In this document: positions 1 through 64,000 of the stretch, one piece after another | Layout: every line of letters begins with the position of its first letter | Numbering within the stretch: the stretch's first letter is position 1 | Assembly: GCF_045679555.1 (NCBI RefSeq) | Contig: NC_092087.1 | Location: 79,725,305-79,789,304, forward strand | Length of the DNA stretch: 64,000 nucleotides | DNA from: Salvelinus alpinus | Taxonomy: Eukaryota > Chordata > Actinopteri > Salmoniformes > Salmonidae | Direction of reading: 5' to 3' | Position numbers and translations under genes: made by a program | The notes under the pieces: generated by a model | Told to the model about the DNA's origin: nothing | Database searches by the model: none | The model's input: the letters and a program-made list of their open reading frames with translations, nothing else

Positions 1-715
1 AGAATACCATCCCGACCATGAAGCACGGGGGTCGCAGCATCATGTTGTGGGGGTGCTTTGCTGCAGGAGGGACTGCTGCACTTCACAAAATAGATGGCAG
101 AATGAGGTAGGAAAATTATGTGGATATATTGAAGCAGCATCTCAAGACATCAGTCCGGAAGTTAAAGCTTGGTCGCATATGGGTCTTCCAAATGGACAAT
201 GACCCCAAGCATACTTCCAAATTCTGGCAAAATGGCTTAAGGACAACAAAGTCAAGGTATTCGAATGGCCATCACAAAGCCCTGACCTCAATCCTATAGA
301 AAATGTGTGGGCAGAACTGAAAAAGCACATGCGAGCAAGGAGGCCTACAAACCTGACCCAGTTACACCAGCTCTGTCAGGAGGAATGGGCCAAAATTCAC
401 CCAACTTATTATGGGAAGCTTGTGGAAGGCTACCCGAAACGTTTGACCCAAGTTAAACAATTTAAAGGCAATGCTACCAAATACTAATTGAGTGTATGTA
501 AACTTCTGACTCACTGGGAATGTGATGAAAGAAATAAAAGCTGAAATAAATAATTTTCTCTACTATTATTCTGACATTTCACATTCTTAAAAAAAAGTGG
601 TGATCCTAACTGACCTAAAACAGCAATTTTTTACTAGGATTAAATGTCAGGAATTGTGGAAAAATGAGTTTAAATGTATTTGGCTAAGGTGTATGTAAAC
701 TTCCGACTTCAACTG
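1..715 (+). mobile_element. Tc1-like transposon, 3' part
   Basis: The window opens inside a Tc1/mariner transposon. Plus-strand coding text around 285-484 reads PDLNPIENVWAELKKHM, the motif around the last catalytic acidic residue of Tc1 transposases, and ends at a stop at 485-487. After a 3' untranslated stretch the element ends in a terminal repeat with the sequence GTATGTAAACTTCCGACTTC and a TA target at 716-717. The 5' half lies outside the window. Upstream codons are broken, so it is a dead copy. Confidence 0.85.
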
Positions 716-749
716 TACGTAACTTAATCAGATCTGGGTTCAAATACTA

Positions 750-1216
750 CAGTGGAAAGAAAAAGTATGTGAACCCTTTGGAATTACCTGGATGTCTGCA
801 GAAATTTGTCATAAAATGTTATCTGATCTTCATCTTAGTCACAACAATAGACAAACACAGTGTGCTTCAGAATATTGCTGAACTGAAACAGTTTTGTAAA
901 GATGAATGGTCCAAAAATTCCTCCTGACCGCTGTGCAGGTCTACAGAAAACATTTGGTTGAGTTTATTGCTGCCAAAGGAGGGTCAACCAGTTATTAAAT
1001 CCAACATTTCACATACTTTTCCCACCCTATACTGTGAATGTTTACACGGTGAGTTCAATAAAGACATGACAACATATAATTGTTTGTGTTATTAGTTTAA
1101 ACAGACTGTGTTTGTCTGTTGTTGTGACTTAGATGAAGATCAGATCCAATTTTATGACCAATTTATGCAGAAATCCAGGTAATTCCAAACGGCTCACATA
1201 CTTTTTCTTGCCACTG
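750..1216. mobile_element. Tc1-derived miniature element with long inverted repeats
   Basis: The two ends are inverted copies of each other for roughly 110 bases: the left begins CAGTGGAAAGAAAAAGTATG and the right ends in its near reverse complement. TA lies on both sides (748-749 and 1217-1218). Between the arms are scraps of a transposase 3' end, so this is an internally deleted Tc1-type element. The paralogous sites at 20,504-20,520 and 43,334-43,350 have the same flanks with one TA and no insert, which confirms the boundaries. Confidence 0.9.
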
Positions 1217-1218
1217 TA

Positions 1219-1944
1219 TTTAAAATATTTCAATTAATTGCTCATACATTCGAAGTATTCTGATCTTTTATTTCAAAAGATAAGTAGTTGAATTTTTTTA
1301 TATATTTGGAAATACACTTAAAGCATTTGAAAAACTCAAATATACTCTCATGAATTTACATAAGAATTTAAAAATACTGTCAAATAATACAATTTGGCAG
1401 ACTATTTGGCTTTTACAAATAACCACTCAAATACAAAAATAAAAGTTCTTGTTTTGGGCTGTGTATTTGAAAAAGTGTTTTATATACCAGACACTCAAAT
1501 ATCCTGTACATGTATTTGAACACAGGTCTGCACTTAAATGTAGCATTTGCATGTAAATACACAAATCTGTATTGTATTGTAGTATACTGCATCATATTCT
1601 ATTGTATTTGTTGTTTCTTTGTGATTGCATTTGAAATCCTCAACTGTTATTTTTTCTGAAGACAGATTCCAATTCTTCTTTCTCTGTTAGACCCTCCAGG
1701 CCCTATTAGTCTACTGAGGTCAGTCAGTTGCTATTGTAACCATCACATCCATAATCTCAGTGGTGAGTAGCCACTGAGCTGTTGTCAACTCGCAGATGGC
1801 AGATGGCAGTCCTCACAAACACATACAGTGCCCACCAGAGCACACACATAGCCTACATAAGATTCAGGCAGAAATCAATACTGACCAAAAAAGACACAAT
1901 TATTGTCATAAAGCTAATTATTTACATTCCTTTATTTGTTTATT
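1219..1944. other. 3' flank of erp27, no gene seen
   Basis: This AT-rich stretch is the downstream flank of erp27. It aligns with 20,513-21,159 and 43,342-44,007, so it belongs to the duplicated unit. I see no coding signal apart from short chance frames. Confidence 0.6.
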
Positions 1945-3628
1945 TTACAACTCCGTTTTAGGATCAGGTTCTCCTGCCTGCTTCACCTCCTAAAAAGATG
2001 AAAAAAGTTTTTGAGAAGCAATATAGATACATTAAATGGAGGCCACACAGTATAATTTATTGCCTCTTTCTACATATTATCAAAGCCACTGAAACGTATA
2101 CTGCGCCATAGATATGGGTTCAAATAGTATTTGTTTTCTTTCAAATACGTATTTACCTGCTCTTAATTGAGCTTGCCTGGCACAATGGAACCAATAGAAT
2201 AGTCCAAAAAGTGCAAACCCTGTCCATCTGGCACTCCAGGCAGGCTCAATCAAACCTCAAAGGCATTTGAAAGAGAACCAATACTATTTGAACTCAGGTT
2301 TGTTTTGACCTCTGACCTTGAGATTGCCTAGTATGAGTGACTGGCAGAATTCCCGCACACGCTCGGTGGAGATCTCTCCCTCGGGCATGAGCCACTTCAT
2401 ATCTGAGTCGCCGTCGTAAATGGGAAGGTCACGTGAAGTCAGGCCGAAGTAGCCCAGAGATTTCTCATTGGACCTCACCCCGTGTACCAGCACAAACAGG
2501 AACTGTGGCAAATAAATCATGGTAATATTCAGTAGAGCACACTGTAGCAAATACGTTTGACAACAGAAACTAAAACTAAAATCTGTGATTTTATTGACGA
2601 GTAGTTCAATATATATATGAATTTTGTTGATGGGCAGTTCCTTATCTCCTGCATTTGGTAAGGGTTTTCTCAGTTCACAGAGCAGTTCAAAACATCTGAC
2701 TCCAATGATCCAATTTACATATTAAATTCAAGATTCAATTAAATAGTTGATTCAAAAGAACCGATTCCAAATAGGGGATTAGGGACATTATCTCAAGATT
2801 TGAATCAAATGGCCGATATAACAGAGGTTTTGTTCAGTCGCTCTTTTCAGGTCCAGTTGCTGCTTGCCTGCTCTCACCTCGCCAACAAATTCTGGGGCCA
2901 GAGCTCCTAGTCGGTCCTTGAGCTCTTTATAGTCACCACTCCCTCTGTTGATGAAGAGCAGGAGGTGTGCCTTCACCTCAGACTGGAACAGACCCACTGC
3001 TGTCTGAGAAGAGAGGAGAGAGAGAGAGCTATAGGAAATAGATATCAACACAAGCATGTGACAGTACATTAACTGTCTGTAGGTATAGTCTGGTTATATG
3101 ACTGAACATGAAAGGCTAATAATACAAAGATGTGATGGCAAGGTGTAATCATGACAAGGCTGGTATAACTGTTAATAGGTGCTGTTGTATAGAGTAGTGT
3201 GTAAGGTGTAGATGAACAGTGCTGTGGTCAGTGACTACCACTTGGTTGTACTCGGTGATGTAGCGAAGCTCGTTCATGGTGATAAAGCGAGCAAGGCCGT
3301 CCGCCTCCACTTTCTTGGTCTCAGAGAGCTGAAGGTTGTCTTGGTGGTTATCTGCCTGAACACACACATAGATCACATTTTTCAGTTGATATTTTTTCAT
3401 AAATTTGTTGTCAAAGTTGTTGTAACGGGAGCCAAGCAGGTGATTTCTGATGGACAAAGTGAAAGGTGTGGTGTAGTAGTTTACCTTTCTGAAGATGGCG
3501 ATAGCGTCAGACACGATGCTGAGTTTGGCCCATGCCTCCTTATCGCTGTACAGAGCCACAGGGATATGCTTCACAGTCTTAGCTGCCTCCACAAGCTCCT
3601 TGTAGCCAAAAGTCTCCTCTGAGGGAGT
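1945..3628 (-). CDS. erp27: ERp27-like ER protein (PDI family), last five exons
   Basis: Five minus-strand exons at 3485-3628, 3239-3355, 2878-3003, 2317-2502 and 1945-1989 join in phase 0 with GT/AG borders. The product matches vertebrate ERp27, a two-domain (b, b') thioredoxin-fold protein without CxxC that binds unfolded chains and ERp57 in the ER. Key matches are LARFITMNELRYITEYN (end of b domain), TAVGLFQSEVKAHLLLFINR (start of b') and REFCQSLILGNLK. The last exon ends PKTEL and a stop, a KDEL-type retrieval signal like human KVEL, and is followed by AATAAA. No CxxC is present, as expected. Exons for the signal peptide and first b-domain strand were not found upstream; a mariner element sits there at 3989-5327. 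The gene may be 5'-incomplete or have distant exons. Relative to its dead copies it lacks three residues after DLP. Confidence 0.85.
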
Positions 3629-3988
3629 CTGAGAGAGAGAGGGAAAGAGATGGCGAGAGAGAGGGGGCAGACAGAGAGGGAGAGAGAATGTTCGAGTCTA
3701 ATAACACTCACTACAGTGATATACTATTGAAGTCTGTTTTTGAGATTCAAATGGCCACTTAGCCCAAGTGAATTTCAGTGAATAATATTTTGGTCCCTTG
3801 TATTTGTCATACAATCATCCTCAAAGAATGTCTTGAAATAATATTTTGGTCCCCAACAGGTACACGGCAGTCCACCATTTAACATTCACTCAATATATAC
3901 CAAAGTAACAAATATTTAACAAGGTTTCAATGTTTTGTATTGCAACAGTTATTAAATACAATGACATCCAATTTTTAGGGAATTATTA
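3629..3988. other. GA-rich and AT-rich intron or upstream region
   Basis: A GA-rich simple repeat (about 3630-3690) gives the pyrimidine tract of the first visible erp27 exon on the minus strand. The rest is AT-rich with no exon that I can support. Confidence 0.5.
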
Positions 3989-5327
3989 CAGTTTTCTCAA
4001 TTGCTAAAACACAATTTCAGAAACCTTGCTCCATTTCCTGAAAACATTAAACCCAAAACCTCATCTTCAAGCACTATTTACATAACCTCTGACACCTCTC
4101 GCAAAATGAAACATTCGCCTCAAAACAGTTTTACCTGTGTTCAAAATCAAACACTGCTCTCAAATCATAAACAAAGTGATCAAAATGATATACACTCTCA
4201 AGCAGTCAGTAAACAATACACCGAAAAATAGAAAACACATTGTTCAAAACATACAATTCTCAGGGAGAAGTACATTTTTAATCTAAAAAAATATTCATAT
4301 TTTTCCGTCATTGTCTTTTGATGACATGTTATATAAAACATGTTACATCAAAGTAGCTCAAAATTGATCTGAAATTACTACTCTGCTTTGCTCTTTGCAA
4401 TTTTGTTTTTTGTTCTTCCTCCTCCTTGTACCCCTATTTTTACAGTACTGTACCCTGCATCTCACAAACTTGTCCTTTGTCTCTGTGATACTGTAATTCT
4501 TCTTCTTTGTTGATATGAACCAGCAACCAGTCAAAATCTATTGAGCAGTCAGTACTGTTAATAAATGGAAAGCACAATGTTCAGGGCCATACAATTTGTC
4601 CATTGTACAGTATACAGCCTACAATGCACTGTACTACAGTATACAATACTAAAAGGGCCAAAAATCAAAGGAGTAAACATGTGATCAATGTGCTTCTTCT
4701 TGTCTTTGGGCTGGGTCAGGCCAGAGCACTTCGTCGACATCACAAGCAATATTGTCCCTCCTGAGGCAACGGGGGAAGAAGCCTCTTGTGTGCCGTATCC
4801 AGCCCTGACATGATTCCTCACCTATATCACCACAGGCTAAATCCATGGCTTGCAGCAGATTTACTCTGGTGTAGGGTTGTCTATCATACACTTTCCATCT
4901 CCAAGAGGAGAAAAAATCCTCAATCGGATTCAGGAAAGGCGAGTATGGAGGGAGGTACAAGTTCATAAACTGCCCATTGATGTTAAACCATTCCCTTACC
5001 TGAGCAGCTCGGTGGAAACTGACGTTAAATCAATTTTGAGTGGTTGTGTTCAATCAATGACATGTGTTCTCTATTTGTATTTGATTGTTGCCACTTGTGT
5101 TTACCAGTATGGATGACATGTGCATTAGAGTGCAGAATGTGTTTTGAGAATGAGAATGTGTTTAGAGTTTTGCTGAAAAGTCTACGTGAGATCTGCAAAT
5201 TGTGTTTTACCATGCGAAATGGTTTAAGGTATTGACAACAGACTGCATAATTAGCTAAATGAGTCCAGGCAACTGAGAACTGTCTTCAGCCAATGGATTT
5301 TAGTGTTTTAGCAATTGAGAAAAACTG
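3989..5327 (-). mobile_element. mariner/IS630-like DNA transposon, degraded
   Basis: The ends are inverted repeats of about 30 bases: left CAGTTTTCTCAATTGCTAAA, right the reverse complement of a near-identical sequence. TA occurs at both borders (3987-3988, 5328-5329). On the minus strand 4685-4966 encodes LPPYSPFLNPIEDFFSSWRW, the carboxy-terminal part of a DDE_3 transposase with the final catalytic acidic residue after NPI. The rest of the transposase is not intact, so this copy is dead. It lies just upstream of the first visible erp27 exon. Confidence 0.8.
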
Positions 5328-5329
5328 TA

Positions 5330-6440
5330 ATCCTAGGTTTATGACTTTAGGGATTGTTTCCTAGAGACTGTGCTTCGACAAATGCATTGATGGGTCTTGG
5401 ATTTTTAAACTGGGTATCTCTAAAACGCTTTGTGACAACTGCTGATGCAAAAAAAGGCTTTTAAGAAATACATATGGTTGATTGACAGATTTTTATTATT
5501 ATAAATATAATATAACAATATTATTATTACCATCATAATCTTTACTAATATCATGTTACAGGTGAGACATACCCAGAAATGTCAACATCTTGGCAAGTGC
5601 TCAAATCTGTACAGCAGCCCCAGACAATCACGTACAGTAGCTCCAACTTACAAGAATGGGTTTACAAGGCAGTGATGAAAACAGTTTATATGAGAGCTAA
5701 TTAAAACATACAATGATATATATTTGATACAATTACCCATTCAAAACTGTTGTTACAAAATCACTTCTCATTGTGTTCATTTCAAACCTTGAATAATATA
5801 ATCTGTATACATGTCATTCTATACTGAAAACAGGTACATTGTGAAAGATTTTTGATGATGTTGATGTGATAACACATTTTTTATTCATCTCTCAATTTAG
5901 GATAATATCGTTTATTTTTACTTAACTTAAATTGTATTATTTATGTTGTCTCATACCATGATAATACACTACCAAGAAAATGTGGAATTAAACCCATAAC
6001 AGTTGTGTGTCTTTTTGGATCAAGACTTGATCAAGAATACCAATACGCATGATCAGATCCTCTTTCCTATGCCGGCACCATATAATGCACAGCCACATGC
6101 AAATCCATAAACTCCACCAATAAAACATTGAAAACCTTAACATGACTACTGGCAATGTCATTATTTTAGTCACCATCCATCAATTGTTGAATTGTGTTAT
6201 TTTTCTTTGTACATGTACCGAGCTTCCAAGGGCTGGAGCCAATCAACGTAGTAAATTAAAAAGACCCAAATAAAAGGTATTTGAAAAAATGTGGTCAAAG
6301 TATAAAACTTTGCTGTTTTTTTGTTTTGTTTTTTGTTTTGTTACAACAACCAAGTTTTCCTAACATTTGCCATAACTAGTAAGCCTTACATCCTGAATGA
6401 ATATGAGCTCCCAAATATGTACCTGGGAACACATGGGAGG
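5330..6440. other. AT-rich spacer, no gene seen
   Basis: Low-complexity AT-rich sequence. I see no exon with convincing splice borders, no terminal repeats and no RNA gene. Confidence 0.5.
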
Positions 6441-6445
6441 GGTGG

Positions 6446-6817
6446 TGTCACGCCCTGACCGTAGAGATCCTTTTTATGTCTCTATTTTGGTTGGTCAGGG
6501 CGTGAGGTTGGGTGGGCATTCTATGTCTGGTGTTCTATGTTGTCCTTGTTTTGTATTTCTATGTGTTTGGCCTGATATGGTTCTCAATCAGAGGCAGCTG
6601 TCTATCGTTGTCTCTGATTGAGAACCATACTTAGGTAGCCTGTTCCCACCTGTGTTTGTGGGTGGTTGTTTAGTGTTTTGTGTGTTCACCTTACAGGACT
6701 GTTCGTTTGTCGTTTTTGTTGTTTCGGCAAGTGTTTCGTTTTTTATTAAAGGTAATATGAACACTTACCACGCTGCACCTTGGTCCTCTTCTCTTTCTCC
6801 CGACTACGGGCGTTACA
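6446..6817 (+). mobile_element. solo LTR of an LTR retrotransposon (fossil)
   Basis: A 372-base segment starts TGTCACGCC and ends GGGCGTTACA, the TG...CA form of LTRs, and is flanked by a perfect 5-base duplication GGTGG (6441-6445 and 6818-6822). It carries an ATTAAA poly(A)-type signal near 6744. No internal region follows, so it is a solo LTR. The 5-base target duplication fits a Ty3/Gypsy-type element, but the family is not assigned. The perfect target duplication suggests moderate age. Confidence 0.8.
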
Positions 6818-6822
6818 GGTGG

Positions 6823-8204
6823 GACCACATGCACTTTTAAGTAATTGAGCTAAGAACAAAATGTCTATATTGTAATTAAAATCATAGACCCACAAGAGAA
6901 CACATGACCAAAGCAAAGCGTGAGCCATATATAATTAAAACAACAGTATTCTTAATGAGAAATATAATCTAATAAATGTTTGCATAACGAAAGACAGGAA
7001 ACTGTCTCCAACATTGTATTTAGCTGTGTATAAAACTTTCATATTGGCAGTAAGGTCATTGAGAATAGCAATAGACAATAGTTCTTGTGGGAGGTTTAGG
7101 GATAAATATAGTGAAGGATCATGAATGTTAAAGATTTGATCACAGTGGGGCTTTTGAAAGAGGGGGACTAGAACCCCAAAGTAATAGTGGTAAGAAAGAT
7201 CATAAAGGTCATTTCAGATTCAGGTTTAGGGTGGTAATAACTTCTTGGAAACCACTATTCACACTATGTGGATTATAAACATGTCCAGACATAGAGAACC
7301 ATCACATCAAGAAGGTGTAACAGTGATGAATGGCTATTCAATGTACAACAGTATTATTCTGTAACAAGCAATAGGTATTAAATATGTTTACATACATCCA
7401 TGACTGAATGGTTTCACAAATGCCTTTAGAGGTTTTGTAAGTAAGTTGAAACAGGCCTCATTCAGCAGTCTGAATTAACCTAGAGACACCAAAACATCAC
7501 TGTTTAGAGAAGCTTGGAGATTATTCCACAAGTAAGGGGCAAAGAGCTGATTTACCGAACTCTGTACAGACCAAAGGGATTTCCAGAGTTAGCAATCCCT
7601 GACACTGTGTATGATAACTGTGACTCGTACATCTAATGGTTATTGTAAATGTTAGCTAGAGAGGGAGTTTACAGTATGTGAAAGAGCTTTATAAAGGCAA
7701 AGAGAGCAACGAATTGACCTACGTGACCTCAAAGAGGGTCGCCTACTTTACGATAGAGAATGCAGGGATGTGTACTGAACCTGCACCCATAATAAAACAA
7801 AGTGCTCTAGGGTCAAATGCATCTAAAGGCTTTAATGAAGTGGCAGCTGCATTCATATAGATGATTTTGCAATAGTCTAGTTATCTGCTTTGTACTATTA
7901 AGCAAGAGGCCTGACCTATTTCTATAGAAGAAGCCCATTTTTATATTCAGCATCTTAATTAACTAACTCATCAATATGTTTTTTAAAAAGACAACTTAAC
8001 GTATATACTGATAGACCGTACGAGGTACGTACACTTCAATCGTTAAAATCATTTTTGTGTACTCTAGAAAACAACATATACTTAGTTTTCCATGTATTCA
8101 ATAATAATTTAAGGGCAATAAAGGTTTTCTGCAAAATAATGAAAGCGTAACGTAGTTCAGATAGAGCATGATCAGCAGGGCGGGCGATACAGGTGCAGGT
8201 AAAA
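6823..8204. other. spacer with weak antisense LINE-like text
   Basis: 6823-7440 is AT-rich and shows nothing. Around 7450-7900 the text resembles the antisense of a degenerate LINE 3' reverse-transcriptase end, in the style of the element at 63,076-64,000. I could not align a reliable frame, so this is a guess. Confidence 0.3.
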
Positions 8205-8776
8205 CTTTTTCATCAAATCAAATGTATTTTACATCAGCTGATATCTCAAAGTGCTGTACGGAACCCAGCCTAAAACCCCAAACAGCAAGCAATGCAGGTG
8301 TAGAAGCACGGTGGCTCCCTAGAAAAACTCCCTAGAAAGGCCAAAACCTAGGAAGAAACCTAGAGAGGAACCAGGCTATGAGGGGTGGCCAGTCCTCTTC
8401 TGGCTGTGCCGGGTGGAGATTATAACAGAACATGGCCAAGATGTTCAAATGTTCATAAATGACCAGCATGGTCAAATAATAATAATCACAGTAGTTGTCG
8501 AGGGTGCAACAAGTCAGCACCTCAGGAGTAAATGTCAGTTGGCTTTTCAGAGCCGATCATTAAGAGTATCTCTACCGTTCCTGCTGTCTCTAAAGAGTTA
8601 AAAACAGCAGGTCTGGGACAGGTAGCACGTCCGGTGAACAGGTCAGGGTTCCATAGCCGCATGCAGAACTGTTGAAACTGGAGCAGCAGCACGGCCAGGT
8701 GGACTGGGGACAGCAAGGAGTCATCATGCCAGGTAGTCCTGAGGCATGGTCCTAGGGCTCAGGTCCTCCGAGAGAG

Positions 8777-8807
<31 letters not shown>

Positions 8808-9395
8808 GAGAAAGAGAGAATTAGAGAGAGCATACTTAAATTCACACAGGACACCGGATAAGACAGGAGAAGTACTCCAGATATAACAGACTGACCCTAG
8901 CCCCCCGACACATAAACTACTGCAGCATAAATACTGGAGGCTGAGACAGGAGTGGTCAGGAGACACTGTGGCCCCATCCGATGATACCCCCGGACAGGGC
9001 CAAACAGGCAGGATATAACCCCACCCACTTTGCCAAAGCACAGCCCCCACACCACTAGAGCGATATCTTCAACCACCAACTTACCATCCTGAGACAAGAC
9101 CGAGTATAGCCCACAAAGATCTCCGCCACGGCACAACCCAAGGGGGGGCGCCAACCCAGATAGGAAGATCCCGTCAGTGACTCAACCCACTCAAGTGACG
9201 CACCCCTCCTAGGGACGGCGTGGAAGAGCACCAGTAAGCCAGTGACTCAGCCCCTGTAATAGGGTTAGAGGCAGAGAATCCCAGTGGAGAGAGGGGATCC
9301 GGCCAGGCAGAGACAGCAAGGGCGGTTCGTTGCTCCAGAGCCTTTCCGTTCACCTTCACACTCCTGGGCCAGACTTCACTCAATCATATGACCCA
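8205..9395. repeat. high-copy salmonid interspersed repeat
   Basis: I recognise this 1.2-kb block as a copy of a very common salmonid repeat. It has phrases such as CTAGAGAGGAACCAGGCTAT and GGCCAAGATGTTCAAATG and a GAAA microsatellite at about 8770-8825. It seems truncated at about 9395, where the typical repeat carries on. The class is uncertain; larger copies contain antisense LINE-like text. No host coding is evident. Confidence 0.65.
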
Positions 9396-9764
9396 CTGAA
9401 GAGATGATATTTATCATTATATTTATATATTTCTGACAAAACAATATTATCAATGTATACCATATAGTTGTTAATTAGACATTCTAACATATAACACAAT
9501 ATCTAGATACTAAAAACTGTACATGCAACATCTGAACAACAATTTCGACCCCCCTCGGGTTATGATGTATACAACATGACGATACATTGGCTATTTTAGT
9601 ATTCCTTTTTTATTTTTTATTGATTCGTTTTTTTTTACATGTAATCTAAGATCTTCACAAACAAATACATACACAACTTTTTTCATTCCCCCATGGCTAT
9701 ATAAACCGAACTCTAGGTTTCATTTGCGTTATAATAATGATTTACAAATGAAAGGTTCTACCTT
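9396..9764. other. AT-rich spacer
   Basis: AT-rich, with T-runs near 9600-9640. No gene or element was recognised. Confidence 0.5.
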
Positions 9765-10325
9765 TCCTCTCTGCAGATCCTCTCAAGCTCTGTCAGGTTG
9801 GATGTGGAGCGTTGCTGCACAGCTATATTCAGGTCTCTCCGGAGATGTTTGATCGTGTTCAAGTCCGGGCTATGGCTGGGCCAATCAATGGTGCCAGGTT
9901 TCCTCCAGACATGGCGCTTGGCATTCAAGCCAAAGAGTTCAATCTTGGTTTAATCAGACTAGAGAATCTTGTTCTCATGGTTTTATAGTCTTTGAGTGTT
10001 TTTTGGCAAACTCCAAACCGGCTGTGATGTGCCTTTTACTGAGGAGAGGCTTCCACCTCGCCACTATACCATAAAGCCCTGATTGGTGGAGTGCTGCAGA
10101 GATGGACTTCCAGAGGAAATATAGAGCTCTGTCAGAGTGACAATCGGGTTCTTGGTCACCTCCCTGACCAAGGCCCTTCTCCCCCGATTGCTCAGTTTGG
10201 CCCGGCGGCCAGCTCTAGGAAGAGTCTTGGTGGTTCCAAACTTCTTCTATTTATAAACGATGGAGGACACTGTGTTCTTAGGGACCTTCAATGCTACAGA
10301 CATTTTTTGGTACACTTCCCCAGAT
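9765..10325 (-). mobile_element. Tc1-like transposon fragment
   Basis: Read on the minus strand this is the 5' and middle part of a Tc1-type transposase gene with many breaks. The plus-strand text includes CCGGGCTATGGCTGGGCCAA and the later TTCTTAGGGACCTTCAATGC. No terminal repeat is visible, and the fragment ends abruptly against hAT-like sequence at about 10,325. Confidence 0.65.
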
Positions 10326-10600
10326 CTCTTAATCAGGAATTAGTAGAGGATTTATCTGAAAATACAAATAGCAGATACATTCCATTATATCTGCGCCATC
10401 GTAGGTTTGGGCAAAGGGTTTCTCCATGAAGTTAAACTCAGACATCTCAGAATTCACAAAGTCAAACACAGACTGCACATGTCGCCCACTTGAGACAAAG
10501 TAGCCCAAGAAACGTTCCTGAATAAAGCCCTGATCATCCACATACCTGATGATAACTGACAACTGCAAGCAGACTGGTGTCACCTTAACATTACCAGGAA
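10326..10600 (-). pseudogene. hAT (ZMYM1-like) transposase fragment
   Basis: The minus-strand frame 10329-10583 reads VIIRYVDDQGFIQERFLGYF and later FAQTYDGADIM. This is the start of the catalytic region in hAT transposases of the zinc-finger MYM-type 1-like group. Only about 85 codons remain, with no start or terminal repeats. It covers a stretch also represented in the 12.4-14.1 kb remnant, so it is a separate copy. Confidence 0.7.
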
Positions 10601-12430
10601 AACGCTTGACCCTATAAGGTATGACAGTGATTAATCAGTTGTAAAAGGGTTTTATATGGGCTATGATGGGACCAGTTTTTTCTAATCAAGTCAAATGGTT
10701 TTTAAAAACTCCTGAAGAAAACTGGCGCTGGGGGGATGAAAACCCTGTCAAACTGTAGCTACCTTATACTTGTTCATATTCATTATATTTAGACTAGATT
10801 AAGAGGGGGGTTCCTCGACCCAGACAAAGAGACAACAACTGATAGATAACAGAACTCACAGGGCTGAGCTGGCTTTATGCATGTTTGCATTCAGTGCCGC
10901 CCCTCGACGTTGTGCTGCCCTAGGCAAGACAAAAAACTGACGACCCCCCTCCTATCCCCGCTAAACTATGTACAGCAGGGGGTCAGCAATAGGTTTTTTA
11001 AAGCTAAAAGTCGCAGGAACAAACATAATAGCAGCCCAATTCATAGGCATATTCTACAAATTAAACAACATTTTTAACAGATCTGGTTAGTAGGCTATAT
11101 AATCAATTCAATGTCAATAACATAGCCTAATGATTACATTGATAAAATCACCAATGTCACCATTACATTAGTGAGATGAACTTTTTATGAGGGGATTGGG
11201 GAAAAACAGCTTGAAATCAAGAGAAAATGTTGTGCTGAAAAAGTCTCAAAAGAAAGGTGGATAATGAAAATAGAAGTTTCAGGGAAGAATGGACAGAGAA
11301 CTAAGCAAACTTACCATTTCTCCAACGTCTAACCAGAGTGTCTTGTTTGCAATGCTGTTTGCAAATAATTACATCTTAGACATCCTTATGAATCTAATCA
11401 TGACACTTTCAAAAGTTACCTTTCCACCCAGACAGAGGCTCCACCGATGCAGAAAAATGTAAGCTTCCACTGCTGGCTACTTGTCCGTTGTACAACCCAA
11501 CAACAGAAGTGCTTCCCTAAAAGCTTCCTGGGTTCAAACAAACATCTTTTTTTTTAATAGGGACAGAATAGCTCATCGAATATTATAGGCTGCAGCTCAG
11601 CTTCAGATTGGCATAGAGAGGAATCAATACATTCTCATATGCATCGGAGTCACCTCTTTTGCAGGCATTTGAACGCTTGTTTCTACCATAAGGTATCACA
11701 GAGTTAAGCATTGTTATAGAACGCTTTATATAATCTGGATTCCTTGTATGTAGTTTTTTCTACATTTAAAGCAAACAGTAGTTACCCTTTTCTTTAACAA
11801 AGGGTATGGGATACCCTCACTCAATTCGAGCCCTGGTTTTAACCAAATACACCAAACCCTTCACGGAGGTATTTAAGGAGTACATGCGACAGTATTAGAG
11901 GATTTGGCTATACCGACATCTATGGATAGCACAATTATGTCTGTCAAACAGGTAGGCTCACCACTTATTTTTTTGAATAGGAAGAAATAGGCTCCAGTTA
12001 TATATGTAATTCGATGATTGGTGCTCGAGTGCACATATAGGAGGTCCCTTACCGGAAAGTTACAATGTTGCAATCACTATGCAGCCAACTACCTATATGA
12101 GGAAACCGAGTTTCTTACTAAAGAATATGCCACCTGTTATCACACATGCCACGACACAATAAAATTACACTTTTATTTAACATATCATTTAATATTCCTG
12201 TAGAACTGTAAAAAGGAGTCAGATCATTTGAGCTTTGGAAGCAAGTGCCTCATTTGTTGGAGCAGTGTAAAATAAGCTTCATGTCAATGACCCAGCCTTA
12301 ACAAATGTATTTTATTTACATATTGAATTTGATTGTCCAACATCAGTTTCAGCATTTCTTTAATTTGTGGCCCGCATAGAGTGGCCTCTTTCCTCTGCTG
12401 TTGAGCTACATTGCAGTCAGCGATGTTTTC
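10601..12430. other. spacer, possible hAT end
   Basis: No gene was recognised. At about 10,890 the text CAGTGCCGCCCCTCGACG has the CAGTG start common at hAT ends and may be one border of the hAT element whose transposase lies at 12.4-14.1 kb. I found no matching inverted end, so this is tentative. Confidence 0.35.
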
Positions 12431-12433
12431 TTT

Positions 12434-14105
12434 CTAGCTGTCCATGGTCCTGAAATCAAATGGAGAGAGTGAGTGTGAGAAAGAGAGCGACAAAGGAAGA
12501 GAGAGCGAGAGACAGGAAGAGAGAGAGAGAGAGAGAGAGATTAGGATGTAGTCTATTTGAAAATATATGTATACAAAGTAAACAGGCGATAAATAATTAA
12601 TCTTAATAAATGACTCAGTGATAGAATGAATATGAGTGTATGAACAACACTTCCCTTCAAGACAAGTTGACTCACATGGCCATCCTGGAAGCAAACGCAT
12701 GCACTGCTTGTTGGAGGTTGATTTTGTAAGACAATTCATGATCAATTGATATGGTGGCGAGTCCATTGAGTCGCTTGATTCATAGTAGAGTTCAGGTAGT
12801 TTGTGCTTGGAGAATGTGCGCTCTCCCCTTGCCACTGTCACGGGGAGTGTGAAGAACTCTCAGGGCAACATAGGCATTGAGATACAAGGAGGCCATTTGG
12901 TGTCTGGATATATACTCCAATGCGTCGAGTGGTTTTGCCTCACTGACCAGTCTCCTGTTCAAGACTTTGAGCTCATTACACAGCTCTTTTGTGTCGATGT
13001 CCCTGGAATCCCCGTACGTAAGGGCCCTCTCGAGTGTTGCGGAGTCCCTGGTAAGCACTACAGTGTCCATGTCCTTGACGGTGGGGTGTTGTACAGGATG
13101 CTGAAAACACTGCTGTGCTATTCGAGCTGCGTAAAGCCCTCGTTGACGGACTGAATAGCAGAATCAAGAAACTGATTAAAGAAATGTACTTCGAATTTCT
13201 GCTGAGGGTCAGTCACAGGCTCATCCTCTCCCTCGTAGCCAAACAGACTCCTCTTCTTCCTGGGACGGCCAATGGGCTGCTCTCGGAAACAGGGCACAAT
13301 ACACATCTCCTCTGCCATCTCATTTGCGCTTGCTAATGCGCTAGCGAAAGCTGCATCGGAGTGGTAGTCTTGGAGGAATACCCTGGTTGAGATCAGTTGA
13401 GCCACTGCTTGTGAAAGGTTCAAACTCACCACCTGCAAACTCTTTCTGAGGGGAGTCCATCTTTCACGTGCTCGTTCAGCACGTCACAGCTGTGTGTAGC
13501 TCCAGATAAAAATGTCTAAATCTCTTGGATGGTGTTAAAAAACTCAGCTGCCTACAAGCAACACGATAATGCATCAGAGAGAACCAGATTCAGTGAGTGC
13601 GTGCTCCATGGCACAAAAAAATGCCCTTGTATTGATATTATGCACTCTCTTTTGAACTCCGCTGTGCCTCCCCCGCATATTTGCCCCGTTGTCATACCCC
13701 TGCACTCTCATGTTCATGATGGCGATGCCATGTTTCTGTAGTTTTGAGATGAGCAACTCTGTCATGCCCACCCCGTTGCGTCAAGTAGTTCACTAAACTC
13801 CAGGAAGTGCTCTCTCGTGCGCACTGACCCATCATCCTCGGTTGAAACAAAATGCACCACTGTAGTCATCTGATCTGTTTTGCTCTTGTCTGGTGTGCAG
13901 ACCAAAATTATAGAAACATATCTGGCTGCTTTTAGCTCACTGTCTGCTGGAACTCTTCTGCCAGCATCTCAATGATTTCGTTCTGGATTCTTTTACCAAG
14001 GTAGTTCACACGTGTGTCTTTGGGCTGTACTCTCCTTACATGCTTCTTCATGATTCCATCAAAGATACCCAGCATTTCCACAAACTTCAAAATGTTCCCA
14101 TTATT
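12434..14105 (-). pseudogene. hAT (ZMYM1-like / DUF4371) transposase, decayed
   Basis: Minus-strand pieces lie in order from 14,105 down to 12,434. They include a lysine-rich segment around 14,040 (MKKHVRRVQPKDTRVNYLGK), VQGYDNGANMRGRHSGVQKR at about 13,650, IGRPRKKRSLFGYEGEDEP at about 13,250, and MTVARGERTFSKHKLPE at about 12,800. The last is the hATC dimerisation motif, usually (T/S)VAQAERSFSKLK. Order and spacing follow the ZMYM1-like group of domesticated and mobile hAT proteins. Several frame changes and stops separate the pieces, so no working transposase is encoded. It is probably a transposon remnant, not a host ZMYM gene, because no introns or intact zinc fingers are seen. Confidence 0.75.
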
Positions 14106-15054
14106 TGGCCTAATTAAACATTAACTCACATCTGTCATCACTATTATGTTGATTCATTCCAGTTACTCACTTTGGATTGAAAACGTATAGGCAGCCGGGC
14201 CAGCCCCAGTTTGAATGTAAACCAAATTTAATAACATTTTCTCCTGACACACAAATGGACTATAAATACATAACGTTACCAAATTGTTTACCCTGACCAG
14301 ATGGACATGGTGCATAGGCTGTACGCAGCTGCTATTATTAGCCTACATGATCAGACTGAAAAATCATCTCATTTTCATCCCAGATCTCTTTTTAGGAGTA
14401 GCCTAGGCTGCTGCAACATTTATATAATGAGTTTTTAGTTGTCTGTCCGGAGTGATTATGTGTTAACATCTTTACTAAATAAATAAGGAAAGTCCACTTG
14501 AGCTGGCATTAAAAATGTGCTGGGTCACTCTAATTGAAATGCATTCCAAGTGACTACCTCATGAAGCTGGTTGAGAGAATGCCAAGAGTGTGCAAAGCTG
14601 TCATCAAGGCAAAGGGTGGCTACTTTGAAGAAAGCCAAACATATTTTGATTTGTTTAACACTTGTTTTGGTTACTACTTAATTCCATATATTACTCACCA
14701 TCTGGATTCCGACAAAGTATGTGGCAAAATGTGATACATAAAGGGTTAAATGTGCCACCACCTAGATATTGGAGAGACTACAAAACTTTGCCATTTATAA
14801 AAAGGTATTATTCAAGGTGTTTCTGTGGGCTATAGTAGCAAAGGCAGAATTCTATATTTTAGCAAAACATTGTGATAAAATGTTGATACATGAAGTGTCC
14901 AAAAAATTCATACATCTAATTGATCATGGTATGAACGTTTAAAACAATTCCATATCTTAGCTTAGTACTCTCCCTAAGGCTCAGACTGATGTTGAAGAAT
15001 AAGTCTGGATTTTCAACAACGTGTACATTGCATGCCTACATAACTACATCTAAA
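14106..15054. other. spacer with a short Tc1 fragment
   Basis: Most of this is AT-rich sequence without a gene. About 14,525-14,693 is a plus-strand Tc1 3' piece (reads LMKLVERMPRVCKAVIKAKG). It breaks at CCATATATT followed by ACTCACCATCTGGATTC, the same junction seen at 36,710-36,730 and 54,084-54,105. Confidence 0.55.
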
Positions 15055-16147
15055 GTGCACTACATGACCAAAGTTATGGACATCAGCTTGTTGAACATCT
15101 CATTTCAAAATCATGGGCATTAATATGGAGTTTGCTCCCCCCAATTGCAGCTATAAAAGCCTTCACTCTTCTGGGAAGGCGTTCCACTAGTTGTTTGAAC
15201 ATCTGTGGGGACTTGCTTTCTTTCAGCCACAACAGTATGAGGTCAGAAACTGATGTTGGTTGATTAGGCCTGGCTCGCAGTTGGCATTCCAATTCATGCC
15301 AAAGAAAGGTGTTCGATAGGGTTGAGTTCAAGGCTCTTTCCAGGCCTGTCAAATTCTTCCACACCAATAGCAAAGCGTTTCTGTATGGACCTTGCACTGT
15401 GCACTCATACAGAAACAGGAAAGATCCTTCCCCCAAACTGTTATAACAACTTGGAAGCACAGAATTGTCTAGAATGTTATTGTATGCTGTAGCGTTAAGA
15501 CTTCCCTTCACTGGAAATAAGGGGCCAGCCCAAACCATCATAAACAGCCCCAGACAATTATTACACCAACAAACTTAAGTTGGCACAATGCTGTCAGGCA
15601 GGTAGCTTTCTCCTGGCATTAGTGAAACCCAGATTTCTCCTGCCAGATAGTGTGATTAGTCTCTCCAGACAAGGCATTTCCATTGCGCTTTAGTCCAATG
15701 TCACCGAGCTTTACACCACACCCACAGACAAGTGGAATTGCACATATCGATTGTAGGCTTGTGTGCAGCTGTTCATCGAAACACAATTCATGAAGCACCT
15801 GAACAGTTCTGGTGCTAACAGTGCATCCAGAGGCAGTTTGGAACGCTAAGTGTTGCAACCGAGGACAGATGACAACACGCTACAGCCCTGTTGTGTGATT
15901 GTGTGGCCTGTCACATTAAGACTTACTTGACCGGGGATGCTTTAGCAGGGTGGAAATATAACAAACTGACTTGGAAACGTGTCATCCTATGACTGTGCCA
16001 CATTGAAAGTGAGAGCTCATCAAGGCCCTTCTACTGCCAATGTTTGAATATGGAGATTGCACGGCTGTGTGCTCGATTTTATACGCGTCAGCAATGGGTG
16101 GCCGAAAAGCCAAATCCAGTAATTTGAAGGGGTGTCAACATACAAAA
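15055..16147 (-). mobile_element. Tc1-like transposon, degraded but near full length
   Basis: The left end CACTACATGACCAAAGTTAT and right end GTCAACATACAAAAGTA are the decayed inverted ends of a common salmonid Tc1 family. The minus strand 15083-15541 reads parts of the transposase (MMVWAGPLFPVKGSLNATAY, LVERLPRRVKAFIAA) with several frame breaks. The related flank at 26,068-26,110 (GCCTACCTATAACTACATCTAAAGTATGAACAT region) joins the sequences on either side directly, so it is the empty site with a single TA. Confidence 0.8.
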
Positions 16148-16374
16148 GTATGAACATGAGGAAGGTCAGACATTTCACCACTTGACAACACTAATGTAGA
16201 GCCAATCTTGGAATTTGAACAACCAGTAGCAAAGGTAAAAACCAGCTATTTGAAGACTGAACCACATTCTTTTACTGCCAACTGTACTGGTAACCCACAC
16301 CATCTGTTTGAAATCAGCAAGCACAAGAGTACCCTCAGTACTGCAAAGACACTAGATATTGGAAAGTAAAATTG
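16148..16374. other. 3' flank of gene A
   Basis: This aligns with 33,185-33,385 and 50,620-50,835 (shared text GTAGAGCCAATCTTGG), the downstream flanks of genes B and D. No coding was seen. Confidence 0.6.
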
Positions 16375-16380
16375 TTTATT
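16375..16380 (-). promoter_or_regulatory. poly(A) signal of gene A
   Basis: Minus-strand AATAAA lies about 65 bases into a proposed final non-coding exon that starts at 16,445 after a TTTCTTTCAG acceptor. Genes B and D have AATAAA at the matching place. Confidence 0.6.
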
Positions 16381-16649
16381 GATTCAATCGTGCAAGAGTA
16401 GCAAGAACAAGAACTTCCTGGTCAGAACAAAAGCATGACTGAAACCTGAAAGAAATTAGAACAGTGTCAGCAACAGAATCTTATGTCATCAATTTGACAA
16501 TTTAAAAAAAGTCTCACCATCAGCTGCTGAAGGATGAATCCACCATTAGATTTTCCTGTTGGCAGATACATGGTTAGTACAAAGGATTTCAAATTCAGAG
16601 AGCAAAGTTAAAACCAGATTAAAGTTATGTTACCTTGTAGGATCCTTCA

Positions 16650-18434
16650 CTAGTGGTGGGTATGTGCTTGGTTCAGATATGCCAACGGGAGCATTTCCAC
16701 AGGCATAGCTTCTCTAGGAGTGTAGCGGGTTTGGGAGAAGACAGTTCTGCCATTCTTGTAGTGTGATTTGGAACCGATTTGGAACTGAGAACTACTAGAG
16801 GCACCACCTTCAGTGCTTTCGTAGTGCTTCTGCTGAGACATTGGGACCAGTTGCTGCTGGGGCATTCTGGCTACATGCCATAATTGCTGAGGAATGTGGT
16901 TCGGTTGCTGCTGGGGCATTTGAGCTGGATACCTCACTTGCTGGGCTTCGATGGCCAGGCCCTTCTGCTGCTGGGGTTCGATGGCCAGGCCCTTCTGCTG
17001 CTGGGGTTCGATGGCCAGGCCCTTCTGCTGCTGGGGTTCGACGGCCAGCTCCTGCTGCTGCTGGGGTTCGACGGCCAGCTCCTGCTGCTGCTGGGGTTCG
17101 ATGGCCAGCTCCTGCTGCTGCTGGGGTTCGACGGCCAGCTCCTGCTGCTGCTGGGGAAATTTAACTGGATGCCACATGAGAAGAGGCATCTGTGGCATGG
17201 CAGCCAGATGATTTTGCTGCTGGAGCATTTTAGCTCGATACCATACTTGCTGGGGTATAGACGTCAGTTCCTTCTGAGGTTCAGTGGGGGGTTGCGTCTG
17301 CTGCAGGGGCATTTGAGCTGGATGCCACACTTGCTGGGGCACGGCGGTCGGTTGCTTCTGCTGCAGGGGCATTTCAGCTGCATGCCACACTTGCTGGGGC
17401 ACGGCGGTCGGTTGCTTCTGCTGCAGGGGCATTTCAGCTGGATGCCACACTTGCTGGGGCACGGCGGTCGGTTGCTTCTGCTGCACGGGAATTTGAGCTG
17501 GATGCCACACTTGCTGGGGCAAGGCGGTCGGTTGCTTCTGCTGCAGGGGCATTTCAGCTGGATGCCACACTTGCTGGGGCAAGGCGGTCGGTTGCTTCTG
17601 CTGCAGGGGCATTTCAGCTGGATGCCACACTTGCTGCGGCACGGTGGTCGGTTGCTTCTGCTGCAGGGGCATTTGAGCTGGATGCCACACTTGCTGGGGC
17701 ACGGCGGTCGGTTGCTTCTGCTGCACGGGCATTTGAGCTGGATGCCACACTTGCTGGGTTACGGCTGTCGGTTGCTTCTGCTGCAGGGGCATTTGAGCTG
17801 GATGCCACACTTGCTGGGGCACGGCGGTCGGTTGCTTCTGCTGCAGGGGCATTTGAGCTGGAAGCCACACTTGCTGGGGCACGGCGGTCGGTTGCTTCTG
17901 CTGCAGGGGCATTTGCGCTGGATGCCACACTTGCTGGTTCATGGCAGTCAGTTGCTTCTGAAGTTCAGTGGCTGGTTGATTCTGGGGCATTTGAGCTTGA
18001 TATCTTACTTGCTGAGGTTGCTGGGACATGGGGGTAAGTTCCTTCCGCAGGATGGAGGCCGGATGTTTCTGTTGCGCTTTCATTTGAGCTGTTGGAGACT
18101 TATAATTGCCATATCCTAGAGATTTAAGTGATCCTGCATAGAGCCATGCTGCATTAGAACCCAGTGCAGGAGACCAATCACCTAGGTAAAAAAAAAATAT
18201 ATTAAAAAAAATGCCAGCCTTTTAAGGTTATGGAACAACGTAGCTGTCATTTGAAATGAACTCACCTTCTGATGTAGAACACATTATCCCTCCAATTAGC
18301 AGGCAACAAAGCCAAGAAACGCTTAAGGAAAAATAATATATGTTATAAACATAACTACCTGAAGGACAAGGGATACAAACTAAATCAAGACTTCTCAAAA
18401 CATACCTGAATGCAATTCCAATCATCGCAGCCAT
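16650..18434 (-). CDS. gene A: secreted Pro/Gln-rich repeat protein (type 1)
   Basis: Three coding exons: 18406-18434 (29 nt), 18266-18321 (56 nt) and exon 3 from 18181 to the stop at 16650. Lengths sum to 539 codons. Exons 1-2 encode a signal peptide (MAAMIGIAF, then [14 protein letters not shown]) split by a phase-2 intron. After EGDWSPALGSNAAWLYAGSL comes a Gln/Pro-rich region: eleven 20-residue units (QKQPTAVPQQVWHPAQMPLQ), seven 10-residue units (PQQQQELAVE or PQQQKGLAIE) and a C-terminal segment with SHYKNGRTVFSQTRYTPREA. Compared with gene C, about 7 bases are missing after PREAMPV, so the last dozen residues are in a different frame and stop early (HTHH). Further exons at 16518-16555 and from 16445 appear non-coding. 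No Cys pairs, enzymes or membrane segments are seen after the signal. Family unknown; Gln/Lys-rich repeats resemble cross-linked structural proteins in style only. Confidence 0.75.
16947..17155 (-). repeat. 30-bp tandem array, 7 units, in gene A
   Basis: Seven 30-base units begin TTCGATGGCC or TTCGACGGCC on the plus strand at about 16,947 and every 30 bases after. They encode 10-residue units such as PQQQQELAVE. The two sub-types (CCCTT or TCCTG in the middle) are grouped three then four, with few other differences, which points to recent expansion. Confidence 0.9.
17281..17940 (-). repeat. 60-bp tandem array, 11 units, in gene A
   Basis: Eleven consecutive 60-base units share GCATTTGAGCTGGATGCCAC and GGTCGGTTGCTTCTGCTGC on the plus strand. 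Each encodes one 20-residue unit on the minus strand. Neighbouring units differ at one to four bases. The period is a multiple of three, so loss or gain of units keeps the frame. Confidence 0.95.
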
Positions 18435-18459
18435 TTTGCCCTCAAACCTCACCAGTATT

Positions 18460-20503
18460 CAGAACTAATGGTAGGCATACGTCCTACCAGAATATCCCTT
18501 TTACTATATTTGCCAGACTTTTGGTTGCTCCTTTTAAAGGAATCCCAGACCCTTCTAATGTCGTTGGTAATTAAGGACAGCTGTCAGCCACTGAACTACA
18601 TTACATTTCTATTTCCAAATTGACCCCTAAATCCTACACCCTGGACTAAACACTTCTGTTAATCAGAAAAGATTGAATAGGGATAAGCAATATGGCCACA
18701 ATTGCATCCAGCCTATCAGAAGGCAAGGTGAAGCAATTAACATATTGCTTAAACCTATCTGATCATTTCAAATGCCCATAAGTGACTAAGTGGTAGGTGT
18801 AGGGGCTAGGGGTTGATTTGGAATGCAGTAATTTACTCAGGTGTGGTTGATTCTCTAATTGAGTTCCTGACAGGTTTGACAGCCCTTACTCTAAAGCACA
18901 CTTCAAACTCATTACACGGAGGGCCGAGTGTCTGTGGGTTTTTTCTCCTTCCTTGTACTTGATTGCTGAATTAAGGCCACTAATTACTCCCCTCACCTAC
19001 AGTAGTTGTCTAGGTCTTAATTGAAAGGAAAAAACAAAAACCTACAGACACTAGGCCCTCCATGGAATGAGTTTGACACCCCTGCTCTAAAGTAGGAAAC
19101 ACATTTTGTCTTGGCACTTATTGATCGGTTTAAATTATTGCTTGTACAAAATTCACTTGGTTCATTTGAAGATTAGAGGCTATATGAGCAGTTAGGCACC
19201 ATTATTTTACACAGCCTTCTTTTCATTCAGCATAGCAACATTAGATGATTAACAGTTTCATTTGCACATAGCGCAACATCTTTGACAAATTCTGAATTCA
19301 GACAGATGCCAATTAAACACTCACATTATGCAAACACTGCACACACATAGGCTTTTGATGATCTGAGTCTTTAATTTTTCAGAGGCAAACATATAGTAGG
19401 GCTCGTTTGAGTGGCAGGGCTAAAGCAACTGACTGTAGACCAAAGTCAAGAAGTAAAGTCAGGAGAGGTGCATCTGCGACAACCGAAATTCGGATACTAA
19501 TGTTGTTTTCCAACAGCAAGGCTCAGATCACCATGGCAGTGTTGCCATTGTTTATAAAAGGTTTCCTTTATAATGTCAAAAAAACATGTCTCCAACACCC
19601 ACTCACAAACTGAAATAATTAGTGTGCACATTATACAATCAATAAATGAGAGAGAGCCTCAATCACATCATTCATTTATGCACTGTAGGCTACATATGCA
19701 TTTTAGCAAGTTGATTCCTGTTTCAGTCATGTCTTTGTTCGCGTGGGTCAAACAAAAACACTAATGATTGGTTGACAATGGAGCCCCCACATGACAGGTG
19801 ATGGCTATAGGATGAAGTTGGTGAAGAGCAATTGCAGAAACTTGGAGTTTCTGCAGATTTTTGTAAAGTTTATGCAGTCGACATATAGACTCAAGTCGGA
19901 AATGTTTCATCCCCACAAAGCAACACACTTTGAAAGGCGGTGACCAACAATTGTCACCGACTTGACAATAGTGATCAGCTCGAAGGTGCCCACTATCTCC
20001 ATAAAATGTCTCCCTCGTGTGGATGAAATAAAACACAAGACAACTACCCATCTCATCATCCTCTGACCGTCTACCCTCCTTTATGGAAGCATTTTTTTCC
20101 AATGTTGTCTCAGCTTTGATTGCAGTACACATCCACAAACACATAAACTCGAATGCAACTGTTTAGATAGCTATGCATATATCTCCAGCCCCCTTAAATC
20201 TGCCAAATAGTGTTTTCCCTATTCCGACTGATGGTTCCGCTTTGCATTCCATCTCTGATAATTATACTTGATTTCAAGTCTGTGCCTTGAAAATTCCAAT
20301 CTCCTTTTCTTCTCCTGTTTCTTTCAGCACAGCAGGCAGACATTCTGTTCTTTTATATTCACCCCAAGTGCTCCAATCCTTCTTTACTTTATTGTACGGC
20401 CCTTAATGTCTAGAAATCTGCACTAACTCCCCTCTTCCACTGCTGTAGGCTGGCCTACTGTAACTGGAACGCAAATGAATGTCACTTAAATCAGACCTGG
20501 GTT
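18460..20503. other. upstream flank of gene A (duplicated)
   Basis: This aligns with 41,300-43,333 at a few percent divergence, with several short indels. It contains a hAT-type miniature element (18,897-19,084) and two unconvincing frames: plus 19,407-19,613 and minus 19,761-20,144. Each also occurs in the paralogous unit, with mostly amino-acid-changing differences. No gene is supported. Confidence 0.6.
18897..19084. mobile_element. hAT-type miniature foldback element
   Basis: The two arms are inverted copies: left CAAACTCATTACACGGAGGG, right arm reverse complement CAAACTCATTCCATGGAGGG. The right terminus reads GACACCCCTG. An 8-base direct repeat CTCTAAAG flanks it (18889-18896 and 19085-19092), the hAT signature. 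The same insert with the same target is at 41,712-41,902, so it predates the unit duplication. Confidence 0.85.
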
Positions 20504-21159
20504 CAAATACTATTTAAAATATTTAAATTCATTTCACATACATTCAAAGGAAGTATTATTTTATTTGAAAAGATAAGTAGTTAAATAATATGTATTTGGA
20601 AATACACTTGGAAAGTGTTTGAAAAACTCAAATCACACACTAATTTACACTCCAATGTATTAAATAAGTATTTGAAAATACTGTCAAATAATACAATTTG
20701 TATTATAACCCAGATACTGAAATAGACATGTTTTTGAACACAGGTCTGCACTTAAATGTAGCATTTGCATGAAAATACACAAAGATGTATTGTAATATAC
20801 TGCATCATATTCTATTGTATTTGTTGTTTCTTTGTGATTGCATTTGAAATCCTCAACTGTTATTTTTTCTGAAGACAGATTCCAATTCTTCTTTCTCTGT
20901 TAGACCCTCCAGGCCCTATTAGTCTACTGAGGTCAGTCAGTTGTGATTGTAACCATCACATCCAAATTCTCAGTGGTGAGTAGCCACTGAACTGTTGTCA
21001 ACTCGCAGATGGCAGACTTGCCCTCACACAAACACACACCATGCCCACCAGAGCACACACATAGCCTACATAAGATTCAGGCAGAAATCAATACTGACTC
21101 CAAAACAGACACAATTATTATCACAAAGCTAATTATTTACATTCATTTATTTGTTTATT

Positions 21160-22142
21160 TTACAACTCAGTTTTAGGATAAGGTACTACTGCCTGCTTCA
21201 CCTCCTAAAATTAAGGAAAAAGTATTTGGGAAGCAATGTAGATAGATTATATAGAGGAAACTCAGTATAATTTACTGCCTCTTTCTATATATTATCAAAG
21301 CCACTGAAATGTATACTGCTCCATAGACATGGGTTCAAAATGAATTTGTTTCTTTCAAATACTTTTTTAGCTGCTCTCATCTGTCACTCCAGGCAGGCTC
21401 AATCAACCCTCAAAGGCATTTGAAAGAAAACCAATACTATTTGAACTCAGGTTTGTTTTCACCTCAGACATTGAGATCGCCTCTTATGAGTGAGTGGAGA
21501 TCTCTCCCTCGGGCATGAGCCATTTCATGTCTGACACGCCGTCCTAAATGCCCACCCGGGGAAGGTCACGTGACATCAGGCCGAAGCAGCACAGAGATTT
21601 TTCATTGGACTTCACCCTGTTTACCAGCACAAACAGGAACTGTGACAAATAAATCATAGTTATGTTCAGTAGGGCACAGCGTAGCAAAACGTTCTGCAAC
21701 CAAAACTAAAACCAGTGGTTTTATTGGACGAGTAGTTCAATATATATATGAATTTTGTTGATGGGCAGTTCCTTATCTCCTGCATTTGGTAAGGGTTTTC
21801 ACAGTTCACAGAGCAGTTCAAAACATCTGACTCCAATTAATCAATTTACAAATTCAATTCAAGCTGCAATTAAAGAGTTGATTCAAAATAACTTGTTCCA
21901 AATAGTGGATTAGGGACATTATCTTAAGATCTGAATCAAATAGCCAATAAAATAGAGGTTTTGGTGAGTTGCTCTTTTCAGGTCCAGTAGATGCTTGCCT
22001 GCTTTCACCTTTTCAACAAACTCTGGGACCAGAGCTCCTGACCTAGCCGGTCCTTGAGCACTTCATAGTCACCACTCCCCCTGTTGATGAAGAGCAGGAT
22101 GTGCCCCTTCACCTCTGACTGGTACAGACCCACTGCTGTCTG
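21160..22142 (-). pseudogene. erp27 pseudogene, copy 1
   Basis: Exons matching erp27 exons for b', the tail and KTEL are all present in order. The last exon still ends YPKTEL with a stop at 21160. The long b' exon has a stop soon after SRDLPRVGI and lacks the AFCQ-type end. The exon encoding TAVGLYQSEVKGHILLFINR has an insertion that shifts frame after KDRLG. The two b-domain exons are missing: the sequence jumps from the intron region near 22,315 to a piece like 3,400-3,440. It keeps RVG after DLP, which the main copy lacks. Confidence 0.85.
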
Positions 22143-22411
22143 TGTGAGAGAGAAAGAGAAAAATAAAAAGAGAGAGAGCGAGTGACGAAGAGAAAGACAG
22201 AGGTGTGGGAAATTGATATCAAAATAGGCATGTGACAGTACATTAACTGTCTGTAGATATAGTCTGGTTATATGACTGAACATGAAAGGCTAATAATACA
22301 AAGATGTGATGCCAAGGTGTAGTTTTAACAAGTAACAAGTTGTAGTTTTAACAAGTGTAAATTTGCTGTCCAGGTATTTGTAATGCGAGTCAAGCAGGTG
22401 ATTTCTGATGG

Positions 22412-22707
22412 AAATTTTGGACGGTTGCTTCTGCCGAGTCATTGTGGACGGTTGCTTCTGCTGAAGAGGCATGCGAGCCCGCTCCTTTTGTTGCTGGGAC
22501 ATAGGAGCAGGTTCCTTTTAATGAAGTGTGGAGAATATATCTATAATTTAACAAAGACAAAAAACAAAGACAAAAAGTTCAAAATAGTAAAATTCCAGAA
22601 TTTGAAGTCATTGGAACTATACAAATGCTGTTTTTTTTTACTTAATTAATTTGTGTATAACAAACAGCTTTAGGTATAGGATAACAGGTTGTCCCTCCAA
22701 TGAATAG
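22412..22707 (-). pseudogene. fragment of the repeat-protein family fused to the erp27 copy
   Basis: Directly after erp27-derived text (GTGATTTCTGATGGA) the minus strand reads family repeat (MSQQQKERARMPLQQKQPS). The exon-3 5' border follows, with its AG acceptor lost, then an intron like that of gene B and the start of exon 2 (22,665-22,707), which is cut short. No exon 1 follows. In the splice-derived frame it reads SHASSAEATVHNDSAEATV, the type-2 register. Confidence 0.75.
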
Positions 22708-22839
22708 ATCAATTGAAGGTCAGCATTCTCATAATATGCAGTTAGTGAATGATTTCAGCAACAGTACTTGGTTTAGAAAAATGTACATGTTCAAAGACGA
22801 TCTGTTGCGTGTAGAGAATATTTGAGTTAATTGACATAT

Positions 22840-25800
22840 TCCCAACCAATTGTGTTTTTTGTTCGTTTCTTGAATTGTTTGGAACTTATTTTTTTACTTA
22901 TTTTGTACATAATGTTGCCGCTACCATCTCTCATGACCAAAAATAACTTCTGGACATCAGAACTGCGATTACTCACCACGGACTGGCAGAATCCTTTTTT
23001 TTCCTTTAACGAATCCGACAAGCCCGACGTGAATGACATACTGCTTTTCCGGGAACAGGCCCAGATCCCCGTGATTTGTGTGAAGAGAAGGTGGAGAAAA
23101 AGTGGCCAGAGGCTGGACTGCCTTCTGAGAATTAGTAGGCGATCGAATAAACCCCCACTTCCTTCCATTCTGCTAGCAAACGTGCAGTCTTTGTAAAGTA
23201 AAATAGATGACCTACGCGAAAGATTAAACAACCAACGGGACATTCAAAACTGTAATATCTTATGCTTTATGGAGTCGTGGCTGAACGACGACATTATCAA
23301 CATACAGCTGGCTATCCGGCAGGATAGAACAGCGGCGTCAGGTAAGACAAGGGGCGGTGGACTATGTATTTTTGTAAATAACAACTAGTGCACGATATCT
23401 AAGGAAGTCTCGAGCTATTGCCCTCCTGAGGTAGAATATCTCACGATAAGCTGTAGACCACACTATCTACCTAGAGAGTTTTCATCTGTATTTTTTGTAG
23501 CTGTCTACATACCAACACGGACTGAGGCTGGCACTAAGACCGCATTGAATGAACTGTATTCTGCCATAAGCAAACAGGAAAACGCTCACCTGGACATGGC
23601 GCTCCTAGTAGCCGGGGACTTGAATGCAGGGAAACTTAAATCCATCCTACCAAATTTCTATCAGCATGTTAAATGTGCAACCAGAGGGAAAGAAACTCTG
23701 GACCACCTTTACTCCACACACAGAGACGCATACAAAACTCTCCCTCACCCGCCATTTGGCAAATCTGACCATAATTCTATCCTCCTGATTCCTGCTTACA
23801 AGCAAAAATTTAAGCAGGACACACCAGTGACTTGATCAATAAAAAAGTGGTCAGATGAAGCAGCTGCTAAGCTACCGGACTGTTTTACTAGCACAGTCTG
23901 GAATATGTTCCGGAATTCCTCCAATGACATTGAGGAGTACACCACGTCTGTCATTGGCTACATCAATAAGTGCATCAATGACGTCATCCCCACAGTGACC
24001 GTACGCACATACCCCAACCAGAAACCATGGACTACAGGCAACATCTGCACTGAGCTAAAGGCTAGAGGTGCCGCTTTCAAGGAGCAGGACGCTAACCCGG
24101 AAGCTTATAATAAATCCCGCTATGCCCTCCGACAAACCATCAAACAGGCAAAGCATCAATACAGGACTAAGATCAAATCGTACTACACCGGCTCTGACGC
24201 TCGTCGGATGTGGCAGGGCTTGCAAACCTTTACAGACTATAAAGGGAAGCACAGCCGAGAGCTGCCCAGTGACACGAGTCTACCAGATGAGCTAAACTAC
24301 TTCTATGCTCGCTTCGAGGCAAATAACACTGAAACACGCATGAGAGCAAAAGCTGTTCAGGAAGACTGTGTGATCACGCTCTCTGCAGCCGATGAGTAAG
24401 ACCTTTAAACAGGTCAACATTCACAAGATCGCAGGGCTTGACGGATTACCAGGACATGTACTGCAAGCAGGTGCTGACCAACTGGCAAGTGTCTTCACTG
24501 ACATTTTCAACCTCTCCCTGTCCGTAATACCAACATGTTTAAAACAGACCACCATAGTCCCTGTGCTCAAGAACACTAAGGTAACCTGCCTAAATGACTA
24601 CCGACCCGTAGCACTTACGTCTGTAGCTATGAAGTGCTTTGAAAGGCAGGTCATGGCTCACATCAACACCATTATCCCAGAAACCCTAGACCCACTCCAA
24701 TTTGCATACCGCCCTAACAGATCCACAGATGACGCAATTTTATTGCACTCCACACTGCCCTTTCCCACCTGGACAAAAGAACACCCATGTGAGAATGCTA
24801 TTCTTTGACTACAGCTCAGCGTTCAACACCATAGTGCCCTAAAAACTCATCAATAAGCTAAGGACCCTGGGACTAAACACTTCCCTCTGCAACTGGATCC
24901 TGGACTTCCTGACTGGCTGCCCGCAGGTGGTAAGGGTAGGTAACAACACATCCACCACACTGATCCTCAACACAGGGGGCCATCAGGGGTGCGTGCCCAG
25001 TCCCCTCCTGTACTCCCTGTTCACTCATGACTGCATGGCCATGCACGACTCCAACACCATCATTAAGTTTGTTGACGACACAACAGTGGTAGGCCTGACC
25101 ACCGACAACGGCGAGACAGCCTATAGGGAGGAGGTCAGAGACCATGCCATGTGGTGCAAGGACAACAACCATTCCCTCAACGTGATCAAGACAAAGGAGA
25201 TGATTGTGGACTACAGGAAAGAGAGGACCGAGCATTCCCCTATTCTCATCGACGGGGCTGTACTGGAGCAGGTTGAGAGCTTCAAGTTCCTTGGTGTCCA
25301 AATCACCAACAAACTAACATGGTCCAAGCACACCAAGACAGTCGTGAAGCGGGCACGACAAAACCTATTCCCCCTCAGGAGACTGAAAAGATTTGGCATG
25401 GGTCCTCATATTCTCAAAATGTTCTACAGCTGCACCATCGAGAGTATCCTGACTGGTTGCATCACTGCCCGGTATGGCAACTGCTCAGCCTCCAACTGCA
25501 AGGCACTACAGAGGGTAGCGCGAACGGCCTAGTACATCACTGGGGCCAAGCTTCCTGCCATCCAGGGCCTCTATACCAGGCGGTGTCAGTTGTGTCAGGC
25601 CTTAAAAATTGTCAAAGACTCCAGCCACCCTAGTCATAGACTGTTTTCTCTGCTACCGCATGGCAAGCGGTACCGGAGCGCCAACTCTAGGTCCAAGAGG
25701 CTTCTAAACAGCGTCTACCCCCAAGGCATAAGATCCAGAACATCTAATCAAACGGCTACCCAGACTATTTGCATCCCCCCCTTTACACCGCTGCTACTTT

Positions 25801-26066
25801 CTATGGTTATCATCTATGCATAGTCACTTTAATAACTCCACCTACATGTACATATTACCTCAACTAACCGGTGCACCTGCACATTGACTCTGTACCACCC
25901 TGTATATAGTCTCGCTATTGTTATTTTACTGCTGCTCTTTAATTACTTGTTACTTTTATTTCTTATTTGTTTTTAACTGCATTGTTGTTTAGGGGCTCGT
26001 AAGTAAGTGTTTCACTGTAAGGTCTACACCTGTATTCGGTGCAATTGACTAATAAAATTTGATTTG
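22840..26066 (+). mobile_element. L2/Rex1-like LINE, copy 1
   Basis: This is a non-LTR retrotransposon with an endonuclease region (ANVQSL at about 23,180, LLVAGDLNAGK at 23,605, FGKSDHNSILLIPA at 23,755) and reverse transcriptase. The RT has [10 protein letters not shown] at 24,805, [19 protein letters not shown] at 24,980 and the catalytic box FVDDTTVVG at 25,070. It ends in AATAAAATTTGATTTGATG, the short TTGATT-type tail of this clade. The frame is interrupted several times (for example stops at 23,194 and 23,387), so it is dead. It shares its breaks with the copy at 45,688-48,914. The 5' end is approximate. Confidence 0.85.
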
Positions 26067-26287
26067 ATGCCTACCTATAACTACATCTAAAGTATGAACA
26101 TACTGTATGAGTAAGGTCTGACATTTCCCCACTGGATATTGACCATGTTAACATGAGCACAGCAGTCTGGATTGTAGCTCATATCCCACATACGGTCTTA
26201 TTCGGGATGAGCTCTTTACATGCACTTTTGATATCCCGCTCACGAGTATCCCTGTATCCAGGAATAAACAGAATATTCCTCATTTAA
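26067..26287. other. unit flank after the LINE
   Basis: Short flank shared with 48,915-49,135 and, at its start, with 15,034-15,054 plus 16,148 onward. No gene. Confidence 0.6.
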
Positions 26288-28287
26288 TTAACTTCTCTGA
26301 TCTACAGTTCCCGGATACGGGTTTGAATTCGACAACATACGGTGATCGCCACAAATAGTCATATTAAACATTCCTGAAAATACACGTGTCTCACATGCTT
26401 CAAAAGCCTAGAATATTGCTAATCCAACTGCGTTCTCAGATTTAAAAAAGGATTTACTGCGAAAGAATACAATGCGATTATCTGAGCACAGAGCCCCATA
26501 CCAAACTACTTTTTCAACCAGCACAGGCGTAACAAAATCACAGGTAAAAATCGTTTACCTTGGAAGATCTTGCTCTGTTTGCAATCCCAAGGCTCATTGT
26601 TACACAATGAATGGTCTTTTGTTCAGTTAAATCCATTTTTATAGCCTAACACGAAACATTTTGTGACCGCTTATCTCGTTGAATTTCGTGTCATTCAATT
26701 TTCGATGAAACATCCGGCATAAATACACAGACTAAACCTGACTTTATCCAGTCATGTTTGGTTTCCTTGCAATCAACTGTTTGTTTGTAACACAACCAAA
26801 CTTGATGGGTCATTTCGCGGGACGTATTGACCCGAAAAAAACGATTGTAAGACAACAAGTAACGACCTCATTGTGCACCAATTATATGACCGCTGTTTCG
26901 TTGATTGACTGTATTTTAACCCAATGACCACTGATCGTCTTGAAATCTAGCTGGGTAGACAGCCAAGGAGCAGAGGTAAACGGCAATATGCAATGATTGT
27001 GTTTTGGAAGACCAACCCATGTAGTAAACTCTGGCGTAAAGAGCGTCATTCGCCATTGAAGAATCATACTGGAAGGAACCAAACTCATTACGCACAGCAC
27101 TGTTTCGGTAACAAGCATTTTCAGATGTTTATAAATCGAACATCATGGCAAATAAGTCAGGGAAGGCTAAATCTAAGACTAGATATACGAATGTAGACAA
27201 AATTATAGAGGAAATTGATCGTGAAAGTGAAACGTATGCTTTTGGAAGACGACTCAGTTAGCGACCATGACTCAAATGGAAGCATATTTTTTGAACGGAG
27301 AGGACATTGTTTTGGACTGGTAAGTTCTTCTCATGCTAATGCCGTTGTTTGAAATTAATAATATAAAATATTATTTGTGATTGTTTTTACATTTTATTTG
27401 CAATATATAAAAATGTAATGAAATGTGTAAAGTACACATTGGCTATACATCCTCCAGCGGCATGCTTCCTCAGTCTACATATTAGGGATTAGAGGGAGCA
27501 TGGTCGAGATGCGTGTGTCTGCCGCCAACGTGTCCATCCCCCTCTGAAGCTGGTTCATCCAGCTGGACCCCTGCTGTCTCTGGCTCCACACCTCCCGGGC
27601 CATCTAGAGGTAAACTGTTCATATTTACTCGAGGGCTATATAAATAGATGTGATTTGATAGAGGACTGAGGGTCTTCCAAATATTGAAAGTGTGTAAATA
27701 GTTACCCATGTTATTTTGTAAATGTATATATATATATCTTTTCCAATATTTTTTCCCCCATTTTTTTTCTCCATTTTTTGGGGGGGGTGTGTTAGAATAC
27801 CATTTTAGTATTTTGTATATAGTTATTTGTTTCAAAATGTATACCTTCACCAATTTGGCCACTTGGGCCAAACATTTGGGCTACTTGTGTGGGACACCTG
27901 GGTGACTTCATGATAAATGTCATGTAGCACACTCATTTTGGAAGTTATCATTCTGAAACTTTGCAGAAGTACTGTTGCCCTCTTAGGTTTTTCACTGAAA
28001 TTGTCCCCATATTCATCTCTGAATGTTTGTTTTATCTTGTTCATTTTAAAGATGATGATACAACAATTAAAAATTAAATACGTATGGTTTTTTCATAGTA
28101 TTATCTAAACCAGATCTGTTGTGTTATATTCTCCTACATTCAATTCACATTTACACAAACTTCAGAGTGTTTTCTTTCAAATGGTACCAAGAATATGCAT
28201 ATCCTTACTCCTGGGCCTGAGCTAGAGGCAGTTAGATTTGGGTATGTCTTCAGGCAGAAATTGAAAGTAGGGGGGGGGTAGTTCTAA
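26288..28287 (+). mobile_element. piggyBac-type transposon, non-autonomous
   Basis: A 2.0-kb insert lies between TTAA at 26284-26287 and TTAA at 28288-28291. The paralogous site at 49,132-49,135 has the same flanks with a single TTAA. Internally, an ATG at 27,145 opens MANKSGKAKSKTRYTNVDKI, an N-terminus like piggyBac-derived proteins, but it stops after about 38 codons. The DDD catalytic core is missing. A G-rich stretch precedes the right end. It inserted after the unit duplication. Confidence 0.8.
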
Positions 28288-28734
28288 TTAAGTGTATGGG
28301 TTAAATGGAATAGTAATAATAGTAATGAACATGCACCTGCTGAACGTTCGTTAAGACACTAACAGCTTACAGAAGGTAGGCAATTAAGGTCACAGTTATG
28401 AAAACTTAGGACACTAAAAGAGGCCTTTCTACTGACTCTGAGAAACACCAAAAGAAAGATGCCCAGGGTCCCTGGTCATCTGGGTGAACGTGCCTTAGGC
28501 ATGCTGCAAGGAGGCATGAGGAGTGCAGATGGGGCCAGGGTGATAAATTGCCATGTCCGTACTGTGAGACACCTAAGGCAGCGTTACAGGGAGACAGGAC
28601 AGACAGCTGATCGTCCTCGCAGTGACAGACCACGTGTAACAACACCTGCATAGGATCGGTACATCTGAAGATCACACCTGCGGGATAGGTACAGGATGGC
28701 AACAACTGCAGAGTTACACAGCTACTTGCCGCAG

Positions 28735-31556
28735 CTACTTGCCCAAGCCTCCCCAGCTTCTCCTTCACCCAAATCCAGATAGCAGATGTTCTGAAAAGAG
28801 CTGAAAAACCTGGACCCGTACAAATCAGCTGGCCTAGACAATCTGGACCCTCTAAAATGATCCGCCGCCATTGTTGCAACCCCTATTACCAGTCTGTTCA
28901 ACCACTCTTTCGTTTCATCCGAGATCCCTAAAGATTGGAAAGCTGCCGCGGTCATCCCGCTCTTCAAAGGGGGTGACACTCTAGACCCAAACTGCTACAG
29001 ACCTATATCCATCCAGCCCTGCCTTTCTAAAGACTTTGAAAGCAAAGTTAATAAACAGATCACTGACCATTTCGAATCCCACCGTACCTTCTCCGCTGTG
29101 CAATCCGGTTTCCGAGCTGGTCACGGGTGCACCTCAGCCACGCTCAAGGTACTAAACGATATCATAACCACCATCGATAAAAGACAGTACTGTGCAGCCG
29201 TCTTCATCGACCTGGCCAAGGCTTTCGACTCTGTCAATCACCGTATCCTTATCGGCAGACTCAACAGCCTTGGTTTCTCAAATGACTGCCTCGCCTGGTT
29301 CACCAACTACTTCTCAGACAGAGTTCAGTGTGTCAAATCGAAGGGCCTGTTGTCCGGACCTCTGGCAGTCTCTATGGGGGTACCACAGGGTTCAATTCTC
29401 GGGCCGACTCTTTTCTCTGTATATATCAACGATGTCGCTCTTGCTGCATTTGATTCCCTGATCCACCTCTACGCAGACAACACTATTCTGTATACATCTC
29501 ACCCTTCTTTGGACACTGTGCTAACTAACCTCCAAACGAGCTTCAATGCCATACAACACTCCTTCCGTGGCCTCCAACTGCTCTTAACTTCTCTGCGCTA
29601 CGGATCCCTTTTACGGGATCATTTTCCTAAACAACCGCTGAATTGCAGGGCGCAAAATATTACAAAAAATATTTATAATCATGCAATCACAAGTGAAATA
29701 TATCAAAACACAGCTTAGCTTGTTGTTAATCCACCTATCGTGTGAGATTTTGAAAATATGCTTTGCAACGAAAGCAATCTAAGCTTTTGTGAGTGTATCA
29801 ATCAATGCTAGAACAGTTAGCCTTATATTAGCTTGGTCACGAAAGTCAGAAAAGCAATAAAATTAATCGCTTACCTTTGATAATCTTTGGATGTTTGCAC
29901 TCACGAGACTCCCAGTTACACAACAAATGTTATTTTTGTTCGATAAATATTACTTTTATAACAAAACAAAAAAAACTCCATTTGGGTTTCGCGTTATGTT
30001 CAGAAAAACCAAAGCCTCGTTCTGTTCGACGAACATTCCAAAAATTATCCGTAATGGTCGTAGAAACATGTCAAATGTTTTTATAATCAATCCTCAGGTT
30101 GTTTTTAACAAAAATAATCGATAATATTTCAACTGGACCGTAACCTATTCAATAAGAGAGAAAAAGAAAATGGAGAGCTACCCTCTCGCGTGCAGGAACT
30201 ATTCAGAGGACACCTGACTACTTTTGAAAAATCTTGCTCATTTTTCAAAATAAAAGCCTGAAACTATGTCTAAAGCCTGGTCACAGCCTGAGGAAGCCAT
30301 TGGGAAGGAATCTGGTTGATACCCCTTTAAATGGAAGAAAGGCAGGCCAGGACACACAGATTTAAAAAATATGTATCTCACTTCCGGGTTAGATTTTCTC
30401 AGGTTTTTGCCTGCAGAATCAGTTTTGTTATAATCACAGACAATATTTTGACAGTTTTGAAAACTTGAGTGTTTTCTATCCTAATCTGTAAATTATATGC
30501 ATATTCTACGATCTGGACCTGAGAAATAGTCAGTTTACCTTGGGAACGTTATTTTAAAAAATTTAAAATTACAAATCTGACCCCTAGCGTTAAGAGAAAC
30601 GCTAGTAAAACCAAATGATTGCTTTTCAACAGTTCGCTGCCCGCACCCGTCCAATCGGCTTCCCATTTCGCAACAAAGCCTCCTTCACTCACGCCGCCAA
30701 CTATACCTTCATAAAATTGACTATCCTACCGATCCTCGACTTCGGCGATGTCACTTCGGCGATGTCATTTACAAAATAGCTTCAATACTCTACTCAGCAA
30801 ACTGGATGCAGTATATCACAGTGCCATCTGTTTTGTCACTAAGGCTCCTCATACCACCCACCACTGCGACCTGTATGCTCTAGTCGCCAGACCTACTGGC
30901 TCCAGGTCATCTGTAAGTCTATGCTAGGTAAAGCTCCGCCTTATCTCAGCTCAATGGTCACGATAACAACATCCACCCGTAGCACACGCTCCAGCAGGTA
31001 TATCTCACTGGTCGTCCCCAAAGCCAACACCTCGTTTGGCCGCCTTTCCTTCCTGTTCTCTGCTGCCAACAACTGGAATGAATTGCAAAAATCGCTGAAG
31101 CTGGAGACCTATATTTCCCTCACTAACTTTAAACATCAGCTATCTGAGCAGCTTACCGATCGCTGCAGCTGTACACAGCCCATCTGTAAATAGCCCATCC
31201 AATCTACCTACCGCATCCCCATATTGTTTTTATTTACTTTTCTGCTCTTTTTCACACCAGTATTTCTACTTGCACATCCTCATCTGCTCATCTATCACTC
31301 CAGTGTTAATTTGCTAAACTGTAATTACTTCACTACTATGGCCTATTTATTGCCTTACCTCCCCACGCCATTTGCACACACTGTATATAGACTTTCTTTT
31401 TTTCTATTGTGTTATTGACTGTACGCTTGTTTATCCCATGTGTAACTCTGTTGTTTGTGTCGCACTGCTTTGCTTTATCTTGGCCAGGTCGCAGTTGTAA
31501 ATGAGAACTTGTTCTCAACTAGCTAACCTGGTTAAATAAAGGGGAAAAAATAAAAA
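28735..31556 (+). mobile_element. RSg-1-like LINE inserted in the Tc1 element
   Basis: 5'-truncated non-LTR retrotransposon. RT motifs read IDLAKAFDSVNHRIL (29,207), SMGVPQGSILGPTLFSVYIND (29,373, first 20 residues cited loosely) and LYADNTIL (29,467), where the catalytic YADD box has become YADN. The RT carboxy end resumes at 30,600 (KAPPYLSS at 30,927). It ends with GTAAATGAGAACTTGTTCTC and GGTTAAATAAAGG before an A-rich tail at 31,556. The family resembles salmonid RSg-1 by its tail; this is from memory. It is interrupted by a TTAA element at 29,588-30,589. Confidence 0.8.
29588..30589. mobile_element. TTAA-flanked piggyBac-type repeat inside the LINE
   Basis: A 1.0-kb insert splits the LINE reading frame between TTAA at 29584-29587 and 30590-30593. 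The uninterrupted LINE text (reverse complement near 57,960-57,972) confirms that CTCTTAA was the target. The sequence is a common salmonid repeat with phrases such as CACTTCCGGGTTAGATTTTC. It has no transposase. Confidence 0.75.
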
Positions 31557-32488
31557 ATGATTAACACCAGGAACGCACAATCCCTCCATCAGTGCTCAGA
31601 CTGTCCGCAATAGGCTGAGAGAAGCTGGACTGAGGGCTTGTAGGCCTGTTGTAAGGCAAGTCCTCACCAGACATCACCGGCAACAACGTCGCCTATGGGC
31701 ACAATCCCAGCGTCGCTGGACCAGACAGGACTGGCAAAAAGTGCTCTTCACTGACGAGTCGCAGGTTTGTCTTACCAGGGGTGATGGTCGGATTCACATT
31801 TATCGTTGAAGGAATGAGTGTTACACCGAGGCCTGTACTCTGGAGTGGGATCGATTTGGAGGTGGAGGTCCGTCATGGTCTGGGGCGGTGCGTCACAGCA
31901 TCATCGGACTGAGCTTGTCACTGCAGGTAATCTCAACGCTATGTTACGTCCTCCTCCCTTATGTGGTAACCTTCCTGCAGGCTCATCCTGACATGACCCT
32001 CCAGCATGACAATGCCACCAGCCATACTGCTCGTTCTGTGCGTTATTTCCTGCAAGACAGGAATGTCAGTGTTCTGTCATGGCAGGCGAAGAGCCCGGAT
32101 CTCAATCCCATTGAGCACGTCTGGGACCTGTTGGATCGGAGGGTGAGGGCTAGGGGCATTCCCCCTAGAAATGTCCGGGAACTTGCAGGTGCCTTAGTGG
32201 AAGAGTGGGGTAACATCTCACAGCAAGAACTGGCAAATCTGGTACAGTCCATGAGGAGATGCACTGCAGTACTTAATGCAGCAGGTGGCCACACCAGATT
32301 CTGACTGTTACTTTTGATTTTGTCTCCCCTTTTGTTCAGGGACACATAATTCCATTTCGGTTAGTCATGTCTATAAAACTTGTTCAGTTTCTCAGTTGTA
32401 GAATCTTATGTTCATACAAATATTTACACATTAAGTTTGCTGAAAATAAACAGGGGACAGTGAGAGGAAGTTTATTTTTTGCAGAGTT

Positions 32489-33387
32489 TATATTAACTTC
32501 AGTTGCAGTGAAATTATAAAAATGTATCTTTAAATTGTCTTGGGAACAGGAGTGGATAAATATTTCTATCAGCGTCTCAGGGAAAACGTGAATTCACGTG
32601 TAATGTGCAAGCAGACAGCATTTCAACCACATAAAATACACACCCAAGACTAACTGAAGTCACAATTCTCAGCTTTCCATTTCCTTAAAATCTGTCAGAA
32701 TTACATTTGGCACAGGACCAATGTTTTCACTGTGTTCTAGCATGCTACCTGGTCCTTAATTTTACCTGTTAAGATTACTAATGCATTCATTCTATCAACG
32801 TAAGACATTTGTGAGCACTACTTTAGTCTTCTGGGGCAACAAGTTATGACAGAAGAGAAGCTGCATGTATTAAACTATAGTTGACAAATGGCCTACCTAA
32901 TGTAAGTAAGCAGTAACTTGTCTAAATTAGGGGTGAAAGTAGCCGTTAAGCTCAGTTATGGTGGATCAAACTGAGCAGGTAGCCCACTTTAAATTGATTT
33001 GTTTGACAGAGTCAGACAACCATGAAATGCGAAACGGAGCCTGTGCATACCACAAAAACAGAATTCAGAGGTTTACATGCCAAAGCAGCCCATCTCCGGG
33101 GTACAAGCTTTCTCAGGTTTTTGTAAAACACAAAATAAATACTTCAGTATTCCGATAAATGGAATATTGATGTAAACGTGGTCAGTGGCTTTAACGTAGA
33201 GCCAATCTTGGGATTTGTCAACCAGCAGCAAAGATAAAAAATAAATTATATATTTGAAATCCAAAAGATTAGGAACTGTGAACCACATTCCCTTTTACTA
33301 CAAATTGTACTGGCAACCAACAAGCCAAAGGTAGACATTAAACACAGTATTTCAAAACACAAGGAGGCACTTTTAAAGGTACAATAT
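32489..33387. other. 3' flank of gene B
   Basis: This aligns with 49,906-50,830 at a few percent divergence with small indels. No gene is supported. Confidence 0.6.
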
Positions 33388-33393
33388 TTTATT
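33388..33393 (-). promoter_or_regulatory. poly(A) signal of gene B
   Basis: Minus-strand AATAAA within AAACAATAAAATATTG, conserved near 50,836 downstream of gene D. Confidence 0.55.
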
Positions 33394-33923
33394 GTTTTAC
33401 AAGTAATGCAGGGTAGCATGAGCAGCAGCAACTCCCTGGCCGACGCAAAAGCATACAGTGGAAGCTTAGTGTCAGCAACAACTCAGAATTGTCAACCAAA
33501 GGATGAATCTACCATTGCAATTCTGTTGATAGATGATTAGTACAAAGGATTTCAAAATCAGAACGCAACGTTCAGATTAGTGTAAAAAAATGTACATGAC
33601 ATTGCATCCCAGTAGCTGTTCCCTTGTGGTGGGGTTTCTTTAGCAGGTTGTCAGTTTTTAGCAGGTGGGGATATGCTTGGTTCAGAGAAGCCAACGTCAC
33701 TACGGTCCTTGAGAGCATCTCCACTATCAAAAAGGTATAAACTCCCCAGTGGTGTGGCAGGTTTGGGAGTAGACAGTTTTGCCATTCTCATACACCGATT
33801 TGTAACTATATTGGGACGAGAACTGACTGTTCAAAGATGCTGCCTTGAACGCTGCTGGAGCTGACACATTGGGTGCTTTCATTGTCACCGTCAGACCGAA
33901 AATCCTGAGAAACATCACTGCTG

Positions 33924-35749
33924 CTAAAATCCATGTTTCTTGAGGAGTTGGCCCTCCTGTTCAAGGCCTGCGGCTCCTGCCGAGGCAAGGGCGCCTGCGG
34001 CTCCTGCCGAGGCAAGGGCGCCTGGCGAGGCAAGGGCTCCTGCCGAGGCAAGGGCGCCTGCCGAGGCAAGGGCTCCTGTGGCTCCTGCCGAGGCAAGGGC
34101 GCCTGTGGCTCCTGCCGAGGCAAGGGCGCCTGTGGCTCCTGCCGAGGCAAGGGCGCCTGTGGCTCCTGCCGAGGCAAGGGCGCCTGTGGCTCCTGCCGAG
34201 GCAAGGGCGCCTGTGGCTCCTGCCGAGGAAAGGGCGCCTGTGGCTCCTGCCGAGGCAAGGGCGCCTGTGGCTCCTGCCGAGGCAAGGGCGCCTGTGGCTC
34301 CTGCCGAGGCAAGGGCGCCTGTGGCTCCTGCCGAGGCAAGGGCGCCTGTGGCTCCTGCCGAGGCAAGGGCGCCTGTGGCTCCTGCCGAGGCAAGGGCGCC
34401 TGTCGCTCCTGCCGAGGCATTTGAACCAGATTCCGCACTTGATGAGGCAAAGTGGCCGGTTGCTTCACCTAAGTTATTTGGGCCAGTCGTGACGCTTGCT
34501 GAGGCATTGTGGGTGGCTGCTTCCGAGGCATTATGGGTGGCCGCTTGCGTGGCACTGTGTCCAGTTGCTTCCGCTGCCGAGGCATGGTGGCCAGTTGCTT
34601 CCGAGGCACCGTGGCCATTTGCTTCACCTAAGGCATTTAGGCCAGTCGTGACGCTTGATGAAGCATTGTGGCCAGTTGCTTCACCTAAGGTATTTGGGCC
34701 AGTCGTGACGCTTGCTGAGGCATTATGGGTGGCCGCTTGAGTGGCACTGTGTCCAGTTGCTTCCGCTGCCGAGGCCCCTTGGCCAGCTGCTTCACCTAAG
34801 GTATTTGGGCCAGTTGTAGCGCTTGATGAAGCATTGTGGCCAGTTGTTTCAGCTAAGGTATTTGGGCCAGTCGTGACACTTGAAGCATTGTGGCCAGCTG
34901 CTTCACCTAAGGTATTTGGGCCAGTCGTAGCGCTCGATGAAGCATTGTGGCCAGTTGCTTCAGCTAAGGTATTTGGGCCAGTCGTGATGCTTGCTGAGGC
35001 ATTGTGGGTGACTGCTTCTGCTGCTAAGGCACGGGATCCGGTTGCTCCACCTAAGGTATTTGGGCCGGTCGTGACGCTTGCTGAGGCATTGTGGGTGGCT
35101 GCTTCCGAGGCATTATGGGTGGCTGCTTGCGTGGCACTGTGTCCAGTTGCTTCCGCTGCCGAGGCACCGTGGCCCGCTGCTTCACCTAAGGTATTTGGGC
35201 CAGTCGTAGTGCTTGATGAAGCATTGTGGCCAGTTGCTTCAGCTAAGGTATTTGGGCCAGTCATGATGCTTGCTGAGGCATTGTGGGTGACTGCTTCTGC
35301 GGCACGGGATCCAGTTGCTCCACCTAAGGTATTTGGGCCAGTCGTGACGCTTGCTGAGGCATTACGGGTGGCTGCTTCACCTGCCGAGGCACGGGAGCCG
35401 GTAGCTTCCGCTGCATTGTGGCCAGTTCTTTTTAATTGATTTTGGGGAATATATCTATAATTACCTACAAAAGAAAATGAAGTTTCAAATCGTAAAATGC
35501 CAGCATTTGAAGTTCTGCCATTTATACAGTGTTACTTTTACTGAATTAAATGTGCAGAACAAAACACACCTTTAGGTGGAGGATAACAGGTTATCCCTCC
35601 AATTAGCAGGCAACAAATCCAAGAAATTCTAAATAAAAATAAAAACATCCTAGTCAGTTAAATACAGCTACCTGTAAAACATGGAAGACAAGGGAAACAA
35701 ACTAGAGCCATACAACTTACCTCAAAGACATTTCAAAACTCACAGCCAT
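33924..35749 (-). CDS. gene B: secreted Ala/Ser/Thr-rich, N-glycan-sequon repeat protein (type 2)
   Basis: Exons 35721-35749 (29 nt), 35570-35628 (59 nt) and 35464 down to the stop at 33924 sum to 543 codons. The signal peptide (MAVSFEMSL, then [14 protein letters not shown]) is split exactly as in genes A and C. After [17 protein letters not shown] the chain has diverged 20-residue units ([20 protein letters not shown]) holding at least 14 N-A-S sequons, then 9-residue units ASAGATGAL, and ends LKKHGF. The DNA is homologous to the type-1 Pro/Gln repeat but is read in another register. The old register is stopped by a recurrent TAG (about 11 times) yet this one is open throughout. The conserved family tail (YSYKSVYENGKTVYSQT, 33,727-33,860) lies downstream in another frame and is excluded. 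Predicted product: a heavily glycosylated secreted or mucin-like protein. It could instead be a frameshifted pseudogene kept open by repeat composition. Confidence 0.6.
33960..34420 (-). repeat. 27-bp tandem array in gene B
   Basis: About twelve near-perfect units of GGCTCCTGCCGAGGCAAGGG plus CGCCTGT occupy 34,081-34,404. Irregular copies with 12- to 15-base deletions fill 33,960-34,080. The unit has no stop in any of the three minus-strand frames: it reads [18 protein letters not shown] or CLGRSHRRP. Confidence 0.95.
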
Positions 35750-35759
35750 TTTTCTCATC

Positions 35760-36139
35760 AAACCTCAGTATTCAGAACTAATGGTAGCCAGAAGCCTTAC
35801 CAGGAGATCCCTGATATTTTATCTGATTGTCTTTTAGCTGTGCCTTACAAAGGAATCATAGACCCTTCTAATCTGGCTGGTTAATTAAGTACATCTGCAA
35901 GCCACTGAACATAATTTCCATTGGTCCAATTTCCCAATTGAGATTAGGTGCGCTTGATTTCATTCAGCTGGTGTGCTGGAGGGTTTGCGCTTCATGGACA
36001 AATCCAATGGTTTTAAAGAGTGAACTCTACCTACCCATTGCACTGGGTGAGCTTAATCAAGTGCACCTTTATTTCATGCTAATTAAGATCCTGCCAGGGG
36101 CTTTTGCAGGTGCAACCTCAGTGGTCCGGTAGAAGTGTG
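35760..36139. other. upstream flank of gene B
   Basis: This aligns with 53,125-53,520. It presumably holds the promoter of gene B, but I could not single out a TATA box with confidence. Confidence 0.5.
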
Positions 36140-36709
36140 TTGTGCAAAAATATATTTTAGATTTTTCAAAGTAGCCTCACTTTGCCTTGATTACAGCTTT
36201 GCACACTCTTGGCATTCTCTAAACCAGCTTCATCTGGAATGATTTTCCAACAGTCTTGAAGGAGTTCCCACATTTGCTGAGCACTTGTTGGCTGCTTTTC
36301 CTTCACTCTTTGGTCCAACTCATGCCAAACCATCTCAATTGGGTTGAGGTCGGGTGATTATGGAGGCCAGGTCATCTGATGCAGCACTCCATCACTCTCC
36401 TTCTTGGTCAAATAGACCTTACACAGTCTGGAGGTGTGTTGGGGTCATTGTCTTATTGAAAAACAAACGATAGTCCCACTAAGCGCAAACCAGATGGGAT
36501 GGCGTATAGCTACAGAATGTTGTGGTAGCCAGTGTACCTTGAATTCTAAAAATATCACAGACCGTGTCACCAGCAAAGCACCCCCACACCATCACACCTC
36601 ATCCTCCATGCTTCATGGTGGGAACCAGACATGCGGAGATCATCCGTTCAGCTACTCTGCATCTCACAAAGACACGGGGGTTGGTCTTGTTTTGGTTACT
36701 ACATGATTC
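36140..36709 (-). mobile_element. Tc1-like fragment, rearranged
   Basis: 36,140-36,685 is minus-strand Tc1 transposase text (plus-strand CTCAATTGGGTTGAGGTCGG) with many breaks. From 36,686 the text switches to the plus-strand 3' end of the same family (TTTTGGTTACTACATGATTC), so one end is inverted. The remaining 3' end is found at 37,979-38,088, beyond an insert. Confidence 0.7.
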
Positions 36710-36717
36710 CATATGTG

Positions 36718-37970
36718 ACTCACCACCTTCGGTCTTATGTAGTAAAATGTGAAATGGTGTTTTTTCTACATCTGCTAAAAGTAGAGACTCAGAGCTACAA
36801 AATGGTATATCATATACGGCATTTGAGGAACAATGGTAAAGTACTTCTGCTTTGAAAGTTGATCAACTTTTAATCTCACTTTTGAGAAAATCCCCTTTGA
36901 ATGTTTTGGTATCTAGTTTAGAGCTCTTCTTTGTCTACACCCATTCAGCATCGTTCACACCCTCTTAATAAGCTTTAGCCCCACCCATCTTGTTTCGCTT
37001 TCAGAGCACACACTTGACGCTCTGGCCGATGATTTGTTTACCTCTGGATAACATGAAAACAGCCTAACCAGTTCTGCTGAATACAATTTCATGACTCTTT
37101 CTTGCAGACGTTTACTGACACCGGCCATATTCAACGGGTGTTGTACACACGTCACGTAGCGTTAGCTAACGAGCCAGCCAGCTAACGTCAGCTAGTTAAA
37201 CAATGAATAAAGTGGCAACAATGCCACAGTGCTGGGAGCTAACCAACCAGGTCCAATGTTAGCTAGCTAACATTAGGCTCTAACTAGACAAGCAAACGGC
37301 TCTGGGAAACAAATAATAACGTCAGCTAGGGAACCAGCCAGCTAACAGTACACTTAGCGTGAAATGAAACCACTTTGTCAAAATTAGAAATGTGTCATAT
37401 CTGAAAATGTAGTTAGCTAATGCTAGACTATAAACATGCATCATGGACGCATCTCCCTGTCATGAATGCCATACCACGGTTGCACGGTTTGAAGATGTAA
37501 TCCGGAGACAGGTGTTTTCTCCATCTCTTTAGCTATCATACTCTAATTCCACTGATTTTCTCCAGAAAACGGAGAGCAACACTTATGCAGCTCCACTATA
37601 CAAAACTTTTTTTTTAAAGCGGCGTTCGACAGGATTACCAAAACAGACTGACGAGCTCAACTAGACAGACAACTTCAATGGCAGACCAATCCGAACTCCT
37701 CTCGCTGCATGTCCAGCCCACTCATTATCTCAGACAATCATGGCTAGTGAGAAGTTTGCTTACTTTTACTGTGGCTTAACCAGCAAGGCTCATAATTTAA
37801 CAATTGTATTTGTATTTACAGATGGCATACATGTTTGTTATTAAGGCAGATGAAAGTTCACATGTTCGAGAAGGAATTTCTGCCAAAAACGCATTTTGAT
37901 TTTTACGTTCAAACGGCTCTCCTGTGAAGTCGTGACTTGCGACATACGCCTAGTTTCCTGAATCAGGTCA
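36718..37970. mobile_element. unclassified 1.25-kb insert with 8-base target repeat
   Basis: The insert splits a Tc1 3' end and is flanked by CATATGTG at 36710-36717 and 37971-37978. It contains many GCTAAC/GTTAGC motifs (37,155-37,430) and a minus-strand frame 36955-37155 (MAGVSKRLQERVMKLYSAEL) conserved in the copy at 54,332-54,532. The termini show only weak inverted similarity (ACCTGGATTCGG in the 54-kb copy against ACCTGATTCAGG). The 8-base duplication suggests a hAT-type element, not proven. Confidence 0.6.
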
Positions 37971-37978
37971 CATATGTG

Positions 37979-38088
37979 TTATTTCATAGTTTTGATGTCT
38001 TCACTATTATTCTACAATGTAGAAAATAGTAAAAATAAAGAAAACCCTTGAATGAGTACGTGTGTCCAAATTTGAGTGCTACTGCATG
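37979..38088 (+). mobile_element. Tc1 3' end beyond the insert
   Basis: TTATTTCATAGTTTTGATGT to GAGTACGTGTGTCCAAATTT is the 3' terminal region of the same Tc1 family as at 14,525 and 36,686. Confidence 0.7.
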
Positions 38089-38370
38089 GTAGACAAGATT
38101 GTCCGAGAACACAGAATTTACATTGTTTACATAAAAGCAGACCATTGAATGCATATACAATTTCATCCCGTGTCATGAGTCTTTGGTCAAACAGGCATGT
38201 AGACCCAAGCTTTTATTTTGAACAACCTGTAGCGAAGGTGAAAAGATTAGAAAACCAAAGAATTAACTGAACAGTAGTCATTTTTACTACCGAATGCACA
38301 CCACCTGTTCTCAATTAACAAGCATTGGACACGAGAACCAATATCTCAGAGACAAGGCATTTTTGAAAGT
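38089..38370. other. 3' flank of gene C
   Basis: This aligns loosely with the flank after gene A (16,200-16,375). The poly(A) hexamer position reads CATAAA instead of AATAAA. No other feature was seen. Confidence 0.5.
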
Positions 38371-38518
38371 AAAATTGTTTATGGATTCCATCATGCTAGA
38401 GCAGCAAGAGCACCAGCAACTTCCTGGTCGAAACAAAAACAGATAGAAATGTAAAATGTGTAAGCAACACAGAATGTTAAGTAACCAATGTCAAAAACAT
38501 TTCTCACCATTAGAGCTT

Positions 38519-41290
38519 CTAGAGGATGAATCCATTCCTGTTGATAGATCTATGGTTAGTACAAAGGACTTCCAATTCAGAGCAAAGTTCAGAGCAGGTT
38601 AAAGTTACCCATTACCTTTCAGAATCCTTCACTAGTGGTGGATATATGCTTGGTTCACCAATGCCAACATAACTGTCCTTGGGAGCATTTCCACTGTCAA
38701 CAGGCATAGCCTCCCTAGGAGTGTAGCGGGTTTGGGAGAAGACAGTTCTGCCATTCTCGTAGTGTGATTTGGAACTGTAGGAATAGATTGGGATGACACC
38801 AGACTGTTCAACAATGCTGGCCTGAGAGCTACCAGAGGCACCACCTTCAGTGCTTTCGTGGTGCTTCTGGACCATTTTAGCTGGATACCACACGTCGTGA
38901 GGCTGCTGGGGCATAGGGGCCGATTGCTTCTGTGCCAGATGCCACACTTGCTGAAGCATGGCAGCCGGTTGCTTATGCTGCTGGGACGTTTGAGCCGTTT
39001 GCCACAGTTGTTGGGGTATGCCAGTCAATTCCTTCTGAGGTAGATGCATAGGGGCTGGTTGCTTCTGGGAAAATTGAGCTGGATGCCACACTTGCTGAGG
39101 TGGCTGGGGAATGGCGGTCAGTTCAATTTGCTGCTGCGGTTCAGCGGCCGGTTGCTTCTGCAGCTGGGACTTTTGAGCTGGATGCAACACGTCCGGGGGC
39201 ATGGTGGCTGGTTGCTTCTGCAGCATGGTGGCCAGTTGTTTCTGCAGCTGGGGCATTTGAGCTGGATGCAACACGTCCGGGGGCATGGTGGCTGGTTGCT
39301 TCTGCAGCATGGTGGCCAGTTGTTTCTGCTGCTGGGGCATTTGAGCTGGATACCATGCATGCTGGGGTGGCTGGGGAATGGTGGTCAGTGCTATTTGCTG
39401 CTGAGGTTCAGCGGCCGGTTGCTTCTGCAGCTGGGGCTTTTGAGCTGGATACCATGCATGCTGGGGTATAGCTGTTGGTTGTTTCTGCAGTAAAAGCATT
39501 GGGGCCAGTTGCTGTTGGGGCATTTGAGCTGGATACCACTCTTGCTGGGGCATGGCGGTCAGTTGCTTCTGTGGTAAAGGCATTGAGGCTGGTTGCTTCT
39601 GCTCCTGGGGAAATTGAGCTGGATGCCACACTTGCTGAGGTGGCTGGGGAATGGTGGTCAGTGCTATTTGCTGCTGAGGTTCAGCGGCCGGTTGCTTCTG
39701 CAGCTGGGGCTTTTGAGCTGGATACCATGCATGCTGGGGTATAGCTGTTGGTTGTTTCTGCAGTAAAAGCATTGGGGCCAGTTGCTTCTGCTCCTGGGGA
39801 AATTGAGCTGGATGCCACACTTGCTGAGGTGGCTGGGGAATGGTGGTCAGTGCTATTTGCTGCTGAGGTTCAGCGGCCGGTTGCTTCTGCAGCTGGGGCT
39901 TTTGAGCTGGATACCATGCTTGCTGGGGTATGGCGGTCAGTTCCTTCTGCCGCCGAGTTGCAGCGGCTTGTTGCTTCTGGACCATTTTAGCTGGATACCA
40001 GACATCGTGAGGCTGCTGGGGCATGGGGGCCAATTGCCACACTTGCTGAAGCATGGCAGCCGGTTGCTTATGCTGCTGGGGCATTTGAGCGGATTGCAAC
40101 AGTTGTGGCGGAATGGCGGTCAGTTCCTTCTGCGGTTGATGCATAGGGACTGGTTGATTCTGGGGAAATTGAGCTGGATGCCACACTTGCTGAGGTGGCT
40201 GGGGCATGGCAATCTGCTGCTGAGGTTCAACGGCCGGTTGCTTCTGCCGCTGGGGCTTTTGAGCAGGATACCACACTTGCTGGGGCATGGCAGTCAATTG
40301 CTTTAGCAGCATTTGAGCTGGATGCAACACTTGCTGAGGTTGCTGGGTTATGGCGGCAGGTTCCTTCTGCTGCTGAGGTTTAGTAGCTAGTTGCTTTTGC
40401 TGCTGAGGCATTTGAGCTGGATGCCACACTTGCTTGGGCATGGTGGCCGGTTGCTTCTGGGGTGGACGCATTAGGGCTGGTTGCTTGTGCTGCATTTGAG
40501 CTGGATACCATACTTGCTGGGGCATAGCTGTTGGTTGTTTCTGCGGTATAGGCATTGGAGCCGGATGCTTCTGGGGCATGGTAGTCAGTTCCTTCTGCTG
40601 CTGAGGACCAGTAGCTGGTTGCTTTTGCTGCTGGGGAATTTGAACTGTATACCACACTTGCTGAGGTAGCTGGGGTATAGAGGCCTGTTCCTTCTGATGC
40701 TGAAGTACAGTAGCTGGTTGATTCTGGGGCATTTGAGCTGGATACAACACTGCTTGAGGCTGCTTAGGATAACTGGCCGGTAGAGTCTGCTGTTGGGTCA
40801 TGGCGGCCGGTTGCTTTTCCTGCAGGGGCATTTGAACTGGATACAACATTTTCTGAGGTGCCTGGGGCATGGGGGCCAGTTGCTTTTGCAGGATGGCAGC
40901 CAGATGTTTCTGTTGCTCTTCGGTCAGCTGCGCTTGTAAGGGAGCTGTTGGAGAGTTGTAATTACCATATCCTTTAGACCTAAGTGAGCCTGCATAGAGC
41001 CATGCGGCATCAGAACCTGGTGCAGGACTCCCATCACCTAGGTTAGAATAAAGTAAAGTAAAATGCCAGCCTTTGAAGTCATTGGAACCACAACTACTAT
41101 TTGAAATGAATGTGTAGAAACTCACTTGATGTAGAACAGGTTATCCCTCCAATTAGCAAGTAACAAAGCCAAGAAACTCTTAAGGGGAAAAAAGTATGTT
41201 ATAAACATAGCTACCTGAAGGACAAGGGAAACAAACTAGATCAATACTTTCAAAAACCTACCTGAAAGCGATTCCAATTATCACAGCCAT
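38519..41290 (-). CDS. gene C: secreted Pro/Gln-rich repeat protein (type 1), intact
   Basis: Exons 41262-41290 (29 nt), 41126-41178 (53 nt), 38616-41037 (2,422 nt) and 38519-38537 (19 nt to the stop) sum to exactly 841 codons with GT/AG borders. The signal peptide (MAVIIGIAF, then [14 protein letters not shown]) is followed by SDGSPAPGSDAAWLYAGSL. About 700 residues of imperfect repeats follow (QQVWHPAQFPQ, KQPAAEPQQQIALTTIPQ). The C-terminal domain carries EQSGVIPIYSYSSKSHYENG, SQTRYTPREAMPVDSGNAP and LVKDSERNGFIL. The tail is conserved in A and E, and in B and D out of frame, so it is the best family marker. The protein is Gln/Pro/Lys-rich with almost no Cys after the signal. It is likely secreted and disordered. 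Role unknown; egg coat, skin or mucus structural protein are possibilities without direct support. Confidence 0.8.
39050..40980 (-). repeat. imperfect 60-bp-based repeats with 273-bp higher-order copies in gene C
   Basis: The repeat region is built from units of about 45-66 bases related to the 60-base unit of gene A. A larger block of 273 bases (91 codons) recurs: TGAGCTGGATACCATGCATG at 39,441 recurs at 39,714, and the following text also matches. A second duplication (CAACACGTCCGGGGGCATGG) lies at 39,185 and 39,269. All periods seen keep the frame. Confidence 0.8.
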
Positions 41291-41299
41291 TTTGCACCT

Positions 41300-43339
41300 C
41301 AAAACCTCCACGGTAATCAGAACTGGCAAGCTTTTTGGTTCCTCCTTTAAATCAAATCCCAGACCCTTCTAATGTCATTGGATAATTAAGGACAGCTGTA
41401 AGCCCCTGAACTACATTTGAGTCCTAATTCCAAATTGACCCCTAAATCCTTCACCCTGGACTAAACACTTCTGTGAATCAGAAATGATTGAATAGGTATA
41501 AGCAATATGGCCACAATTGCATCCAGCCTATCAGAAGGCAAGGTGAAGCAATTTCCATATTGCTTTAACCTATCTGATCGTTTCAAATGCCCATAAGTGA
41601 CTAAGTGGTAGGTGTAGGGGCTAGGGGTTGATTTGGAATTCAGAAATTTACTCAGGTGTGGTTGATTCTCTAATTGAGTTCCTGACAGGTTTGACAGCCC
41701 TTACTCTAAAGCACACTTCAAACTCATTACACAGAGGGCCAAGTGTCTGTGGGTTTTCGTTCCTTCCTTGTACTTGATTGCTGAATTAAGGCCACTAATT
41801 ACTCCCCTCACCTACAGTAGTTGTCTAGGTCTTAATTGAAAGTTTAAAAAAACAAAAACCTACAGACACTAGACCCTCCATGGAATGAGTTTGACACCCC
41901 TGCTCTAAAGTTGGAAACAAATTTTGTCTTGGCACTTCATTGATCGGTTTAAATTATTGCTTGTACAAAATTCACTTGGTTCATTTGAAGATTAGAGACT
42001 AAATGAACAGTTAGGCACCACTATTTTACACATGCCTTTTAAACAGTGTGTTTCATTCAGCATAGCAACATTAGATGATTAACATGTTTCAGTTGCACCT
42101 AGTGCAACATCTTGGACAAATTCTGAAATCAGACAGACGCCAGTTAAACACTCACATTATGCAAACACACCACACACTTATGCTTTTGATGATCTGAGTC
42201 TTTAATTTTTCAGAGGCAAACATATAGTAGGGCTCGTTTGAGTGGCAGGGCTAAAGCAACTGACTGTAGACCAAAGTCAAGAAGTAAAGTCAGGAGAGGT
42301 GCATCTGCGACAACCGAAATTTGGATACTAATGTTGTTTTCCAACAGCAAGGCTCAGATCACCATGGCAGTGTTGCCATTGTTTATAAAAGGTTTCGTTT
42401 ATAATGTCAAAAAAACATGTCTCCAACACCCACTCACAAACTGAAATAATTTGTGTGTACATTATACAATCAATAAATGAGAGAGAGCCTCAATCACATC
42501 ATTCATTTATGCACTGTAGGCTACACATTAACTGCAGCAAATTGGTTCCTGTTTCAGTCATGTTTTTGTTCGCGTGGGTCAAACAAAAACACTAATGATT
42601 GGTTGACAATGGAGCCCCCACATGACAGGTGATGGCTGCAGGATGAAGTTGGTGAAGAGCAATTGCAGAAACTTGGAGTTTCTGCAGATTTTTGTAAAGT
42701 TTATGCAGTCGACATATAGACTCAAGTCGGAAATGTTTCATCCCCAGAAAGCAACACACTTTGAAAGGCGGTGACCAACAATTGTCACCGACTTGACAAT
42801 AGTGATCAGCTCGAAGGTGCCCACTATCTCCATAAAATGTCTCCCTCATGTGGATGAAATAAAACACAAGACAACAACCCATCACATCATCCTCTGACCG
42901 TCTACCCTCCTTTATGGAAGCATTTTTTTCCAATGTTGTCTCAGCTTTGATTGCAGTACACATCCACAAACACATAAACTCGAATGCAACTGTTTAGATA
43001 GCTATGCATATATCTCCAGCCCCCTTAAATCTGCCAAAGTGTTTTCCCTATTCCGACTGATGGTTCCGCTTTGCATTCCATCTCTGATAATTATACTTGA
43101 TTTCAAGTCTGTGCCTTGAAAATTCCAATCTCCTTTTCTTCTCCTGTCTCTTTCAGCACAGCAGGCAGACATTCTGTTCTTTTATATTCACCCCAAGTGC
43201 TCCAATCCTTCTTTACTTTATTGTACGGCCCTTAATGTCTAGAAATCTGCACTAACTCCCCTCTTCCACTGCTGTAGGCTGGCCTACTGTAACTGGAACG
43301 CAAATGTATGTCACTTAAATCAGACCTGGGTTCAAATAC
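41300..43339. other. upstream flank of gene C (duplicated)
   Basis: This matches 18,460-20,510. It contains the hAT-type miniature element at 41,712-41,902 and the same non-coding frames. No gene is supported. Confidence 0.6.
41712..41902. mobile_element. hAT-type miniature foldback element, second copy
   Basis: Same element and target as 18,897-19,084, with CTCTAAAG at 41704-41711 and 41903-41910. It was copied with the segment, not inserted independently. Confidence 0.85.
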
Positions 43340-44007
43340 TATTTAAAATATTTCAATCAATTTCAAATACATTCAAAGAAAGTATTCTGATCTTTTATTT
43401 GAAAAGATAAGTTAAATGTTATGTATTTGGAAATAAACTTGGAAAGTGTTTGAAAAACTCAAAATCACACACTAATTGACACTCTAATGTATTAAATAAG
43501 TATTTGAAAATACTGTCAAATAATACAATTTGTATTATAACCCAGATATAACCCAGATACTGAAATACACATGTTTTTGAACACAGGTCTGCACTTAAAT
43601 GTAGCATTTGCATGTAAACACACAAAGATGTATTGTATTGTAGTATACTGCATCATATTTTATTGTATTTGTTGTTTCTTTGCGATTGCATTTGAAATCC
43701 TCAACTGTTATTTTTTCTGAAGACAGATTCCAATTCTTCTTTCTCTGTTAGACCCTCCAGGCCCTATTAGTCTACTGAGGTCAGTCAGTTGCGATTGTAA
43801 CCATCACATCCAAAATCTCAGTGGTGAGTAGCCACTGAGCTGTTGTCAACTCGCAGATGGCAGACTTGCCCTCACATAAACACACACCATGCCCACCAGA
43901 GCACACACATAGCCTACATAAGATTCAGGCAGAAATCAATACTGACTCCAAAACAGACACAATTATTATCACAAAGCTAATTATTTACATTCATTTATTT
44001 GTTTATT

Positions 44008-44990
44008 TTACAACTCAGTTTTAGGATAAGGTACTACTGCCTGCTTCACCTCCTAAAATTAAGGAAAAAGTATTTGGGAAGCAATGTAGATAGATTATAT
44101 AGAGGAAACTCAGTATAATTTACTGCCTCTTTCTATATATTATCAAAGCCACTGAAATGTATACTGCTCCATAGACATGGGTTCAAAATGAATTTGTTTC
44201 TTTCAAATACTTTTTTAGCTGCTCTCATCTGTCACTCCAGGCAGGCTCAATCAACCCTCAAAGGCATTTGAAAGAAAACCAATACTATTTGAACTCAGGT
44301 TTGTTTTCACCTCAGACATTGAGATCGCCTCTTATGAGTGAGTGGAGATCTCTCCCTCGGGCATGAGCCATTTCATGTCTGACACGCCGTCCTAAATGCC
44401 CACCCGGGGAAGGTCACGTGACATCAGGCCGAAGCAGCACAGAGATTTTTCATTGGACTTCACCCTGTTTACCAGCACAAACAGGAACTGTGACAAATAA
44501 ATCATAGTTATGTTCAGTAGGGCACAGCGTAGCAAAACGTTCTGCAACCAAAACTAAAACCAGTGGTTTTATTGGACGAGTAGTTCAATATATATATGAA
44601 TTTTGTTGATGGGCAGTTCCTTATCTCCTGCATTTGGTAAGGGTTTTCACAGTTCACAGAGCAGTTCAAAACATCTGACTCCAATTAATCAATTTACAAA
44701 TTCAATTCAAGCTGCAATTAAAGAGTTGATTCAAAATAACTTGTTCCAAATAGTGGATTAGGGACATTATCTTAAGATCTGAATCAAATAGCCAATAAAA
44801 TAGAGGTTTTGGTGAGTTGCTCTTTTCAGGTCCAGTAGATGCTTGCCTGCTTTCACCTTTTCAACAAACTCTGGGACCAGAGCTCCTGACCTAGCCGGTC
44901 CTTGAGCACTTCATAGTCACCACTCCCCCTGTTGATGAAGAGCAGGATGTGCCCCTTCACCTCTGACTGGTACAGACCCACTGCTGTCTG
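44008..44990 (-). pseudogene. erp27 pseudogene, copy 2
   Basis: I see no difference from the copy at 21,160-22,142: same KTEL tail, same stop after DLPRVGI, same frame-shifting insertion and the same loss of the b-domain exons. Confidence 0.85.
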
Positions 44991-45262
44991 TGTGAGAGAG
45001 AAAGAGAAAAATAAAAAGAGAGAGAGCGAGTGACGAAGAGAAAGACAGAGGTGTGGGAAATTGATATCAAAATAGGCATGTGACAGTACATTAACTGTCT
45101 GTAGATATAGTCTGGTTATATGACTGAACATGAAAGGCTAATAATACAAAGATGTGATGCCAAGGTGTAGTTTTAACAAGTAACAAGTTGTAGTTTTAAC
45201 AAGTGTAAATTTGCTGTCCAGGTATTTGTAATGCGAGTCAAGCAGGTGATTTCTGATGGAAA

Positions 45263-45555
45263 TTTTGGACGGTTGCTTCTGCCGAGTCATTGTGGACGGT
45301 TGCTTCTGCTGAAGAGGCATGCGAGCCCGCTCCTTTTGTTGCTGGGACATAGGAGCAGGTTCCTTTTAATGAAGTGTGGAGAATATATCTATAATTTAAC
45401 AAAGACAAAAAACAAAGACAAAAAGTTCAAAATAGTAAAATTCCAGAATTTGAAGTCATTGGAACTATACAAATGCTGTTTTTTTTTACTTAATTAATTT
45501 GTGTATAACAAACAGCTTTAGGTATAGGATAACAGGTTGTCCCTCCAATGAATAG
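45263..45555 (-). pseudogene. repeat-protein family fragment, copy 2
   Basis: Second copy of the erp27/repeat-gene fusion at 22,412-22,707, with the same lost acceptor and truncated exon 2. Confidence 0.75.
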
Positions 45556-45687
45556 ATCAATTGAAGGTCAGCATTCTCATAATATACAGTTAGTGAATGA
45601 TTTCAGCAACAGTACTTGGTTTAGAAAAATGTACATGTTCAAAGACGATCTGTTGTGTGTAGAGAATATTTGAGTTAATTGACATAT

Positions 45688-48600
45688 TCCCAACCAATTG
45701 TGTTTTTTGTTCGTTTCTTGAATTGTTTGGAACTTATTTTTTTACTTATTTTGTACATAATGTTGCCGCTACCATCTCTCATGACCAAAAATAACTTCTG
45801 GACATCAGAACTGCGATTACTCACCACGGACTGGCAGAATCCTTTTTTTTCCTTTAACGAATCCGACAAGCCCGACGTGAATGACATACTGCTTTTCCGG
45901 GAACAGGCCCAGATCCCCGTGATTTGTGTGAAGAGAAGGTGGAGAAAAAGTGGCCAGAGGCTGGACTGCCTTCTGAGAATTAGTAGGCGATCGAATAAAC
46001 CCCCACTTCCTTCCATTCTGCTAGCAAACGTGCAGTCTTTGTAAAGTAAAATAGATGACCTACGCGAAAGATTAAACAACCAACGGGACATTCAAAACTG
46101 TAATATCTTATGCTTTATGGAGTCGTGGCTGAACGACGACATTATCAACATACAGCTGGCTATCCGGCAGGATAGAACAGCGGCGTCAGGTAAGACAAGG
46201 GGCGGTGGACTATGTATTTTTGTAAATAACAACTAGTGCACGATATCTAAGGAAGTCTCGAGCTATTGCCCTCCTGAGGTAGAATATCTCACGATAAGCT
46301 GTAGACCACACTATCTACCTAGAGAGTTTTCATCTGTATTTTTTGTAGCTGTCTACATACCAACACGGACTGAGGCTGGCACTAAGACCGCATTGAATGA
46401 ACTGTATTCTGCCATAAGCAAACAGGAAAACGCTCACCTGGACATGGCGCTCCTAGTAGCCGGGGACTTGAATGCAGGGAAACTTAAATCCATCTTACCA
46501 AATTTCTATCAGCATGTTAAATGTGCAACCAGAGGGAAAGAAACTCTGGACCACCTTTACTCCACACACAGAGACGCATACAAAACTCTCCCTCACCCGC
46601 CATTTGGCAAATCTGACCATAATTCTATCCTCCTGATTCCTGCTTACAAGCAAAAATTTAAGCAGGACACACCAGTGACTTGATCAATAAAAAAGTGGTC
46701 AGATGAAGCAGCTGCTAAGCTACCGGACTGTTTTACTAGCACAGTCTGGAATATGTTCCGGAATTCCTCCAATGACATTGAGGAGTACACCACGTCTGTC
46801 ATTGGCTACATCAATAAGTGCATCAATGACGTCATCCCCACAGTGACCGTACGCACATACCCCAACCAGAAACCATGGACTACAGGCAACATCTGCACTG
46901 AGCTAAAGGCTAGAGGTGCCGCTTTCAAGGAGCAGGACGCTAACCCGGAAGCTTATAATAAATCCCGCTATGCCCTCCGACAAACCATCAAACAGGCAAA
47001 GCATCAATACAGGACTAAGATCAAATCGTACTACACCGGCTCTGACGCTCGTCGGATGTGGCAGGGCTTGCAAACCTTTACAGACTATAAAGGGAAGCAC
47101 AGCCGAGAGCTGCCCAGTGACACGAGTCTACCAGATGAGCTAAACTACTTCTATGCTCGCTTCGAGGCAAATAACACTGAAACACGCATGAGAGCAAAAG
47201 CTGTTCAGGAAGACTGTGTGATCACGCTCTCTGCAGCCGATGAGTAAGACCTTTAAACAGGTCAACATTCACAAGATCGCAGGGCTTGACGGATTACCAG
47301 GACATGTACTGCAAGCAGGTGCTGACCAACTGGCAAGTGTCTTCACTGACATTTTCAACCTCTCCCTGTCCGTAATACCAACATGTTTAAAACAGACCAC
47401 CATAGTCCCTGTGCTCAAGAACACTAAGGTAACCTGCCTAAATGACTACCGACCCGTAGCACTTACGTCTGTAGCTATGAAGTGCTTTGAAAGGCAGGTC
47501 ATGGCTCACATCAACACCATTATCCCAGAAACCCTAGACCCACTCCAATTTGCATACCGCCCTAACAGATCCACAGATGACGCAATTTTATTGCACTCCA
47601 CACTGCCCTTTCCCACCTGGACAAAAGAACACCCATGTGAGAATGCTATTCTTTGACTACAGCTCAGCGTTCAACACCATAGTGCCCTCTAAACTCATCA
47701 ATAAGCTAAGGACCCTGGGACTAAACACTTCCCTCTGCAACTGGATCCTGGACTTCCTGACTGGCTGCCCGCAGGTGGTAAGGGTAGGTAACAACACATC
47801 CACCACACTGATCCTCAACACAGGGGGCCATCAGGGGTGCGTGCCCAGTCCCCTCCTGTACTCCCTGTTCACTCATGACTGCATGGCCATGCACGACTCC
47901 AACACCATCATTAAGTTTGTCGACGACACAACAGTGGTAGGCCTGACCACCGACAACGGCGAGACAGCCTATAGGGAGGAGGTCAGAGACCATGCCATGT
48001 GGTGCAAGGACAACAACCATTCCCTCAACGTGATCAAGACAAAGGAGATGATTGTGGACTACAGGAAAGAGAGGACCGAGCATTCCCCTATTCTCATCGA
48101 CGGGGCTGTACTGGAGCAGGTTGAGAGCTTCAAGTTCCTTGGTGTCCAAATCACCAACAAACTAACATGGTCCAAGCACACCAAGACAGTCGTGAAGCGG
48201 GCACGACAAAACCTATTCCCCCTCAGGAGACTGAAAAGATTTGGCATGGGTCCTCATATTCTCAAAATGTTCTACAGCTGCACCATCGAGAGTATCCTGA
48301 CTGGTTGCATCACTGCCCGGTATGGCAACTGCTCAGCCTCCAACTGCAAGGCACTACAGAGGGTAGCGCGAACGGCCTAGTACATCACTGGGGCCAAGCT
48401 TCCTGCCATCCAGGGCCTCTATACCAGGCGGTGTCAGTTGTGTCAGGCCTTAAAAATTGTCAAAGACTCCAGCCACCCTAGTCATAGACTGTTTTCTCTG
48501 CTACCGCATGGCAAGCGGTACCGGAGCGCCAACTCTAGGTCCAAGAGGCTTTTAAACAGCGTCTACCCCCAAGGCATAAGATCCAGAACATCTAATCAAA

Positions 48601-48914
48601 CGGCTACCCAGACTATTTGCATCCCCCCCTTTACACCGCTGCTACTTTCTATGGTTATCATCTATGCATAGTCACTTTAATAACTCCACCTACATGTACA
48701 TATTACCTCAACTAACCGGTGCACCTGCACATTGACTCTGTACCACCCTGTATATAGTCTCGCTATTGTTATTTTACTGCTGCTCTTTAATTACTTGTTA
48801 CTTTTATTTCTTATTTGTTTTTAACTGCATTGTTGTTTAGGGGCTCGTAAGTAAGTGTTTCACTGTAAGGTCTACACCTGTATTCGGTGCAATTGACTAA
48901 TAAAATTTGATTTG
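45688..48914 (+). mobile_element. L2/Rex1-like LINE, copy 2
   Basis: Near-identical to 22,840-26,066, with the same internal stops and tail. One local difference keeps a longer RT frame open here (47,550-48,380): the text at 47,688 reads CCCTCTAAACTC where copy 1 has CCCTAAAAACTC, which contains a stop. Both copies lie in matching flanks, so they come from segmental duplication. Confidence 0.85.
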
Positions 48915-49203
48915 ATGCCTACCTATAACTACATCTAAAGTATGAACATACTGTATGAGTAAGGTCTGACATTTCCCCACTGGATATTGACCATGTTAAC
49001 ATGAGCACAGCAGTCTGGATTGTAGCTCATATCCCACATAAGGTCTTATTCGGGATGAGCTCTTTACATGTACTTTTGATATCCCGCTCATGAGTATCCC
49101 TGTATCCATGAATAAACAGAATATTCCTCATTTAAGTGTATGGGTTAAATGGAATAGTAACTGAAATATGGACACTGACGGCAGGACTATGCGCGCGAGA
49201 GGG
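48915..49203. other. unit flank with empty piggyBac site
   Basis: Matches 26,067-26,287 and then directly 28,288-28,320. A single TTAA at 49,132-49,135 marks the pre-insertion site. The tail (49,165-49,203) has scraps such as CGCGCGAGAGGGTAG that resemble the TTAA element inside the 30-kb LINE. Confidence 0.65.
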
Positions 49204-49905
49204 TAGCTCCAGGTCATCTATAAATCTATGCTAGGTTAAGCTCCGCCTTATCTCAGCTCAATGGTCACGATAACAACACCCACCCGTAGCACACGCTCCA
49301 GCAGGTATATCTCACTGGTCGTCCCCAAAGCCAACACCTCCTTTGGCCGCCTTTCCTTCCAGTTCTCTGCTGCCAATGACTGGAATGAATTGCAAAAATT
49401 GCTGAAGTTGGAGACCTATATTTCCCTCACTAACTTTAAACATCAGCTATCTGAGCAGCTTAGCGATCGCTGCAGCTGTTCAGAGCCCATCTGTAAATAG
49501 CCCATCCAATCTACCTACCGCATCCCCAAATTGTTTATATTTACTTTTCTGCTCTTTTGCACACCAGTATTTCTACTTGCACATCCTCATCTGCTCATCT
49601 ATCACTCCAGTGTTAATTTGCTAGAGTGGGGTAACATCTCACAGCAAGAACTGGCAAATCTGGTACAGTCCATGAGGAGATGCACTGCAGTACTTAATGC
49701 AGCAGGTGGCCACACCAGATTCTGACTGTTACTTTTGATTTTGTCTCCCCCTTTGTTCAGGGACACATAATTCCATTTCTGTTAGTCATGTCTATGGAAC
49801 TTGTTCAGTTTGTCTCAGTTGTAGAAACTTATGTTCACACAAATATTTACACGTTAAGTTTGCTGAAAATAAACAGGTGACAGTGAGTTTCTTTTTTGCA
49901 GAGTT
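49204..49905 (+). mobile_element. LINE 3' remnant joined to a Tc1 3' remnant
   Basis: 49,204-49,623 equals the LINE 3' part at 30,900-31,316. 49,624-49,905 equals the Tc1 3' part from 32,203 on. The 886 bases between (31,317-32,202 in the other unit) are deleted here, as is most of the LINE and Tc1 5' side. Both elements were therefore nested before the unit duplicated. Confidence 0.8.
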
Positions 49906-50830
49906 TATTAACTTCAGTTGCAGTGAAATTATAAAAATGTATCTTTACATTGTCTTGGGAACAGGAGTGGATAAATATTTCTATCAGCGTCTCAGGGAAA
50001 ATGCAAATGGACGTGTAATGTGCAAGCAGACAGCATTTCAACCAAATAAAATACACCCAAGACTAACTGAAGTAACAATTCTCAGCTTTCCATTTCCTTA
50101 AAATCTGTCAATTACATTTGGCACAGGACCAATGTTTCCACTGTGTTCTAGCATGCTACCTGGTCCTTAAATAATTTTACCTGTTAAGATTACTAATGCA
50201 TTCATTCTATCAACGTAAGACATGTGAGCACTACTTTAGTCTTCTGGGGCAACGAGTTATGACAGAAGAGAAGCTGCATGTATGAAACTATAGTTGACAA
50301 ATGGCCTACCTAATGTAAGTAAGCAGAAACCTGTCTAAATTAGGGGTGAAAGTAGCCATTAAGCTCAGTTATGGTGGATCAAACTGAGCAGGTAGCCCAC
50401 TTTAAATTGATTTGTTTGACAGAGTCAGACAACCATGAGATGCGAAACGGAGCCTGTGCATACCACAAAAACAGAATTCAGAGGTTTACATGCCACAGTA
50501 GCCCATCTCCGGGGTACAAGCTTTCTCAGGTTTTTGTAAAACAGGATTTGATGTTTACATGTCAACACAAAGTAAATACTTCAGTATCCCGAGTAACGGA
50601 ATATTGATGTAAACGTGGCCAGTGGCTTTAACGTAGAGCCAATCTTGGGATTTGTCAACCAGCAGCAAAGATACAAATAAATTATATATTTGAAATCCAA
50701 AAGATTAGGAACTGTGAACCACATTCCCTTTTACTACAAATTGCACTGGCAACTAACACTGTTCTCAACCAGCAAGCCAAAGGTAGACAGACACAGTATT
50801 TCAAAACACAAGGAGGCACTTTTAAAGGTA
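49906..50830. other. 3' flank of gene D
   Basis: Paralogue of 32,489-33,387. No gene supported. Confidence 0.6.
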
Positions 50831-51175
50831 CAATATTTTATTGTTTTACAAGTAATGCAGGGTAGCATGAGCAGCAGCAACTCTCTGTCCGACGCAAAAG
50901 CATACAGTGGAAGCTTAAAGTGTCAGCAACAACTCAGAATTGTCATCCAAAGGATGAATCTACCATTGCAATTCTGTTGATAGATGATTAGTACAAAGGA
51001 TTTCAAAATCAGAACGCAGTTCAGATGACTGTAAAAAAATGTACATGACATTGCATCCCAGTAGCTGTTCCCTTGTGGTGGGGTTCCTTTAGCAGGTTGT
51101 CAGTTTTTAGCAGGTAGGGATATGCTTGGTTCAGAGATGCCAACGTCACTATGGTCCTTGAGAGCATCTCCGCTA

Positions 51176-53117
51176 TCAAAAAGGTATAACCTCCCCAGTG
51201 GTGTGGCAGGTTTGGGAGTAGACAGTTTTGCCATTCTCATACACCGATTTGTAACTATATTGGGATGAGAATTGACTGTTCAAAGATGCTGCCTTGAACG
51301 CTGCTGGAGCTGACACATTGGGTGCTTTCATTGTCACCGTCAGACCCAAAATCCTGAGAAACATCACTGCTGCTAAAATCCATGTTGCTTGAGGAGTTGG
51401 CCTTCCTGTTCAAGGCCTGTGGCTCCTGCCGAGGCAAGGGCGCCTGTGGCTCCTGCCGAGGCAAGGGCGCCTGTGGCTCCTGCCGAGGCAAGGGCGCCTG
51501 TGGCTCCTGCCGAGGCAAGGTGCGCCTGTGGCTCCTGCCGAGGCAAGGGCGCCTGTGGCTCCTGCCGAGGCAAGGGCGCCTGTGGCTCCTGCCGAGGCAA
51601 GGGCGCCTGTGGCTCCTGCCGAGGCAAGGGCGCCTGTGGCTCCTGCCGAGGCAAGGGCGCCTGTGGCTCCTGCCGAGGCAAGGGCGCCGTTGGCTCCTGC
51701 CGAGGCAAGGGCGCCTGTGGCTCCTGCCGAGGCTTTTGAACCAGATTCCGCACTTGATGAGGCATTGTGGCCGGTTGCTTCACCTAAGGTATTTGGGCCA
51801 GTCGTGGCGCTTGCTGAGGCATTATGGGTTGCTGCTTCTGCTGAGGCACGGGAGTCGGATACTTCACCAAAGGCATTTGTGCCAATCGTGAATTTTGATG
51901 AAGCATTGTGGCCAGTTGCTTCCCCTAAGGTATTTGGGCCAGTCGTGACGCTTGCTGAAGCATTGTGGGTGGCTGCTTCCGAGGCATTATGGGTGGCCGC
52001 TTGCGTGGCACTGTGTCCAGTTGCTTCCGCTGCTGAGGCATGGTGGCCAGTTGCTTCCGAGGCACCGTGGCCATTTGCTTCACCTAAGGTATTTGGGCCA
52101 GTCGTGACGCTTGATGAAGCATTGTGGCCAGCTGCTTCACCTAAGGTATTTGGGCCAGTCGTGACATTTGCTGAGGCATTGTGGGTGGCTGCTTCCGAGG
52201 CATTACGGGTGGCCGCTTGCGTGGCACTGTGTCCAGTTGCTTCCGCTGCCGAGGCATGGTGGCCAGTTGCTTCCGAGGCACTGTGGCCATTTGCTCCACC
52301 TAAGGTATTTGGGCCAGTCGTGACGCTTGATGAAGCATTGTGGCCAGTTGCTTCACCTAAGGTATTTGGGCCAGTCGTGACGCTTGCTGAGGCATTATGG
52401 GTGGCCGCTTCCGAGTCATTACGGGTGGCAGCTTGCGTGGCACTGTGTCCAGTTGCTTCCGCTGCCGAGGCATTATGGGTGGCCACTTGCGCGGCACTGT
52501 TGCCAGTTGCTTCCGCTGCCGAGGCACTGTGGCCAGCTGCTTCACCTAAGGTATTTGGGCCAGTCGTGGCGCTTGATGAAGCATTGTGGCACGTTGCTTC
52601 AGCTAAGGTATTTGGGCCAGTTGTGACGCTTGATGAAGCATTGTGGGTGGCTACTTCTGCTGCTGAGGCACGGGTTCCGGTTGCTCCACCTAAGGTATTT
52701 GGGCCAGTCGTGACACTTGCTGAGGCATTAAGGGTGGCTGCTTCACCTGCCGAGGCACGGGAGCCTGGTAGCTTCCGCTGCATTGTGGCTAGTTCCTTTT
52801 AATTGATTTTGGGGAATATATCTATAATTACCTACAAAAGAAAATAACGTTTCAAATCTTAAAATGCCAGCATGTGAAGTTCTGCCATTTATACAGTGTT
52901 ACTTTTACTGAATTAAAATTTGCAGAACAAAACATACCTTTAGGTGGAGGATAACAGGTTATCCCTCCAATTAGCAGGCAACAAATCCAAGAAATTCTAA
53001 ATAAAAATAAAAACATCCTAGTCAGTTAAATACAGCTACCTGTAAAACATGGAAGACAAGGGAAACAAACTACAGCCATACAACTTACCTCAAAGACAAT
53101 TCAAAACTCACAGCCAT
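51176..53117 (-). pseudogene. gene D: type-2 repeat gene, frame-disrupted
   Basis: Exon 1 (53089-53117) and exon 2 (52938-52996) match gene B with intact splice sites and signal peptide (MAVSFELSL, then [11 protein letters not shown]). Exon 3 starts at 52831, but one extra base relative to gene B (ACCAGGCTCC against ACCGGCTCC, about 52,764) makes the spliced frame stop within about 30 codons. Beyond that base the N-A-S-rich register is open for some 450 codons (52,783 to 51,410). A further one-base gain at about 51,519 shifts register inside the 27-bp array. The family tail (YSYKSVYENGKTVYSQT) is at 51,185-51,310. It is either a recent pseudogene or carries an assembly error at those two bases. 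Confidence 0.65.
51415..51735 (-). repeat. 27-bp tandem array in gene D
   Basis: About twelve units of the same 27-base sequence as in gene B, with one extra base at about 51,519 and one variant unit at about 51,685. Confidence 0.9.
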
Positions 53118-53119
53118 TT

Positions 53120-53519
53120 TTCTCATCAAAACCTCAGTATTCAGAACTAATGGTAGCCAGAAGCCTTACCAGGAGATCCCTAATAACGTATCTGGTTGTC
53201 TTTTTAGCTGTGCCTTACAAAGGAATCATAGACCCTTCTAATCTGGCTGGTTAATTAAGTACATCTGCAAGCCACTGAACATAATTTCCATTGGTCCAAT
53301 TTCCCAATTGAGATTAGGTGTGCTTGATTTCATTCAGCTGGTGTGCTGGAGGGTTTGCGCATCATGGACAAATCCAATGGTTTTAAAGGGTGAACTCTAC
53401 CTACCCATTGCACTGGGTGAGCTTAATCAAGTGCACCTTTATTTCATGCTAATTAAGATCCTGCCAGGGGCTTTTGCAGGTGCAACCTCAGTGGTCTGGT
53501 AGAAGTGTGTTGTGCAAGA
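53120..53519. other. upstream flank of gene D
   Basis: Paralogue of 35,755-36,139; no promoter element singled out. Confidence 0.5.
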
Positions 53520-54083
53520 ATATATTTTAGATTTTTTAAAGTAGCCTCACTTTGCCTTGATGACAGCTTTGCACACTCTTGGCATTCTCTCAACCAGCTT
53601 CATCTGGAATGCTTTTCCAACAGTCTTGAAGGAGTTCCCACATTTGCTGAGCACTTGTTGGCTGCTTTTACTTCACTCTATGGTCCATGTCATTCCAAAC
53701 CATCTCAATTGGGTTGAGGTCGGGTGATTGTGGAGGCCAGGTCATCTGATGCAGCACTCCATCACTCTCCTTCTTGGTCAAATAGACCTGTGTTGGGTCT
53801 GGATTGTCCTATTGGACCTATTGTCCTATTGAAAAACTAACAATAGTCCCACTAAGCGCAAACCAGATGGGATGGTGTATAGCTACAGAATGTTGTGGTA
53901 GCCAGTGTACCTTGAATTCTAAATAATATCACAGACTGTGTCACCAAGAAAGCACCCCTACATCATCACACCTCGTCCTCCATGCTTCATGGTGGGAACC
54001 AGACATGCGGAGATCATCCGTTCAGCTACTCTGCGTCTCACAAAGACACAGCGGTTGGTCTTGTTTTGGTTACTACATGATTC
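53520..54083 (-). mobile_element. Tc1-like fragment, rearranged, second copy
   Basis: Same Tc1 fragment with the same inverted end as 36,140-36,709, and a small tandem duplication around 53,805-53,830 (GTCCTATTG twice). Confidence 0.7.
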
Positions 54084-54091
54084 CATATGTG

Positions 54092-55136
54092 ACTCACCAC
54101 CTGGATTCGGTCTTATGTAGTAAAATGTGAAATGGTGTTTTTTTACATCTGCTAAAAGTAGAGACTCAGAGCTACAAAATGGTATATCATACACGGCATT
54201 TGAGGAACAATGGGAAAGTACTTCTGCTTTGAAAGTTGATCAACTTTTAATCTCACTTTTGAGAAAATCACCTTTGAATGTTTTGGTATCTAGTTTAGAG
54301 CTCTTCTTTGTCTACACCCATTCAGCATCGTTCACACCCTCTTAATAAGCTTTAGCCCCACCCATCTTGTTTCGCTTTCAGAGCACACACTTGACGCTCT
54401 GGCCGATGATTTGTTTACCTCTGGATAACATGAAAACAGCCTGACCAGTTCTGCTGAAAACAATTTCATGACGCTTTCTTGCAGACGTTTACTGACACCG
54501 GCCATATTCAACGGGTGTTGTACACACGTCACGTAGCGTTAGCTAACGAGCCAGCCAGCTAACGTTAGCTAGTTAAACAACAATGAACAAAGTGGCAACA
54601 ATGCCACAGTGCTGGGAGCTAACCAACCAGGTCCAATGTTAGCTAGCTAACATTAGGCTCTAACTAGACAAGCAAACGGCTCTGGGAAACAAATAATAAC
54701 GTCAGCTAGGGAACCAGCCAGCTAACAGTACACTTAGCTTGAAATGAAACCACTTTGTCAAAATTAGAAATGTGTCATATCTGAAAATGTAGTTAGCTAA
54801 TGCTAGACTATAAACATGCATCATGGATGTGTCTCCCTGTCAGGAATGCCATACCACGGTTGCACGGTTTGAAGATGTAATACGGAGACAGGTGTTTTCT
54901 CCATCTCATTAGCTATCATACTCTAATTCCACTGATTTTCTCCAGAAAACGGAGAGCAACACTTATGCAGCTCCACTATACAAAACTTTTTTTTTAAAGC
55001 GGCGTTCGACAGGATTACCAAAACAGACTGACGAGCTCAAATAGAGAGACAACTTCAATATGTTAGACCAATCCGAACTCCTCTCTCTGCATGTCCAGCC
55101 CACTCATTATCTCAGACAATCATGGCTAGTGAGAAT
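54092..55136. mobile_element. unclassified insert, second copy, truncated
   Basis: Same element as 36,718-37,970, starting after CATATGTG at 54084-54091. It is cut at CTAGTGAGAA by the SINE tail at about 55,137, so the right end is missing. Confidence 0.6.
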
Positions 55137-55153
55137 TAATTTAATTTCTTTAA

Positions 55154-56885
55154 CTTCTTTAGGGTAGGGGGCAGTATTTTCACGTCCGGATGAAAAGAAT
55201 GCCCAGAGCAAACGGCCTGCTACACAGCCATAAAAGCTAGAATATGCATATTATTAGTAGATTTGGATAGAACACTCTGAAGTTTCGAAAACTGTTTGAA
55301 TGATGTCTGTGAGTATAACAGAACTCATATGGCAGGCAAAAACATGAGAAAAAAATCCAACCAGGAAGTGGGAAATCTGAGGTTGGTCGATTTTCAACTC
55401 AGCTCCTATTGAAGATACAGTGGGATATTGGTAATGTTGCACTTCCTAATGCTTCCACTAGATGTCAACAGTCTTTAGAACCTTGTCTGATGCTTCTACT
55501 GTGAAGTGGGGGCAAGAGAGGGGATTGAGTAAAGTCTATCATGAGCTGAACATGCGCGTTCATGTGAGAGCGAGCTCTGTTCCATCGCACTACTGAAGAC
55601 AATGGAATTCTCCGGTTGGAACATTGAAGAATTATGTTAAAAACATCCTAAAGATTGATTCAATACTTAGTTTGTTATGTTTTTACGGACTGTAATATAA
55701 CTTTAACTTTTCGCTGGCCTTGCCCACGCGTCGTGAGTTTGGAAAGTGAACTGAACGCTAGAACAACAAGGAGGAATTTGGACATAAATTATGAACATTA
55801 TCGAACAAAACAAACATTTATTGTGGAACTGGGAATACATTCTGATGAAGATCAAAGGTAAGTGAACGTTTATGTTATTTCTGACTTATGTTGACTGCAC
55901 AATATGGCGGATATATTTGTGTCTTGATTGGGCTCTGAGCGTCGACTCAGATTATTGCATGGTTTGCTTTTTCCGTACAGCTTTTTTGAAATCTGACACA
56001 GCGGTTGCATTAAGGAGAAGTGCGTCTAAAATTCCATGCATAACAGTTGTATCTTTTAGCAATGTTTATTATGAGTGTTCCTGTAAATTGATGTGGCTCT
56101 CTGCAAAATCAAAGGATGTTTTGGAACTTCTGAACGTAAGGCGCCAATGTAAACTCAGATTTTTGGATATAAATATGAACTTTACCGAACAAAACATACA
56201 TGTATTTTGTAACATGAAGTCCTATGAGTGTCATCTGATGAAGATCATCAAAGGTTAGTTGTCACGATCTCACAAGGATGACGCTGGAGAGACGAAGCAG
56301 GTACGGGGAGTAACATTTAATAAATAACGGACATGGAACGAGACATAAACAGCTTAGCAAACAGAAAAACAATCAATGCAGAAGCAGGGAACAGAGCTGG
56401 GGAACTGACACATATAGGGGAGGAAATGAACAGGTGATAAGAGTCCAGGTGAGTCCAATAACGCTGATGCGCGTGACAAGGAAAGGCAGGTGTACGTGAT
56501 GGATGGCAGGAGTGAGTGATGCAAGGCATTCTGGCGCCCTCAAGCGCCAGGGGGAGGGAAAGAGCGGGAGCAGACGTGACAGTTAGTGATGAATTTTATC
56601 TATATTTCTGCTTTTTGTGAATCCTCTCTTTGGCTGGAAAAATGGCTGTGTTATTCTGTGAATAGGCACTCACCTAACAATCGCTTGGTTTGCTTTCATC
56701 GTAAAGCATTTTTGAAATCGGACACTGTGGCTGGATTTACCACAAGTGTATCTTTAAAATGGTGTAAAATACATGTATGTTTGAGGAATTTTAATTATGG
56801 GATTTCTGTTGTTTTGAATTTGGCGCCCTGCAGTTTCACTGGCTGTTGAAAATGTGACGTTATCGTCTCTCGTACCCTAGAGAGG
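55154..56885. mobile_element. TTAA-flanked piggyBac-type repeat inside a SINE tail
   Basis: The element lies between TTAA at 55150-55153 and 56886-56889. Its ends are inverted: left CTTCTTTAGGGTAGGGG, right reverse complement CCTCTCTAGGGTACGAG. It is a common salmonid repeat with internal similar blocks, each carrying CTGATGAAGATCAAAGGTAA or a variant. No transposase. It contains the solo LTR at 56,260-56,581. Confidence 0.8.
56260..56581 (-). mobile_element. solo LTR of an LTR retrotransposon (fossil)
   Basis: A 322-base segment starts TGTCACGATC and ends GACGTGACA, with a direct repeat GTTAGT on both sides (56254-56259 and 56582-56587). On the minus strand it has ATTAAA, as in the LTR at 6,446, so orientation is minus. 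No internal region is present. It is inserted in the TTAA element and is therefore younger than it. Confidence 0.8.
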
Positions 56886-57108
56886 TTAACTAGGCAAGTC
56901 AGTTAAGAACAAATTCTTATTTACAGTGACCGCCTACTTGTACAGCCCACCGGCCAAACGCCTAACCCGGACGACGCTGGGCCAATTGTGCGCTGCCCTA
57001 TAGGACTCCCGATCACAGCCATTTGTGATACAGCCCTGATCGAACCCTGGTCTGTAGCGACGCCTCTAGCGCTGCAGTGCCTTAGACTGCTGCACCACTC
57101 GGGAGACC
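56886..57108 (-). mobile_element. tRNA-derived salmonid SINE (HpaI-like), tail split
   Basis: On the minus strand it begins CTCCCGAGTGGTGCAGCAGT at 57,106, with polymerase III A- and B-box-like text (GTGCAGCAGTCTAAGG and GGTTCGATCAG). It ends AATAAGAATTTGTTCTTAAC plus TGACTTGCCTAGTTAA. The rest of its AT-rich tail is at about 55,137-55,153, across the TTAA element. The tail resembles that of the LINE at 31,490-31,540. Confidence 0.8.
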
Positions 57109-57356
57109 TTCTTGCTGGGGCATAGGAGCCGGTTCCTTTTGTTGCTTTGGAATAGGAGCTGGTGTCTTTTTATATCCATAATTACATAGGAACCAAGAAA
57201 ATTCAGCATAGTAAAATGCCATCATTTATTAGTTATTGGCACTATACAAAGTGTTATTTTAACTGAATTACTTTGTATAGCACACACACACCTTTAGGTG
57301 GAGGATAGCAGGTTATCCCTCCAATGAACAGGCAACAAATCCAAGGAATAATACAT
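57109..57356 (-). pseudogene. repeat-protein family fragment 3
   Basis: Minus strand: a few codons of exon 3 repeat, an exon-3 border with its AG lost, an intron like gene B's, and exon 2 (about 57,293-57,350; TGCCTGTTCATTGGAGGGAT region). It is cut at 57,357 by LINE sequence, so exon 1 is missing. Confidence 0.7.
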
Positions 57357-58027
57357 TTTAAAAAATAGCAGCAGAGAACTGGAAGGAAAGGCGGCCAAAG
57401 TAGGAATTTGCTTTGGGGATGACCAGTGTGATATACCTGCTGGAGGGCATGCTCCGGGTGGGTGCTGCTATGGTGACCAGTGAGCTGAGATAAGGCGGGG
57501 CTTTACCTCGCAGAGACTTGTAGATGACCTGGAGCCAATGGGTCTGGCGACAAGTATGAAGCGAGGGCCAGCCAACGAGAGCGTACAAGTCGCAGTGGTG
57601 GGTGATATATGGGGCTTTGGTGAAAAAACAGATGGCACTGTGATAGACTGCATCACATTTGTTGAGTAGAGTGTTGGAGGCTATTTTATAGATGACATCA
57701 CCGAAGTCGAGGATCGGTAGGATGGTCAGTTTTACGAGGGTATGTTTGGCAGCATGAGTGAAGGATGCTTTGTTGCGAAATAGGAAGCCGATTCTAGATG
57801 CTTAATGTGAGTCTGGAAGGAGAGTTTACAGTCTAGCCAGACATCTAGGTATTTGTAGTTGTCCACATATTCTAAGTCAGAACCGTCCAGAGTAGTGATG
57901 CTAATCGGGCGGGAGGGTGCGGGCAGCAAACGGTTGAAAAGCATGCATTTAGTTTTACTTGCATTTAAGAGCAGTTGGAGGCCACGAAAGGAGAGTTGTA
58001 TTTCATTGAAGCTCGTCTGGAGGTTAG
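57357..58027 (-). mobile_element. RSg-1-like LINE fragment
   Basis: Minus-strand RT carboxy-terminal text reads SFRGLQLLLNASKTKCMLF (about 57,955) and KAPPYLSSLV (about 57,490). This is the same family as 28,735-31,556, including the stretch that is interrupted there. Both ends are truncated. Confidence 0.8.
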
Positions 58028-58028
58028 T

Positions 58029-58836
58029 TAAAACCTCTGGGATATGTGGGACGCTAGCATCCCGCATGGCCATCATCCAGTGAAAATGCAGAGTGCCAAA
58101 TTCAAATAAATTGCTATAAAAATTTTACTTTCATGAAATCACACATGCAATACACCAAATTAAAGCTACACTTGTTGTGAATCCAGACAACGTGTCAGAT
58201 TTCAAAAAGGCTTTACGACGAAAGCACACCAAACGATTATGTTAGGTCAGTACATAGCCACAGAAAAACAAAGCCATTTTCCAGCCAAAGCGAGGAGTCA
58301 CAAAAAGCAGAAAGAGATAAAATGAATCACTAACCTTTGATGATCTTCATCAAATGACACTCATAGGACATCATGTTACACAATACATTTATGTTCTGTT
58401 CGATAACGTGCATATTTATATTCACAAATCTCGGTTTACATTGGCGCCATGTTCAGAAATGCCTCCAAAATATCCGGAGAAATTGCAGAGAGCCACGTCA
58501 AATAACAGAAATACTCATCATAAAACTTTGATGAAAGATAAATGTTTACATATAATTAAAGATAAATTTGTTCTTAATGCAACAGATATACGAAATTACA
58601 ACATAAATAATCCCTTACCTTTGATCATCTTCATCAGAATGCACTCCCAGGAATCCTAGTTCCACAATAAATCGTTGTTTTGTTCGATAATGTCCATTAC
58701 TTATGTCTAAGTAGCTACTTTTGCTAGCATGTTTAGTGCACATGTCCAAACGCTCGCGCAGATGCAGGCAAACTCGGACGAAAACTTCAAAAAGTTATAT
58801 AACAGGTCAAATAAACTGGTCAAACTAAGTAGAGAA
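58029..58836. mobile_element. TTAA-type repeat, truncated
   Basis: Starts in the LINE at TTAAAACCTCTGGGATATGT and runs through text of the same family as 55,154-56,885 in the opposite orientation. It ends abruptly at about 58,836, where gene-E intron text begins (GGTTAGTACAAAGGACTTCC). Confidence 0.65.
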
Positions 58837-58876
58837 GGTTAGTACAAAGGACTTCCAATTCAGAGAGCAAAGTTAA

Positions 58877-60695
58877 AACCTCTACCACTTCTCTCGCCCG
58901 GATCCTCCTCATCAAAAAAGCTGACTAGCATAGCCTAGCCTAACGGGACAGGGATATCATATAATATAATTTTCATGAAATCACAAGTCCAATACAGCAA
59001 ATGAAAGATAAACATCTTGTGAATCCAGCCATCATTTCCGATTTTTAAAATGTTTTACAGCGAAAACACAAAATGTATTTCTATTAGCTAACCACAATAG
59101 CCAAAGACTCAACCGCATATTTTCACCATGTTTCTACCGCATAGGTAGCTATCACAAAACCGACCAAATAGAGATATAATTAGTCACTAACCAAGAAACA
59201 ACTTCATCAGATGACAGTCTTATAACATGTTATACAATACATTTATGTTTTGTTTGAAAAATGTGCATATTTGAGGTATAAATCATAGTTTTACATTGCA
59301 GCTACCATCACAAATAGCACCGAAGCAGCCAGAATAATTACAGAGAGCAACGTGAAATACCTAAATACTCATCATAAAACATTTATGAAAAATACATGGT
59401 GTACAGCAAATGAAAGATAAACGTCTTGTGAATCCAGCCAATATTTCCGATTTTTTAAGTGTTTTACAGCGAAAACACAATATATATTTCTATTAGCTCA
59501 CTACAGTAGCCAAACACACAACGCAATTTAATCCCCGCAAAAATAGCTTGCACAAAACCGACAAAATAGAGATAAAATTAATCACTAACCTGGAACAAAT
59601 TCATCAGATGACAGTCTTATAACATCATGTTATACAATACAATTATGTTTTGTTCGAAAATGTGCATATTTAGAGCTACAAATCCTGATTATACATTGTG
59701 AATACGTAGCATCGATTCACCAGAATCTCCCGAGATATTTTGGACACTCACCTAATCTGACCAAAGAACTCATCATAAACTTTACATAAAAATACTTGTT
59801 GTATGGCAAATGAAAGATACACTGGTTCTTAATGCAACCGCCTTGTTAGATTTTAAAAAATAACTTTACCATAACAAACAGCTTGCGTTATTGCGAGACA
59901 GCGCTCGCCAAAACGGCAGAGAATAGGAATCAACATTTTCCACAGAAATACGAAATAACATCATAAATTGTTCTTACTTTTGCTGAGCTTCCATCAGAAT
60001 CTTGTACAAGGAGTCCTTGGTCCAGAATAAATCGTTGTTTGGTTTCAGAATGTCCTTTTCTTCTGTCGAATTCACGCCACAATGCTAGCCAATGTTGATA
60101 ACGTTCCCAATTTCTCTCGACGCAAAGAACGGAAAACTCCAAAAGTCCCAATAAACGTTGAATAATCTGATAAAACTCGGTTGAAAAAAACTACTTTACG
60201 ATGTTATTATCACATGTATTAAATAAAATCAGAGCCGGAGATATTCGCCGTGTAAACCGAACGCTTATCAGAAGACAATATCGAGGTGCTTCGCTCGCCT
60301 TGGTAGAGAAAGGAAATTCCTGACCTGCCACTCCAAAAGCTCTTGTTCGACCTCAGATCGAGCTAGACACCCCATTCCAACTTCCACTGCCTGTTGACAT
60401 CTAGTGGAAGGCATATGAAGTGCATGCATATCGATAAATATAAGGCAATTGAATAGGCAGGCCCTGAAACAGAGCCTCGTTTTCAGATTTTTCACTTCCT
60501 GCATGGAAGTTCACTGCAAAATGAATTCTGTTTTACTCACAGACATAATTCAAACAGTTTTAGAAACTTCTGAGTGTTTTCTATCCAATAGTAATAATAA
60601 TATGCATATTGTATGATCTAGAAAAGAGTACGAGGCCGTTTCATTTGGGCACGATTTTTCCCAAAGTGAAAACAGCGCCCCCCTATTGACAAGAA
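58877..60695. mobile_element. TTAA-flanked piggyBac-type repeat in an intron of gene E
   Basis: TTAA at 58873-58876 and 60696-60699 bound a 1.8-kb repeat. The flanks (AGAGAGCAAAG and GAGCAGGTTAAAG) are contiguous in genes A (16,595-16,630) and C (38,576-38,605). Internal blocks of about 300-400 bases recur (CAGCAAATGAAAGATAAACA at 58,996, a variant at 59,404). No transposase. Confidence 0.75.
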
Positions 60696-60723
60696 TTAAG
60701 AGCAGGTTAAAGTGAACCATTAC

Positions 60724-61875
60724 CTTGCAGAATCCTTCACTAGTGGTGGTATATGCTTGGTGCACCAATGCCAACATAACTGTCCTTGGGAGCATTTCCA
60801 CTGTCAACAGGCATAGCCTCCCTAGGAGTGTAGCGGGTTTGGGAGAAGACAGTTCTGCCATTCTCGTAGTGCGATTTGGAACTGTAGGAATAGATTGGGA
60901 TGACACCCGACTGTTCAACGATGCTGGCCTGAGAGCGACTAGAGGCACCATCTTCAGTGCTTTTGTAGTGCTTCTGCTGAGACATTGGGGCCAGTTGCAT
61001 CTGGGGCATTTGAGCTACATGCCATAATTGCTGAGGCATGGGGTCAGTTGCTGCTGTGGCATGGCAGTGTGTTGCTTCCGCTGCTGGGACATTTGAGCTG
61101 GATTCCTCACTTGCTGGGGTATGGTGACCGGTTCGTTCTGCTGCGGTTCAGCAGCCGGTTTCTTCTGCGGTATTTGAGCTGGTTGCCACTCTTGCTGAGG
61201 CATGTCGGTCAGTTGCTTCTGCGGTAGAGGCATGGAGGCCAGTTGCTGCTGGGACATTTGAGCTGGATACCACACTTGCTGGGGTACGGTGGTCGGTTGC
61301 TCCTGCGGTAGAGGCGTGGAGGCCGGTTGCTTCTGCTGCTGGGGAAATTGAGCTGGATGCCACACTTGCTGATGCGTCTGCGGCATGGCGGTCAGTGCAG
61401 CGACTTGTTGCTTATGGACCATTCTACCTGGATACCACATCTCGTGAGGCTACTGCACCAGATGCCACACTTGCTGAAGCATGGCAGCCGGTTGCTTATG
61501 CTGCTGGGGCATTTGAGCTGTTTTCCACAGTTGTTGGGGTATGGCAGTCAGTTCCTTCTGCGGTAGATGCATAGGGGCTGGTTGCTTCTGCTCCTGGGGA
61601 AATTGATCTGGATGCCACACTTGCTGAGGTGGCTGGGGCATGGCGGTCGGTTCAATTTGCTGCTGAGGTTCAGTAGCTGGTTGTTTTTGCTGCTGAGGCA
61701 TTTGAGCTGGATGCCACGCTTGCTGGGGCATGGTGGCCTGTTGCTTCTGCGGTTGACGCATTGTGGCTGGTTGTTTCTGCTGCTGGGGCATTTGAGTTGA
61801 ATACCATGCTTGCTGCGGTATAGCTGTTGGTTGTTTCTGCAGTATAGGCATTGGGGCCAGTTGCTGCTGGGGCAA
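60724..61875 (-). pseudogene. gene E: type-1 repeat gene, 5'-truncated
   Basis: Only exon 3 is left. Its 3' part is well kept: IVEQSGVIPIYSYSSKSHYE, SQTRYTPREAMPVDSGNAP, and a GT donor at 60,723. Upstream the repeat frame is broken near 61,030 and 61,445, giving three offset open stretches. At about 61,875 the repeat text (CAGTTGCTGCTGGGGCA) runs straight into unit flank, so exons 1-2 and the promoter are gone. Exon 4 is also missing on the other side. Confidence 0.8.
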
Positions 61876-62427
61876 AAAACAAAAACACTAATGATTGGTT
61901 GACAATGGAGCCCCCACATGACAGGTGATGGCTATAGGATGAAGTTGGTGAAGAGCAATTGCAGAAACTTGGAGTTTCTGCAGCTTTTTGTAAAGTTCAT
62001 GCAGTCGACATATAGACTCACGTCGGAAATGTTTTATCCCCAGAACGCAACACACTTTGAAAGGCGGTGAACAACAAATGTCACCGACCTGACAATAGTG
62101 ATCAGCTTGAAGGTGCCCACTATCTCCATAAAATGTCTCCCTCATGTGGATGAAAAAAAACACAAGACAGCTACCCATCTCATCATCCTCTGACCGTCTA
62201 CCCTCCTTTGTGGAAGCATTTTTTCCTAATGTTGTCTCAACTTTGATTGCAGTACACATCCACAAACACAAACTCGAATGCAAATGTTTAGATACCTATA
62301 TCTCCAGCTCCATTAGTGTTTTTGTTTGACCCACGCGAACAAAAACATGACAGAAACAGGAACCAACTTGCTAAAATTAATGTGTAGCCTACAGTGCATA
62401 AATGAATGATGTGATTGAGGCTCTCTC
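61876..62427. repeat. unit flank with a foldback inversion
   Basis: 61,876-62,310 equals 42,587-43,020 in direct orientation. 62,311-62,427 equals the reverse complement of about 42,480-42,597. The text ACAAAAACACTAATG therefore occurs near 61,880 and inverted at 62,312. The third copy of a 127-codon minus frame (61,888-62,283) lies here. Confidence 0.8.
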
Positions 62428-63075
62428 TGGGTCTCGACCCCGCCCTGTGCAACTGGGTACTGGACTTCCTGACGGGCCGCCCCCAGGTGGTGAGGGTAGG
62501 TAACAACATCTCCACCCTGCTGATCCTCAACACTGGGGCCCCACAAGGGTGCGTTCTGAGCCCTCTCTTGTACTCCCTGTTCACCCACGACTGCGTGGCC
62601 AATCATCAAGCTTGCGGACGACACTACAGTGGTAGGCTTGATTACCAACAACGACGAGACGGCCTACAGGGAGGAGGTGAGGGCCCTCGGAATGTGGTGT
62701 CAGGAAAATAACCTCACACTCAACGTCAACAAAACAAAGGAGATGATTGTGGACTTCAGGAAACAGCAGAGGGAGCACCCCCCTATCCACATCGACGGGA
62801 CAGTAGTGTAGAGGGTAGTAAGTTTTAAGGTCCTCGGCGTACACATCACAGACACAGACAGTGTTGTGAAGAAGGCGCAGCAGCGCCTTTTCAACCTCAG
62901 GAGGCTGAAGAAATTCGGTTTGTCACCAAAAGCACTCACAAACTTCTACAGATGCACAATCGAGAGCATCCTTTCGGGCTGTATCACTGCCTGGTACGGC
63001 AGCTGCTCCGCCCACAACCGTAAGGCTCTCCAGAGGGTAGTGAGATCTGCACAACGCATCACCGGGGGCAAACTA
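62428..63075 (+). mobile_element. L2/Rex1-like LINE fragment
   Basis: RT text: [20 protein letters not shown] (62,449), [20 protein letters not shown] (62,536), a damaged catalytic region near 62,610, and KKFGLSPKALTNFYRCTIES (62,908). It is related to, but clearly different from, the LINE at 22,840. Small deletions disrupt the frame. It is cut at CAAACTAC (63,075) by the next element. Confidence 0.8.
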
Positions 63076-64000
63076 CATTTACATTTACATTTAAGTCATT
63101 TAGCAGACGCTCTTATCCAGAGCGACTTACAAATTGATGCATTCACCTTATGAAATCCAGTGGAACAACCACTTTACAATAGTGCATCTAACTCTTTTAA
63201 GGGGGAGGGTGGGGTTAGGAGGATTACTTTATCCTATCCTAGGTATTCCTTAAAGAGGTAGGGTTTCAGGTGTCTCCGGAAGGTGGTGATTGACTCCGCT
63301 GACCTGGCGTCGTGAGGGAGTTTGTTCCACCATTGGGGTGCCAGAGCAGCGAACAGTTTTGACTGGGCTGAGCGGGAACTGTACTTCCTCAGAGGTAGGG
63401 AGGCGAGCAGGCCAGAGGTGGATGAACGCAGTGCCCTTGTTTGGGTGTAGGGCCTGATCAGAGCCTGAAGGTACGGAGGTGCCGTTCCCCTCACAGCTCC
63501 GTAGGCAAGCACCATGGTCTTGTAGCGGATGCGAGCTTCAACTGGAAGCCAGTGGAGAGAGCGGAGGAGCGGGGTGACGTGAGAGAACTTGGGAAGGTTG
63601 AACACCAGACGGGCTGCGGCGTTCTGGATGAGTTGTAGGGGTTTAATGGCACAGGCAGAGAGCCCAGCCAACAGCGAGTTGCAGTAATCCAGACGGGAGA
63701 TGACAAGTGCCTGGATTAGGACCTGCGCCGCTTCCTGTGTGAGGCAGGGTCGTACTCTGCGAATGTTGTAGAGCATGAACCTACAGGAACGGGTCACCGC
63801 CTTGATGTGAGTTGAGAACGACAGGGTGTTGTCCAGGATCACGCCAAGGTTCTTAGCGCTCTGGGAGGAGGACACAATGGAGTTGTCAACCGTGATGGCG
63901 AGATCATGGAACGGGCAGTCCTTCCCCGGGAGGAAGAGCAGCTCCGTCTTGCCGAGGTTCAGCTTGAGGTGGTGATCCGTCATCCACACTGATATGTCTG
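63076..64000 (-). mobile_element. L2-clade LINE, 3' end, runs off the window
   Basis: The minus-strand frame 63,989 to 63,234 (251 codons, open to the window edge region) encodes the carboxy-terminal third of a LINE RT: KLNLGKTELLFLPGKD, VISRLDYCNSLLAGL, LRSLHWLPVEARIRYK and APPYLQALI. The 3' UTR ends at 63,076 with TACATT repeats. It inserted into the LINE at 62,428-63,075. The open frame suggests it is younger than the other LINEs here. Confidence 0.85.

Follow-up and report, generated by a model that had tools for sequence, protein, structure and literature searches.

Within the window, by which we mean the whole analysed stretch of 64,000 nt from Salvelinus alpinus (GCF_045679555.1, NC_092087.1:79,725,305-79,789,304, forward strand), the related genes A, B, C and D are clustered together with the relics E and F, all of them on the minus strand (Table 1). 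In A and C, which carry type-1 repeats, the reading frame runs from the start codon, via a signal-peptide exon, to an exon 3 rich in Pro and Gln. The signal-peptide exon of B, a gene with type-2 repeats, is homologous to theirs, and the intron phases at the exon joins are 2 and 1 in A, B and C. The gene model of B has GT-AG introns, the first starting as given in Table 1 and the second at AAAG/gtgtgt, with ttcttttgtag preceding exon 3, and the predicted product comprises 542 residues. A Pfam search with proteins A and C returned no family match, a search of solved structures with gene C only returned a single match at E 0.11, which was set aside, and the literature matches listed put no name to the family of type-1 genes or to its setting.

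B and D are recent copies of each other, with segment 35101-37753 matching 52461-55135 at 95.4%. Additionally, segment 18519-26287 matches 41333-49135 at 98.2%, and the 3' ends of C and F are 95.0% identical (38588-38869 versus 60696-60976); A and C share an identity of only 76-79%. An apparent tandem duplication, 18519-41324 / 41333-61874, would place B and C in unit 1 and D, E and F in unit 2, and we read A as an older paralogue. Over seven realigned duplication stretches outside coding exons, 234 substitutions were counted in 11755 bases (2.0%).

Both duplication units contain reverse-transcriptase remnants. The cluster has as its neighbour a thioredoxin-like gene at 2284-3697 (minus strand), whose three exon pieces all match Pfam Thioredoxin_6, one of them with a score below the curated cut-off, and whose exon piece at 3149-3697 matches ERp27 (PDB 4f9z, E 5.9e-06). 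Degenerate partial thioredoxin-like copies, bearing stops and frame breaks, lie at 21440-22424 and 44288-45272, one in each duplicated segment.

Table 1. Genes, relics and sequence elements of the cluster, in positions of the window
Feature	Position	Strand	Basis
Gene A, type 1, Pro/Gln-rich, old register, 538 residues	16650..18434	-	spliced translation
AATAAA, possible polyadenylation signal of B	33388..33393	-	read from sequence
Ancestral C-terminal relic, old register, past the new stop of B	33640..33923	-	alignment to C; exon 3 splice donor unrecognisable by inspection
B exon 3, 512 new-register codons and TAG	33924..35464	-	translation, stop count
27-base array, GATGALASA in the new register and PRQEPQAPL in the old; belongs to the new-register protein	33966..34419	-	unit alignment
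Type-2 array, 57-base units with 24- to 30-base parts; old register reads IP-stop	34420..35420	-	unit alignment
Stretch of register change; net loss of 2 or gain of 1, modulo 3	35421..35438	-	placed by inspection
B exon 2, hydrophobic signal-peptide core, ends CYPPPK; phase-1 junction G/GT to exon 3	35570..35628	-	spliced translation
B exon 1, start codon and first residues	35721..35749	-	spliced translation; donor AG/gtaagt
Gene C, type 1, Pro/Gln-rich, old register, 835 residues (exons 1-3)	38612..41290	-	spliced translation
Gene D, copy of B by segmental duplication; exons at 53117-53089, 52996-52938 and 52831 onward	51380..53117	-	alignment to B
Relic E; its exon 2 (CYPPPKG) is type-2-like, and its exon 3 opens in the old register with NYGYKKTPAPIPKQQKEPAPMPQQE	57108..57349	-	reading by inspection and alignments
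F, type-1 copy, TAG near 61450, frameshift near 61045, 5' exons not recognised	60740..61887	-	by inspection

Register of the type-2 repeats

An initial annotation of this DNA had aligned the type-2 units with those of type 1, and the homology was borne out by local alignment scores of 54 against C and 46 against A, compared with a mean of 19.7 and a maximum of 31 for C, and a mean of 18.7 and a maximum of 31 for A, in a control of 300 single-base shuffles. In the main alignment blocks, codon position 3 of type 1 sits under position 1 of the type-2 register, and the placement of HNAS over TMPQ that the annotation had suggested is correct on inspection (CAC AAT GCC TCA against C ACA ATG CCT CA). 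Its unit length of 60 bases has to be corrected, the type-2 units being mainly 57 bases long and accompanied by shorter parts of 24, 27 and 30 bases. It was right that exon 3 of B is open in the new register, although the count it gave, 513 codons, includes the stop.

Stops are distributed very differently among the registers of this exon: the new register holds 0 before the terminator, the old register 15 and the third 18, while the antisense registers hold 31, 4 and 15. The old register had been said to meet TAG about 11 times, which agrees with a stop at the same site in 11/11 long B units; the same site is a stop in 9/10 long D units listed, a count of 10 that leaves out one further D unit at the array edge. 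By inspection, the old-register type-2 unit carries TAG where type 1 has CAG, as exemplified by KQPTAMPQQVWHPAQMPQ, the consensus of C. Old-register stops beyond this common one are found in three units, B167, B782 and D174.

Exon 3 of B opens with NYRYIPQNQ, in register with the MPQNQ of A and C, and the new register (GHNA) follows a few codons downstream. Since relic E reads the old register behind a type-2 exon 2, the shift is derived, and the old register is ancestral in the type-2 branch. The description of B as a frame-switched paralogue is thus supported with respect to the switch, its direction and the splice-anchored register, on the strength of unit homology, spliced translation and relic E. 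Here a paralogous pair with recognisable DNA homology is joined to a derived copy in another register, and the outgroups A, C and relic E give the direction, as in a frameshifted duplicate. B has an open frame anchored by splicing, and stops close the old register in B and D, yet it is read in A, C and relic E.

Past the new stop, the C-terminal relic of B and D differs from C by one stop and by frame-breaking gaps of 8 and 1 bases, and further inserts in it depend on the alignment, measuring 16 and 4 bases in one and 5 and 2 in another. A ends in a tail unlike that of C. This tail (16650-16830, minus strand) has drifted too, being set apart from C by gaps of 36 bases, 12 bases and either 7 or 8 bases, and an altered C-terminal tail is therefore not peculiar to type 2.

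Compared with B, D carries one-base insertions at 52766 and 51521, both of which break the frame and fall outside the long units. D does not stay open from its signal peptide: if it is spliced like B, the insertion at 52766 ends its product 58 residues from the start codon, so that D is disabled, unless the assembly is wrong at D. We take D as the derived copy here because B matches the unit consensus at the 52766 site, where D has an extra A. A disabled reading frame, the mark of an unprocessed pseudogene, is present in D and absent in B, and the intact open frame of a derived copy is found in B but not in D. Relic E is cut just past the old-register start of exon 3 by SINE-like sequence, and its splice acceptor is damaged. 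An antisense open frame of 469 codons spans the D array (51393-52802, plus strand).

Possible constraint on the new frame and rival explanations

The interpretation of the initial annotation is supported in part; it holds that the new frame survived, and for retention of that frame by selection the support is indirect. Four lines of evidence bear on the possible retention of this frame in B, none of them decisive: the lack of frame-breaking indels, exon 2 and the stops that A and C carry in their matching register argue for it, and the codon-position and synonymous tests do not. In the unit trees, changes at codon positions 1/2/3 number 8/9/9 in B, 8/9/12 in D and 11/16/17 with both together. 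Between B and D, 364 alignable exon 3 bases differ at 10/6/9 of these positions, with 17 nonsynonymous and 8 synonymous changes. Equal rates over the codon positions, which the annotation had regarded as contrary to its reading, are what B and D display; the control gene A is flat as well (17/13/13), so this test decides little for such repeats.

Unit variants in the new register comprise 8 synonymous and 15 nonsynonymous changes in B (7.5 synonymous expected), 13 and 22 in D (10.2 expected), and 16 and 30 in B and D combined (13.8 expected, P 0.29). No synonymous excess in the new register was detected in the unit variants, the unit tree or the comparison of B with D. Among the dN/dS controls, A, taken as coding, gave 0.83 and no signal, and C gave 0.50 (P 0.011). 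In the D units, an antisense register reached a dN/dS of 0.47 (P 0.02), below every sense register, which is probably due to chance and indicates that the unit dN/dS test is noisy.

The spacing of successive unit landmarks is a multiple of 3 in 11/11 cases in B and 8/8 in D, and the 21 long units, with 44 parsimony changes, exhibit 0 new-register stops and 0 frame-breaking indels. Outside coding exons, 234 substitutions are accompanied by 37 indels of <=30 bases; 30 of the 37 have lengths that 3 does not divide, and 27 of those 30 lie outside simple repeats. Against 5.1 frame-breaking indels expected in the 21-unit tree, none was seen (P 0.006, or 0.078 at half the rate). Their absence is suggestive of selection and no stronger than that, because slippage in a tandem array favours whole-unit changes and the flank rate may not apply.

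Since its split from E, the B/D branch shows no change in the 48 exon 2 columns that can be compared, and 6 changes in 51 columns of intron 2 (one-sided Fisher P 0.016, two-sided 0.027); the alignment is imperfect at the exon end, where the lengths of A and C differ. B and E differ at four places in exon 2, every one of which maps to E. Part of the branch compared in this way may predate the frameshift.

In the register of type 1 that matches the new one, the whole of exon 3 contains 16 stops in A and 24 in C. If the repeat part is taken by itself, A has 8 stops in 415 codons and C has 12 in 683, compared with none in the 512 codons of B (Fisher P 0.0016 for A and 0.0018 for C, from repeat codons that are not independent). 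The contrast is weaker than these P values imply because several stops are mutual copies and B grew from few founder units. The length of the open frame was rejected as stand-alone evidence, about 0.8 stops being expected over the 46 long-unit variants and other registers being locally long as well. The mean divergence among B units is 13.5%, compared with 2.0% outside coding exons, which indicates that the array predates the B/D duplication.

On balance, we consider it somewhat probable that B is a frame-switched paralogue whose new register was kept at least until the B/D duplication. A Pro/Gln-rich secreted repeat gene would have been duplicated, and in one daughter the frame would have slipped by a net one register where exon 3 begins, at about 35421-35438, bringing the signal peptide into frame with the Ala/Gly/Thr/Ser/Asn-rich register of the repeats. 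Subsequently, the old-register stop, TAG for the CAG of type 1, would have been fixed and then spread through repeat amplification, so that the switch would be difficult to reverse. When the locus was duplicated into B and D, the new frame would still have been in place, and D appears to have decayed since. The order of these steps is readable because the locus holds the before, after and decayed states together. B is predicted to be transcribed and translated. More tentatively, at a little short of an even chance, a secreted repeat protein rich in Pro and Gln may have had nearly all of its mature chain remade by one net frameshift, giving an Ala/Gly/Thr/Ser/Asn-rich glycoprotein with an N-glycosylation site per long unit; genes of the progenitor type, a relic from before the shift and a copy in decay adjoin it.

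The same locus could also be explained if B and D were pseudogenes, a serious possibility that we nevertheless judge to fall below an even chance. The shift would then have killed the gene, slippage and unequal exchange would have multiplied its repeats, and the new register would be open merely from the copying of a stop-free founder unit with a length divisible by 3. Unit lengths of this kind hold a register open cheaply, and with some 0.8 new-register stops expected in the 46 unit variants, finding none there is no evidence. The missing codon-position and dN/dS signal, the truncation of D and the decay of the ancestral C-terminal tail also fit this explanation; the decayed E and F lie close by, copies at the locus often decay, and B may be simply the copy so far unhit. 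It is opposed by the lack of frame-breaking indels in the long units, by an exon 2 without changes on the B/D branch, in contrast to intron 2, and by the canonical splice sites and AATAAA of B. Moreover, B and C are open in unit 1 and D and F are broken in unit 2, as if unit 2 were redundant.

An error of assembly or an overlooked intron is far less probable. An assembly off by one base at the exon 3 start of B or D would create an artificial register for one of them, and the two do differ by one base exactly there, in repeats that are difficult to assemble; we regard this as improbable, given that the old register is dead regardless of the local base (the stop recurs in 11/11 long B and 9/10 D units) and that it is B that agrees with the unit consensus. 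Alternatively, the old-register product might persist through an unrecognised intron that takes out the 57-base array, so that the signal peptide is followed by the 27-base array and the C-terminal region (ORF 33806-34468), where the old register is open for 220 codons and ends in the ancestral tail relic. If exon 2 is joined to the acceptor-like CTTAG/G sites of the units, it is the new register that is preserved, and the tail carries its stop and frame-breaking gaps against C, leaving such a product with very little probability.

Known frameshifted genes and the predicted product of B

Guo et al. (2022; PMC8872073) reported 80 frameshifted duplicates in human, mouse, zebrafish and fly, with expression confirmed for 78/80. 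In the parts of that study that bear on the present case, the shifted regions are mostly short, with a mean relative length of 0.16 (type C with outgroup) and generally under 20%. For the shifted regions of derived copies a pooled Ka/Ks of 1.087, based on the original frame, is given there, and a flat ratio is thus nothing out of the ordinary among frameshifted duplicates. B resembles their type C in that the frame is changed downstream of the frameshift and original-frame copies persist; it differs from the cases presented in those parts in having about 500/542 codons in the new register, a protein that is a repeat array, and expression that is predicted.

B would therefore be placed as an extreme case among frameshifted duplicates. 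Duplication followed by a frameshift is a known route to new genes, and what is unusual at B is that almost the whole mature chain has changed and that progenitor-type genes adjoin it. Frameshifts after duplication are known mostly from short protein ends. If B is translated, a repeat gene can outlive a register change over nearly its full length, because amplification can multiply, in the new register, a stop-free unit whose number of bases is a multiple of 3.

The sculpin antifreeze protein is said to have originated by a frameshift. For the Ala-rich type I antifreeze proteins, a frameshift origin has been proposed, as recounted in PMC3855684 with reference to Evans and Fletcher (2005), an account in whose relevant passages no progenitor had been found. 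B is like this proposal in that a Pro/Gln-rich gene turns Ala-rich on the shift, and unlike the type I proteins in that progenitor-type and derived genes lie side by side at its locus and that it bears no sign of ice binding. If our reading is true, the locus holds a progenitor-type gene together with its derivative, a combination that had been proposed for Ala-rich fish proteins without having been found, and it points to a route, open to testing, by which fish could acquire new low-complexity glycoproteins and Ala-rich proteins.

With the codfish antifreeze glycoprotein genes, as they are outlined in PMC8622921 and also in PMC12684174, B shares a signal peptide, fast-changing Thr/Ala-rich repeats and a cluster with pseudogenes. 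The codfish proteins are described in PMC8622921 as Thr-Ala/Pro-Ala tripeptides of non-coding origin, unlike B, whose units are mainly 19 and 9 residues long and stem from coding repeats. The relevant passages of PMC9122973 and PMC13079451 contain nothing decisive for B. In B itself, the units measure mainly 19, 16, 10, 8 and 9 residues, and the array of Thr-Ala/Pro-Ala tripeptides that defines an antifreeze glycoprotein is absent.

From residue 30, the assumed cleavage site, the B chain consists of 29.0% Ala, 15.4% Gly, 13.5% Thr and 12.3% Ser (Ser plus Thr 25.7%), with 14 N-glycosylation sequons, no Asp and no Cys; Asn-Ala-Ser is kept in 21/21 long units listed. To judge by this composition, the natural guess is a secreted, disordered, O- and N-glycosylated protein that would be mucin-like. 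In a Pfam search, for which the query of B carried 22 residues of intron in front, Collagen scored just under the cut-off with no stretch passing alone, and was taken as an effect of composition. The type-2 unit motif gave 0 matches in viral_contigs.

Members of the secretory calcium-binding phosphoprotein (SCPP) family have phase-0 introns, unlike A, B and C with their phases 2 and 1. Hyosophorins are repeat proteins, and the repeat of salmonid polysialoglycoprotein (hyosophorin) is an Asp-containing tridecapeptide. The B chain from residue 30 has no such repeat and no Asp. As described in PMC9630641, hyosophorin or polysialoglycoprotein denotes fish egg glycoproteins with N- or O-linked chains.

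Exon 3 of B contains CTTAGGTGAAG six times on the minus strand, at 35180-35190, 34901-34911, 34790-34800, 34679-34689, 34622-34632 and 34463-34473. This element looks like a splice acceptor as well as a donor, and splicing from site to site would be in-frame and could vary the length of the protein.
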